Below are positions 1-64,000 of a stretch of 64,000 nucleotides of DNA, piece after piece. This DNA comes from Eretmocerus hayati (Eukaryota; Arthropoda; Insecta; Hymenoptera; Aphelinidae). Numbering within the stretch: the stretch's first letter is position 1; each line of letters starts with the position of its first letter. Under the pieces are notes generated by a model. That model was not told the DNA's origin and did no database searches. It worked only from the letters and a program-made list of their open reading frames with translations. The DNA lies in contig CM056743.1 of assembly GCA_029851415.1 (NCBI GenBank), positions 15,988,727-16,052,726 of the forward strand. Reading direction: 5' to 3'. Both the position numbers and the translations under genes were made by a program.

Positions 1-2110
1 AGCATTATGCTTCATCAAAAAAAAATTATTGGTTCTTTAAAACTGAGTAGAACATCGCATACCTCCAAAAAGTTCCTATGCTTGAAGCAGTATCTTGCTC
101 GAGACCAGTTATATAGGGATCACAGATGTTTTCCATAACTTGACATCTTATCTATGAGATAATGTGGCTTATAAGGAGGAGGGCTGTGTAGATCTGCTTC
201 TTGGTTCAACTCCTGCTCCACACAGAAGAATTTTCTACATTATCAGATACTTTTTCATACACAAGGCGCTCCTGATAATGTCGAAGAATACTCATGCTTT
301 TAAATTTCAACACTCCTAGATATTGAGAACAAAAAGAATGGGAATTGGGAAGCTTGAACTTGATCATTAAAAAAGTTGTTGAACTCTCATAAAATCGTTT
401 GCCAGTATTAGTTCAAATGTGTACCTTGTATTGCCGCTGCCTTCGAAAAATATTCTCTTTTTGTTCAAGGAGGCCATTCAATCATATCTGAAGTAAAAAT
501 CATTGCTGGATTCTGGTTTTGTCTTGTGAGTTGGATGATCCATACTCATAATGCGCAATCAAAGCTTTGTTCTCGCCATACCAAATGTTCTGAATGTCAG
601 CCACCCAATTTTCGATTCTCACAAGTTCTTCCTGGATATCGCTGTGTTGATGCTTCTATTGCAAAAAAACAATCCTTTCCCAACGACTAATCGACCTGGT
701 CATTAGACTAAATTTCTTTTGCTGCTTTCACCTATAAAACAGTTTAAGTCAATTATGGAGTTGATCATCATCATCATTCGTTTTCTGGTAGGAGAAAGAT
801 CTTATTTGATGATGATGAAGTGAATAAAATGCTCATTGATCATTGATATCCTCAAGATGAAATGAAAGTGGATACAGTATCCACACAAACAGTATCGGTG
901 TAAGATAAGTCCTTTAGAATAAGAATATTATCTTCAAAGCATCATCTTCTACTGATTCAAACATCGATTATGAAGTGAGGGAAATTGTCGAAAAATTCAC
1001 TCACCTCAGTAATTGTGCAAGATGACTTTATACTCAATGTGAATCGTGGACCAAGTTGAATTACGTCTTCCTATATCATCTGCTGCACTAAAATTATATC
1101 TGTGTTGTGATCCAATCAACATCTCCATTTCCACAAATCAACGGTCCTTAATCAATTTGGAAAATGCCGTACAGAACTGAGAACATTTCAAACAGAGTAC
1201 TCCGTAAGTGATGCCTCATCACTAAAGGACAATTCAATCATGATCCGCTAATAAATCATCTGAATTCTCACAACTGTTTGAGGCCTATGCTTTGTGAAGA
1301 ACTACTGCTCAATTGATAATTCGGAGGCTTGGGAATTTCTCATCTTTTCCTGCACTTCTAGATCAACGGCTTTGAGATTCGCCTCACTACTTTTCTTTAT
1401 AACTTCAAACCGTAAAACTTTGTTACCCAACTCCTAATAAAACACCACTCATTGTCCAATAATCTGGAGGCACCAAGATACGATATATTCTAGTTTGAGA
1501 CATTAGTAGTCGAATGGCTGCCACTAACATTGTCTATCTGGAAATATTTCGAGCCTCCTTCAATGCATTTGATTGGATTTTAATCCCAACAACATTCAAA
1601 AGTTGACAGCACAATGAGTCGCAACATTGATACACATGGAAGATGAAAGTATGAGTAATGACCCTCGGCTACTTCCAGATCCACCTTGGAGACTATGCCA
1701 AGTCCAATTGTTCATCATCACATCTGTAAAAGTTGATTTTACTGATATCGTACGACAAGACCTCAACATTGAGAGACATGTTCTCTGAATTTTAGTACCC
1801 CTTGTCTTATAAAACAAAACCACCAGGGGTATCATTTGGTCATGATGAATAACAATATAATATTCCAGGATGAATTGTAAAAGTATTACCTGATAGACAT
1901 TTGAAGTGTCCAAAAGTTTTTGCGATAAGTTATTCTGAGAGCTGACTAGCTCAGATGGCTCAGGCCAGCTGCAGATCTGTATGGGTCATGTGTGCTGTGA
2001 GGGCTTACGGATATTGAAAAAAGCTGATGTGCTCTATCTCGGTATGTAAACCGGTGCACAGTAGTAGCAATCCTTTTGCAGTAGTCACACTCTGGATCAG
2101 GCCTGCTCTG
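1..2110. other. AT-rich stretch, no gene recognised
   Basis: I read both strands and saw no domain, splice-consistent exon chain or clear repeat. Short open frames exist, the longest on the minus strand at 1596-1913, but their translations resemble no family I know and look like chance frames. Confidence 0.5.
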
Positions 2111-2440
2111 GATAAAGACCTTGACCCACACGACCTCGACACACTCCAACTCTAGCCGGCCGCGTACTCCGGATACTGGCGCGAGGACACTCAGCGAGCC
2201 ACCCACGTCGCGGAGCATGCCGACAAGAATAGACAAGTACGTCGTCTTCGTCGTCGTTAGGGAGGGTAGAGAAGAAGTCTTCTCTACCCTCCCTATTAGC
2301 GATCCTCCAGGTACCTGGACTGGAGGATCGCTACTCCTTATAGTCATCGTCGACTGCCAAGATTTTCAAAGATGGCGGAGCGTATACGCAAAAGCGTAGG
2401 TGAAGCTAGGTTCGCGAGGAGGCCATATGCTCAGTCAGGC
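2111..2440. repeat. GC/CpG-rich patch with two adjacent hairpins
   Basis: This patch is richer in G+C and CpG than the DNA around it. At 2259-2294 there is a perfect inverted repeat with 17-bp arms (AGGGAGGGTAGAGAAGA) and a 2-nt spacer. Three bases further, at 2297-2333, a second perfect inverted repeat has 13-bp arms (TAGCGATCCTCCA) and an 11-nt loop. Open frames cross the patch on both strands (1946-2347 minus, 2121-2399 plus) but are not recognisable. It could be a small mobile-element remnant or part of a regulatory or 5'-UTR region. Confidence 0.7.
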
Positions 2441-3084
2441 TGTTATGACGCGTCAGCCAACAGTCAGTGACAATCAGCAAGCGAATCCCGTAAAACTACA
2501 GACTTCTGCTGCATTCGTTTCTGTTGATGATTCAACGATGTGTTTCACGTGCTCCTGATGCAAAATTACAATAGATTGCAATAGATTGTGCTTCGACGAG
2601 ATGAAAAAATCTCCCCAAATCGTCGAGCTTGCCCACGAGCTTGTGAATGCAGCATCATGACATCGTCAGCCTATATTGTACGAAAGATGGGGTTGAAGAG
2701 TCGATATAAATGTGTAATAACTACAGGTGTTTCCATTCAAACTCAAAATGACTCATGGGAGCCATCGTAAGCAATGTCTCTCAGAATGAACGTGTCATCA
2801 AACCATCAAAGTTATTGATCATTTTCATTTTTTGAAAACGTGATAGCTATCAAAGTTTAGTGGATAAAACAGGTGTCATAAACACTGTTTGTGGTCGTTA
2901 GTATTGGTGAAATATTTATAGAAAATTCTAACCTCGGAAGAATTATGAAAAAAAGAACGGATAAGGAGCTGTTTGATTACTCTTTCAGCATCCTGTAGCA
3001 GCTCTGATGGTCAAGCAAATTTGCTTTGAGTGTTATACAACTCATACTAATAATTCATATAGTGCTCTGATTAGTTGATATAAG
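2441..3084. other. No gene recognised; upstream of the Harbinger gene
   Basis: Nothing could be assigned. It may hold the 5' untranslated part of the Harbinger gene that follows, but no clear promoter or element terminus was found. Confidence 0.4.
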
Positions 3085-5816
3085 ATGCTGCCAAGCATAT
3101 TTAATTTGCTCGTTCGGGGAGGACGAGAGGAGCAAGAAAGGAGAAGAAGGATAAGAAAAAGGATAAGAGCTATGTTATGCAGAAAAGATCTCATGGCGCG
3201 ACGGAGAACACTGAGAGATACCTCCAATCCTTTCATGATTGGCGATGAAACCTTCCGTTTGGAATACAGGTACATTTTTTGCACCACTTATTATTTGCAA
3301 GTGTTTGAAATTACATTCGGAATGACAGTGAATTAGTCAGCATAAGAGATGGGACTGTTTTCGTACTGTCAGAATACCAATATCGAGTGAGATGATGCCA
3401 CTTCCCTCACACAAAGTATTAACTCTTTTGCAAAATGTGTAACATTAGCTACTTACGATAATGATGAAGTCAACTCTGAACAAGCTCTTCTCTGTGACAG
3501 CCTTGGTGTGATTTCACTCTTTACTGCTTTTTACAGTTGAAGTCCAATCCAGTTTTGCATAATTCGATCACTAAAGAGTATAAATACCACTTGATTGCAA
3601 CAAGTGCTTGACAACTCTCATGGTCAAGTGTGCTACAGGATATTTTCCATTCATCTACTGATGAAACGATTTTAGACATAAGAAGATAATTTACTGAGAA
3701 AAATGGACTCAATTTTTACTTGTCATATGTATTACTTCCAGGATGTACCCATGGATGGCCATTGAATTATTCGAACTGATTGAGCATGCGCTGCCCAATC
3801 ATTATGCTGGAGTGCCATCTGACCAACAATTCCTATCTGTGGTGGGATTTTTGGCCACCGAATCTTATCAAAAAAGCTGTGCCAACGATCACAAACATGC
3901 TATGAGTCAACCAGCGTTCAGCAAGTATCTACACATAGTGATACCTGCAATTAACTCTCTGAGAAGTCGATTCATCCATTTTCCAAGTACAAGGGAGGAG
4001 AGACAGGCCGTACAAACAGGGTGAGGAGCAAGACTAAACCACTCAGTATTATTTAGACAAAGTTTGAATGAATATGCGATCGTAGGTTCCAACAACGTCT
4101 TGGCTTCGAAGGTGTGTACGGAGCAATTGACTGTACCTCAATAAAAATATTCAACAGAAGACGAAGCGGCTTACGTCGATAGGAAGAATAATCACTCTCT
4201 AAATATGCAGATTGTAAGCAACGCAACTGTGTTGTTGTTATAATATCAAAATATTGATTCATCCATGATCAATCAGAAAATTGAACTAATTATCATTCAA
4301 TTTCGGTTCTCCCAGGTATATGACACAAACTACAGAATACTAGCAATATGCAATGGTCGGACTCATGACCAATTCATCTGGTTGAACAGTAATTTCGAGA
4401 TCGGCTGTACCGGTCACTTGCAGAGAATCCAGGAGAAAACTTTTACTTCGTCGGTAAGTGGACAAACCAACTTTTTAGGGGATCAATACATTGCAAGCTT
4501 CATTGCAATCAAAATAGCTCGAGAGAAGGTGAGCCCGAGAAGCAAGCTTTCCTGCTTCAAGGGCCTCTTCAGGCGTACAAGACGAAAACGGAATAAATTT
4601 GATTGGATATATCAATATTTCACCTTTTCTGGACGCAAAGAGGGCCTTACTGCAGAAAAAACAGCTTCCCTGGCTCACCTTTTCCTGGGCTATCTTAAAA
4701 ATAATGCAAATTTCACCTCTCTATTTCAAATTATTCATCATACTTCTTCCTAGTAATTCGATGGCGCAGTTTACCTTTAGAGGACGGGGATGGTCACTAT
4801 TTTAGCTCACCACGATCTCGGACCGATGAAGATACAGTCAGTACATATGAATATTCCCATGATGATCGAGAATCATTTTATTGGGAAAAATCCCCGTCCT
4901 CCAAAGGTTGATTTGCACTGACACACTAGATTCGATGTAGAATTATTGTATTCAAGGCAAACGAATAAAATATCGTAATACTTGAATGAAAAATACATTC
5001 CCCAATAATTTTTACAGCTGACGAAGGCTACACCGAATCTAGAGTTTTATTGATTGCCGTTCGCAATGCAAACAACAACACGACAGAAGGTGAATATACT
5101 GAAGCTATTCGCGGAACCAGATGCATGGTTGAACAAACTATTGGCATGCTCAAAGGAGCTTGGAGATGTCTCAACAATATGAGAGGACTCCACCATGAAC
5201 CCCACTTTGCTGCAGAGATCACAACTGCCTGCTGCATATTGCATAAATTTCTCAGGGAAAGGGGGTAAGTCCAATTCTCGTGGTCTCTTTTCTACATTAG
5301 ACTTTAAAAAATCCTATCCAAAAAATAAATAACATCTGAATTGGAAAATTACTGAGGATCGCAAACTTTGTGCAATAAATTGTGACCACTTTTTATTTTC
5401 TCACAATTTATCTCAAAAATCTATTCGGATCGAGAAACTTTAAGAAAGTAAAGAATTTTGGATGACTAGAATGATTTTCACAGCCTAAATTCTAAGCAAA
5501 GATTGTGAAGTGATTCCCGGTCAAGTATTGTATAAAAATCAGTTACAAGGCGTATAAATTTTGAGCCCTTGAAATATCTCCAAAGAATGCGAAGAATGCG
5601 ATTGGTAGTACTCTCAGAATGAAAGCGGAGTATCATTGTCAAAATATATGAATTAATATATCACAACTCATTGAAAAATTCTTTACTAGAATGCCTGTGA
5701 TACCCGCGGCCCTGGAGGAAGAAGAAGATGAGGTTGTTCCTCCTATCATAAATGGAGAGTATGAGCGTGGACTTCTCGTACGAAACCGTATAATTAGGAC
5801 GCACTTCACACGCTAA
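3085..5816 (+). pseudogene. PIF/Harbinger (HARBI1-like) transposase, six exons, two frameshifts
   Basis: This is a DDE transposase or domesticated nuclease of the HARBI1 family. Six exons join with consistent phase at GT-AG introns: 3085-3269, 3742-4020, 4086-4213, 4316-4453, 5018-5264 and 5690-5816 (TAA). Exon 1 holds a basic N-terminus followed by RDTSNPFMIG, like the usual HARBI1 start. Exon 3 has GVYGAIDCTSIKIF with the first catalytic Asp, exon 5 opens with DEGYTESRVLL (second Asp), and MVEQTIGMLKG carries the Glu. The last exon ends ...RTHFTR before the stop. Two lesions break the frame: one base too many in exon 3 near 4157-4161, and a shift inside exon 4 between the WLNSNF and FYFV segments. 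Everything outside them reads well, so the gene is either recently dead or carries long-read indel errors. No terminal inverted repeats, TWA duplication or partner Myb-like gene were found. Confidence 0.85.
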
Positions 5817-7196
5817 AAACATGTTCTTAATGTAAGTTTATGACAACTCATTAGGTACTTCTCGGGGCCCTACTTCTCACTTGTAACAATTTTAACCACT
5901 ATTTCTCATTCCAGGAATGTGGGAATGTGAGCCAAACCTATTATGCAATGGATCGATCTTGAGATTTTAATGCAGTAAATTGGCAGTGACACAAAATTAT
6001 CCTTGGGGGTACTCACGCAAGGATAACCGGGACGCCCTTTACTTGTCAGAGTACAAGTATTTTTGTCTATATATTGTTTAATTTAAATTAATAGAGTTGA
6101 ACTTGGTGAATAAATAGGGATTAATTCAATTCGTTGTGAGTTGTGTGAATAACTTAACCGTCACATGTTATGACTTATGTCACTCTTTTCACTCTGATCA
6201 TCAATGCATTCTAACTCACCATGCTGCCAGGCTCTTGGGACATTGTTTTGGTCTGCACGTCACAGTCGCACAACTAAATACTTGTTGGTGAGCAGAACCC
6301 ACAAAAACTTGTTCTATCTGGAAGAGATAATATCTTGTCTGCTATGCCATTCAGTTAAACCATTGAAAATATCATGATTTTTTAATAGGCTTGTCTATAC
6401 ACAAATACTAATTCTACGTTGTGAATAAAAAGTTCAAATCATAAATGTTGATGTTGAACTATCAGTCCTGTGAAATATAAATAGCCAATGCCCGAGTTAT
6501 ACCATGAACAGATCCATCATGCAAGTGTATAAGTATGCTATGAGCAGAAATGAATAATCGACTCTTTGAATAATTTATGCAAACTTTGACGCACATTACT
6601 ATAGAAGATCAAGGACATTTGTCTAGATCATCTTCTAGCCATGAGCATTTCTAGTAACGCTGACAGAATAAGATTCTATGAGTGATTGACTTGAACTCAT
6701 TTAGAAATTAGTTGACAAGTTATTTATACTCTTGCTAAGTAGAGAAGGCGATGGATGCTCCCAATGAAATTGAGGCATTTTGAGTGCAATGATGCAAGAA
6801 AGATTACTGATTAATGTGCTTTTCAGACATCAACAACTAAATCGTAATTTCATATGTCTGACCTCATTGAAAAGCTGTCGATAGACTTATTTGATGGCTC
6901 AATCTGCCAGTTAGACTAAATTTGATCACTCATCTGATATTACTCAAATTTTTCATCACTTGACATTGATCTTCGTTCAACAATGGTGCTACAAGTGGAT
7001 AGCTTCTAGACACTCACTGATTAACATGAACAATTTATTTGGATGAATGAGTCCCTCAGAACCGCGGTTAATCATGATCGTGTAGGAACAAGTATCAATC
7101 ATTCCAAAATTCCCGCTTTACCTACACATATTTTTGGCATTTCCATCATGCAAAATTCAATCGCCCCGTTTGTCTTGGTCCAGGCGGTCGAGTCTA
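5817..7196. other. No gene recognised between Harbinger gene and Transib
   Basis: AT-rich sequence without recognisable coding potential. It probably includes the 3' untranslated part of the Harbinger gene. A 82-codon plus-strand frame at 7043-7291 runs across the Transib boundary and is therefore not a gene. Confidence 0.45.
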
Positions 7197-7201
7197 CGCC
7201 G

Positions 7202-8138
7202 CACACAGTTGATGAAAACCCGATTTGCGACACAATTATTCTCATCCTGAAAACAAGCGAATTTGGAAATTTGCGAAAGGGGAAATTGTAGGTTTTTTTA
7301 CGTAGATTATGAATCTTTTCCCCAATTGGAGCCTCCGAGATTCATACGCTGACGGCAAGCATAAAAACGCGAAAATCGCGGAAAACGCAGTTTTAGTGGT
7401 TTAACTTGATGGGGATGCATTTTACACGAACTTTTATGGGAACAAAAGTTGTTGCATTTTTCGATACAAATCGGATGATATGACCAGTTTTTCGTGAAAC
7501 CGAATTTTTTGGTGTTTTTGCCATTTTGGAGGGTTTTTAGTGGATATTTTGGAATTCGGACTACGGCAATCGAAAGAGCGAAAAATTTTACGTCGGAATA
7601 TGTACTTTGAAAATTTGGGAAGAAGATTTTTGGAGGTGATCTAGGGAGTAAGAATAGAGGAAAAACTGAAAAAAAAGAGAAAAATGGATAATTCGTGAAT
7701 TCTCGAGGTCTAATCGTGAATGTGCCACCTTGTCCACAATGAGGTTACCTTTCTCCATCATCAATCAACTATTTGCCGTGTTCCACAAGTGCGTAGATAC
7801 ACTTGCAGGACTCTCAGACCAGTTATAACGAGTCTTGGGGTCATATTCCGTGCAAAGCCCTATGAATCCGATCAAAATCATGAATTTTCGAGGTCTAATC
7901 ATGAATGTGCCACCTTGTCCACAAAGAGGGTACCTTTCGACATCATCAATCAACTATTTGCCGTGTTCCAGGAGTGCCTAGATACACCTGCTGGACTCTG
8001 AGACCGGTTATAGCGAGTCTTGGGGTCATATTCCGTGCAAAGCCCTATGAATCCGATCAAAATCATGAATTCTCGAGGTCTAATCGTGAATGTGCCACCT
8101 TGTCCACAAAGGGGGTACCTTGCGACATCATCAATCAA
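7202..8138 (+). repeat. Left long TIR of Transib with 185-bp tandem units
   Basis: This arm is inverted relative to 11835-12721. The outer ~490 bp are single copy. From about 7690 a 185-bp unit repeats about 2.4 times: the segments after AATGTGCCACCTTGTCCACA recur exactly 185 bp apart, at 7720 and 7905 and again near 8090. The unit leaves open frames in several phases; these are by-products of the repeat. The arm stops at about 8138, inside a unit. Confidence 0.85.
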
Positions 8139-8804
8139 CTCTCCCGCTGAAAAGGTGTATCATCAAATACGAAATGATAAAAACAATGATGGATGGAAAG
8201 GTGAGTGTACCCAACCTATTACGTCCTCGATCCTGCTTGAACAATTGATAATATACAAAAAATTTGCATGAGAAACATTCGTGTCAAAGAAATGATATCT
8301 CATCCAGGTTTTCCTCTTCATATCTGTATTATCTCAGCGGAAAATCGTTCTACTTCTAGAAATATTCAGGACGTTCCATATATCTATACTCGCTGGATAA
8401 GTGTGATGCACATATCTGAAATACTTGGAACATCATATCAGCTACTTTGGCATCCATAGAGAATTCTTGATGCAAACGTAAAATTTCGAGAGTATCAGAC
8501 AGAGTATCTAAAAAAGCTCTTGGTAAATGGTGATTTTAGAATGCACCTTGGGAAAAATGAATAAAACAATTACCATACAGTCGGAAGATAAGGATGATGA
8601 CCGAAGATAAGGATGATGACACTGGTCTTCAAAATATCTTGGCGTCTCGATTGTCAAATGTACAGAGGGGTGAGTCTTGTATTCTCTCCATTTCAGACTG
8701 GCAAAAACATTGTCTATTCTTATATGTAATAATTCTTCATTCGGTAAATATAAGAATCTTTATGGGTTAGTCGACAGGTAAAAAGTCTAAGCGGGGGGTA
8801 GTAG
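8139..8804 (+). other. Transib interior upstream of recognisable exons
   Basis: This stretch should hold the rest of the transposase gene, but I could not identify the regions carrying the two catalytic Asp residues. There are splice-like signals (for example a GTGAGT after GGATGGAAAG near 8200 and another near 8670) and a short direct repeat of GAAGATAAGGATGATGA near 8590-8620. With only about 660 bp here, a full N-terminal half would not fit, which suggests an internal deletion. Confidence 0.4.
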
Positions 8805-11021
8805 CACCGAGACTGTTAGTAACATTATAAAGAAGAGGAAAGTTCTCCTCCAAGAAAAGCTCTATCCGGTGCTTGGAGTGATGATTGAGTCTCCCAAAAA
8901 TGGTTATGGGAACACTTGCGATGGCAACACTGCTAGGAAATTTTTCGAAAAACATGAGAAAATCGCCAAAATCACAGGTGAGTCTATAGATATATTGATG
9001 TCAGAATATAATAAGCATCCTCGACCTTGACTTTATTAAACGACATTACCCATGATCGAGTATTCAATGAGGCTTTGGTTCTCATTTTAGTGACTCCATA
9101 GTTGCCTCCGTACCTCACTTGAAACTAGCATTTTCCACACTGTGTTACAGTCAGGGAACTAAAATCCGTTAATGAAATAGGATGGTCTTTCCCTACTCTG
9201 TGTCGGACTCCGGTTCTATTAGTGATTGATCTAGTCTCGAATCTCTCATTTGATATCCACGGAGTGAAGCTTTATTTCATTGCTATATTTTTCGTAGGTC
9301 TGCACAGCAATTCATATCACATCTGACCTAAACTTTATGAATATTCCATCGAAATCATGGATATAGATTGCTTCGAGCGAAATGTTGACGTTCAAACTTA
9401 GAAAATAGATATTTTTTAGGACGAACTATCTCACAATGATCGGAATAGCTGGTTGTCATTGTCTCTGTGAACTCGTGGCTGACTCTTTAGTGTCCAAATT
9501 CTGTTAGTATCCCCTTCCATGCAACATCGCTTACCTAACAGTTGTTATCGTACCACGGGATTCAGAATATTCCCCACGAATCCTTTCCGTGCCGGAATAA
9601 TCTTATAACTTTCTATAACTGGAATATTTTTAGCATCGATTCTCTGGATGTCCATTTTCGTTCACGAAGTCTTGAGTACTGCATTGTTGTAAGGTCAAGG
9701 CTTCCCTAATTCCATTGGGACAGAAAAATATAAGGGTGATTCCAGTCAGCAAAGATTTCTGCACAGGTGCTGCGATATAATTTTCTGATGAATGACTTCA
9801 AATCTAGTTTATTTTATTAACTCTTCTGCCTTGTACGCTATCAATATCATGTACATACTGTATGGAGCCAAATCAAATCGAGATCACGAAAGATATAAGT
9901 GTAACGCAGATATAATCCATGGAATTATGTAACTGTGATACCGTGACGTATCATTGCTTTAATCTCTTGGCATGGATATATCGAAATGACCACAAGCCCA
10001 ATGTGATCCTATAGATTGATTCGTCACGAATCAATCGTGATGATACTTGGAGTTATTCCAGTATGTCAGAGTTACGTTTGCGTGGAATACATCTCCCGAA
10101 ATTTATTACAGGCTTTGACCCAGTGTTGCTTGAGCTTTTCACAACGATCCTGCAAGCTTTATCTCGTTCTTTTGAGATCGACCCTCTGAAATGTAAAGAT
10201 CTGTGCATGAGAGCAACGATACGGTACTGTCAAAACTACTCATGGTACAAGCTTCCACCATCAATACATGCTATTTTGATGCATGCATGGAAAATGATGC
10301 AGTTTTACCATATTTCTATGGGAGTGTTATCCGAAGAGGCTCTCGGGACGACTCATAAAGTCGTCAAGTCCACCAGACTGAATCATACGAGGAAATTTTC
10401 CAGGTATGTACTTTTCATTTTGCCGAGATGTGGTAATTTTTTTGGGCAATAGTTGAATCAAGATTTCGTTTCAATATTCACGCAATCGTTTAGATGGGAT
10501 ACCGAGATGCATAAGGGGTACAATTCATGTGAAAATGTACATTCTTCCAACGAATGAATCGATAAATGCTCAATCTTGAATGTGGATGAGATGTGAGCTT
10601 CACTCTTTTTCAAGTTGAAGCTCGGGATTCATGGCTAATTTCCCATAGTGTACTCATTCACCCTTAATTATTACTGTTACCTTTCGAACTCCTAGGCAAT
10701 ATACCGATGCATCACGATAATGAAAGCTAGACTCTTGGCTATCAATGGATTTGTACACAAATAATACATGTGAATAAATATCAGCTGAATGGAGAAAAAT
10801 TCCACTGAAAATATTGCTCGTGGAGTTATGCCTATCGCTAACGATTATGGATTCTCGCATTATTTTCCAGGGAAGCGACCAATGAGGACCTATTCCATCG
10901 ATTGTTCCTGTTTTCAGATCCTATCCTGTCTCGGACTCGCAAAATCAGGGAGAAGAGAGTGAATCTACTATCGCTTGAGTTGAGGAAGTTGATTGTTGTC
11001 AACAGTGAGGATGATGGTTAG
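8805..11021 (+). CDS. Transib/RAG1-like transposase, C-terminal exons (partial)
   Basis: Three exons join in phase at GT-AG sites: about 8805-8977, 10112-10403 and 10871-11021 (TAG). The first has the motif NGYGNTCDGNTARKFF, matching the RAG1/Transib block that reads MRMNGNFARKLM in RAG1. The second reads FDPVLLELFTTILQALS and then KLPPSIHAILMHAWKMMQF followed by GVLSEEALGTTHK. The SEE aligns with the catalytic Glu region of RAG1 (ASEGNESGNK), followed by a basic NHTRKFSR. The last exon, ATNEDLFHRLFLFSDPIL, is the family's C-terminal block. The first exon's acceptor is uncertain (8801-8805), because an in-frame stop lies at 8788. No lesion is seen in these exons, but the upstream catalytic Asp exons are missing or unrecognised. 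Assignment rests on recall of family motifs, not a search. Confidence 0.75.
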
Positions 11022-11834
11022 AATACTATCTAGTTGTATTGTGCTTGATGTATTCGAGTTGGCGGAATCAAAATAATTGGTCGTAACCTTTTGGAGAATT
11101 AGTGGGAGATTCTACGATTCTTTCGGTTACTGTTGTGAATCAAGAACAGGCTGTGTTTTTTATAGGATAACTTTCGTTTGATTTTGTGGTTATTTTCGAT
11201 TTCTAGTCTAGATTCCCGATGGTGCTCAAGTCTGTCACATGAACCTTGTTTCCAATGCCTTACTATTTCAGTATTGTACCTGTTGGTTACGGACTTGGGC
11301 ATGTTGCAGATGTTGCTTTAACTAACCATGAATGTATCCTAAATTCGTGATCGTCTATGGAATCATGAATACCTGTATGTTGAAATTTTGCTGGACGAAT
11401 GAAAATTCGTGTGAGAGGGAAATCTATGGTGATCTTTCTTATGTGAACCCAACTGAAAATTGGGAGATCCGCGCCAGTAAGTTGGGAAGTATTTCAATTT
11501 GGGTAATGAGGAGTGAAATTTGATGTGATAAGTGATGGGAACAGAAGACCCTGAACTATCCCTACACCCTTGGTCCCCTTTTTTGCTATGGAACCAACTG
11601 ATTTCCCTGTGATCTGCAGTGGAAGCAAGGTCGCGGATTGGGTCATTCGGTTTCAACTCAATGAACATTCGAGCACCAACGTTTCTCATTCTTAATTCGA
11701 GGATTGGGTCGGTCGATTTGATTATTATCAACCTCATTAAGCATGAAGTATTCTTTTGATCCACTCCCACATCCTTCATTTTACATAAGAGAGATTGGAG
11801 AAGGGACAAGTGTGTGGAATTTCGGTCTAGTGAC
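11022..11834. other. Transib interior 3' of the transposase
   Basis: No gene recognised. A 148-codon minus-strand frame (11363-11809) has no family resemblance. It overlaps two diverged copies of a GGATTGGGTCG-containing segment near 11630-11720, so it is more likely repeat-derived than a protein. Confidence 0.4.
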
Positions 11835-12721
11835 TGCTACGGGAAGGAAGCCCCAAGATTGATTTCATGGTTCTCATCGGATTTGCCGGGCTGTACATTG
11901 ACTCTGGCCCCGGAACCCTCAGAGTCCAGCGTGTGTATCTAGGCACTTCTGGAACACGGCAAATAGTTGGTTGATGATGGAGAAAGGTACCCCCTTTTTG
12001 GACAAGGTGGCACATTCACGATTAGACCTTGAGAATTCATGATTTTGATCGGATTCATAGGGCTTTGCACGGAATATGACCCCAAGACTCGTTATAACTG
12101 GTCTCAGAGTCCAGCAAGTGTATCTACGCACTTGTGGAACACGGCAAATAGTTGGTTGATGATGGAGAAAGGTAACGCCATTGTGGACAAGGTGGCACAT
12201 TCACGATTAGACCTCGAGAATTCACGAATTACCCATTTTTCTCTGTTTTTTCAGTTTTTCCTCTATTCTCACTCCTTAGATCACCTCCAAGAATCTTTTT
12301 TCCGAATTTTTAAAGTACATATTCCGACGTAAAATTTCCCGTTCTTTCGATTGCCGTAGTCCAAATTGAAAAATATCTACTAAAAGCCCTCCAAAATGGC
12401 AAAAAACACTGAAAAATTCGGTTCCACGAAAAACTGGTCATATCATCCGATTTGTATCAAAAAATGCAATAACTTTTGTTCCTATAAAAATTTGTGTAAA
12501 ATGCATCCCCATCAAGTTAAACCACTAAAACTGCGTTTTTCCCGCGATTTTCGCGTTTTTATGCTTGCCGTTAGCGTATGAATCTCGGAGGCTCCAATTG
12601 GGAAAAAAATTCATAATCTACGTGAAAAAACCTACAATTTCCCCTTTCGCAAATTTCCAAATTCGCTTGTTTTCAGGGTGAGAATAATTGTGTCGCAAAT
12701 CGGGTTTTCATCAACTGTGTG
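11835..12721 (-). repeat. Right long TIR of Transib with 185-bp tandem units
   Basis: This is the inverted counterpart of 7202-8138, with two clear 185-bp units plus a more diverged inner one reaching about 11835. The outer single-copy part is near-identical to the left arm apart from scattered substitutions and small indels. This arm extends further into its third unit than the left arm. Confidence 0.85.
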
Positions 12722-12726
12722 CGTCG

Positions 12727-14077
12727 TGGACATCATCTACAACTGCAACAACATCACTGGACATCACTTACTCATACCTCAAGGTTATGTTGCGAGGCAA
12801 ACATAACGCGCTGTCGAATATTGATTTTCGCGCTGCCAAAAATCAATATCCTTTTAACGCCCACGAGAAATATTTTCGCGCGCGCGCTATGTAGTGCGAA
12901 TCGCGGAATTTTTACCTCAATAGGTACCCAGAAACACTTCCCCGGCGCGCCGGGAACTCGCGAAATCTCGCGCGCCCGGACTTCCCGCGCGCCGGTAACC
13001 AGCGCGCCCAGAACCCACTATAGACAGTGCCATACTGATTCGCTGCACTCCAGATCTCTGAAGGAATGATCATGTTGAAGGAGAGCAAGAAAAAATAGTG
13101 TTCGACATTTGAACGAGATTGTCTTTTTTCACTCTCTTGCGTGATAAATCTGACCCTCGCTCCGAAATTTCCGGAGCAAGTAAAAAGAGCGGTAAGAAGA
13201 GAAGAATGACTTCAGATTATATCTTGAACCTATATGGCTAAAAAGCTTGGGCAATGGCTATGGCTAAAAGACTGAAGGCTGTGTGGTCATGTTTTCATGA
13301 TTGTGAAGAATGAAATTCAGAAAAATTGATTCGAGGAACGAAGTTCTAAGTTTGAGGAGTAATCGAATATAAGCATAAAAGAACTAACTTATTCAGAACT
13401 TAGGTAAGTTGATTTTTCACAAAAGTTTGCATTGTACGCATGTTATTTGTTATTCGTGCGTCTCAAACGCATTACTTTTTGAATCATCAGATCATCGTAT
13501 CAAGTGATAGCACAGCAGCGTCTTGATCCTCACACACTGGGGACGCGTTTCTCGCGCGGCAGCGGAGCGCTGCTCGCCTAAGCGCTGGTTTTACGGTAGG
13601 TTTGCGCTGTGTGAGTAGTATGTGCATAAAATAAATAAACCAAACCCATCAACTCATCCTGTTCCCTCGACGTCACGTCGTCGGTTGTCGGCAGTGGGCG
13701 GCACAGTCGACATCAAAGATGAGCATTAGGGCTGGAATCACGAGCGCCACAATCGGCTTGTTGACATGCAAAACAAATTGTAGCATCAATTGTCAACTAC
13801 TTTGTTGATAGAATAATAGTTTTTGGAGATTTTAGTCGAATTGTCAGCTTGACTAAATCTGATATGGCCTGTGATTTGATTATTAATTGAGGAAATAGTA
13901 ACAGTTTGTCGAGTGATTTCGCGAAATTTTATGAAACTCCACCTAGCATAGATTAAGTCTGCATCAGTTCATGACAGTTTTGTCAACTTGAAAAAGTTCT
14001 TCAGCCCTCTTTTCCCTACTTTTGGATTAGATCAAATATGTGATGCTGAAATATGGAGCAGTATTGTTCAACAATTA
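12727..14077. other. No gene; CpG-rich patch and short terminal-repeat motif
   Basis: At about 12880-13030 there is a dense CpG/GCGCGC patch that contrasts with the AT-rich surroundings. At about 13530-13616 a GC-rich segment is bounded by CTCACACA and TGTGTGAG (8-bp inverted ends), possibly a tiny MITE remnant. Otherwise nothing could be assigned. Confidence 0.45.
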
Positions 14078-14876
14078 TTCAAGATCTCTTCCCATTTCAG
14101 TGATTGACTTTCACCCAAACTTTGTCAATCTCTACGCATTGAATTTTTGTAATTTTCAGTGTTTGTTGATCTAATAGAATTTCTGCTCGATGTATAGCTG
14201 TATTCATTCTACTGCCATCATCCAATTCAGTGCAGATGGGAGATGTGATTTAGTGTCAGGGATAGATTTCTATATTTAACGATGCTATACTGCTAGCTTT
14301 AGCGAATCTATTCTATGTATCACAACCAAATTTCATGTTAAGCCTTTGTGACAGGCTTAAAATTCTGAAAAGTCGAGTCACTTGGAAAGATCTCAAGAAA
14401 GAATTATTCTCGAGATTGTTAGTGGAAGAGAGAAGAATCAATGAGGAACTATGCACTGATGTCCTTCATTCCTTTCAACAAGATCTCAATCCATTTCAGT
14501 GATCGACTTTCACCCAAACTTTGTCAATCTCCCTGCATTGAATTTTTGTAATTTTCAGTGTTAGTTGATCCAATAGAATTTCTACTCATCGTATAGCTGT
14601 ATCCATTCTACTGCCGTCATCGAATTCAGTGCAAATAGGAGATGTGATTTAGTGTCAGGGATAGATTTCTATATTCAACGATGCTATACTGCTAGCTTTA
14701 GCGAATCTATTCTATGTATCACAACCAAATTTCATGTTAAGCCTTTGTGACAGGCTTAAAATTCTGAAAAGTCGAGTCACTTGGAAGGATCTCAAGAGAG
14801 AATCATTTCTGAGATTGTTAGTGGAAGAACGAAGAACTAATGAGGAGCTATATACACTGATCTCCTTCATTTCTTT
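14078..14876. repeat. Tandem duplication, ~399-bp unit, two copies
   Basis: The segment from CAAGATCTC...CCATTTCAGTGAT onwards recurs with a period of 399 bp (TTTCAGTGAT near 14095 and near 14494). The copies are highly similar, including AACGATGCTATACTGCTAGC and the GTGACAGGCTTAAAATTCTG block. A 99-codon minus-strand frame (14712-15011) starts in the second copy and is not recognisable. Confidence 0.85.
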
Positions 14877-15984
14877 CAAATATGTCTTGAAGTTTACCTC
14901 ATGAAATTCCCAAGTGTTGCTCAACATATCTGATTCTAACAAGTCTGACCACTTCTTGTACAACTTGGATAGCCAAGATGAGAATCTCATAGTTGTTGGA
15001 GGTTCCAACATCTTCTAAGGTTGTGGACAGTCTATGTTTCATGCTAACAATTGCCTTGAGAATAAGACACATATTCATAAACCTGAAATCTTGATTGTTT
15101 TTAATTGGAAAATTTTCTGTTTCAAAACCTTGCAGGTGATGTATTGAGCGAATTACATTATTACATTACATTATATTAAGTCGCGTGACGACTGTTTGGT
15201 GTCCGGAATCACTAGATTTTTTCCCTAGATCGGTTTTAACCTAACCTGACCTGACTTTTCTCTAGAGAAAAATATCCCTAGATTTATTACTAACCTGACC
15301 TGACCCAGAAGTTGCGCGCTGCCGTCTTAACTTTACCTGTCTTGATTTGTCTCCAGAGATGAATATCCCTAGATTTTACTAACCTAACCTGATAAGACCA
15401 AGAAGTTGCGCGTAATTTCCTCTAGATTTTTATTACAATTCTATCTCGGGTCTATTTTACCAGTTTCTTTCCATCTGTTATACTTTACCTGTTCTATGGA
15501 CTTTTTACCTATTTTGATTTTAGACTTTTTATCACTTTGGATATTACTTATTCTATTTTACCTGTTTCGTTTCACCTGTTTGTTTAGATTTTTTACCCCA
15601 TTCAGATGTTAAATTTTGTAAAGCTGTCAAAAGTCTGTTCGTTGTACCCTTGCTGTGTTATCATGTTTTCGCACCAATATCCCTTTTTGATGCATCCGCT
15701 CACCTTACTTTCGTATGGTGTCGGACACAGGGATACGGGCTACTCCCATGTTTCCAAGCGTTTTGTGGGTACCGCTGTCTTTGTCTGGCTCGAATTGATG
15801 TAAGAGTTCTGTCGAAAGTCTGTCTGTTGAACCATCGCTTCGAGCCATCGTCGAATTCGCACCATTTTCTACACTTGCTCACCATACATAGGTATTATGA
15901 TGTCGCAAGTGCAGAAAATGGATTGTTCCAACGATGGAAGCTTGGGTCCCTCTGTTTGCGTCCGTGGATGGAATGTGATGAATG
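14877..15984. other. No gene; short ~92-bp tandem repeat
   Basis: At about 15259-15415 a unit of roughly 92 bp is duplicated, each copy carrying ATATCCCTAGATTT, CTAACCT(A/G)ACCTGA and GAAGTTGCGCG. The CTAACCTGACCTGAC tracts are common in insect DNA. The downstream 15400-15980 segment is T-rich with no supported gene. Confidence 0.55.
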
Positions 15985-16860
15985 AGAGAATGTATGATGA
16001 TGATGATGATGATGATGGGAAGTGATGGATGAGAGAATGAATGATAATGATGATGATGATGATGATGATGGGATGTGATGGATGAGAGAATGAATGAGAG
16101 AATGAATGAATGATGATGATGATAATGGAAGAAGAGATGGGAAAGAGAGGAAGAAGAAGTAGGGATGGGAATGAGATGATATGAATGAAGAGAATGGTAT
16201 GAAATAGAAATAAGATGCAACGTGCAATGAAGATGTAATAAGTTGTGATGTCTAAGATGGATGCATGATTATATTATGGATTGAATGATTGCCTCACCCT
16301 CCTACTTGGATTTGAATTCGGACACAACCTCTGCACCCGAAGGCGGCTTACCTGCGTACAAGAATTCGCCTCCAAGTAGGCGATCATTGGCGGGTGTATG
16401 ATGAATGATGAATGTGTGATGAGCTGGTGAGAATGATATAGGAAAGGAGATATGATGGTGGTAAAGTGGGGGGGTGGTATGAAAGATGATGGGATTTAAT
16501 GAAGGTGAGGTGGGATGGGTAAATAGGAGGGGAAGGGATGAGATGTTATAGACTAATAGCATTCATGATGAATGTGATGAGGTGGTGGGAATGACGTAGA
16601 GAAGGAGACGAGATGGCGGTGAAGTGAAAAATGATATGGAAGATGATCAGATTGAATGGAGGTGAGATTGGGTGGAGGTGAAGAAAGAGATGAAGAAGAT
16701 ATAGACAGGAGATATAGGAAAGGGAATGAGATCATATGAAAGGACAGAATGGAATGAAATATGAAATAGATATTTGATGTGACATGCAATGAAAATGAAT
16801 TAGGCTGTGATGTATGAGATGGATATACGAATGTAATGTAACGAATGAAATAATGATAAA
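15985..16860. repeat. GATGAT/TGAATGA minisatellite region with internal hairpin
   Basis: The region starts with GAT trinucleotide runs interleaved with GAGAGAATGAATGA. A ~165-bp unit is then duplicated (about 16398-16560 and 16563-16690), and a further block (about 16170-16285) recurs at about 16720-16860. Serine/histidine-rich minus-strand frames here are artefacts of the repeat. At 16305-16378 a non-repetitive insert is bounded by CCTACTTGGA and TCCAAGTAGG, giving an imperfect hairpin. Confidence 0.8.
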
Positions 16861-17630
16861 AGAAGTTTTTCTATAGCCATTTAATATTTTTTCGCGCAGC
16901 TCTATCAATCCTTGAAAAGTGAGACCGAAGCTTCGTAGAATTTATGAAAATTGAACTTCATCTACGAAAATAGTTACAGCGTGCATCTGTAACTAATTAT
17001 GGTTGCCATTTGAACGAAATTCTTATTTTATTCAAAATCAAATATTTGTTTTGAAAAATAAAACGATCCGACTATTCAAACTCCCTCCAAAGACTCTTAG
17101 GCGCAGTGAGCGTCAGCGAGCGGAGCAATTCTGCTAGTATCACATGTATAGCACCGGTTAATATAACATACTTGAGTCCTCCAGTCTATGTTGTGATTTA
17201 ATGAATTTTATTCCAGTACTTTAATTCAATATGTGAGAAATGAACCTGAATCATGGATGGAGTGCACAATAGCTTGGGTTGATTATTTTATTTTATTCTT
17301 CTTGTGCAAAGCTAGAATCGCTTTGATCTTTTACGAAACATACTAATATTTGATAGCATTCTAGCAAATCAAATGTAAAGTAGCAGTTTTGATAGTACTC
17401 CATTATATGGAATAGTCACAAATTCAGCATTATGATTAACAAAATAGAAAATGATTAGAAGATTCGTTCACGTATTATCAAAAATGCTATTCATACATTT
17501 TTTGATTGCATGATATTGAAGAATTGAAACTCGTGCCCTCAACTTTATTTACGGATTGCGAACTTCATCGAAAATTCTTCAAGTTTGCCTTGCAAAGCTT
17601 TTCTCAGTACTATCGTTGCTCTTTCTACAC
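16861..17630. other. No gene recognised
   Basis: AT-rich single-copy sequence without recognisable coding content or a clear repeat. Confidence 0.5.
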
Positions 17631-17633
17631 TGA

Positions 17634-17970
17634 CAAGCGGGGACCACGGGGTCCGGGTCGCCAATCTCCCCCAAGATTTTTTCACAGTTTCATACTATTG
17701 AGAATATGAAGAATCCAGAGTAACTCCGTCAAATGGGCCTCCTGTCCAAAGATACAGCCACTGAGATTAACATTGCTCATATAAGCCCATGTTAAAAAGT
17801 GATATATATATATATATAGATATATTGATAATGCTAACGTTTCTGCTTGTAGCTCTGGACAGGAGGCCCATTTGACGGAGTTACTCTAGATTCTTTATAT
17901 TCTAGGTGGTAGCAAACTGTGAAAAGATTTTGGGGATGATTGGCGACCCGGACCCCGTGGTCTCCCCTTG
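17634..17970. mobile_element. Palindromic MITE, 337 bp, TGA flanks
   Basis: The two halves are inverted copies over roughly 115 bp each. Outer ends read CAAGCGGGGACCACGGGGTC and, on the other strand at the right end, CAAGGGGAGACCACGGGGTC. Inside each arm are the CAATCTCCCCCAA-type and CTCCGTCAAATGGGCCTCC segments. The centre is an (AT)n tract near 17802-17825. Both ends are flanked by TGA (17631-17633 and 17971-17973), a possible 3-bp target duplication. No coding capacity. The superfamily is uncertain. Confidence 0.75.
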
Positions 17971-17973
17971 TGA

Positions 17974-18309
17974 GTAGTAAGAAGTAGTGCTCAATAAGAT
18001 TATTTCTTCCTATAATGAAACATTTGACCCTTGCAATTCTTCATTTTGTGAAAATTTGTAGGATTGGTTCTCTTCATAGCTTGATTCCTTCCTAAAATGA
18101 CTCATTAACGAAATCTTTGATAGGCTCGTTTTCTAATACATAATAGCGCATTGGTGTGCATGCATTCTACATCAAATTGTCTGAGATTTCCAAAGCATAG
18201 ATTAGAAATCCCTTTTTAGTCGACAGTGGAGAGCTACATTCCATTAATTGTCCAAAAATACGATTTTCACATCTGAGCTCAAGTTTAGATGGCATTTCCA
18301 TACCGATAA
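17974..18309. other. No gene recognised
   Basis: Single-copy AT-rich spacer between the MITE and the large palindrome; nothing assigned. Confidence 0.45.
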
Positions 18310-19560
18310 TCGGTAGATATGGCTTCAGGAGATCAAAAATCGTGTCATTGGATGCCGAACTACAGGACCGATAGATCGAAACAATGTTGTAAGACGAATC
18401 TGGGCCCGAGATATCAGCCGAAATAAGAGAAGGTGTTGGAGAGCCTTTCACGCTCAATCCTGAGCATCGAATAGCTTCTAAGAAAATATGGTACGACGTG
18501 TTTTCGGCGTCAAATTTTCGGTCTTTTCAGATTTTGTGATCAAAGTTTAGATGTGATGACGTTCGAAGCGAGAACATGCTCATTATAATCAGAAGCTACC
18601 TTTTTTTTCGGATGAAAACTCCATGTCAAATCTGATTTTCATCGTAAAAATCCAAACATTATCACTCGAGCCATTGATATATGAAATGTACACACTCTGG
18701 GATTAAGATCAGGGTATCGGAATGCGGCATAAATTTCCGGAATAGCATCGAACCGGAAAAGTTTTTGGCCACACTAGTACGGACATTACAGACTCGTTAT
18801 CAAACCTTCGTTTTTTCGCAATGTAAGACATCAGACTCCCTGCTAAATGATCGTGAGGCAGGTTTCCAACGTGAAACTCTTTGTTCGTTCAGAACACGGG
18901 GTCACAATCGAACGATGTTGCAATTTGAATTGTTACATGTAATTAAGCTGCATGACGCGGAGAAGGAAAAGTTTCAAAACCAGTTTTTTTGCTCAAAACA
19001 GCATCAAATTTTAGTTCTGACTGAATATAAAAAAAAGAACATTTTACGTCGGAAACCTGTCTCATCATCATTTGTAACGGGTTCAAACGGACATGGGTTC
19101 CGGAAAAACAAAGGTTTTAAGACGAGTCCATAATATGCATGCTAGCGCGATCGAGACCTGCTTTGGCTTGATTTTATTCTGTATGTCAATGCTGCACTCT
19201 GATACCCTGATCTCAGGTCCCAGAGTCTGAGGGTATCATATCAAATATCTCGTGTGAAAATGTATCGATTGTCACGATGGTTATCACATTTGACGTGAAG
19301 TTTTCATTCGAAAACTGTAGGTTCTGACTAAAACCCCCATTTTCTTGCTTCAAACGCCATCCATTACCAAATCTGATTACGGAATCTGGGAGATAAGACG
19401 ATTACACCTCGGAACATTTTACAATATATTTTTTTGAAGCTATTCGAAGCTCAGATTTGAGATCTAAAGGGATGATAGGTTCCAATTACGAGGAAATGGC
19501 GTTCCAGAATCGTTTCTGTTTCGGTCGATATCTTGGGCCCAAATTTGTTTTTTCAAAATG
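18310..19560. repeat. Diverged ~1.25-kb palindrome (long inverted repeat)
   Basis: The left half reads as an imperfect reverse complement of the right half almost to the centre near 18955. Paired landmarks are GGGCCCGAGATATCAGCCGA near 18396 with TCGGTCGATATCTTGGGCCC near 19540, ATCGAATAGCTTC near 18467 with GAAGCTATTCGAA near 19437, GATCAGGGTATCGGA near 18708 with TGATACCCTGATC near 19200, and GAGGCAGGTTTCCAACGTGA near 18854 with TACGTCGGAAACCTGTCTC near 19043. Divergence of roughly a fifth to a quarter of positions suggests age. Frames inside (18167-18457 minus, 18681-19133 plus) are not recognisable. A transcript through it would fold into a long hairpin RNA. Confidence 0.7.
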
Positions 19561-19776
19561 TTTCTGACCCATGGGTATTGTAATTCAAGACTGACTGACA
19601 CGTACTTCCGACTGTCTTGGAGGCGTATCTATTGATTTGCTGCGTGAAATGCCGTCTGAAATGCGAATATATTCTTCTTGATGAATTTTAAAATACTTTT
19701 TCTGTTAAGAAAAAATCAAACTTAAAATATTCGATATATTTTCATAACAACGACTTTTCAAATAACGCTGCACTAG

Positions 19777-19897
19777 GTTACGTAACTCTCGCATACGTCA
19801 CGTAACTTCAATTCCAATTACGTAACGCCAATTTCAGTTACGTAACGCCAATCTCAGTTACGTAACGTCGATTTCGGTTACGTAACGCCCCGTTGGA
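19777..19897. repeat. 20-bp tandem array with TTACGTAA palindrome
   Basis: At least four 20-bp units occur in register, of the form TTACGTAACGCCAATTTCAG, with two more degenerate units on each side. The palindromic TTACGTAA core is conserved while the rest of the unit varies. The core resembles bZIP-type (PAR/CREB-like) binding sites, so it may be an accidental or real cluster of such sites. Confidence 0.75.
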
Positions 19898-20196
19898 TTA
19901 CGAAGTACGATGTAACGCGTTTGCCGGTTACCCATGTATTATAGATTTAGTTTATAAAGCGGCCCCGAATCTTCTTAGTAGCTTCATAACTACTATTCTT
20001 GTCACCGATACTGTTCGAGGAATTTTTTTTTGACGCTGAGTGAGAATGGACGAATGTTGTTGAATCGATAATCAAGGGCCACCGGGAGTTCGTGGCCACG
20101 GGGCCGCTCCCTCAAAGCACGATCGTCGCGCTATAGTTTTCGCGGAGCACGCTCGCTTCGCGCCACCAGTGACGTCAACGATCATCGACGAGCATT
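19898..20196. other. Host sequence left of the giant retrotransposon
   Basis: A GC-rich segment (about 20070-20180) lies just before the insertion site. The sequence resuming after the right LTR at 53037 is its continuation across the target duplication. A short minus-strand frame (20072-20260) enters the LTR and is not a gene. Confidence 0.5.
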
Positions 20197-20200
20197 GATT

Positions 20201-21428
20201 TGTTGTGTCCCAACAGGGACACAACTGGCTTCTCCGAGCGGTTTTAAACTTACAGCCCAATCCACTCCCGTTCGTTTCTGCAGACTCGTTCCAAGAGCGC
20301 GAATTTCTATCGTGCGCTCAAATGCTGTGGGTTGAAGTTGTAGAAGGGCCGTGGGGTTCCCAGATTAAGTATTGAAATACAAGAGCCGTGAGTTGTCTTG
20401 AGAATTACTTTTACTCGAATTCTATACGTGACATTTGAAATTTTCTGGTCGAGAGAACTTTACAGTATCGAGTTACGTGTCAAAAAGCTGCCCAGCAGCG
20501 GTCAGCAGCTATATTCATACAAAAGAGGAAAATCGTGAGCATGCGCCTTTGAAAACTGATTCGTCGTGCCGCGACAGTTCTTATGGAGATCCCGTGTTAA
20601 ACGCTCGATTTTCCATGCGCCGCGCACGGTTTTCTTGATTCTAAATGGGAAGCTCATGTTAAAGTGTTGGCTCGCAGCGCGCCGCACAGCATATCCTTGA
20701 CTCTATACGGCAAGCTTATGTAAAACGATTGACTTTGCTGTGCGCCGCGTAGCGTTTTGACATCGTGAAATAGGAAACCCATGTTAAAAGCGACAATGCT
20801 CAGCGCGCCGCAGCCCCTTTTCTCTAATTCAAATGAAATCTTTATGGCCCGCACGTTTATTCTCGCGCGCTGCATAGCTCCTCTCAATCTGCCACATGAC
20901 TATACATATGATTATTGGTCTCTATCGCGGAGTTCTCCCTACCAGTAGCTAAGGCCAATTAAATTATACAATTTAAATTATACAATTGATTTATAATCAA
21001 TTTCAGTCCCATATATCAGTATAGCCAGATGGATCTTCATTAGTTCATAATAGCCAATCCGGCGTCGGGTAGAACTCAAACAAATTGCAGTCCTGAAGAA
21101 AGTCTCGTCGTATTCACCATCCATGGTTATTGTCTTTATTCGCATAGTTGTCCAGTCAGTCAATTATTTGCGGCTAAATGTCCCTGTAAGAATGATAACT
21201 CGACAGAAATTTGTTCCAACTTATCGTAAATTTCGGAGACCATGTTGCTTTGACTCATTTTATATTGGTAAGCGCGGGTGATATGCTGAGAGGAGATCGA
21301 TTGATCAGAATAAATAATTATTCATAGGTAATTCACACGGCTTTATTCCACGTGTGAAGTTAGCATTAGGAAAATTCAGGGTGTGTTGGACGCCCTCTAT
21401 ACAAGACTAATAGCCGCAGGCTATAACA
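20201..21428 (-). repeat. 3' LTR of the giant retrotransposon
   Basis: 1,228 bp, starting TGTTGTGTCCC and ending CTATAACA in plus-strand reading. It is identical to 51805-53032 except at four positions. One difference lies in the TATA-like box: minus-strand TATGAATATA here against TATAAATATA in the 5' LTR. It contains the same ~62-bp U3 repeats (about 20565-20870). Small open frames inside the LTR are repeated in both copies and are not supported as genes. Confidence 0.95.
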
Positions 21429-21440
21429 GCTCCCCCCACA
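21429..21440 (-). promoter_or_regulatory. Polypurine tract next to the 3' LTR
   Basis: On the minus strand the sequence TGTGGGGGGAGC immediately precedes the LTR start TGTTATAG. A purine run at this place is where plus-strand DNA synthesis is primed in LTR retrotransposons. Confidence 0.75.
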
Positions 21441-22476
21441 GGAAAAAGTGCATTCTTATAGGATGCACCTTTTAATAAGTCATTGTTTCGATCTATGGAA
21501 CTTCTTTCAATGTCTGAGCTGTCTCTATTATCCGATGACGTTTTGTGATTCAAAATTTTTGTATAGCATGGGGGGGCGACTTTTAACACTCTACCAATCG
21601 TGAATTCATAGAACTTTTGCAGTAAGTGAAATTACGATGTTCCTGAATCTTCGCGAATTCTGTCAGGTCTGGCTACCACGATGGCCCTGCTCAATATGTC
21701 ATTTATTTCGTATAGAGCTGATTAGACGATATCAGAGGTTGCGGATACTTCCTACGTAATTCATTGAGTCCATGTTATTGATGTGAAGCAGGTATTTAAA
21801 ACCCATAAGGTGTACTTGGAAGTAAAATTCAGCATCAACTTGCCAACCGTCGAAAATTCTTTACGTTCTCATCAGCAAAAATCTAGTCCCAAGTCTGACG
21901 CATCCCTCGTTATGCATTAAATGCTAAATTGTAAGTCACTTAATTTCGGAAAATGCCTGGCCCCAATATTATGTGTCAGCGGTATGAATTTATCTGGAAA
22001 AGATGCAAGAATACCGCGTATAATGAGATGCGGGTCGAATATGAATTTTCATCGTGCGCGTAAGACTCGGTTGGAAGTTTCGTCGTTGTTATGCAACAGG
22101 TAGTTTCTGCACGACTCAGATAATCAATTCGTGCCCTCTGTTAAATCGACTAGTTGAATTCAAAGTTGAAGGTAATCAAAAAAAATTCCGCAGGTAAGTG
22201 AAGTCACCCTTTCCTATAAATTATTCGTTTATTAGGTTCTAGCTCTCACGTTTCGTATGAGATTATTTTATCGAGTACCAATGCCCATTTTCAAATCGCC
22301 TGGTGCCATCTGGCGCTAGGACCTTGCACCTCATCCTCGATTCGCACATGCGCTGTTCCCTTCTATCCTATGCACGTGTAGCTTGTTTACATCGCGCCAA
22401 CCGAACGTGCTTTACGTGTTCGAACCCGAGCAGGTAGTTGATTTCTCAAGTTTTTCACTCGTTTAGGAATCGCATC
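21441..22476. other. Element 3' region, noncoding as far as seen
   Basis: No convincing protein frame was found. A second short G-run occurs on the minus strand near 21570. The part from 22320 to 22470 is the likely 5' flank of the small plus-strand gene that follows; no TATA box or initiator was found there. Confidence 0.4.
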
Positions 22477-23471
22477 ATGGTGAAATTCAGTTTTTCGGCG
22501 ATAATCAGTACAGGTAAGTTCTAACTTATCATATAAGGCTCAGATACTATTATTCCATACGTCTATCGCCCTCCGACGTCGCTATACCGGCTACTTCGTT
22601 CCTATCCTCTGGTTCGAGATATCTTTCGAACGGTACTTAACCCTTGCTTATTATTTACCCTCGAGGTTGAAGAATCTTTAATTTTCGTTGCAGTTAGATT
22701 TTTAATCAATGTAGCCTCTATACTCTAGCATTCATATTTTATACCCATACGCGATCCTCGTGTAATTCGATATTCTTTATGATTAAGCTCATGAACATCG
22801 AGAGGGTTCAAAAGAAATTGAAGAGAATAATACTGAGAGAGAGTAATACTAAGACCTCCGATTCAATTCTGCAATTCTCTTGCGTCATCGATGCATCACT
22901 CATTTTCGGCTTGCCTCTGTTGCGTTCAGCTGTTTCTTTCAAAAATTATATATATTACGTCATATACCTCAATTTTCGATTGACCCTGTCTACTCCTTAG
23001 TTTCGCCTAATAATTCTTTATTTGGCTAATGAGTATCTACATGACAATAAAAAGAGCTAGAGAGAGAGAAAGAGAGAGAGAAACATCAAACAACCCGATC
23101 ATCGAGGTTTCGCGTTATTTCCAGCCTGTCCAGCTTATTGTTGTCGCGATCTCGACATCCAAAATACACATTATCTTTCAGAGTCGGGTGTGTTTAGTGA
23201 ATTTCATTCTGAGCCCAGTGTCGGTCGTTTATATGTTGGCGTCGCTTGTTATAACTTGCATCCTGATTACGATCTATCTAATCACCTCTGTGATGGGTTT
23301 TTTGTTCTAGGATCATGGGTATTCCGCGGGCGGTTCGCCGCGCTCGGGGCCCTTCGTGCCTCGTGGGTGCTGAGATCCATCCAGCAACCCACCCAGACAT
23401 CCAGCACTCGGAGGAAGGGCTTGCCTCGGCCACCAGGTCCAACTAAAATTCAAGGCCCTCAAAAAACCTAA
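22477..23471 (+). CDS. Putative two-exon opposite-strand gene, unknown function
   Basis: Exon 1 (22477-22513) starts ATG GTG AAA and ends at CAG|GTAAGT in phase 1. Exon 2 (23182-23471) follows a TTATCTTTCAG acceptor, and its frame is open exactly in the phase required. The predicted protein of about 108 residues starts MVKFSFSAIIST, has a middle part with GRLYVGVACYNLHPDYDL, and ends basic and proline-rich. An alternative last exon could use the acceptor before GATCATGGG near 23311, giving a different tail. I recognise no domain. It runs against the retrotransposon's own genes. Support is the phase match and codon-like composition only. Confidence 0.4.
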
Positions 23472-24149
23472 GGTTTAACGTGTACTATAGTTTCTGGTCC
23501 ATTTTATCTTTAATTTCTTTATTAAAAATAATGTAAATATTTCTTAAATTTCCGATTTATTTATGAGTTCCAGATTTTCCTTAATTCTGAACAATCGGCT
23601 GTATTTAGAATCACAAAGCAAATCTTGATTCTGAATAATAGGCTGTATTTAGAATCACAAAGTTAATTCGTTTTTGATCTGACACAAAATTTTCAAGAAA
23701 GATTATTTGAATTTGACATAGAAATGTCCAGCATTTATTCTGCACGCAAGTGGTTGAAATACCACAGTCTACTCATACCACAGTCCACTTGGTGAGGTTA
23801 AAGTTGAATACCGGTCAAGTGAAGATATCTCTATAGGATATGTTCAAATAGCATACTCCATGCAGATTTGGGGCAGTTTTGGCAAGAAATTAGGGGTTAA
23901 GGTTAGGCTTCCCGGTATTTTGAGACCGAGCAAATTCTCACCACATCCTTGCGGAAATAAAGACTAGTCGTCTTGTTAGCTGATAAGTTTCATTTATTGG
24001 TCACAACGTTTTTCAATAGAGTGTTATTTTCTTAGAAACATACAAGTTCCATACATAAGTAACTTATCAATTTATGAGAAAATCAGATTTGATTCAGCAC
24101 AATTCAACATTACAGTCACCTGGTCCGGAGTCGAAGTCGTGGTCGATTA
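23472..24149. other. Noncoding segment with ~50-bp direct repeat
   Basis: At about 23585-23680 a unit containing GGCTGTATTTAGAATCACAA is duplicated. The rest, up to the stop of the minus-strand ORF at 24150, shows no gene. Confidence 0.5.
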
Positions 24150-25745
24150 TTATTTGAGTAAGACTTTCTCGTAACTTACGTTCTTTCTAGCTCGTTCAAA
24201 ATAAGCGGTTGAGCACTCGGCGCACTTGCTGGCATCTTTCTTGACGTAGATTATCGAATTTTTGCAACTACAGCACACAGGCATTATTGGGTTACGATGA
24301 GCGCGGATCAGGACATGTGTCGCCTCGAAGGTGTATCCGGAATGCATCTCTTCATCGAAGCAATTTGCACAGATGCAGCCTCTTTTCTTCTTTTGAAAAT
24401 ATCCAGCCTGTTTGTGTGCCATTTTTTTCAAATCGTGGAAGAAAGGGTGGGACAAATCTGGAGTTCCCCTCTCGGCTTGCCTACGGAGATTCACCCAATC
24501 ATAGCCCTTGAATATTAATCGATCATCGCTTTGTATTGTTTCTCGTGCTGATAATCTAGCTGAATATTTTCGAGCAGGTGCCCGAGGTGCTGGTCGAGAA
24601 TTTTCCCGCGATGACTGTTCCGTCGATAGAGCTCGTCGCTTCCTCTTCTGCCGGATGCTGCGCCCACTTGACGTGGATGGTACATCTTCTACCGGTTTTT
24701 CATGAACTTCTTCAGATGGTCTGTCGGTAACTATAGTTGTTGCGATTTTTGATGCGATGGGCCCTGTATTGGCTGATACATTCCCATCTCTGGCATCTAT
24801 CGAGTCGAATTTTCTTTCCGACGAGTCGTTAGGGTGATCACTTCTTGCCACAATTCTTGCATGCGCGCACATGGCTACTTCTTTCCTTGACCGAGGATCG
24901 TTAATGCCACCCTCACGTTGATTCTTCTTACCACTAGCGAATTGCGGAACAGAATTCACTTCATCATATTCTTTTCTATTCACTTCCTCAACCTTTTCAT
25001 TAATTGAGCGACTTACGTGTTGGTCATCCTCCTGCTGAGGAAAAATCACTTCGTCACTTCCTTTGTCAAGCGGGTGATTTGTGCTTCGTTTTTGCGGCTG
25101 GAGAAAATTCACCTTGTCAATTACTTCATCGTTCGACCGGCTTACACACTGCCCACTCTCTTGCTGAGAAAAACTCACTTCATAATTCTCTTCATCGTTC
25201 GGACGACTTGTGCTCTGTTCTTCCTGCCTAAGAAAATTCACTTCATAATTTTTTTCATCACTAGGACGACCTGTGCTCTGTTCTTTCTGCCTAAGAAAAT
25301 TCACTTCATAATTTTCTTCATCACTAGGGCGACTTGTGCTCTGTTCGCACCCTTGTAGTTCACGTTCGATGCGTCTAACTTCATCTGCATCGGGCGTTGA
25401 CTTGGCCTGCACGACTTCCAGCTCGCCAATTAGTTCTATGCACTCGCCCAAACCCATATTTGCATTTTCTTCGCCAAGATTTTCCTCAGGTAGTAGTCCA
25501 ACCCCGTTCTGTACGTCTATTTCTTCAAATGCTTCAAATAAGTGTGCCCATCTTGGTGATGGAATCTGCGGGTCGAGGGCTATGATGGGCACGTCCGCTA
25601 TAGGATGGCCTTCTTCTTGTTCGATCTCTCTAATCATGTCCGACTCTTCTTCTGTTATTGATATATTCGACGGGATCGAAACGTTATCTAAATCGTTGCT
25701 GAGATCAGACGAATTATGCGCTTGATTTTCATGCTCGTACTCCAT
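24150..25745 (-). CDS. 531-residue accessory ORF with C-terminal Cys cluster
   Basis: This is one long uninterrupted frame on the retrotransposon's sense strand, about 19 kb downstream of pol, starting MEYEHENQAHNSS. Residues 1-130 are acidic. From about 130 to 260 a ~20-residue unit of the type EQSTSRPSDEENYEVNFLRQ repeats about five times. A charged low-complexity middle follows, with a basic RQKRKRRA and proline/arginine stretch near 365-395. The last ~110 residues look folded: YDWVNLRRQ, then CICANC, CCSC and CAEC pairs with His residues between, typical of a zinc-binding domain. I know no family for it. Conservation of a long frame inside such a young element suggests it is functional. 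It could be a Gag- or Env-like accessory protein or a nucleic-acid-binding regulator. A spliced subgenomic RNA would be needed to express it. Confidence 0.7.
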   Translation of the reverse strand: MEYEHENQAHNSSDLSNDLDNVSIPSNISITEEESDMIREIEQEEGHPIADVPIIALDPQIPSPRWAHLFEAFEEIDVQNGVGLLPEENLGEENANMGLGECIELIGELEVVQAKSTPDADEVRRIERELQGCEQSTSRPSDEENYEVNFLRQKEQSTGRPSDEKNYEVNFLRQEEQSTSRPNDEENYEVSFSQQESGQCVSRSNDEVIDKVNFLQPQKRSTNHPLDKGSDEVIFPQQEDDQHVSRSINEKVEEVNRKEYDEVNSVPQFASGKKNQREGGINDPRSRKEVAMCAHARIVARSDHPNDSSERKFDSIDARDGNVSANTGPIASKIATTIVTDRPSEEVHEKPVEDVPSTSSGRSIRQKRKRRALSTEQSSRENSRPAPRAPARKYSARLSARETIQSDDRLIFKGYDWVNLRRQAERGTPDLSHPFFHDLKKMAHKQAGYFQKKKRGCICANCFDEEMHSGYTFEATHVLIRAHRNPIMPVCCSCKNSIIYVKKDASKCAECSTAYFERARKNVSYEKVLLK

Positions 25746-25898
25746 TCTGAATTTTTAGAGTGCCGTCAGCTCGTCTAAATTCTTCAATAGTCAAACCCAT
25801 ACTGAAGACATCGCGATCGGAGCCCTTGTGCAGCCCTTCGTATCATTTCTGAAGCCAATGAGATTTCTAAGATTATAGGCTATGGATTAAAGCATCAA

Positions 25899-25910
25899 CC
25901 CCCCCCCCCC
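25899..25910 (-). promoter_or_regulatory. Possible internal polypurine tract (G12)
   Basis: Twelve C on the plus strand give AGAG followed by a G12 run on the minus strand, just upstream of the 531-residue ORF. Extra internal purine tracts prime second plus-strand starts in some retroelements. It may equally be a simple homopolymer. Confidence 0.3.
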
Positions 25911-27498
25911 TCTATTTCTTGGTGTCACGACCTTTTTAAATCTATTGCCGAAAACACTTATATACTTTTCGTTTCCGTTAGACAGATATCGGAGCCTGGC
26001 GTCATTGCATCTTTGTATATGCATCCCATTCATGTTTATATTTCAAGTTTTCATGCACTGATGGCTAATGAGAATCTTAAATTTGACAGATATCGGAGCC
26101 TGGTGTCGTTACATCCTCGTATATACATCCCATTCGTGTTTATATTTCGAGTTTTCATGCACTGATGGCTGATGAAAATCTCAAAGTTCACACGGCTATG
26201 TGTCACGATGCCACGCCCCCCATCTTGAGTTTCGATGTGAAGATTTCCAAGTATCATTTCTGTGAAGCATTGATTCATCTATCGCGAGTCGGATGTCCAT
26301 TCGAGGTAGTTCTATTTTAATAGTTCAATATCCTACTTGGGTGCTTTTCGGCTTCCTGGGGGATCGGCTGTCAACATTTTTGCCGATTTTGATTCAGAGT
26401 CAATGAGATATATGTGATTGGATTCTAGGCTAGCACAGTCGTCCCGATTTCTCTTCATGAATATTCTCTGTACAGGCTGTTCATATAGCTTTCCAGCGTT
26501 ATGTATGATTTCGTGAAGATTTCCGGCTCTGAAGTTCGCGACACTTTTTATTCGGATTTTCTTCATTTCGCCGGACATTTCTGTGATCTGCCCTAGCCGC
26601 GCGCTTGTAGCTGACTGAACCGAACTAACGTTTGTTTTAGAAAGGTGGAGGTTCTAAGAGAGGAGTCCCTCTCGTGACTCCCTGGGTTTGGTTACGTTAT
26701 AGGTTTCTAAGATTTAAGTTCGCGTAAGTGTTCATAGTTTATAGCCCTGTGGTTGAGACGGTATTGGATGGCGCATCCCAAGGGGCCAAAGATTTATTAG
26801 CTTGCTGTTTGTGCGGGGGTATAATTCACGTATCCGTCAACAGGCTCGAAAAGGTCGGGAATTTATTATCGTTCCACTGCCATGTAAGTATAGCTTTATA
26901 CCTGGCGTATTTCAGTACTGCCCGAAATTTTTTCACAAGTTTCCTCAGATGATAAACTTGGATTTGTTTTTAACTGAAGCAACCCAAATTCGAGCATTTA
27001 GATTGAGAATTTCAACCCTGACTCATTTCCATTCTCATTTTTCTTTTCACCACTCATTTAGATTTGAGAGATTTCGAGATAGTTTGCGATTCAGTATTTT
27101 AAGGCTAATCCGGGGCCCCCGCAACCTCGTTTTGATTTATTCTTGCGTTTGCTTCGATTTATTATCACATACTCCAACCCCACCGAAAATGAAGTCCCAT
27201 GGACTTCACTTTTGTAAGACTCTACTTGCCCGGATCTTACGGCTCTCGCCCGCGACAATTTCTTTTCACGAGTAACACCTGTGTTATTTATTAAAGCTCA
27301 TCACCCTGATCTAAATCTTCTTTGACAGACAATTTCCGCTCTACGAAACCAACCAGGTTTAGAAATGAGACTCATGTTTTGATTCAAATTATAGCCTCCT
27401 CCACATAGAATTCAATTTATCTAATCATGTTGCTAGCATAACTCCCGAGTTCTCAAATTTTAACCAACCGCCTACGCCATTTCCCAATCCAAACCCGA
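25911..27498. other. Mostly noncoding; 104-bp direct repeat and a small ORF
   Basis: A ~104-bp unit starting GACAGATATCGGAGCCTGG is duplicated at 25981 and 26085. A small minus-strand frame at 26333-26578 (81 codons, beginning MSGEMKKIRIKS) looks protein-like but is not recognisable. On the plus strand a frame near 26740-26895 contains ACCLCGGIIHVSVNRLEK and ends in a GTAAGT, possibly an exon of an unplaced opposite-strand gene. Confidence 0.4.
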
Positions 27499-29505
27499 AT
27501 CCATGATTCCGTCGTCATCCAAATCATGGATCTCTAGTTTCAAAAAAAAATTTTTAATCTAATCTGAATTTTAGGCTTTGTATTGTGAATTTATCTTGAA
27601 CATTTCAAATATTATGTCGAAATATTGTTTGGATATTATACGCCGTATTTCCCCACTTGAAATCAGGATCTATGATTTCGCTCTCGTCCAAATCATAGAT
27701 CTCAAAATTTTCAAAATTCCTCATCTTCGCCCGATTTCTCAATTCCTTAACGTAAGTTATATCCGAATATGCCAACTTCTATGTAAAAATGATGATTTAA
27801 TACTATAAATCGTATCTTCCAATCGAAATCAGAATCCATGATTTCGCTCTCGTCCGAATCATGGATCTCAAAATTTTTCGAAATTCCTCATCCCCGCCCG
27901 ATTTTTCAATTCCTTAACGTAAATTATCTTCGGATATGCCAGATCCTATGTAAAAATAATGATTTAATTCTATAAATCGTATTTTCCAATCGAAATCAGA
28001 ATCCATGATTTCGCTCTCGTCCAAATCATGGATTTCAGAAATTTTCAAAAATTCCTCATCTCCCCCGAATTTTCAATTCCTTAACGTAAATTATCTTCGA
28101 ATATGCCAGATTCCATGTAAAAATAACGATCTAATACTACAAATCGTATTTTCCAATCGAAATCAGAATCCATGATTTCGCTCTCGTCCAAATCATGGAT
28201 TTCAAAATTTTCAAAATTCCTCATCTCCCCCGAATTTTCAATTCCTTAACGTAAATTATCTTCGAATATGCCAGATTCCATGTAAAAATAACGATCTAAT
28301 ACTCCAAATCGTATTTCCCAATCGAAATCAGAATCCATGATTTCGCTCTCGTCCAAATCATGGATCTCAAAATTTTTTAAAAATTCCTCATTTCCCCCGA
28401 ATTTTCAATTCCTTAACGTAAATTATCTTCGAATGTGCCCGATTCCATGTAAAAATAACGATTTAATACTACAAATCGTATTTTCCAATCGAAATCAGAA
28501 TCCATGATTTCGCTCTCGTCCAAATCATGGATCTCAAAATTTTTTAAAAATTCCTCATTTCCCCCGAATTTTCAATTCCTTAACGTAAATTATCTTCGAA
28601 TGTGCCCGATTCCATGTAAAAAATAACGATTTAATACTACAAATCGTATTTTCCAATCGAAATCAGAATCCATGATTTCGCTCTCGTCCAAATCATGGAT
28701 CTCAAAATTTTTTTAAAAATTCCTCATTTCCCCCGAATTTTCAATTCCTTAACGTAAATTATCTTCGAATGTGCCCGATTCCATGTAAAAATAACGATTT
28801 AATACTACAAATCGTATTTTCCAATCGAAATCAGAATCCATGATTTCGCTCTCGTCCAAATCATGGATCTCAGAATTTTCAAAAATTCTCATTTTGTCCC
28901 GATTTTTCTATTCCCTAATGTAACTCTACCCTTAATATGCTAAACATAATGTCAGATTTGTGTTTAAATATTATAAATCGCAGCTGTCGATTGAAATCAG
29001 AATCCATGATTTCGCTCTCGTCCAAATCATGGATTTCAAAATTTCTTAAAACTCTTATTTTGTCTCGATTTTTCAATTCTCCAATATAAATTGACTCAGA
29101 ATATGCCAATCCTCATGTAAAAAAATGATATCTGAGTATCATAAATCCTATTTTTTCAATCGAAATCAGAATCCATGATTTCGCTCTCGTCCAAATCATG
29201 GATCTCAAAATTCCTAAAAACTCTCATTTTGTCTCGATTTTTCAACTTTCTAATGTAAATTGATTCAGAACATGCCAATTCTCATGTAAAATTTATGTGT
29301 GAATATTATAAATCTTATCTTTCAATCGAAATCAGAATCCATGATTTCGCTCTCGTCCAAATCATGGATTTCAAAATTACAATTTATACCGGTACATTTT
29401 GACTTCTTCCTGTCGACTTTGTTAAAATATTAAGTTAAAGTTAAGTATCATAAATCCTCGTCGAAATCGTGGCCCATGGTCCAGCTCTTATCCAAATCAT
29501 GGGTC
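27499..29505. repeat. ~167-bp tandem array, 13 units each with a conserved hairpin
   Basis: Units of about 165-169 bp repeat from 27499 to 29505; the last spacing is shorter, about 135 bp. Hairpins start at 27499, 27668, 27834, 28001, 28168, 28333, 28500, 28668, 28836, 29002, 29171, 29337 and about 29472. Each typical unit has the arm ATCCATGATTT, an 11-nt loop CGCTCTCGTCC, and the complementary arm AAATCATGGAT. The hairpin is the best conserved part; the AT-rich remainder drifts. In unit 2 both arms change together (ATCTATG with CATAGAT), and in the last unit CCCATG pairs with CATGGG. The array lies in the extra region of the retrotransposon, so it is part of its genomic RNA. Confidence 0.92.
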
Positions 29506-31290
29506 CTTAACTTATCAAAAGACGCTGACTTGGATTAATTTATGAACAAGAATGATTTTTAATCCACTGCATCAATATGTGAGACTATGCTAATTACTAG
29601 ACATGACCGAATATGCATCATAACGTGACCTGTACCCTATTGGCATATTCCTTAGACCACACTATAATATCTGAAATCATATCTATATGCCCTTTATTTT
29701 ACTCTGATTGACGAGAACCGCCGATTTACTCTAGAAATGAGTAAGACTCGGATAATCCAATCCAAGCTCTCAGCGATTAAACATTAATAGTATAGACAAT
29801 TGTACATGGAGACAACGCTGTACAGAGAGTTACGAAATGCATCTGAAAATTGCGAAGTTCTCCGTTCATCAAAATGTCCAAATCGACTACGATCTTTAGC
29901 TTCTGTTTCATAAAAGTTTAAGCTTTGTGAGAGATCAGTCCGGTTTCACATAGGGTCCTTATCGTAATAGGGAAATTCTCAATGAACTTCCATACCGGAT
30001 GACAAAAATGTAAGCTGCGTCAAAATTTCGGCTGCCTTTCTCCTTGATAAACGTTGGAGTGGATGTACTAAAACAGCATAAATTATTTCTGTGTTGAAAA
30101 CTCCTCAATTTGAGTCAGAAGTTCTTGTCATTCGGCCAAAACCCACTTTTAGTATTTTGCAGTCTTCTATTTCACGTCTGGAGAAAATCTCCATGTCTCT
30201 AGATTAAAGTTTATCAACATCCCCAAATCTAGCTCTTATTATATTAGTAATTAAAACCCGCTTCTAATGCATTTTTGTTCACTACGGCACCACTGTATCC
30301 TCGATAAATTCCGGTATTAATCGATTGATCACACAGAAAAAATCATGGTTTAAGTGACTCAATACGTGGTTAGACCATGTTAGGAAAGAAAAAATATTTA
30401 TGTATTACTATTCGTTGTTTGAGCCATTTTCTTTAAAATCGAAGCTGCCAAATCACCGGGCTTTCAGAAATTGCATCCTGTACAACTAGAAATCGATAAG
30501 GTGAATAGTAAAAGAGAAAGCGTGTCCGGTATAAAACAACATACACACACACACACATCCAACCACAGACAAGGGGCGCGAAGATGATTTTCTGACAGAC
30601 TTGGCAAGCCGTTGGGAGGAGAAGTGTTACCTATGATTGATAGATTTTGGCGAGAGGAAGAGAACGGTCGAAGGCTTCTCAGATGAAAAATATTTCGTTT
30701 GAGATTATGTGGTTTTAATGAAGAATTTGAGAACGTTTGGGTGAAAACAAAGCTTCTTCTTTAGAGAAATCAGAAATGGTCCAAACGCGCGATGCTGTGC
30801 TGCCAATTCGGCCAAAACTGTACGACTTCGAAGATTCGGAATAAAAATCAATTATGTCTCATTCTACTCGAAATTGATTACGCCACTCTCCTGCCGTGAC
30901 GCTGGACGCAATTCCTGGAATTCATTTCTAGGTAGATGCAATTTCGGAAAATCTGCGGCAAGTTTCGTGTTGGTGCGGTATTTCCGTCCAGAATACGCCC
31001 GTTCTGAAGTGAAATTGAAAACGTGACTCATGAAAAATGTTCAAGTTTTCTCATTCTACATTAGCGGATCAGGCCTCCATGTTGATAAAACCAATTGTGA
31101 CCAGATACCTTGATTCTATGAAGCCTCAAAAAAGCCCAAGGCGCTCGTTAAAATTGTCGATCCTGCCAAATAATCGCTTACGAGAGTTTTGAAAATCGGC
31201 GAAAAACAACCTTGAGTTCGACTTATTCATTTTGACCTTATTTGTTTTAATAGTTGATTCCTATTTATTTGCGACTATATTCCGGGTTGC
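29506..31290. other. AT-rich spacer upstream of the JmjC gene
   Basis: No gene recognised. A short (CA)n run lies at about 30540-30556. The final ~100 bp leads into the plus-strand promoter at 31299. Confidence 0.45.
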
Positions 31291-31298
31291 GTGGGCCC

Positions 31299-31335
31299 TA
31301 TATATATTCTTTCGTACCCCAATTGTATTCAGTCG
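31299..31335 (+). promoter_or_regulatory. TATA box plus arthropod initiator for the JmjC gene
   Basis: TATATATA begins at 31299 and TCAGTC lies at 31329-31334, placing the initiator A at 31331, 32 bp from the first T. This is the classical spacing of an arthropod RNA polymerase II core promoter. It faces right, opposite to the retrotransposon's own transcription, and lies 166 bp upstream of the JmjC start codon. Confidence 0.7.
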
Positions 31336-31496
31336 TTTGTTGATACTCCCAGTTCTCATATCTAGTTGTTTGTTGATCACTTGAGTATTCATAACCTCAT
31401 TCGGCTTCGCAAGAATAACTTCTTTATCGCGTTACAGTTTATCAAGCTCTTTGATTTGTAAAAGTGCAATATCGTATTCCTCGAAATCTTTCCGAA

Positions 31497-33213
31497 ATGG
31501 GTACATTTTCGCCTCCCGAAGATGCTAACCTACCACCCAATGGGCCTTTTCAAAAAATTGTCATCCCGTCTGCAATCAAGGGCAACGCAAAGAGACTTCA
31601 ATATTGTACCTCCGTGTGCGCTCAACTTGATTCACCGGAGTTGCGTGCATCCAAGGTTATCTTCATTCGTGGCGTTTTGGAGTTCACCGAGCCAGAGTTT
31701 GCAGCGATTTTGGACAAGATAATTTACAAAAATCCTGAGCCCATCCCAATCACCGTTATTACGTCTGCACCTTCTCATGCAGGTAAGTTTCATGTAATAC
31801 TAGAGTATCGGCCTATACATTAGCGATTCTACGGTGCATTTTTGCCTACGATATGCATTAAAAAAAAATTTTTATTGTTTCTTTGAAATTAAGCGTGTCT
31901 AAAAACTAAGTTGAACGAAAACATTCGTAGGTGTACGGGTCATAAACAAACAGCCGTATGTTCCGACGCCCGATGCTCCTACGAGTCCTGATGGATTCCC
32001 GAATCATCATCTTGTCGATCTCCTGACTCAAGGATATAACCCTGCATCGCCGCTACCCTCAATAGAGGACATCTTCGACATCTTATCTGCGCGACGTGCC
32101 AGGTCTCTGTATTGTTATAATATTTCACTTGATCATTTGTCCTCTGATTTTGAGGGTTATCTAAATAATGACCCTATTATCCGCACTAGCCAAGTAGATC
32201 CATCTCAAAATAGGCTAGTAGGAATCATGCCAGGTATAAATCGGTCGTTTTTTTATTTTGCTAGCCAATACGCAAGCGGTGAAATGCACATTGAGGATTC
32301 ACTTTTGAAATCGCTAAATCTTCTATACGGTGGTCTCGCAAATCAGCCTAGAGGTGTGCCTATGAAATTATGGATCTTTGTTTTTGATTCTCGAAAATTA
32401 ATATCTGTTATACAGCAATATTATCGCCCCGCAAATAGTAGAGTACACATATGCCAGTATATATATTTGCATAAAAATTTGTTTTTGTCGATTACTTTTC
32501 TCGAAACGTACGGAATTCCATATCACACCTTTTATCAGTATGCTGGTGATTTAGTTTTCATCCAATATAGAGTTTTCCATCAGGTCATCAATCTCTCTCC
32601 GAATCTGGCAGAGGCTATAAATTTTGCTGACGGGTTGTGGAATTATCTGATCCCTCATGTTTTTTCTTGCACTTGCGAGAATATACCTTTTGTCTTGATC
32701 AGTCCCAACCCAGATGCCGATGTTACTTATGTCACTCGTCAATTAGATTATTATCCGTGTTCGAGTGCTCGATGTGAATTTTTCTCACGCTCACCATCTT
32801 CTTTGTTGCAACATTCGCGAGCTGTTCATGGACAGGTGTTCCCTATCCTTGCGTCCAACGAGAGATGGTGTTTGGCGTGCAACCACAGGGTCTTGGTTAA
32901 CAATGCCAGTGAACATATCAAAGGCCATCTTCATTTAGGTAAGCTCCCACTACAGTTTTCATTCTCAGCTTACTCTCGCTTCAACCTGGGAATTTTTATA
33001 GAGAAGAAAAAGCACCTCCCTGTTGGTTGGAATGATACAGCTGGGTTTGGATTGCTTCAGTGCCGCTATTGCAAGGAGTACCAGCTTGCTGTGGAACATT
33101 CTCATCACGCCAAGACCTGCAAAACCAAGCCGTATTACTGCGACGCCCCGTGTCCCTACACCTTCGAGACGAAGCACGGCCTGTCACGTCATATCCGCGC
33201 TAAACACGCTTAG
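31497..33213 (+). CDS. JmjC (KDM4-like) protein with C2H2 zinc fingers, in giant retrotransposon
   Basis: Two exons join in phase: 31497-31782 (ATG in CCGAAATGG, donor CAG|GTAAGT) and 31931-33213 (acceptor TTCGTAG, stop TAG); about 522 residues. A further 63-nt in-frame intron (32939-33001) is possible. Residues ~195-345 match a JmjC fold: PGINRSFFYFAS, then MHIED giving the Fe-binding H-x-E (about H215, E217), FLETYGIPYHTFYQYAGDLV (compare LKKYGIPFDKVTQEAGEF in KDM4), and FHQVINLSPNLAEAINFAD carrying the third ligand (about H312). JmjC enzymes of this type are nuclear Fe(II)/2-oxoglutarate histone lysine demethylases. Four C2H2-type fingers follow, the last containing YYCDAPCPYTFETKHGLSRH. 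The N-terminal ~110 residues are unassigned. The gene lies opposite to gag-pol with its own promoter. Demethylase activity and a role against silencing are inference. Confidence 0.85.
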
Positions 33214-36200
33214 GTAGAACTTCATTTCTCGACTCATTATTTCCCTCGCCGCAGGTTTTTCAAAAGCATTTCTCATTTATAATATGAATCTCTTTTTTTT
33301 TTTCTTCACTAGCAGTGGCTCTTTGAAATCCAATTTCATCGAAATACCTCCTTTGTTATATTGTCCCTTTCTTATCAGAAACGCTATTTTTCAAAATATC
33401 AGCAACATCGATTTTAAACCATCATCAAAATATTATTTAGTTATATGGATTCTCCTTTATCAGAATCACCATCTACGTGGCTTGCTGCGGACTCGAGTGT
33501 GCAGATCCGTCCATCTATCATCATGGCGTCGAAGGGCTCGGATTCGGGCCTTCATAAGATCGATTTTGGCCTATACCCGATGTATCCATGCTGTCGTCTT
33601 CGCAACCAAAATTTGTCGTTCCCGTGGCCTGGTGCAGAGTCTCGAGCCTCCCGAGTTGTCTGTCTGCAAATTGCAATCTCGATCTAGCCAAGAATTGCGG
33701 TCACAACAAGATCGATCTCGAATTTTGCCGATTTATACCCTTTTGGTTTTCCTTTTCCGAGTCAAATGGACACTCTTCGGACCAGGTTTTCTCCACTGTG
33801 GAGTTTTTCCTGTTCCACGGAATCTTATCCGGGCGAATGCGAAGAGAGAGAGTCACTGAAGCTTTAAAATCAGTACTCTCATGTCTAACTTTTATCCAAA
33901 TTTCGTGTAAGGCTAAATAAATGGGTTGCCGTCCATTTATGCCAATTAAGGGTTTTTCATTTTTATCGTTAAGCTTCTTGCAGTATTCGCCTTTTAACGA
34001 AATCTCCTTTTGAATTCCTATTTCAATTTCTCTATCAACAAAATGAATAATGAGCCGATTTTTATTATTTTTACTATTATTGTTTATTTGAGGGGTGCCT
34101 TTTGCGATGGGAGCATCGCCCGACTAGAGTCGTTCCCAAGGTTGAGCCATGGGTGTGGGCTGACGCCGCTGGCACTGATAATCACTTTGTTAGCGAGAAG
34201 ATAGTGAAATTTTCAACATTAAATCAACTTCTATTTAAACTGAGGCACTAATACTCAACAGCCGAGAACTCATAAGTCTACAACAATCTACTGTATATAC
34301 AATGTTCTACCGTTTAATGAGGGATCATCTTCGATGGTTTGGCCACCTTCTATGAGAAACATTATAACAAGAAAGTAATATACAATGTAGAATGCACTCT
34401 GAAGTTGAAGCAGCGCTGAGTACCGCAGATCAGCGAGCTAGCAAATGCACGTATTTTGTACAGTTGATCACGAAAAATTCATTGCGATGAAATCGTCTAT
34501 CTGGTTCCATATCAACAATTAATGGTTGATGATTTCTTATTGTTTTCAAGCTGGTGTCTTGTGGCTCGCACAGAATGTTCACTTCAATCAACTTCTGCTC
34601 TAAATATCAAACTGTGGATCAACAAATATAATTAAATCGGATGTAACCTGTCTCACACTGAGGACGTTGATTAATTCATCAAATTGATTTTTTTTGACTG
34701 AAACATTTGCACGTAAAAAGAGCTTTTGTACATTCATTTCTGTGAATGTCTGAAAACCTGAAGTTCCAATATCTTACAAGCACCAACAAGAACCATATAC
34801 GTCTTCTTTCAAAATTTTGTAAATCGATTGCTACACACAAGCCCTTGCGATGGTGTCAAAACAATCATCAGAATTAAGATAACCAATCACGATTTTTAGT
34901 GGGACCTATATGGATCAAATGTTATGACCCGTGAAGAAATATTTCGATCTTTTTGTGAATACAGAGTCATTCCAATAGATAATTTTTCATCATTTTCGAG
35001 ACTTAGCTGTTTTGAAGTCTAAATATTTCTTCAGAACTGTTGGAACATCGTCCAAAAACTGCCGACTAATCTTAGGTGGCACTCCCGCAAAAGAAATTCT
35101 CTGTCAGCAAATGAGGTATAAAATATATTGATTTCACAAGAATCCGGAATCAATGAGTCTTTCTAGCAAACTCTGGGACTGAGTCCACTCTATCATTTCC
35201 ATGTGGTTCATGAGAACTTATTGAGGTGAGAAATACTAAGTATAAAATTTACTCAGTCGAATCCGTTGAAGCATTATAAATATTTGATATTTTGAATGTT
35301 GCAACTCAAAGACAAAACTGTTGGATTTTCGTAACTCATGGAATTAACATGAAACATATTTCGAATATCGAACATCAACTAACATCATTTTATGAACTCA
35401 TTTTTTTAAGAATCGTGATTTGATCCTATTCATTCTCAAGTGTTATCGCTGGCGAGAATCAAGATTTCGTGCGACTCGTTATTTAATAAACTTTGCACTC
35501 TCAAAACAATATCTTTCTCATAAAACTTTCGATTGTCTCGGTGATAATCTACTTTGTTGGTGATCTTTATTAGAAACCATTCCGATGATACATTGGATTG
35601 TAAAATGTGTACTTTACAGTTAGTTTTGTATTTAATTTACGTCGGGCAAGTGTTGGCTATACATCGCTATAAACTAGATTCGCTATCATAAAATTTTTTG
35701 GATTCGAATTCGTGCCATTCAGAAATCGAAATGCTCCGTCAGATGGAGCATTAAAATATTTTGTCCGGAGGTATGACTCAATATTTTTCGGGGGATTCTG
35801 TAATATATGATTTCCATCAGAGATAATGATGAAAATGATGAAAATGAAACTCTAGATGATTTCATTGCATCAGAGCAATTGTGGTGATAGACGCGCATAT
35901 ATGTAAACTATTATACTTGTTGGTATTGTTGACGAGCTTCCTTCGTGATTTGCGACAACTCACAAAAGTAAAGCAAAATTTCAAGAGAGCTAATCAATTA
36001 TTGCATCTCAAGGTGAGAGAATGAATCGGAAATTCCACGCGTCCATGCCGCAACCATTTCTGAAAGTATCATCGAAATAGAACATTTCGATATAAGGTTG
36101 AAAAACGTGAAACCCGCAACTTATTTTGAGTTACGAAAGGCGAATGTGAAAATCTCATTACATCGGCCTGACATGTGGTAGGCACGATGAAGGTAGCTGT

Positions 36201-37152
36201 GTCATTTTTGTTATTCGAACCTTTAGTAAAATACTCAAGGTGATGTCTATACTATTCCTTGTATTGCGCTTAATGCGTTTCAGTGGAGTAACTGTGCATG
36301 AAAATTACCATGAATCTGCTCTGCTTCTTGAAAACTCGATTTACTGAATGCGGAAGTACGACTTCATCAAGCAGAGGGCCTGAGACGATGATTTGCCTCT
36401 CATCGATCATTTTTACCAATACTTCTTATTCACACCCTGCTGATAGAAAATATCACGGTGGTAGTAAACAAGTGCACGAGCACTAATAATATCACTTTCT
36501 TCGTAAAGTAAAATGGATTAACAATTTCGTGAGTGCATGTTACAAGAATTGATCGCAAGCAAAAGTGAGACTACAGATTTTCTAGTTCTTGATTTATGAA
36601 TGGTGCAAAACAGGACATTTCAATGCGACGACTCAGCTTGGGAAATCCGATTAGCAAAAAAAAATCTCGTCGCAACCTTATCTCTAGAGATTCTTCAAAC
36701 TTGAAGATTTGGGGCTTATTTTGGATCCGACAGGTGTTCAGTTCACTTCTGTCCCAATTATTCTTTGAGAAGATTTTAAATAGTTACTAATAATTTTCGA
36801 TCTATCCCCATGATTCAGTGCGATACTAGAACTCGGAATTTCCAATCCCAACCCGTGTATCTTTCGGTGATGAAAATACAAATGTGAAGTTGATGTGCAG
36901 GAGGTTCATGAGACTGGCGCGAGAATCAGAATGCTCGTATCATAATTTAACGGAATAATCATTGATTTTGTTGTACCTGAATATCAGAGATAATGAGAGG
37001 TTGCAGATTCGTCTAAATATGTGTGGCTATCGATAGTCGTTGCCAACTTCGCTTCTTACTTAGTCTACGATTTGTGTTTACCGCAGCGTAACCTAATTGT
37101 GGTTTTGATTATTGATTCCAATCAGATATCTGTTTGCCACCTACGCTACATC
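33214..37152. other. Long spacer; possible poly(A) signal and small frames
   Basis: An AATAAA at 33916-33921 could end the JmjC transcript. Between the JmjC stop and that signal a frame from 33445 (80 codons, MDSPLSESPSTW...) and another to 33859 look partly protein-like and may be exons, unassigned. Near 34031 a short frame begins MNNEPIFIIFTIIVYLRG, like a signal peptide, but ends after about 57 codons. From about 34250 to 37000 the sequence is AT-rich and resembles ordinary intergenic DNA; a nested insertion cannot be excluded. Confidence 0.4.
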
Positions 37153-37966
37153 ATGGTTCCTGAAGGTGAATTACGGGGCTCCCACGCTCGTGAAGCTCGT
37201 GTTGTCGTAGCGCATCATCGTCGCTCCGAGTCTTTATTCGTATGTGAGGATCGGTCATCCACTGGATCAATGTGCCGATACCTCATACGAGTAAGGTATA
37301 CGTCATCGTTTGTTCGTTTTGTGTGCATCTACAACCTTGAAACAGGTAACACTAAAATTTATCTCAAATTTTTGCCGATTCCTGAATAGCCAAAATTGCT
37401 GCAATTAATACGTCGCGTTTCGTATTCATTATTCATCTAGATTCCCCGGCTGCAGTAATAATGCATGTCTACACTCCACCCTCCTATGTGTGGTCCATGA
37501 TTGGCGACCTTGTTCGTCACTTAGGTATGATTATCATTACCTTATCTTTAATATGTTGATAGCAATCATAAATGAGATAACCTTTGCGTTATAGGTTGGG
37601 GTGAGAGACTGGAAAATAACCTTTTTAGTGGTTTATGGGCTGTTCTGGACTCTGCCTCTCGCATTTTTCATTCTCCAGACACGAGAGTTTCGGCCACTGC
37701 ATACCGCATCGATTTTTATTGCCCGCGCATCTCGGATACCCCCTTGCCGGTCGTCCCTTATGCCAATGCCAGCGAACTTGCAGGTATCATCCATTCAACA
37801 TCATTACTCTCATATTTCATTCTACAAATATTACTCTCGATCGTTTCCGCACAAATGAGATACTCGCACACTGGTCTTCTTTTATATTGCTTTTTCATTG
37901 CTCACGGAAGATCAAAAACGCGCTACGATATTTGGGCACGGCTCACGCCTTCCCTCGTCTATTTAG
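37153..37966 (+). CDS. Putative four-exon opposite-strand gene, unknown function
   Basis: Four exons join in consistent phase: 37153-37345, 37441-37524, 37595-37783 and about 37911-37966 (TAG). Introns are short (95, 70 and about 127 nt), all GT-AG. The predicted protein is about 173 residues. It starts MVPEGELRGSHAREARV and passes through SPAAVIMHVYTPPSYVWSMI, GWGERLENNLFSGLWAVLDS and YRIDFYCPRISDTP, ending near GHGSRLPSSI. The last acceptor could instead be at 37857, adding residues in the same frame. No family is recognised. The mix of aromatic and charged residues and the repeated phase agreement make chance unlikely. No TATA box was seen upstream. It shares orientation with the JmjC gene, opposite to gag-pol, and may form part of the same accessory set. 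Confidence 0.55.
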
Positions 37967-40900
37967 GCCACCGTCTGCGGCCAAGGCTCAAAAGTCATTT
38001 GAAAATCACATTCGTCCCCTTGCGTCGCGGTATGTTATTCTGAGTATGATTGTGGTTTACAGCAATTCGTACGTGTGATTCCATCGTCTCTCGACCTCCT
38101 CCAGCGATATATGTTGCAGTTTCTATTTTTCGCTGCGTCATCAATTCGACTCCAGATCTTGCACAGAGCATTAATTTCTCCTGAACTACCAACATCTGGA
38201 TTAATAAGTGAGGCCAACAAGAATAATTACGTATTGTATGATTCGATTTTCTAAATTACCTAACCCTCATGCTTTCATATATTCTCTTTCAGCATCTCGG
38301 CGTAATAATGGACACAAGAATCAGTAATCTTCCGACCTCAGTTAATGAAAAAAAAATTTTCTTCTTGATAGTGCCATTCCCCAGTAACTCATTTATTGAT
38401 GTATCAAGTCTATTTTATACCCTAATATTCTGCTAATCAACAAGTAAATTATCCACCTTGCCGTGCAAGAGTGTTAGTTTGTACATAACGTTGTGTAAGC
38501 CTCTATTTCCCTCATTTTCAGCCTCTCCCCCCTTACTGTATGAACTGTAATTATTAACGTTGAATTTTTCCCTAACCTTTCAATCTGCTTTTACAAGAAT
38601 TGCTACAAAACATCAAAATGATCTATAGCTCGACGATAAAGGTCCACCCATGCATCACCAAGATCCCTCGCCCGCAAGTATTTTCACGTTTTGTGTTATA
38701 AATCAGCAAAATCAGTTGGTGCGGAGGTTTGTCACTTGGCAGGATCGCGGTTTCGATTTCTGAATAGTCATCATAATCGCGAGAATTTCGCAATTCCGAC
38801 GAAATTAGAGAAAAGGCTTGCGCTCAATCACGTAGACAGCTCGACCCCATCCAATTTCACGCTGATCCAAATTTCCATTTGCTTATTGCTGGTTATCACT
38901 TATTGAGAATAGCTCATAAATTAGATCAAAAAGCTTTTAGTTTCGATCTGAGTATAAAGCCTTTATGTCAAAACCTGGTTGACTTTCGTAGTGGATTTTC
39001 TGACTTGATATTTTGAGAACAGTAACAAGGAGTTATTTTAAATTGAAAAAGAGTACTAAGATATCTAAAAGGCTCCATCAGTCCAAGGTTGACTTATGAG
39101 AAGAATGATGTCACAATGTTCCCGGCGTCACATGATTTTATCGAAGAAGTTCGGATAGTTCTGCAACGAGGGTTGACCTTTTCACACGCATGCTCACTTC
39201 TTCCTGTTACCAGATTTAGATTATGACAATGTAATTTATAATACGTTTTCGCGCGAGGCTGGCGAGGTAAGTTTAATCTGGTCCGGTGTCACATTTTCTC
39301 TTTTCATGACGAAACGTCGTCCAAAGAGCTTCCGAAGCTAAATCGTAACCACATTTTAACCCAAAACCATACCACCGCAAAACCATACTCAACAGCTCGA
39401 CTTGTTACTTCGTCTCCGTGATGTTTAAAACTTATTTCTTTCGCGTACTCAAAGGAGGTCGTCGTACGACAGTATACCATCAATAAACCCGAACGAGTGC
39501 GTGCTGTATTCGCTCCGCCCAGGTACTGAGCTCCCGCCCTATGTTAGATCGTCCGCGCACCGACAAAATGGCGTATGACATTATTGTGTCATTTCAATGC
39601 GTCTCTTGATTCGTCTTAAATTTCAGCAACGTTTGTACCGCTCTAACATACCATTGCTCTCACAATATCTATATCAATCTCTCGGAATTATAATGCGCGA
39701 GTGCCGACTTCCGACCACCCTCGGCTATGATTACTATTTCTTTTCATTTATCCGTGGTCCTTCGAAGCTGTGCGGAGCGATGCGACGATGTTCGAACCCC
39801 ACGGTTTCGCGCTATTGAGAGAATTTCGGAATCTTATCCGAAGTATCGCTGCGAATTGTCACTTAAAACTCAAGTACAAGCATTATAATAAAAACGCACG
39901 TGCATATCCGACAACAATAGTCAGAGAAGTCATTTTTCAAAGAATGTGGGCGTTATTCCGCTACTCTCGTGTATTCCTCCGCGCGCCCAGTGGCGACCCA
40001 CGGAGTATCGTATTCAATCGAGACGCAAAAGGTCGGTACCCCATTGGTCTACGCAAGCTATAAAACTGAGGGATTCTATCGCCAGAAATTAAGGTATTTT
40101 CTCGGTAATGATTTTGCGAAATTCTTGTATAATTATTGTCGTTACAGAGGGTTTCATGGTTGAGCAGCATATTTAATGATTATTGTCACAATTATTCGGA
40201 TTAAGCGATGATTAGTAGTCTATCCTGTAAGTACATGACAAAAATATAATCAAAGTTGAAATTCTCAAGTCGAAAATGCTATGGAATCCCCGAACTACGG
40301 CCTGTTTATTCTCGCGGGTACAATCATATGAGAAAAGTAGTCCTCTCGGCGACAAGTGGTAGACCCAAGAGTATTGAGAGTAACGTTCCATCAGAAATGT
40401 ATCGGGTAAATATCCTCTAAATACCAAGTTCTCGATACTCTCTAGCGATGCATTGACGTTCATTTAGGCATACCGGCCTCAGATTGAGTTTTATCGAGAT
40501 TTCCTTTAGGACTGCGTGATTAAGACGCAAGTTCAACCTTGACAAGCAAAAATAATCCCAAATTCCTGGGTGATGCTACTAATAATGGTAATCAGCAATA
40601 CTATCCGAAAATCACTGGTTAACTCTTACTCCACAATCCAGATCTAACATCAAGTAATTACTTCAATTTCAAATCTGAACTCTCAGAGTCACTGTCACAA
40701 TTGTAGTGAGATTTTGGATAGGGCCATTGAGGCATCGAAAGAACAGTTTAAAATCATTTATTTGGGTTTTTTTTTTCAAAGTGCGTGTACGACACGTGTA
40801 ACGCAGGCCGTTGTATAAGAGATTCCGATCGCTTCTGTATAGATAATGATTTCCAAGTTTCCTCGTGTATCCTTCCGCAACTCAGTCTTAATCCTATTTA

Positions 40901-43559
40901 TCATAAGGACGAGAATTACATCTGAGGCGGGCCTGAATTCTGGATTCTAATGCAATCGTATTGCAATTATTGCGTATCCTTTCAGGGCTTAGGACACTAC
41001 GGAATGATGCACCACGTAAAAGATGAGTCGCTTTCATGGTTTACTAGTCATTCATAAGAGTTAGGAATTATATAGTTAACGCGCAAAGGTAACCTTCTCT
41101 TGCCCGATGTTTTACAATCACGGCACAAGTGCAATACCCAAACCAAATCCTCAAGATCAAGGGTTCGGTAAGCAGAGAGTTGAAAAAATTTTTAGATAGG
41201 CTTTGGAAGAGGAAAAGAACATCGCACCACGACTCCCAAATCGCAAGGCGCGTCATCGGGCCAACCAACGGTCCCAGTTTTCATAAATTGCGAGTTAAAA
41301 TGTTCCCTATAGGGCAACTGGATTCAAACTTATTTCAGCTGATGCTAATCCAAACCCGGAGGCTCGTTGATCTCCAGATGTATCGAAGTTACCGAGTCGA
41401 AGTCGTGATTCAAAATGCATCGCAAAATCTCCGCGGACCCCTCCATTAAGTGCTAACCTGCATTTTCGAAGAGATTATAGGTTATGTGTAAAGGCAACAA
41501 AAATATGTTGCGGGGTTTATCGACCGCATCATAAGTTACGAATGTTAATGTGGATCATCGAGACAGAAGCTTCTGGAGCCCATCCTGACTGGGTCCCCTC
41601 GCTACCGAATTACGCATAGGAAGTTAGTCTTTGTCTAGCTCTTGATTGGGAGATCAAGAAAAAATTTTGAGGTCATTCAATAATTTCGAAGGAACGTTGA
41701 GACATATTACCAATATTTATCCCGGGTTCTGGAGCATCAGATCAACATCATAAGAACGGATCGCTTATGTACTATCCGCGGCATAATGAATGAACACCAC
41801 CTGCATTTTTAATATGGAAATCCGACCTTCTGACCCAATCGACCTTCGAAAGAGCAAGTCGGAATCACGACTCGAAAGACTATATCGATCCGCGTCACAT
41901 CAAACACGTTAAGAGGTACCCCCACTCCTATGGCCAACAGGCCCGACAGGACCTACACGCCACCCTGGCAATGTATACTTCCTGCACAAGTTAGGATACG
42001 AGATTTTATGAAGTTGATTGTTACACTGTGCATACACAGGGTCATAACAAATTTGGTGTCAAGCGATTCGAGTGCATAACTTGTTTAACTCTAGATAGCG
42101 GCTGGGAAGGGCTCCGCGATGGACAATCGCGCGTTATTCCGAGAAAATTCATTCAGCGCGGGGATAGACGATGTTCTATTCGTCAGTACTTGACCGATTC
42201 AATATTGCATTTGGCTGAATTATTCTACGGATCATAAAGGAACTTTGATGGAGTCCCTCCATCTCGCACATTCCGAGTGCCCGATGAGTTTCGCGTCGTG
42301 AGCTTCGTATCATTTCGTCGTGATGTTGTCCAAGAAAAAATCCAATGCATCCAATGCATATTGATTATGGTAATGAATATTAATTGCTCCCAGCATCTCC
42401 GATTGTCTTTACCGTAATTGTGACTGATTTGTTCCTTAGTTCGGGTAATTTTATGATAATTGTTTCACCCAGCAAGGGCCCTCATCTCTTTGTTAGATCC
42501 GCGGACGATACGTGACCTTGAGAAAATCACTGGTCATATCTTATGCGTGCCGCAATTTGAATCAGTAGCTTGAATGTATATTAATATCGCATTAATTCTA
42601 AGACATAATTAATGCCATCGATTTAATTGTTATATCGGTAGGACTCGTGGGCGAATGAGCACCACTCGTTCAAAATATGTTGGAGGTGTCGCGCAAGAGA
42701 TTGGAAATTTATCTAGCCTTAGTTCTCTATTCCCAAGTCTTAATTTGATTCTGCATTTTATGCCTTGGTTATACCTCAAATATGGGGTTAGCGAAATTTA
42801 ACCATAATGACCATTATCACGTCATTTCGCGAAGCATTAGATATAATCCTCTGGAACAACAGCGCCCTCAAAATTTCCCAAGACGAGTTGTCCTCTTAAA
42901 GAGCGCAGATAGCCAGAAATTTTGTCCGGGTTACAGAAAGTTACGCTATCCAATTTACAGAAGAGCACGACTTGCATGTATTGGTTATACCATCACCCAG
43001 AGTCGTGATAGAACCTCGTTCGTTGATAATTTCGTCAATTCTGAGATTTCAATCACGCGTTTATGCTACCCCTTGGTCAAATAAAGCAAGTGTCAAGAGT
43101 CAATACCTCGCTCCATCAGTCTGATATGGTTATTAGTCTATACCAAGTCACATCCCAAAATATCCACATACCTTATGGTAAAAATGGAAATTGAGAGGGT
43201 GATAGGGCCCCTCCTTGCGCCCCATCACCATGAGATGCTGCCTATCTCATCTTCTCTTATTCAGCTCATCACCGACCATGCCGGTTCCAGAATCAAAAAA
43301 TCGAAGATTTCTTCATCCCTCTGTTTCCTCTCAATTTCCAAATTTGTTTATTTATTTTCAGAGATACAGCATAATACGAATACAATCTTAACTAGGACAA
43401 TTAATTCTAAGACATAACTATAGTATATGGTATTTTTGGGCTGTCATCTTGACATTTTCATCTATTTCCTTCTTAATTATGAGTATGATATAAATAAATC
43501 GTTATTTTCCCCACGAGGATAATATTGGTTATCTTATATATGTGAGACGAAAAGAGAAG
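37967..43559. other. Long region with unmatched short frames, no supported gene
   Basis: I found no recognisable domain or convincing exon chain. Short plus-strand frames at 39770-40063, 41129-41449, 42028-42237, 42782-43084 and 43175-43417, and a minus-strand one at 40212-40463, are basic or aromatic-rich but match nothing I know. This could be decayed accessory coding sequence, genuine long untranslated sequence, or nested insertions. Confidence 0.35.
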
Positions 43560-44500
43560 AAGGAAAATCTAAAATCTAAGCTTCCAGTAGTACCTTAAGC
43601 CTACAGGAATATTCATCCTTGAAGGATATTGGGGCCAGTAAATACTTGATTAACCTAAGTTGAGTGTACTCTAGGAAAAAGTCGTATATTGCTTTTAGCT
43701 CAACCCTATAACTTAGTATATCATCATCCTTGATTAAACTAGATGAATATGAAATTTCCTCCCTCTCCCCTTTTTTGTTATTTTATCATTCTGAACACGC
43801 AATTATGGAGCGTTTATAAGTAGGAAGTAGAACTAAACTCAACTCGAATCAAACTTCATGCCTAAATTTTTAGGAATAATTCTTTAATAACACCTCAATC
43901 CTTCTCATTCGAATGAATAATAAGAAAAATCCTCTAATGCTATGGAAAATTACTTGAGCTCGCATATTCAATATATCCTCAACCTTAAATAATCTAGCTG
44001 AATATATGATCTCCTTTTCCTCCCTTTTTTTTTGTACTTTGTCTTAAAAAAAATGGTTGTATATATAAAATGGAACTATACCCAACTTGAATTTAATCTC
44101 TCGCCTTAATTTTATCTTTCCTTTTTACATTGGGAATAGATATTCTAACAACACCTCAATTGATCTCCTTTGAATGAATAATAAGAAGGATTATCTATCG
44201 CTATTGAAATTACTCAAGCTTACAGATTCAATATATCTTCAACCTTAAATATTCTAACTGAATATATGATCTCCCCTACCTCCTCTTTGTTTCGCTACCG
44301 TTAAGAGCACATAAGTATAGAATGGTTATGAGTGTGGAATAGAGCCTATCCTTGATCTAAATCGAGGCTCAGGCGTCCAATGATATCTTACACCTACACA
44401 AAATATACACCCTTGAAGGGATATTGAGAACTTAAGTATTACGTAGAATAACCTAAGCTGAATGAAATCTAAGGGGAAAATTACTTACTGATATTGAGAT
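43560..44500. repeat. Degenerate tandem repeats just downstream of pol
   Basis: Two related blocks repeat in diverged form. One contains AACACCTCAAT, GAATGAATAATAAGAA, TCAATATATC and GAATATATGATCTCC (about 43890-44015 and about 44150-44275). The other contains CCTTGAAGG(G)ATATTG and AACCTAAG (about 43600-43680 and about 44385-44480). Together they suggest four old units of roughly 260-280 bp between the pol stop and the rest of the extra region. Confidence 0.65.
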
Positions 44501-44714
44501 TGGAATCCGAAATTATGATAAAACGGTGTAACTTAAATCGAAATGTTAATGTAAACGTTAATCTAAATACCTGCGTTTATATATCCATATAATTTATGAA
44601 CGTAATTAGGATCAAATCCTCAAACCCGATCTTTAAAGTTGATTAAAAGTGGAGAGAAAAAAAGGACACGTACATTTGGTCGATGAGCCTTTGGGCACTC
44701 ACTTTTGCCGATTC

Positions 44715-47700
44715 TCAGTCTGCTCTGGTAAACGCATGCTTCAATTTATCAACGTGAACGACCTTTGTCTTTTGCCCCATCTTTATAAGAACATTCCGAT
44801 CACTAATATGTCGCACAACTTGGAACATACCACTATACTGTCCATCCAATTTTCCAGTCCTGGGTTCCTTCAGAAGGTAAACCATATCTCCTTCGTGGAA
44901 CGTCTGAACATTAGTTTTTCGATCATAGTATTGTTTACTTTTTTTCTTAGCTAGGAGGAGTCTCTCTCTCGAAGTAGCCTGTGTTTCATTCAATTTGGCT
45001 ATTAGGTCATCAAGATAGTCGGAGTATGTCTTTTCGATAACTCGGGTCTCAAAACTCGATGGGAGTCGCGCTTTCCTCCCATAAATCAACTGGTAAGGAG
45101 CAAATCCGTGCCCTGAATGGGTAGAATGATTATATGAAAACACCGAGAAACTGATCCACTGATCCCACTGATTCTTCCTTGAAAAATTTATCAGATATTC
45201 CGTGAATACGTGATGAGAGCGCTCAAGTGAGCCCATAGTTGCTGGGTGAAATGCGGTCGACCTCCATTGGGAAATTTTGAAAAGAGAAGCATTTCTAGCC
45301 ATGAAGGCACTTTGAAAACTACTCCCTTGATCGGTTTTGATAATTCTAGGGCACCCATACCGACATATGAACTCCTTAACAAAAACGGCGGCGATTGTTT
45401 CAGCAGTGTAGTCTTTAAGCGGGTATGCCTCGGAGAACTTCGTTAAATTACACTGCATTGTCAAGATGTATTTATTACCATTCTCAGTTACCGGTAAGGG
45501 TCCCACAATATCGATTTCCACTACTTCAAAAGCTTCCGTCGGCGTGGAAGTGATTTTCATGGGCATTCTAGTTTTGACTCTCCGTAATTTATTTTTTTGG
45601 CAATTTTCACAAGTGCGAATGTAATACTCAACATCCCTTTTCATATTAGGCCACGTGAATCTTTCCCTTAATCTCTTATATGTTTTATATGTCCCCTGAT
45701 GACCTCCAACCGCGGAATCATGGGCTTCTGCTAGCGCTCTTTTCCTATCATCCCCTTCAAGTGTCAAAATCTCCCCTGAACATATCGTCAGCTTAAAGTC
45801 ACCAAGCGTGACAAAGGTTTTCAACGTCATCTCAATGGGTGGCCAGAATAAGTTATCCAAACCATCACCGACGCGTGCCATCCGAACCGATTTTATCCCC
45901 TCGTCCTTTAAGTAATCTCTGAATATCTTAAGACAATGTGATACACACTCTACAGAAGCTGCGTCTCTATGATGCACTTTGATGAAAATTGAAAATATAT
46001 TGTAGTCTCCGAATTCTGTGCGTATTATGTGTCCAATTCCAACGTCTTGAGCTTTAATTACTTCCAAATTGATATATTCCAATTCAACCAACATATGACC
46101 GACAGGTGTATTAATAACACAGTCTAATGACATGAAGTGCAGTATATTGTCCAATTCATCTAAAAGTCTCGTTTGGCTGTATTCAATATTAGTAACGTAA
46201 AATATCCGAGCTGTTCGTACACTCTCGAGTTGTCTCTCGTCATCACTAATTATTCCTTCAATTATCAATCCTTCACTTTGATCAACAATAGGACTCGAAA
46301 TTGTAATGAAGGTAGCATCGCTTGATCTTGCTCTTTTCCGAGCTGTTTCGGGCCATAATACTTCGTCCATCGAGCGCTTAGCCCTCAATTGTTTCATAAT
46401 ATTCTCGTCAACCCTCAATCGAGATTCAAACCAGACTTCTGCCCCTGGTGGCACCACTCCATCTCTATATGTTCTATAATCGTCTCGATCGGTTTTCGCA
46501 GGGCTGTATACAGACAGCTGATTCGCCGCATGCTTGGATGTGGCACCAACTGAATGGATCACCCTTTCCGATGCGGAAATTTTCAATTCATGGTTTTTTC
46601 CCACAGTATCGTCATTCTCATTCTCTTTATGCATTCGATAATCGTCTCGATCGGTTTTCGTAGAGCTATATACAGACAGCCGGGATGCCGCATGCTTTGA
46701 TGCGGCACCAACTGAATGGATCACTCTTACCGATGAGGTAAGTTTCAATTCGTGATTTCTTTTCACAATATCATCATTCTCTTTCTCAATTTGCAACCCG
46801 TCTCGGCTGATTCTCGCGGGGCTGTATACAGATGACCGCTCGTCCACATGCGCCACTGTGGAGTCAGTCAAATGGATCACCCCAACCAGCGAGGGGTGAT
46901 TGTCAGTAATAGTGTCACTCTCAATTTCGTCAACACCTTTCATCATATTCAAGCCATCAACTTCCTCGTATCTCAATTTCTCATTATCTTCAATTCTCAC
47001 AATATCGTCCGACCATGCGGGCCCTTGTCTTATCGATGGACTGCCTCCATTTCTCACTGAATCATCCGACCAATCGGGTCTTCGTTTTTTCGATGGACTA
47101 CCTTCATTCTCTCCGTCCACCCCCCTCACTCGGTGTTTGCGTGTAGTACGTAAGTCTGTCGTATTGCCGTTCGTCTCGGGTTTTTTCAGGATGTTAGTAA
47201 GAGGATCGGTATCACTGTCATTGTCGTCAGAGTCATTTTTGTCATCTGTAATGGCGAGAACAGGGTTTCGGGAGAGCGAGTCTGCGTTCATATTGATTTT
47301 CCCGGGTTTATGAACGATAGAGAAGGTATATTCTCGCAATTTAATCCTCCAACGTGCCAATCGAGACATGGGATCTTTAAGAGAGTGTAGCCATACCAAT
47401 GGTCGGTGGTCGGTTACCAGCGTAAATTCTTTGCCATACAAATACGGCCTGAAATGGCTCGTTGCAAATATGATAGCCGTCAATTCCTTCTCAATTGTGG
47501 AATAATTTCGTTCTGATTTCGTTAGAACTCTTGATCCGTAAGCTACAGGTAAATCTCGGCCAATAGGACCTTGGCTCAGCACGCATCCCAACGCGAAATC
47601 AGAACTATCAGCGGTCACGACGAAAGGACGAGAGAAATCTGGATATTGTAACAGTGGCTCGGAGCACAGCGTCTTTTTCAATTTCTCAAAAGCCTCCTCT

Positions 47701-49343
47701 TGCCCATGATCCCAAAAAAAAGGTACATTCTGTTTCAACAAGGTTGTCAACGGTTTTGCTATACTAGCAAAGTTAGGGATGAATCGTCTATAATATCCTG
47801 CTAAACCAAGAAATTGTTTCACGTTCTTTGGAGTCTTCGGACGTGGGAAGTTTGATACTGCTGATAACTTTTTAGGATCTGGTCTGACGCCACTTTCAGA
47901 TATGATGTGCCCCAAATAACCGACCGATTTTCTCAAGAATTTACATTTGCTGGGTTGTAACGTCAGCGAAGCTGTTTGTAGTCTACCAAAGAGTTTTTTC
48001 ATTTTCTCAGAGTGCTCACGAAGGGTTTTTGAATAACATATTGCGTCATCCATATAGATCAGAATTTCGGTACCTTGGAGACCGTTGCAAATTTTGTTCA
48101 TAGTTTCCTGAAAAAATCCTGGCGAGCCCTTTAAACCCATCGCTAATCTTCTGAATTGGAGGTGCTGGTACTGAGTGCTAAATGCGGTTTTTCCCCTAGA
48201 TTCCCTAGCTAGGGGAATTTGATAGAAGCCCTGGGCCAAATCTAGGGTCGAAAAGTACTGACACTGACCAAGCCGATCAAGGATGTCGGTAATATTTGGC
48301 AACGGGTATGCTGAAGCAATTGATTTTTCATTAAGGGCGCGAAAATCCACGACAAGTCGGTACTGTTTATTACCTTTAGCATCGTCTTTCTTGGGTACTA
48401 TCCACAGAGGAGAATTATAGGGTGATGAGGAAGGCTCTACTATATCGTTCTCAATTAATTCATCGACTTTCTCTTGAATGACCTTTTGCAAATGTGGCGG
48501 GTGTCTGTATTGCTTGATATTTATCGGACTCTCATCTATAGTCTTTATTTCGTACGCAGCTGCGTTAGTTAAGCTAAGTTTGTCACCAGGTAAATGAAAA
48601 ACATAGGGGAATTTGGCAACTAGACTTTTAACACTATCTTTTTCCTCCTCATTCAATTCCTCTAAATCTAATTCTTTCATGATTCTTTCTATCCGGTCCT
48701 GAATCACCCTATCCTTCTCCTCCTTAGGAATTTGTCTTATAGAGTTCACATATCGGTTTCTTTTCACATCGTAATCGTAAACTGTTAGCGGCGGCAAAGT
48801 AAGGTTCACATCCTCAGATGTGGAATTTATCACGAACATATATGCCCATCCACCGCGATTCTCTATCAAACACTCCCCCGCGAAAATATCTGGTCCCACA
48901 TTAATGCGAGGCACATACCCTGTATGTAAATTAGTATCCTTCAATTTTAGCTTGCAAAGAGTTTTTGATCTAGCCGTTAGACAAAATGTGTTGTGGACTG
49001 AAAAAGGTATAGGAACATTGGCGCAATTCTCCAAGATCATGAAATTGTTTTTAAATGATAGAAGGGCTCCTTGTTCTCTTAAGAACTGAATGCCAAAAAT
49101 TCCGTCGTACGGAATGGGAAACTCTGCTGGGACCATATTCATTATGCAATTCGTGTTTCCGAAACGAATGATACTTTCTCCTATAGTAGATAGCATCTCA
49201 TGGCCGATGCCCGCTAGTCCGAAAACACGTCCCGCGAAAACTTGCACATGAGTCGCGAGCATATTAATCTTCAACAAATTCAATTCTGATCCAGTGTCTA
49301 TCAATAATATGACATCGCGATGAATCAAATCCGGACTACGCAC
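44715..49343 (-). CDS. pol: Ty3/gypsy Pol polyprotein with macro-like insertion
   Basis: This is an intact frame of 1542 residues as counted from 49343. The frame is open further upstream and overlaps the end of gag by at least 60 nt in the -1 frame, so it is probably expressed by -1 frameshifting. Order: aspartic protease (LLIDTGSELN, Asp16); reverse transcriptase (about 280-480, with YMDD at 430-433); RNase H (VVTADSSDFALG, Asp578, and VTDHRPLVW, Asp645); a ~500-residue insertion; integrase H2C2 zinc finger (H1208, H1215, C1245, C1248); DD35E core (EIDIVGPL D1278, KTDQGSSF D1338, MGSLERSH E1374); and a C-terminal GPY/F-like part. The insertion has three ~55-residue repeats with RVIHSVGA(A/T)SKHAA near 820-945, then a macro-like domain at about 1045-1195. 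RNase H and integrase are normally separated by a short linker, so this Pol is unusually long. Confidence 0.95.
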   Translation of the reverse strand: MRSPDLIHRDVILLIDTGSELNLLKINMLATHVQVFAGRVFGLAGIGHEMLSTIGESIIRFGNTNCIMNMVPAEFPIPYDGIFGIQFLREQGALLSFKNNFMILENCANVPIPFSVHNTFCLTARSKTLCKLKLKDTNLHTGYVPRINVGPDIFAGECLIENRGGWAYMFVINSTSEDVNLTLPPLTVYDYDVKRNRYVNSIRQIPKEEKDRVIQDRIERIMKELDLEELNEEEKDSVKSLVAKFPYVFHLPGDKLSLTNAAAYEIKTIDESPINIKQYRHPPHLQKVIQEKVDELIENDIVEPSSSPYNSPLWIVPKKDDAKGNKQYRLVVDFRALNEKSIASAYPLPNITDILDRLGQCQYFSTLDLAQGFYQIPLARESRGKTAFSTQYQHLQFRRLAMGLKGSPGFFQETMNKICNGLQGTEILIYMDDAICYSKTLREHSEKMKKLFGRLQTASLTLQPSKCKFLRKSVGYLGHIISESGVRPDPKKLSAVSNFPRPKTPKNVKQFLGLAGYYRRFIPNFASIAKPLTTLLKQNVPFFWDHGQEEAFEKLKKTLCSEPLLQYPDFSRPFVVTADSSDFALGCVLSQGPIGRDLPVAYGSRVLTKSERNYSTIEKELTAIIFATSHFRPYLYGKEFTLVTDHRPLVWLHSLKDPMSRLARWRIKLREYTFSIVHKPGKINMNADSLSRNPVLAITDDKNDSDDNDSDTDPLTNILKKPETNGNTTDLRTTRKHRVRGVDGENEGSPSKKRRPDWSDDSVRNGGSPSIRQGPAWSDDIVRIEDNEKLRYEEVDGLNMMKGVDEIESDTITDNHPSLVGVIHLTDSTVAHVDERSSVYSPARISRDGLQIEKENDDIVKRNHELKLTSSVRVIHSVGAASKHAASRLSVYSSTKTDRDDYRMHKENENDDTVGKNHELKISASERVIHSVGATSKHAANQLSVYSPAKTDRDDYRTYRDGVVPPGAEVWFESRLRVDENIMKQLRAKRSMDEVLWPETARKRARSSDATFITISSPIVDQSEGLIIEGIISDDERQLESVRTARIFYVTNIEYSQTRLLDELDNILHFMSLDCVINTPVGHMLVELEYINLEVIKAQDVGIGHIIRTEFGDYNIFSIFIKVHHRDAASVECVSHCLKIFRDYLKDEGIKSVRMARVGDGLDNLFWPPIEMTLKTFVTLGDFKLTICSGEILTLEGDDRKRALAEAHDSAVGGHQGTYKTYKRLRERFTWPNMKRDVEYYIRTCENCQKNKLRRVKTRMPMKITSTPTEAFEVVEIDIVGPLPVTENGNKYILTMQCNLTKFSEAYPLKDYTAETIAAVFVKEFICRYGCPRIIKTDQGSSFQSAFMARNASLFKISQWRSTAFHPATMGSLERSHHVFTEYLINFSRKNQWDQWISFSVFSYNHSTHSGHGFAPYQLIYGRKARLPSSFETRVIEKTYSDYLDDLIAKLNETQATSRERLLLAKKKSKQYYDRKTNVQTFHEGDMVYLLKEPRTGKLDGQYSGMFQVVRHISDRNVLIKMGQKTKVVHVDKLKHAFTRAD

Positions 49344-49369
49344 ACGAATGACGGGACAGCGTGTTCTAT

Positions 49370-50695
49370 CTACGGGTTGTTCAAGGAGGGCACGGTTTTG
49401 GACGACGGCTGTCCAACAAGAGGCGAGCTCGTCTTTGCCCCCAACAGACGGTCGCGATTCCCGTTTAAATTATTTTCTTGAGGGGCTCGTTCCAGTGACA
49501 AACGTTGCCTACACCCGTTGAAAGAATGGCCCACTCTACGACAGAAATTACAATACTCCTCAGAACGATTCACCATACGCCCCGTACTGCGATTAGGAGG
49601 TCGACGCAATTGTTCACAAGTTACTATGGAATGTCCGGATTTATTGCAATAAGTGCAGAAACGTCTATTCCCGTACGGTGCTCGTTTAGTCCTGCACTCG
49701 CGGGAGTAATGTCCAAAATTTGAGCAATTATAGCATTGTATTTTCGATTTATCAAAATCTCTCTTGCTCTCGGGTTTAACCGTATCGTCAATTTTCTCAA
49801 TGGCATGGCAAAACAGACGCCGTGGTTTAGCGTCCACCGAAGCTCCCAAATATCGTCTTTGTTCTAGCCGTCTTTCTAAATCGCTGGCTGTGCCAATTGC
49901 ACTCTCGAGAGAGGTGAAAACGCGCCCCAAAATCATTTGAGCTATTTCGGTTTTCAGTCCTAGCACAAAACAGTCGATCGCGGTCGTAGTAAGGCCCTCA
50001 ATAATACCTTGCGCGACCGAGGCTTCAAACCCACCATTCACCAGTTCTACCCCCCTATTGAGCATATTGGTCACACGCAGGCCATAGTCGGTCACCTTCT
50101 CCTCCTCTTTTTGGATCACGCGAGCTAGGTCAACTTGCAATTGAGGCAAACTCTGGGCAGACGAGAAGGTCCTCTTTAGACATTTTACGAATTCATCAAA
50201 AGTCGTGAAAATTCGTCCTTGCATATGAGCTCTAGCTGGCTCTACAATCTTGGATTTAACAAGTTCTAAGAAGAAATCTTTATCAGTGGGGTCTACGAAT
50301 CTCTCGGCGTTTTTACACTCGCGAATAAATTGATCCACCGTAGTATCACGACCATTGAAGGTTGGTAAAATTTTTACCACATCGGTGGCTTTCCTCACCG
50401 TGCAGCGAGAAGTATGATCATTGTTTCGCACGGTCGTGTTACCGTCATTCACAGAGACAGGGAAAACGAAAGGGCTGCTGCCCATAAGATTATTGAATCG
50501 GTTGGTCTCCATCGAGCCAGGATCCAGACCGGAAGATTGGATGGACGCAACGGACCCCTGTTCCCCCACAGTATTGGCATTATCGTTATTTTCGTTTGAA
50601 TTCATAATGTTCATCGGTAACCCCACAGGATCAGAAATAGTGGGCCTCACCGATTCAGTTACGCCGGGTTTTCGATTTCTTCCTCTCAGCATCAT
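49370..50695 (-). CDS. gag: Gag polyprotein with three zinc knuckles
   Basis: 441 residues. The N-terminal ~100 residues are low complexity. Residues about 101-285 form the capsid-like part (VVKILPTFNGRDTTVDQFI, then an Arg/Glu-rich end). Three CCHC knuckles follow: CYNCSNFGHYSREC (321-334), CTYCNKSGHSIVTC (347-360) and CNFCRRVGHSFNGC (382-395). Gag packages the element RNA into cytoplasmic particles. It starts ATG ATG CTG, 41 nt inside the end of the upstream coiled-coil ORF and in another frame. Its 3' end overlaps the pol frame. The assignment is secure. Confidence 0.93.
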   Translation of the reverse strand: MMLRGRNRKPGVTESVRPTISDPVGLPMNIMNSNENNDNANTVGEQGSVASIQSSGLDPGSMETNRFNNLMGSSPFVFPVSVNDGNTTVRNNDHTSRCTVRKATDVVKILPTFNGRDTTVDQFIRECKNAERFVDPTDKDFFLELVKSKIVEPARAHMQGRIFTTFDEFVKCLKRTFSSAQSLPQLQVDLARVIQKEEEKVTDYGLRVTNMLNRGVELVNGGFEASVAQGIIEGLTTTAIDCFVLGLKTEIAQMILGRVFTSLESAIGTASDLERRLEQRRYLGASVDAKPRRLFCHAIEKIDDTVKPESKRDFDKSKIQCYNCSNFGHYSRECRTKRAPYGNRRFCTYCNKSGHSIVTCEQLRRPPNRSTGRMVNRSEEYCNFCRRVGHSFNGCRQRLSLERAPQENNLNGNRDRLLGAKTSSPLVGQPSSKTVPSLNNP

Positions 50696-51053
50696 TTCCG
50701 CTTCTGTCGATATTCTCGAGAGATGATTTTATTTCTTGTTTGATTTCTGCTATGTACTTTTCAAGACTATCATTCGATAACTTAACCAACTCTAACATAT
50801 CCTTAAGGACAGGCAGAATAGAAGTATACTTGCTCCCAAGTTCGACAAGTTCCCGAGTGATGTTAAATTGAGCGTCCTGATCCTCCGAGTTGATATTATA
50901 CTGTTCGCCAAAAAGATCATCTACTTCGTTCATTCGTTTCGAAAGATCACGCACATTCGATTCACACGAGCTTACTGCCTTTTCAAGTTTCTCAAGACGC
51001 GTCAAAATTTCGCTCATCTCCGAGGTCATGCCGACAGAATTGAAAATACCCAA
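50655..51053 (-). CDS. Small coiled-coil ORF upstream of gag
   Basis: 132 residues, beginning MGIFNSVGMTSEMSEIL. The body is a run of heptad-like helices (LTRLEKLEKAVSSCESN, then LVELGSKYTSILPVLKDM), ending in a basic tail with ERKKSKTRRN. It resembles a coiled-coil oligomerisation module. It ends 41 nt past the gag start in a different frame, so it may be the N-terminal part of Gag joined by frameshifting, or a separate protein followed by re-initiation. No family is recognised. Confidence 0.6.
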   Translation of the reverse strand: MGIFNSVGMTSEMSEILTRLEKLEKAVSSCESNVRDLSKRMNEVDDLFGEQYNINSEDQDAQFNITRELVELGSKYTSILPVLKDMLELVKLSNDSLEKYIAEIKQEIKSSLENIDRSGNDAERKKSKTRRN

Positions 51054-51226
51054 TTTTCAATATCCCAAATTCTTATGACTACTACTTAGCTTTTAACAGA
51101 AGAACGATGCAGCAATGTGTGGAGCTATCGGTGGTCGCCCGTCGGGGTGGCCGGAGTGCAGGTCGTCAGCAATCGTTGGCTCGTTACGTTGATATTCGTC
51201 AGTCAAGACTTCAGAGCTTCTGATCC

Positions 51227-51724
51227 TCAGCAGTCGTTACGTCGTGAAGTTGAGGGTTGTTCCTCTCCGGAAAAGGTAGTTTCCTCTTCTTCGTTGATAT
51301 TGGCCAAGGTAGGGCGAGTGCTCAAATCCAGAGCAGTAAGATCTGCGTAAGCTCGAGTACGTGGAAGATTTGATGGCACGGAGAATTCGTCTCCCAAATG
51401 TGGAAATGGCCTAGGCTGGTCTCGGGCTTTGTTGGCGTAATAGCCCTTTAGGGCACCTTTGAGGGCGAGTAATCGGGCCTCGCCGCAACCGATGCGCTTA
51501 CTCTGTGGTTCTTTGGCGCGTAGGTCCCTGATGAAAGCTTCTTGATCCGCTATCTGCTTCAAAATCTGACTCTCAATGTCGGGTTTCGATGAGTTATCGT
51601 GTTGAACAGCCTCGTTGATTTGGTCGTCGATAACTTCAACCAGATGGTCGAAAGCGCGTCGAGCTTCCTCGCTGGTCATTGATGAATTCCGAACGCCAGA
51701 TGTAAATGGCAGCGTTCGGCTCAT
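51227..51724 (-). CDS. First ORF after the primer binding site, unknown
   Basis: The frame is open from inside the 5' LTR, but the first Met after the primer binding site is at 51724, giving about 165 residues beginning MSRTLPFTSGVRN. It is helical and charged (MTSEEARRAFDHLVEVIDDQ, then DIESQILKQIADQEAFIRDL), with a KRIGCGEARLLALKGALKGY block and a polar C-terminus rich in Glu, Ser and Thr. A 173-nt gap separates it from the coiled-coil ORF. Its place as the first coding unit of the genomic RNA suggests a leader or matrix-like role, which is inference. Confidence 0.6.
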   Translation of the reverse strand: MSRTLPFTSGVRNSSMTSEEARRAFDHLVEVIDDQINEAVQHDNSSKPDIESQILKQIADQEAFIRDLRAKEPQSKRIGCGEARLLALKGALKGYYANKARDQPRPFPHLGDEFSVPSNLPRTRAYADLTALDLSTRPTLANINEEEETTFSGEEQPSTSRRNDC

Positions 51725-51779
51725 AAATGGTTGGTTCTCTCTGGATAAGTGATTTTGCAACTCTTCTTGCTCCTCTGGA

Positions 51780-51799
51780 GAATCCCACTTCTGACACCA
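51780..51799 (-). promoter_or_regulatory. Primer binding site, tRNA-Leu
   Basis: The plus strand here reads GAATCCCACTTCTGACACCA, the expected 3' end of a eukaryotic tRNA-Leu including CCA. The minus strand is therefore complementary to that tRNA. It starts 5 nt inside the 5' LTR boundary at 51805, a normal offset for reverse-transcription priming. Confidence 0.9.
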
Positions 51800-52113
51800 A
51801 AATTTGTTGTGTCCCAACAGGGACACAACTGGCTTCTCCGAGCGGTTTTAAACTTACAGCCCAATCCACTCCCGTTCGTTTCTGCAGACTCGTTCCAAGA
51901 GCGCGAATTTCTATCGTGCGCTCAAATGCTGTGGGTTGAAGTTGTAGAAGGGCCGTGGGGTTCCCAGATTAAGTATTGAAATACAAGAGCCGTGAGTTGT
52001 CTTGAGAATTACTTTTACTCGAATTCTATACGTGACATTTGAAATTTTCTGGTCGAGAGAACTTTACAGTATCGAGTTACGTGTCAAAAAGCTGCCCAGC
52101 AGCGGTCAGCAGC

Positions 52114-52123
52114 TATATTTATA
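52114..52123 (-). promoter_or_regulatory. TATA-like box in the 5' LTR
   Basis: The minus strand reads TATAAATATA, downstream of the U3 repeats and about 300 nt before the LTR end. The corresponding site in the 3' LTR (20510-20519) reads TATGAATATA. Confidence 0.6.
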
Positions 52124-52164
52124 CAAAAGAGGAAAATCGTGAGCATGCGCCTTTGAAAACTGAT

Positions 52165-52475
52165 TCGTCGTGCCGCGACAGTTCTTATGGAGATCCCGTG
52201 TTAAACGCTCGATTTTCCATGCGCCGCGCACGGTTTTCTTGATTCTAAATGGGAAGCTCATGTTAAAGTGTTGGCTCGCAGCGCGCCGCACAGCATATCC
52301 TTGACTCTATACGGCAAGCTTATGTAAAACGATTGACTTTGCTGTGCGCCGCGTAGCGTTTTGACATCGTGAAATAGGAAACCCATGTTAAAAGCGACAA
52401 TGCTCAGCGCGCCGCAGCCCCTTTTCTCTAATTCAAATGAAATCTTTATGGCCTGCACGTTTATTCTCGCGTGCT
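52165..52475 (-). repeat. ~62-bp U3 repeats (enhancer-like) in the LTR
   Basis: Four to five units, each with GCGGCGC on the minus strand (plus-strand GCGCCGC at 52221, 52283, 52345 and 52409, spacing 62, 62 and 64) and a TTTAACATGGG-like segment. They lie just upstream of the TATA-like box, where LTR enhancers usually sit. The same array is in the other LTR at about 20565-20870. Confidence 0.75.
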
Positions 52476-53036
52476 GCATAGCTCCTCTCAATCTGCCACA
52501 TGACTATACATATGATTATTGGTCTCTATCGCGGAGTTCTCCCTACCAGTAGCTAAGGCCAATTAAATTATACAATTTAAATTATACAATTGATTTATAA
52601 TCAATTTCAGTCCCATATATCAGTATAGCCAGATGGATCTTCATTAGTTCATAATAGCCAATCCGGCGTCGGGTAGAACTCAAACAAATTGCAGTCCTGA
52701 AGAAAGTCTCGTCGTATTCACCATCCATGGTTATTGTCTTTATTCGCATAGTTGTCCAGTCAGTCAATTATTTGCGGCTAAATGTCCCTGTAAGAATGAT
52801 AACTCGACAGAAATTTGTTCCAACTTATCGTAAATTTCGGAGACCATGTTGCTTTGACTCATTTTATATTGGTAAGCGCGGGTGATATGCTGAGAGGAGA
52901 TCGATTAATCAGAATAAATAATTATTCATAGGTAATTCACACGGCTTTATTCCACGTGTGAAGTTAGCATTAGGAAAATTCAGGGTGTGTTGGACGCCCT
53001 CTATACAAGACTAATAGCCGCAGGCTATAACAGATT

Positions 53037-53840
53037 AAAGTGAAAGTGCCATATGCTCGCGCGGATAGTGACTCAGACTATGAACAAGCAGATACAGATA
53101 TAACGTCGCGCGTGCTCGGGTGTGTGTGTGTGCGACGACAACTCATACTTCTATCTTCGAGGCTGCGCGCGGGGCGAATAAACGCCAATTTTTATGATCT
53201 TGAACGAAAATGTGTTATCATTCAATATCATCTCATCATCCCGCACAATATACGCAGAAGTCTCGAGTGACCATCCAGATAATTCAAACGCCATTCTGAG
53301 TTTTTTTCGCATTTTTCGTTACAAAAACGAGTGTCGTTTCATCTTCTATCGAGTCGTTTAAATCACCGTCATTCAAAGTTATTTGTTATATTCATCCAAT
53401 ATAACGGCACTCGTTACGTCTAGATATAATTTTGGATGTGAAACGTATTTTTGGCAAAAATTGAAAGTAGCTCTTCAGAATTGACTCGCAAGGCATATCT
53501 CATTACATATTTTTGACGTTTAGAAAATTTTACGACTAATACGTGAGCTTTAACTTTTTTTGATCTATTTTGTCACCAAGAATAGCTCCCACAAAGATGC
53601 GAATGTGTCAGTTTCAGGCGCGAATGGATTCATAAAGAATATATTTGAATAGGTGTAATAATAATGAGAAATACTCTTCTCAATCGCTGATTTCTATCAA
53701 CAATTGTGAAAAAGTAGCCTCTGCCTGGGACTCCTTAAATGAATGGGTAGTTCATAGTTTAAATAAATCGGCGATGTCTCTGGTGCATTTAGTCGTCTGG
53801 ATATTCTGAATAGTACATTAATTAAGGCGCAAGGTACTTC
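53037..53840. other. Host sequence right of the retrotransposon, no gene seen
   Basis: Begins with a CpG-rich segment (to about 53180, including a short (GT)n) and then becomes AT-rich. No gene recognised. Confidence 0.45.
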
Positions 53841-53848
53841 TTCGATAC

Positions 53849-54324
53849 ACTGTGCGTAAAAGTGCACTTTGCGCACAGTTTATCGACTTTACTCACAGTT
53901 TATTGAAAAGTATAGTTAGATACACGGCCATAAAACCTATTATTCGCATCCTCGTGATGATTCCGACCCTCGCCTGCGGCTGGGGCCGGAAACCCATCAT
54001 TCGGACGCGAATGAAACGTTTCACGCCCTTGTATCGAAATGTACTATTTCGCATCCACGTGCGTAAAGTTAGCGCGTAAAGACCATTCTTTTCGGTGCGT
54101 AAGGCAAAACTTAACGCACATCGACTCACAAAAAATATCGTACGAAACGACTTCGATACTTTACGCACTGTTGGAAACTTTACACACTCGAGTAACACCT
54201 CACGCAGTGTTGAGAGTCTTTACGCATTCGCTAACGCTCGTGCGTAAAGAATCTCAACAGTGCGTGAAGTTGTTGCCCTGGTGTGTGATAATTTCCGACA
54301 GTGCGTAAAGTATCAGAGTCGTTT
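53849..54324. repeat. Cluster of hairpins built on GTGCGTAAAG
   Basis: A 31-bp near-palindrome lies at 53849-53879, with CTGTGCG on the left arm, a GTGCAC centre, and CGCACAG on the right. Further on, 54145-54177 and 54292-54324 are 33-bp inverted copies (AAACGACT...CACTG with its complement). Nested between them, 54208-54226 and 54241-54259 form a 19-bp stem with one mismatch. The word GTGCGTAAAG or its complement recurs about ten times in this stretch. It is probably a fold-back MITE. Confidence 0.75.
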
Positions 54325-55071
54325 CGATTTTGAGCCTGGTTCAAGAGCTATGAAACGAGCTCAATTTCCAGCCAATCAGAACTGAGCTATCTCAATTTTT
54401 TCAAAAAAGCTCTCATGTGGATTTCCGACAGGATGAGCCTGATTTGCGTCAACCGTTTATAAGAGGCCCATTTCCATGAGATTGCAAGTGTTTATCGTAA
54501 AATTTCCGGTACAATCAGGATATCTCGGCTTCCCAGCGTAGTGTCCAAATGAGACAATCATTAATTCATTTTGCAGTATTTTCCAAGCTCTCCCTAACTC
54601 CTGAAGATACTGATAGATGGCTTTTCATTGATTGGAGGGCGACTTCAGAAAAATGCTATGTGGGCAAATTAGACACATCAGTGCACTTTTTCCAGTGATA
54701 TGCTCGGAAAACCGGTTAGAAATTGCATTTTGCGATCCTGTAAAAAAATTTTCAAATTTAAAACGAAGACAAGAATCGATTGAGCCACGCTGGAATTAAT
54801 TGAGCCAATAATTTTTGTCATCTCCTTGTAAAACAACAAGACCAAGAATCTATTACACTACCGGTCGAAAGTTGGTGTACACCTGAAAATGAAAATTCCA
54901 AATCACGAAATTCGATTTCTGCGACCTCGTTGGTCTAAAACGACTTTAGCTTAGCTCATTCTGTAGCTTTTTTTCGAGCACTCTGAGGGCTCTCTGTGAG
55001 ATTTTACCTGCAACACAGCAGGATTTGTTATTAACAAATTTCTATAAACATATGAGAAAGTTGATAAATTT
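54325..55071. other. No gene recognised
   Basis: AT-rich sequence, no supported gene or repeat up to the duplicated block beginning at 55072. Confidence 0.4.
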
Positions 55072-56962
55072 GCGGGAGAGATTTGGGAATTTTTTGCGGG
55101 GAAACTACGCATTCTCATGAAAAATATCAAGAGACCTTTTCGATGCGGAAATGCCCATAGAATATAGAAAAAATGTTTCCCAACGATTAATCAACTTTTT
55201 CATTTGTTCATAAAAATTTGTTAATGGCGATTTATTGACCACTCGGGCGACTTTGTCGAATCAAAAATCGAATTCAGCGGGTCAAAATATTTCGGAAACA
55301 CCAAGTTTTACCCAGCGATCGCCTAATACCAAAGCAGAGCCGTGCCCGTATAGATGAGTGTTGAGTAAATGATGGAAAAGTGCATCGAAAACATGGGGTC
55401 GTTCTCGCTCACGTTGCACACGGGGTAAGCAGTTTTCCGTCAGATGCAGCATCCCTATCGATTGAAGAGGCTTCAAGGAGCAGTTTAAGTTTGGGTGCAT
55501 TAAAAAATTTCAATTCCCAACCGAGCAGCAACAATCTGAATATTGCAAAAATTGACTTTTTTCAAACTTTGGGAATTTTTTGCGGGAAAACTACGCATTT
55601 TCATGAAAAATGTCGGGTGACCTTTTTGACGCAGAATCACCCAGAGAATAAGAGGAGAATTTTTCCCGTCAATTTATCAATTTTTCCATTCGTTTATAGA
55701 AATTTGTTAATAAAAAGGACCCCGCACTAAATCATAGGATTTTGGGTTTCAATCAAACATCTCATAAGTGTACTCAAACGATAGATCTCAAAACACTGAA
55801 CAAGAGTCCCCACGGCCGCAAGACTCAATGCCCTCTTCGTTTTGAGTTATTTGATCTGGAGAGTACCCCTAATTGCATAGGAATAGTGGGGTTAGTTGCC
55901 GATTTCGATCGAGCTTGACTCGTGTATGGGTGCGTGGAACTAATTTTCGGGCTAGTTTTGAATACTCGGATCTTTGCGTAAGACAATAATGAGATTGACA
56001 ACGTCAATCTTATCAAGCCCGACGAAATTGAACGATCAAACTGAATCTGTGAAAACTCAGGATGAATCGTTGCGCACATATATAACTTTTGGGCTGATTT
56101 TGCGATCTCACATTTTTTCGTACTTAGGAGGGCGATTGACTCACTGTTCGATGGATCTGATGATATTCTATAAACTGCTGAAATCTGAAAAGACCATCAT
56201 GGAGTAACTTTGGTTTTGATCAAACTACAATCAAATCAAACCGATTCTGATCAAAATCGAAAGCCCACCTTGATATTTCCTCTAGACTCTGGCAATTAAT
56301 ATATCATCATCGAATTCATTGTTCGTGAATCAGTAACTGTTTTACGGAAGAAATGCGAGATCACAAAGTCAGCCCAAGACTTGCGCAATGACTCACACGT
56401 TTGCCGAATTCTGTGATGGTATATAAAGCTCGTCCCTTTTGAATATCCATCGATTCAGTTTAATTGTTCAGTTTCGTCGGGCTTTTCGTTGTTAATCTCA
56501 TTATGCTCTTATGCAAATATCCGGGTATTCAAAATCTAGTCCGAAAATGAAGTGCACGCACCCATACACGAGACCATCGAAATCGGCACATAACCCCACT
56601 ATTCCTATGCAATTAGGGGTACTTTCCAGATTAAATAACTCGAAACGAAGAGGGCATTGAGTTTTGCGGCCATGAGGACTCTTGTTCAGTGTTTTGAGAT
56701 CTATCGTTTGAGTACACTTGTGAGATGTTTGACCGAAACCCAAAATCCTATGATTTAGTGCGGAGTCCTTTATTGACCAATCGGGCGACTTTGTTCCATC
56801 AAAAGACGGATCCAGTTCAAAATACTTCGGAAACACCAAATTTTACCCGGCGATCTCCAAATACCAAAGCAGAGCCGTGCCCGTAGAGATGAGTGTTGAG
56901 TAAATGATGGATAAGTGCTTTGAAAACATGGGGTCGTTCTCGCTCACGTTGTACACGGGGTA
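55072..56962. repeat. Duplicated ~370-bp unit, second copy split by an insertion
   Basis: Block R (55072-55235, with TTTTTTGCGGGGAAACTACGC) and block Q (55236-55440, with CAAAGCAGAGCCGTGCCCGT and GGGTCGTTCTCGCTCACGTT) are adjacent in the first copy. In the second copy, R lies at about 55562-55711 and Q at 56772-56962. A 1.06-kb inverted-repeat element sits exactly between them. The first copy therefore shows the empty site. Confidence 0.8.
55714..56771. mobile_element. Inverted-repeat (long-TIR) element, ~1.06 kb
   Basis: Arms of about 320 bp (55714-56045 and 56453-56771) are inverted copies. The ends read AAGGACCCCGCACTAAATC and, on the other strand at the right, AAGGACTCCGCACTAAATC. The arms share the segments CCTATGATTTAG and CCCCTAATTGCATAGGAATA. 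The ~400-bp middle has a TATATAAAG at 56420 and a TCAGTT about 37 bp on, a weak promoter-like pair facing the right arm. No coding capacity was recognised. Confidence 0.8.
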
Positions 56963-57059
56963 AAACATTTAAGTAAGTGCTGGGGCTTTTGTGGAATTGG
57001 ATGTCGAATGGGAACCCGCTTCGAAATTTAGTTTTACAAGAACAATATCCCTGATTGTG

Positions 57060-57560
57060 ATATAACATTAGGATTTCTCCACAAAAAATCTCACAACATG
57101 ATATAACTACACGAAATTCATTATCTATATAATCTTAATACTCCAAAGTTGTAGAAGATTTTATGATTACTCCACGAAAAAAACTCGCAACACGATAACT
57201 CCACACAAATTCGGATTAGTATTTCTCCACAATAATAGCGTATACGGAAATTCAGTCCACAGAAAGTTAGTACACACAATTTTTCGAAACAAATAACTTG
57301 TCCACATGTGGTGACTTGCCAAGTGGATGAATTTAACGTGGAGAACATTATTGTGTTTAGATAACAACAAAAAACATGTGGAGAATCATACCGAGGGAAA
57401 TAAGCTCTGTGGAGAAACCCAGTGAGGCGTGAAAAATTGGACACAAAAATTATTTCATGGGTTTTGTCCACAACAGACTACTACACATGTGGTAATCTTC
57501 CCCGTGGAGGAAACTTACGGGGAATGAATATCTGAAGAGGATTATAATGTGGACAAAATA
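57060..57560. repeat. Fold-back array of CCACA / TGTGG motifs
   Basis: Left of 57300 the words TCCACAA, TCCACGA and TCCACAC recur every 30-60 bp in one orientation. CCACATGTGG sits at about 57301-57311. To the right the complementary TGTGGAGAA, CGTGGAG and TGTGGACA words recur. The unit is degenerate, and the whole looks like a decayed inverted tandem array. Confidence 0.5.
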
Positions 57561-59944
57561 TATGTCATCATATATTACAGTGGTCAAACCTAACAACGGC
57601 TATTCTTCCGTGGCGATGAATCCTGAAGACAACTATCTATGAGTAGAAATATTATGCGGTCAAAACACCCTGTTGGCAAGCTGCGTGGTCAAATCGTATG
57701 TGCCTAAAATATGCCGACTCCAAAGCGAGAGAAACGGTGTGTATATTGATGCGGAAAGACAAATAACGGCTGTACGTCTTATTCTCTTTGTTCTCCAAGC
57801 TATCAACTGAGTCATCCCAAAATCCAAGCTCATGCTCATTCATGCGTGTATCATCACCTCTTTGAACTATCCTGAAGGCAGATTACTCTAACATCTTTTA
57901 TAATACTCATGTCCCTTGGCATTCTCTACAGTGTTCAGATATATAATGCATCTGCTAAAATAGTAATTCTTCGAGTTACTCAACTAGGTGAGCCTGAGAC
58001 TTCGAGTGGTTTTCCTTCATGTTTCTTAGTCCTTGATGTGATCTTCCAATTGATAGTCTGTGATATCCTCGACAGCTTACACAATGACCTCCTATACGAG
58101 CGAATACTCTTTTTTTATGCACAGAGTCTACTCCATGGAATGAGAAAGGTGGACGAAAAACTGTTTATTATGACATGAATAACTTCTATTTCAAGCTCTA
58201 GTAGTATCTGAATTTGATCTACGATCAAGTTCACAAGAGAACTTAGTAGATGATCAGTGATCAGGTTCATAATAATCATCGTTTCAGATCAGGTCATCGA
58301 TGATTCTCTCTGTTGAATGTCAATACAAATCATCTTGTTCTCTCAAAAGAGAAAGCTTTCATTTGATGGCAGTAGATTTTTACCGAATGCCGTGATCAAG
58401 CAAAAGGGCACTGATCTTGGCTGATGCTATGATCCCCTAGTTTCGTGGATACATGATCATTTGAGTATAGTGCAAGAGAACTTGGTTTAAGGCAAGGTTT
58501 GAGTACCTACTCGTTTAGGGTTACAATTCACTTGCTTTTTTTCCATTCGTCGTTCTTCTTCCCTCCACGTTTTCGAAATGATACCTCAGAGTCATCATGC
58601 ATGATTTTTTTTTTGGGACGAAGTTAGTCTTTAGAAAGACCGCAGAGCAGAGTGAAGTGAAATCTGAGGCCCGGTATGAATTTTTTTGATACTCTGCATT
58701 GATGAATCACTTGCAATAGTTGAACCATCAATTTAATCGATTTCCGTCTCCCGTAAAGTAAAAGTAACCAAAACTAAGTAGTCAAGTTGGCGAAGTACAA
58801 ATACTCAAAAGTGGCCCAATGCTAATCGATGGGATTTGCATCAATCTTCCTTTGAATTTGAAGGGGAGTGCATCAAAACAATCTGTAGCTAGCAGTAAGA
58901 GTGTAGTGGAATCCATTTGGAAGCTAGCCACAGATTGATCTAGCATTGATTGGTGGTCTCCTTTCAGAGAAAGAATCAAGTGTGGCTGAGTGGCTCATGG
59001 TGTCATACATCATTGACAGTTCCGAATGAAGTCTGAGTTTATCAAGTTCTTTATGATTCCATTGGGAAAATATGAGATTCGTTATCTTGATGCGTGACAA
59101 TAAATCTTAATTCTGGATCGCGGAAGGTTCTGGTAGTTGAAGATTCCGGATGGAATGAATCACAACTAACCATAAATACACAGATATTCCATTCTAATAC
59201 GACAGCAGGGGGAGAATTCCAGTAGTTCTTCTTTTTGAATCTGTAGTGTCTGGAAAGAACAAGTCTGAGTTCGCGACGCTTCGACAACAATCTCATTAAA
59301 AGTCTTACAACTCCTCTGCTATTGCATCATTCCCTTGAAAGGTTCATGTTTTCATCGTATATCTCCCATAATTTTATACAAATTCAGATTATTTCATGAA
59401 AGGGAGGCTTTAGACGAAATCATAGATCTCTCAAGAGGAAGAAGAAGTATGGAAGAAATACTAGCAAAAACATGTTTCATCAAAAAACTAAGCCTCCTCT
59501 CCATGTTTGATAGATATTTTCAATCTTCAGTAATGTTGGAGCCAACTGTAGTCAGCAAAGGCTTCCAAGATGTGAGAGTTATTCAAAAATATCTTTGCAA
59601 AATGCGCTGATGGTACGGTATCGCAGCATAACGAGAAAACGATAAACTGGCCGAATTCATTTTGATGATATTTTCATGGTGAGCGGACATAATGTTTCCA
59701 GCTAGAACTGCAGTGTCCGACGCGGTCCGGATGAATCAGAGCGAGAACGAACCGAGGTCACAGCTGCGCACTGCAAATACATTAGAACAGCGAAATTCCA
59801 TCTAGTGTTTCCAAACGAGTTTCGACCAACATTTGCACACCCCATTACATAGATACGAATAATTTCAACTCGAGCAGATGTCACGTTTCCCAACTTATTT
59901 TCCTGTTCTGCTCAACCCAGTGATTCTTGATGATTGAAATACTG
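57561..59944. other. No gene recognised
   Basis: AT-rich region. A 91-codon plus-strand frame at 59335-59610 (starting MKGSCFHRISPII) and several minus-strand frames match no known family and have no supporting exon structure. Confidence 0.4.
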
Positions 59945-59993
59945 TAATCTCTATAGATCCTTTTTTTTTTTTATTCATAATCTCTATAGATCC
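59945..59993 (-). mobile_element. Minimal retroposed poly(A) tail with 16-bp target duplication
   Basis: TAATCTCTATAGATCC occurs at 59945-59960 and again at 59978-59993. Between the copies are only 17 bp, which on the minus strand read TGAATAAAAAAAAAAAA, a poly(A) signal running into a poly(A) tail. This is what an extremely 5'-truncated LINE-mediated insertion looks like. Confidence 0.7.
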
Positions 59994-61007
59994 ATATGGG
60001 GAATCACGAGTCTTCGTTGAACTGAATTCCTGTTTGTTCACGTGATATGAGTGTACAGGAATTTCGTTCCGCTCTCATTGGTTGATTTGGTTCCAAATAT
60101 ATTATCTGCATGCTGAACACCAAGTTAGCCCGAAATTCATGTCCTGGGTACATCACAATGAATCTGAGATCTGGGTTAAGTCTACTCAAACTGCCCCCAT
60201 ATGCCATTCTGAGAACTGAGAACTCGTGTCCCTCCCGATAATTTCTTTCGTGACTGTTATGTCAAAATGCGAAGAAATAAGTGGGACAATGGGCTGACTG
60301 TGTAACATATCAGAATTTTCGGAAAGTGTTGAGAGTGAGTGGAATCTCATAATTCCTCAGTAAAAGTCCCCATACTTGCTGCAAACCATGGCTTCCGCGA
60401 TGTACAACATGTCGTAATCACAAAATCACCCGAATTTTGAGACTCTCTCATGTGTTTATATCGAAGGGGCGTATAGTTACGGCTTTTCCACCTTCCAGAA
60501 CGTGTTCATCGCATTTAATTGGATTGGGTACAGTGTTTAGAGCTGGCAAAAAGCTCCGAATGAGGTTGCATAGTGATAAAAACTAATGGACCCGATTTTA
60601 TGCTTTTTATCGTCAATTCAAGTCGTTTTGAAAGATAGAGGCAACTGGAGTACACATAATTCATTCAATCTCAAAAATTTACTCATTCAGAATATCGATA
60701 CAGGTCGGCTCTAGTTTATCGAATAAGGCGGATCTCAGCTCATCTTGAAGTTCGCGAGACGAGATGTGAAATGAATTGAGGTACTAATGGTCGAATCTTA
60801 ACTTGATCTTGGAGGACTGGAATGCTGTTTTAGAGATAAACACGAAAAGATCTTGTATCGTGTTTTATTGCTTGCAACGTTTCGTCAACTACATTGGTTG
60901 ATCTCATCAGGCACTGTAGATTCAAAAATAATATGAATAATCAGTCTTTCTTTCACAGACACCATGAATTTTTTCTAAAACTAAATCCACACATTAGTAG
61001 TACACAC
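59994..61007. other. No gene recognised
   Basis: AT-rich spacer to the Penelope-like fragment; no coding or repeat structure supported. Confidence 0.4.
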
Positions 61008-61777
61008 CTTGTATCACAAAGAAGCTATCGCATACTTAAAATTTATTAGAATATGAGTGTGTTAAACTCATATTCACGTCAGCTGTTACATTGAATTCGA
61101 GCGAGTGACTAGAGAAGGTAATGATGTACAGAGTATATCTTGAAAAATGGGAAAATACCAATGTTGTTTACAAATTTAAATGCAAGGATTGTCCAGCATC
61201 CTATGTGGGTGAAACAAAAAGAGCACTAGCTGTAAGAATAGATGAACACATAAAATTCAAGAATCAAAATTCAGTCGTTTCCCTTCATAGAAAAAATCTC
61301 AACCATGATTTTGATTGGGAGAATACTCAAATTTTGGACAAAGAGATGAATTTTCATAAGCGCACCCTTGCTGAAATGCTTTTTATAAATGAAGACAAAA
61401 ATAATATCAATTCACATGATGACTCTAAAAATCTCAACCGAATGTACCGATCAGTAATGATGTGAGCTTTATTCCATATATATATATATAGATCTACAAC
61501 CTCTCCCCCCTTCTCCCCTTCCCTCTGTTCCTCACCCATCTCTCTCTCTCTCTCACTCTCTCTCACTCTCCCTCTTCCTCTTACTCTCTTTCTATCAGTC
61601 ATATGTCCCATCTCTCTGTCTCTCTTACACGATCCTAAATTCAGCCTTACACTCTGTACATCATTACCTTCTCTAGTCACTCGCTCGAATTCAATGTAAT
61701 AGCTGACGTGAATATGAGTTTAACACACTCATATTCTAATTAATTTTAAGTAGGCGATAGCTTCTTTGTGATACAAG
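61008..61777 (+). mobile_element. Penelope-like element fragment between inverted arms
   Basis: Arms of about 127 bp (61008-61134 and 61651-61777) are inverted copies. The outer end reads CTTGTATCACAAAGAAGCTA; the inner part carries CTAGAGAAGGTAATGATGTA. They enclose the end of a Penelope-type GIY-YIG endonuclease gene, a TATATA run and a CT-rich microsatellite (about 61500-61620). Penelope-like elements often carry terminal repeats in unusual orientations, so the arms may be part of the element. The reverse transcriptase part is absent. Confidence 0.75.
61121..61465 (+). CDS. GIY-YIG endonuclease domain, Penelope-like, C-terminal fragment
   Basis: The frame of 114 codons starts within the left arm. 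It contains VVYKFKCKDCPASYVGET, giving the paired tyrosines of a GIY-YIG nuclease and the C-x2-C that Penelope endonucleases have inserted between them. LAVRIDEH follows with the conserved Arg and first His, then LHRKNLNHDFDWEN with the second His. A helical end with RTLAEMLFINEDKN closes the domain, as in Penelope-like elements, where this domain follows the reverse transcriptase. It is a truncated remnant with a complete-looking nuclease domain. The first Met is probably not the natural start. Confidence 0.8.
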   Translation: MMYRVYLEKWENTNVVYKFKCKDCPASYVGETKRALAVRIDEHIKFKNQNSVVSLHRKNLNHDFDWENTQILDKEMNFHKRTLAEMLFINEDKNNINSHDDSKNLNRMYRSVMM

Positions 61778-61823
61778 ATGACACACATTTTCTCCGAGTT
61801 TCTACCGAATTACTCATATACAT

Positions 61824-63301
61824 TAGGGTGTCCCTTATTTCCCAAACTCCGCCAATCCTTCCTCCCCCCATTTGGATGTCTTCTATTTGATAGAAAAGCA
61901 AGGGAAAACAATTTTCAAATCCCTAGGAAGTGATTGAATAGTGCCGCACAGAGCATCAAGTTTCGAATTTTGACTCAAGAATTACGTTCTTCACGACTTT
62001 CTTGTCCTGATGTTCGAGTTCGTATGAGGTCGAACATCAGGACAAGAAATTCGGTCTAACCAACAATCGAGGATACATAATTCCACGTAAAATTTTGCGC
62101 CAAATCAAATTCATTGTGATTTTTGAGATACAGAGACACTCAGTATGTCAAAACTCATTTCTTTCGCCAAAAAACGGATTTTAGTACGTTTTTCTTATCT
62201 GTTTAGAGTATGTCGGCCGCTATGGACTCTATAAGTAATAGTCAAAACCATCAGTATTCACGTAAAATTCCACGCTGAATCCGAATTCATCGTTTTTTTT
62301 GTGGTACAGAGGCAGCCAGAATGTCAAAACTCATTTCTCCGCCAAAAAACGAATTTTAGTACGTTTTCCTCGTCTGTTCCAGGTATGTCGGTTGCTGTGG
62401 ACTCCATCAGTAATATCATGAGTAATTTTGTGGATTTTTCGTCCTTGATGTTTAATATATGAGTGCCATATATATGAAAAGTAGTGCACGTGGGAGAGAG
62501 AAAGAGAGCGAGGGTCAACGAGCTTCGTCAGCCGTTGCCCACAACGGGTTATATATTCGACTGAGATTTTAAATAACCTAGTGGACGAAACGTAGCAATA
62601 AAATTTCTTTCATGAAATTTTGGGAATTTTTTTAGTTCCCCACCGTCCTTCAAGATCGATGAGACCAAATAATCAACTCATATATTAAACACCAAGGACA
62701 AAAAATCTACAAAATCACTCATGATATTACTGATGGAGTCCACAGCACCCGACATATCCGGAACAGACGAGGGAAACGTACTGAAATTCGTTTTTTGGCG
62801 AAGAAATGAGTTTTGACATTCTGGCTGCCTCTGTACCACAAAAATAACGATGAATTCGGATTCAGCGTGAAACTTTACGTGAATCATGATGGATTTGACT
62901 ACTACTGATGGAGTCCACTGCAACCGATATATCCGGAACAGACGAGGAAAACGTACTGAAATTCGATTTTTGGCGGAAATAATGAGTTTTGACATACTGG
63001 GTGTCTCTGTATCTCAAAAATAACAATGAATTTGGATTTGGCGCAAAATTTTACGTCGAATAATGTACCCTCGATTGTTGGTTAGACCCAAAACACTATC
63101 TCATACGAGCTCGAAGATCAGGACAAGAAAGTGAAAAACGTATTTCTTGAGTCAAAATTCGAAACTTGATGCTCTAAGCGGCACTATTCAAACACTCCCT
63201 AGGGGTCTGAAGAATTTGTTCCCCTGGTTTTTTATCATATAGAAGACATCCAAATGGGAGGAGGGAGGTTTGGCGGAGTTTGGGGAATAAAGGACACCCT
63301 A
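61824..63301. mobile_element. Long-TIR element, 1.47 kb, TA flanks
   Basis: 61826-62480 and about 62680-63299 are inverted copies, starting GGGTGTCCCTTATTTCCC on the left and GGGTGTCCTTTATTCCCC (other strand) on the right. Each arm holds two tandem ~180-bp segments with GTCAAAACTCATTTCT and ACGTTTTCCTCGTCTGTTC. TA on both sides suggests a Tc1/mariner-type target, although ATAC outside ATTAGGG is a possible 4-bp alternative. No transposase; non-autonomous. Confidence 0.75.
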
Positions 63302-64000
63302 ATATACATATTGCGTGACTCAATATACCAGTCTATCTGCAACAGCAGGTTTCCTTGTTTTCATATGCATATGATGATATACATGGTATACATAATCTTA
63401 TGCGTCGTTGTACGTTAATATCCACCTACAAGCAAATATCTGATCCCACTGGTGCTCATCTATGAGCTTGGTAATCATACGGTGATGAAGATTGATATTG
63501 GCATCCGCTCAATACAGACACGGACCAATTTCATCCTTCACGATTGAGACTACCCGCAGCTAATGCTCAGAATTAACGATAAATGGAACGTTTTCCATAG
63601 AATTGATGAGGTTAGACGGCTGGAATTGATCGTTGCGAGGACACAATAAGGAAGCTGATTGTAAAGGCGAAACTGAGTAAAGAGTAACCTAGGATAACGG
63701 AAGCACGAAAACGGAACGACTGTCAGGACCATGTAGTTGTATCACGGAAGCCGTTACGAGTGTTGTTGCTCTCAAGAAAATTACCACTGTGCTTTGAGAC
63801 TCGTGGAATTAGAATTGCTGCACCATCAAGATAATATAATACCCTGTTGCGGATCTTGCTCATCCTGAAACTGTCTTGGCGCTCGTTCTTATTTTGTGCG
63901 TTTTTGCTCTTTCACCTATATCATGTTCCAATTCCCTCTTGGAATTCATCCGGGGCATTATCTTGATGATTCAAATGCCTCTCTAGAGGTTCTACAAGAA
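63302..64000. other. No gene recognised
   Basis: Window end; AT-rich, with a 60-codon minus-strand frame (63550-63732) that is not supported as a gene. Confidence 0.4.

Follow-up and report, generated by a model that had tools for sequence, protein, structure and literature searches.

A recently inserted, apparently complete Ty3/Gypsy retrotransposon in the genome of Eretmocerus hayati carries, antisense to its own genes, an open gene for a KDM4-like JmjC protein with four zinc-finger-like units. It was found in a window of 64,000 nucleotides, i.e. the whole stretch of DNA that was analysed. The host of this DNA is E. hayati, and the product of the JmjC gene equals a protein deposited for this wasp. 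We regard it as very probable that element and gene together have the anatomy described here (Table 1). From its residues the protein is predicted to be an active 2-oxoglutarate (2OG) oxygenase, which we consider likely, while the chances that it is a histone demethylase are judged to be about even. That it is a DNA-targeted lysine demethylase and counters the silencing of its own element is a reading with slightly less than even chances; it is the role that we find most likely, but an inference.

Table 1 Features of the retrotransposon and its JmjC gene (positions in the window)
Feature	Position	Strand	Basis or remark
3' LTR	20201..21428	-	1228 bp, TG...CA, polypurine tract adjoins, GATT outside
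Polypurine tract GTGGGGGGAGC (minus strand)	21429..21439	-	beside 3' LTR, read from sequence
Extra ORF, 531 aa, cysteine-rich C-terminus, internal 63-bp repeat	24150..25745	-	element sense strand
12 inverted repeats, 165-169 bp apart, consensus ATCCATGATTT-N11-AAATCATGGAT	27499..29369	.	tandem array
TATA box TATATATA at 31299, arthropod-type initiator TCAGT at 31329	31299..31333	+	motif scan
Exon 1, 95 codons + 1 base	31497..31782	+	spliced product
Intron, 148 bp, GT-AG (GTAAGT...TAG), phase 1	31783..31930	+	junction spanned by QAD02_000675 match
Exon 2, JmjC residues 203-327, four zinc-finger-like units 370-521	31931..33213	+	stop at 33213
AATAAA, candidate polyadenylation signal	33916..33921	+	~700 bases past stop
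Possible fossil of second JmjC copy, 26 codons	38104..38181	+	family profile match
pol, 1542 aa, with RT, RNase H and integrase; DTG motif of a protease by eye	44715..49343	-	open
gag, 441 aa, CCHC zinc knuckle	49370..50695	-	open frame
Primer binding site TGGTGTCAGAAGTGGGATTC (minus strand)	51780..51799	-	interior side of right LTR, read from sequence
5' LTR	51805..53032	-	1228 bp, TG...CA, right flank starts GATT

The element spans 32.8 kb and has its coding sense on the minus strand. What identifies a Ty3/Gypsy retrotransposon is present: paired LTRs with TG...CA ends, a target site duplication (GATT, outside both LTR ends), primer binding site, polypurine tract, gag and the pol domain order with RT-RNase H before integrase. 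The two LTRs show 4 differences over 1228 bp (99.7% identity). For gag, the Pfam family PF00098 was detected above its cut-off (1.1e-4) and PF03732 below it (5.3e-4). For pol, PF00078 (9.1e-31), PF17917 (4.2e-36), PF17921 (1.2e-21) and PF00665 (1.6e-8) were found. Among the 120 of 1456 pol matches listed, some are insect proteins that bear the names transposon 17.6, 297 or 412, and no pol of E. hayati is named.

The initial annotation had placed the JmjC gene antisense in a retrotransposon. This was borne out: the element reads on the minus strand, and the gene occupies the plus strand of the region that separates pol from the 3' LTR. Its two exons, described before as consistent in phase, indeed join in phase and without internal stop to a product of 522 aa, which is identical end to end to the deposited protein QAD02_000675. 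The genome report on this whitefly parasitoid describes annotation by de novo prediction on the repeat-masked genome, homology and RNA-seq (PMC10482854). Codon usage compared with gag-pol gave a weak signal, with 0.002 for the exon 2 frame and -0.15 to -0.33 for the five other frames. The TATA and TCAGT motifs, proposed earlier as a promoter, were found again, with TCAGT 168 bp ahead of the ATG. When TATAWAW followed by a TCAGT starting 26-35 bases on was used as pattern, this was the sole occurrence on both strands of the 23.3-kb element interior, in two overlapping registers.

The antisense orientation has two consequences. The genomic RNA contains the gene in antisense, so that the intron stays unspliced there and survives reverse transcription, and for the same reason the gene requires a promoter of its own for expression. 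An intron in sense direction would disappear at the first round of retrotransposition. Antisense placement is thus a route for an intron-containing gene to ride in a retrotransposon, and the promoter-like motif ahead of the JmjC gene fits the predicted use of a promoter of its own.

A JmjC profile search, which had been suggested beforehand as a check, was positive: PF02373 matched with E=1.5e-10 and 42.0 bits at a cut-off of 24. Likewise, the H-x-E...H pattern in KDM4-like context seen in the initial annotation was retrieved as H215-I-E217 and the distal H312, the Fe ligands, and KDM4-type structures matched best. In the search of solved structures with the single sequence, KDM4C ranked first (3.1e-8), followed by JMJ13 (1.4e-4) and KDM5 (1e-3); with a profile of seven family members, Rph1 (2.5e-10) and KDM4D (about 5e-9) were found. 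KDM4-type names (KDM4A-D, JMJD2, JHDM3, Rph1) are borne by 36 of the 37 profile matches at E<=1e-6, the remaining one being named 2-oxoglutarate oxygenase only. As 2OG residues of KDM4A we take N198 (asparagine), K206 (lysine) and Y132 (tyrosine). N225 of the window protein aligns with the KDM4 asparagine; the candidate for the tyrosine, Y156, was assigned by reading, as the alignments do not extend to it. The C-H-C-C zinc site of KDM4 is represented by C270, H276, C342 and C344. The stretch AEAIN, presumably part of the lysine pocket, is identical in KDM4D, and Phe202 stands at the place of a KDM4 tyrosine, which we take to be a lysine-pocket residue. AlphaFold reached a mean pLDDT of 38.9 for the full protein (7-row alignment) and 32.0 for the exon-2 core (6 rows), too low for a usable model; the alignments were probably too shallow.

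Four C2H2 fingers had been described for the gene. Behind the JmjC domain four finger-like units were found, of which those at residues 370-395, 408-430 and 497-521 are C2H2, while the third (471-492) is C2HC; the fourth unit has three residues between its cysteines, which is a long spacing. In the window protein all finger profiles stay below the Pfam cut-offs, and one relative, P0005, exceeds the cut-offs of two of them, PF12171 and PF00096. The Cys and His residues of the first two units are invariant in all seven family members.

This family was obtained by two protein searches over 5.77 billion sequences with 5479 and 6124 candidates; shared short words were needed, so remote kin may escape. 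Beside the window protein six relatives were identified, every one from E. hayati and, judged by the lengths of their contigs, distributed over all four chromosomes. A decay of all other copies, which had been named as an outcome speaking against the gene, was not seen: P0002 (55% identity) and P0006 (33%) are full length and keep the Fe and zinc residues. P0003, P0004, P0005 and P0007 are shorter models; the HxE site is missing from P0004 and P0005 and the last fingers from P0003 and P0007. Thus, many copies seem to decay. PF02373 was above the gathering score in four of the five relatives scanned, but not in P0004. When residues were counted with the window copy and without members gapped at the site, the Fe-binding H and E are conserved in 5/5 and the distal H in 6/6. 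The 2OG asparagine occurs in 5/6, the exception being P0005, where the site falls into the uncertain beginning of the model. The first zinc Cys and the zinc His are found in 6/6 and the other two zinc Cys in 7/7; in AEAIN, A and N are kept in 7/7 and I in 5/7. Since annotated proteins are intact by choice, this conservation can at most suggest selection.

Two pairs of relatives are almost identical over long stretches, and the members of each pair lie on different chromosomes. P0002 and P0004 are 97% identical across 193 aa, with 85% across another 127, and P0003 and P0005 share 95% over 203 aa. This points to recent copying, as mobile genes would show. In the P0003 model, unrelated residues switch to family sequence exactly at G96, the intron position of the window gene, which suggests that both genes have this intron position in common. 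Relatives in viral contigs were also sought; 172 pattern matches were obtained and none was confirmed. The association of gene and element was seen with the window copy, the six relatives being known as proteins.

A segment of host DNA with a member of a wasp-specific JmjC/zinc-finger family could have been captured as a passenger, intact through youth and useless to its carrier. We consider this unlikely, but it is the best of the alternatives. The 4 differing sites among 1228 in the LTRs left little time for decay, the divergent members (33-55% identity) may be ordinary host genes, and in the remaining interior, 11.5 kb from the gene to pol and 2.7 kb past the 531-aa ORF, no domain was recognised, as would be expected of captured junk. 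In contrast, mobility of the family itself is suggested by the two pairs whose nearly identical members occur on different chromosomes, and an antisense promoter-like motif together with an intron is the configuration that functional cargo would need. Furthermore, a possible second JmjC fossil on the same strand of the same element suggests a long association. This stretch of 26 codons scored 14.8 bits against the family profile, compared with 5.4 for the next non-gene stretch in the window, and none of 200 shuffles reached its score (best 8.5). It resembles the family around the distal iron histidine, with Arg in place of the histidine. It may stem from a second, decayed JmjC gene of the element, but it is short and was given little weight.

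Some JmjC proteins are known not to be demethylases. The window protein could be an anti-heterochromatin or transcriptional regulator, a structural or specialised JmjC protein which is targeted by its fingers and does not demethylate histones; to this we assign a lower probability than to passenger capture. The JmjN domain is part of known KDM4 enzymes, and none was detected when the full protein (E<=1) and exon 1 (E<=10) were compared with Pfam, where a diverged form is conceivable. Therefore, the protein is labelled KDM4-like, not KDM4, and filed under JmjC. The comparison with KDM4 residues proposed in the initial annotation was positive for the Fe triad and N225 and gave no uniform pairing for the lysine. 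K241, in a KxW motif, pairs with the KDM4D lysine in three of five printed profile alignments. In 2w2i it is shifted by one position, and in Rph1 and the three printed KDM4C alignments of the single-sequence search it is unaligned. The pairing hinges on gap placement, which makes K241 as 2OG lysine less certain; if it is this lysine, an insertion of ~8 residues precedes it relative to KDM4D. Counted as above, the KxW lysine is present in 5/6 family members, with Glu at the K241 position in P0003. These points favour a protein that does not demethylate. Against it stands the complete set of Fe and zinc residues and 2OG asparagine in the window copy, P0002, P0003 and P0006, which is hard to explain without catalysis.

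The gene might also be the cargo of a DNA transposon nested in the LTR element, which is very improbable. DNA transposons with 2OG dioxygenase cargo are known (PMC12730594), and five inverted-repeat pairs (I14, I16, I18, I19, I20), among the 25 of 38 listed, flank the gene. However, with a length of 19-27 nt, a complementarity of 70-89% and arms separated by 11-14 kb, these pairs could be due to chance. Moreover, no transposase or envelope family was found at E<=0.05 in 46 further element ORFs of at least 75 codons, i.e. 43 from the interior (two of them overlapping exon 1) and three from the region near gag; separate scans covered gag, pol, exon 2 and the 531-aa ORF. With flanking pairs that are short, imperfect and distant and no transposase family found, the idea was set aside.

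Even less credit is given to a composite locus, in which the LTRs would stem from separate insertions and enclose host DNA with the JmjC gene, since in spite of a length about three times that of ordinary Gypsy elements and of many pol relatives on contigs of 5-12 kb (among the 120 of 1456 matches listed), GATT occurs on both outer flanks (chance about 1 in 256), the primer binding site stands at one inner junction and the polypurine tract at the other, the LTRs are 99.7% identical and self-comparison of the interior gave no further LTR-like pair.

In the reading that we prefer, the protein would act against the silencing of its own element. The element would carry an antisense accessory gene with its own TATA/Inr-like promoter and one intron, encoding a KDM4-like JmjC dioxygenase combined with zinc fingers. 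The enzyme part would demethylate lysine in dependence on Fe(II) and 2-oxoglutarate, with H3K9me2/3 as best-guess substrate, and the fingers would target it to DNA, by analogy with REF6. Repressive histone methylation on the element would be lowered and the element transcribed. Fly Gypsy elements are silenced by H3K9me3 under small-RNA guidance, and a targeted H3K9 demethylase would lift silencing of this type. Enzymatic activity, substrate, DNA targeting and counter-silencing effect are all predictions from the protein and its position. With its youth and its open gene, KDM4-like and equipped with zinc fingers, the element would allow the resistance of animal transposons to histone-based silencing to be studied by simple tests on one defined protein and locus.

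A tandem array of 12 inverted repeats lies in the same element. Nine of its units are identical; the unit at 27668 has matching changes in both arms, that at 27834 has one mismatch and that at 27499 has 10-base arms. When ten units, i.e. all except the first and the last, were aligned, 29 of 33 columns in the inverted-repeat block were invariant versus 58 of 133 outside it, the block having been picked after inspection of the data. In a permutation over all 33-column windows, the observed 30 invariant columns were reached in 0 of 2000 cases, the best permuted value being 27. None of 500 mononucleotide shuffles gave an inverted repeat as long as the 11 bases of the consensus unit; three of them reached 10. 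The array may bind a protein or form an RNA hairpin. Possibly it is a docking array for the JmjC protein, the link between both being their location in the same element. A complete antisense anti-silencing cassette, consisting of a finger-targeted JmjC demethylase, promoter, intron and the 12-repeat array as docking site, is doubtful and ranks behind the more general reading and also slightly behind a JmjC protein without demethylase function. If it were true, a retrotransposon-borne, sequence-guided histone demethylase would be the animal chromatin counterpart of plant VANC. It may then also have helped to drive the recent Gypsy expansion in E. hayati, for which an LTR insertion burst in the last 1 My, mainly of Gypsy elements, is reported in PMC13116730.

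Several known systems share traits with the window gene. In Rph1, a JmjC protein of KDM4 type, C2H2 fingers are present; VANC is not known to be a JmjC protein. KDM4 (JMJD2) and yeast Rph1 (PDB 3opt), the best-scoring solved structures, have in common with the window protein the JmjC core HxE...H, the 2-oxoglutarate asparagine and the C-H-C-C zinc site. The window protein differs from them by low identity, gap-dependent lysine pairing, Phe for the pocket Tyr, no JmjN detected and neither PHD nor Tudor domain among its Pfam matches, and its gene lies inside a retrotransposon. REF6/JMJ12 of Arabidopsis is described in PMC7105484 as a JmjC demethylase with four zinc fingers and sequence-specific DNA binding. 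The likeness to the window protein, JmjC plus four fingers, is one of architecture; in contrast to the window gene, REF6/JMJ12 is a plant host gene, and its product demethylates H3K27me3/2.

Divergent multi-exon KDM4-like JmjC genes are known from endogenised giant viruses of Amoebidium, and an avoidance of silencing through the host's chromatin is suggested for them (PMC11244446). They resemble the window gene as KDM4-like JmjC, multi-exon genes in parasitic DNA, but they belong to a giant virus of a protist, contain the JmjC domain alone and are not located in a retrotransposon. In fungal DNA transposons, TET/JBP dioxygenase cargo is reported to aid, presumably, the escape from silencing (PMC12730594); here, hosts are fungi, carriers are DNA transposons and the target is DNA methylation. 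For the Arabidopsis VANDAL elements, VANC is described as an element-encoded, sequence-specific anti-silencing factor with targets that are often tandem repeats (PMC5735166). A conserved inverted repeat in tandem arrangement is a feature of the E. hayati element, too. VANC, however, causes loss of DNA methylation, and an array binding by the JmjC protein is a possibility. DNMTs have been incorporated in dinoflagellate and charophyte retrotransposons (PMC5890265). They lie within coding regions and add a mark, whereas the E. hayati gene is separate, antisense and intron-bearing and would remove one. Thus, chromatin enzymes in mobile DNA are already known. A JmjC gene in an LTR retrotransposon was not found in the titles and abstract openings of the open-licence papers listed, and the words JmjC and demethylase are absent from the main text, as far as available, of the E. 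hayati genome papers PMC13116730 and PMC10482854.

The element contains further open frames. For the 531-aa ORF on its sense strand, searches of Pfam, PDB and NCBIfam gave nothing significant. A kinship with the JmjC protein was rejected, as BLASTP against the family, with composition correction off, was weak (best E=0.006 for P0003; 6.1 for P0001); the ORF and the JmjC gene share one 27-base stretch in opposite sense. At the gag end, ORFs of 132 aa (50655-51053) and 199 aa (51227-51826) were found on the minus strand, the latter extending into the LTR. The 132-aa ORF gave weak coiled-coil-like matches, and no Pfam family was above cut-off in either of the two.

Outside the element, a GIY-YIG nuclease-like fragment was detected at 61121-61465 on the plus strand (PF01541, 20.6 bits at a cut-off of 22.6), which perhaps belongs to a Penelope-like element. 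Two inverted pairs were also observed in the window. The first (7192-8140 and 11918-12731) has a length of about 810 bp with 94% identity and contains internal repeats; the second (61822-63309), also a repeat, has a length of about 640 bp with 87% identity.
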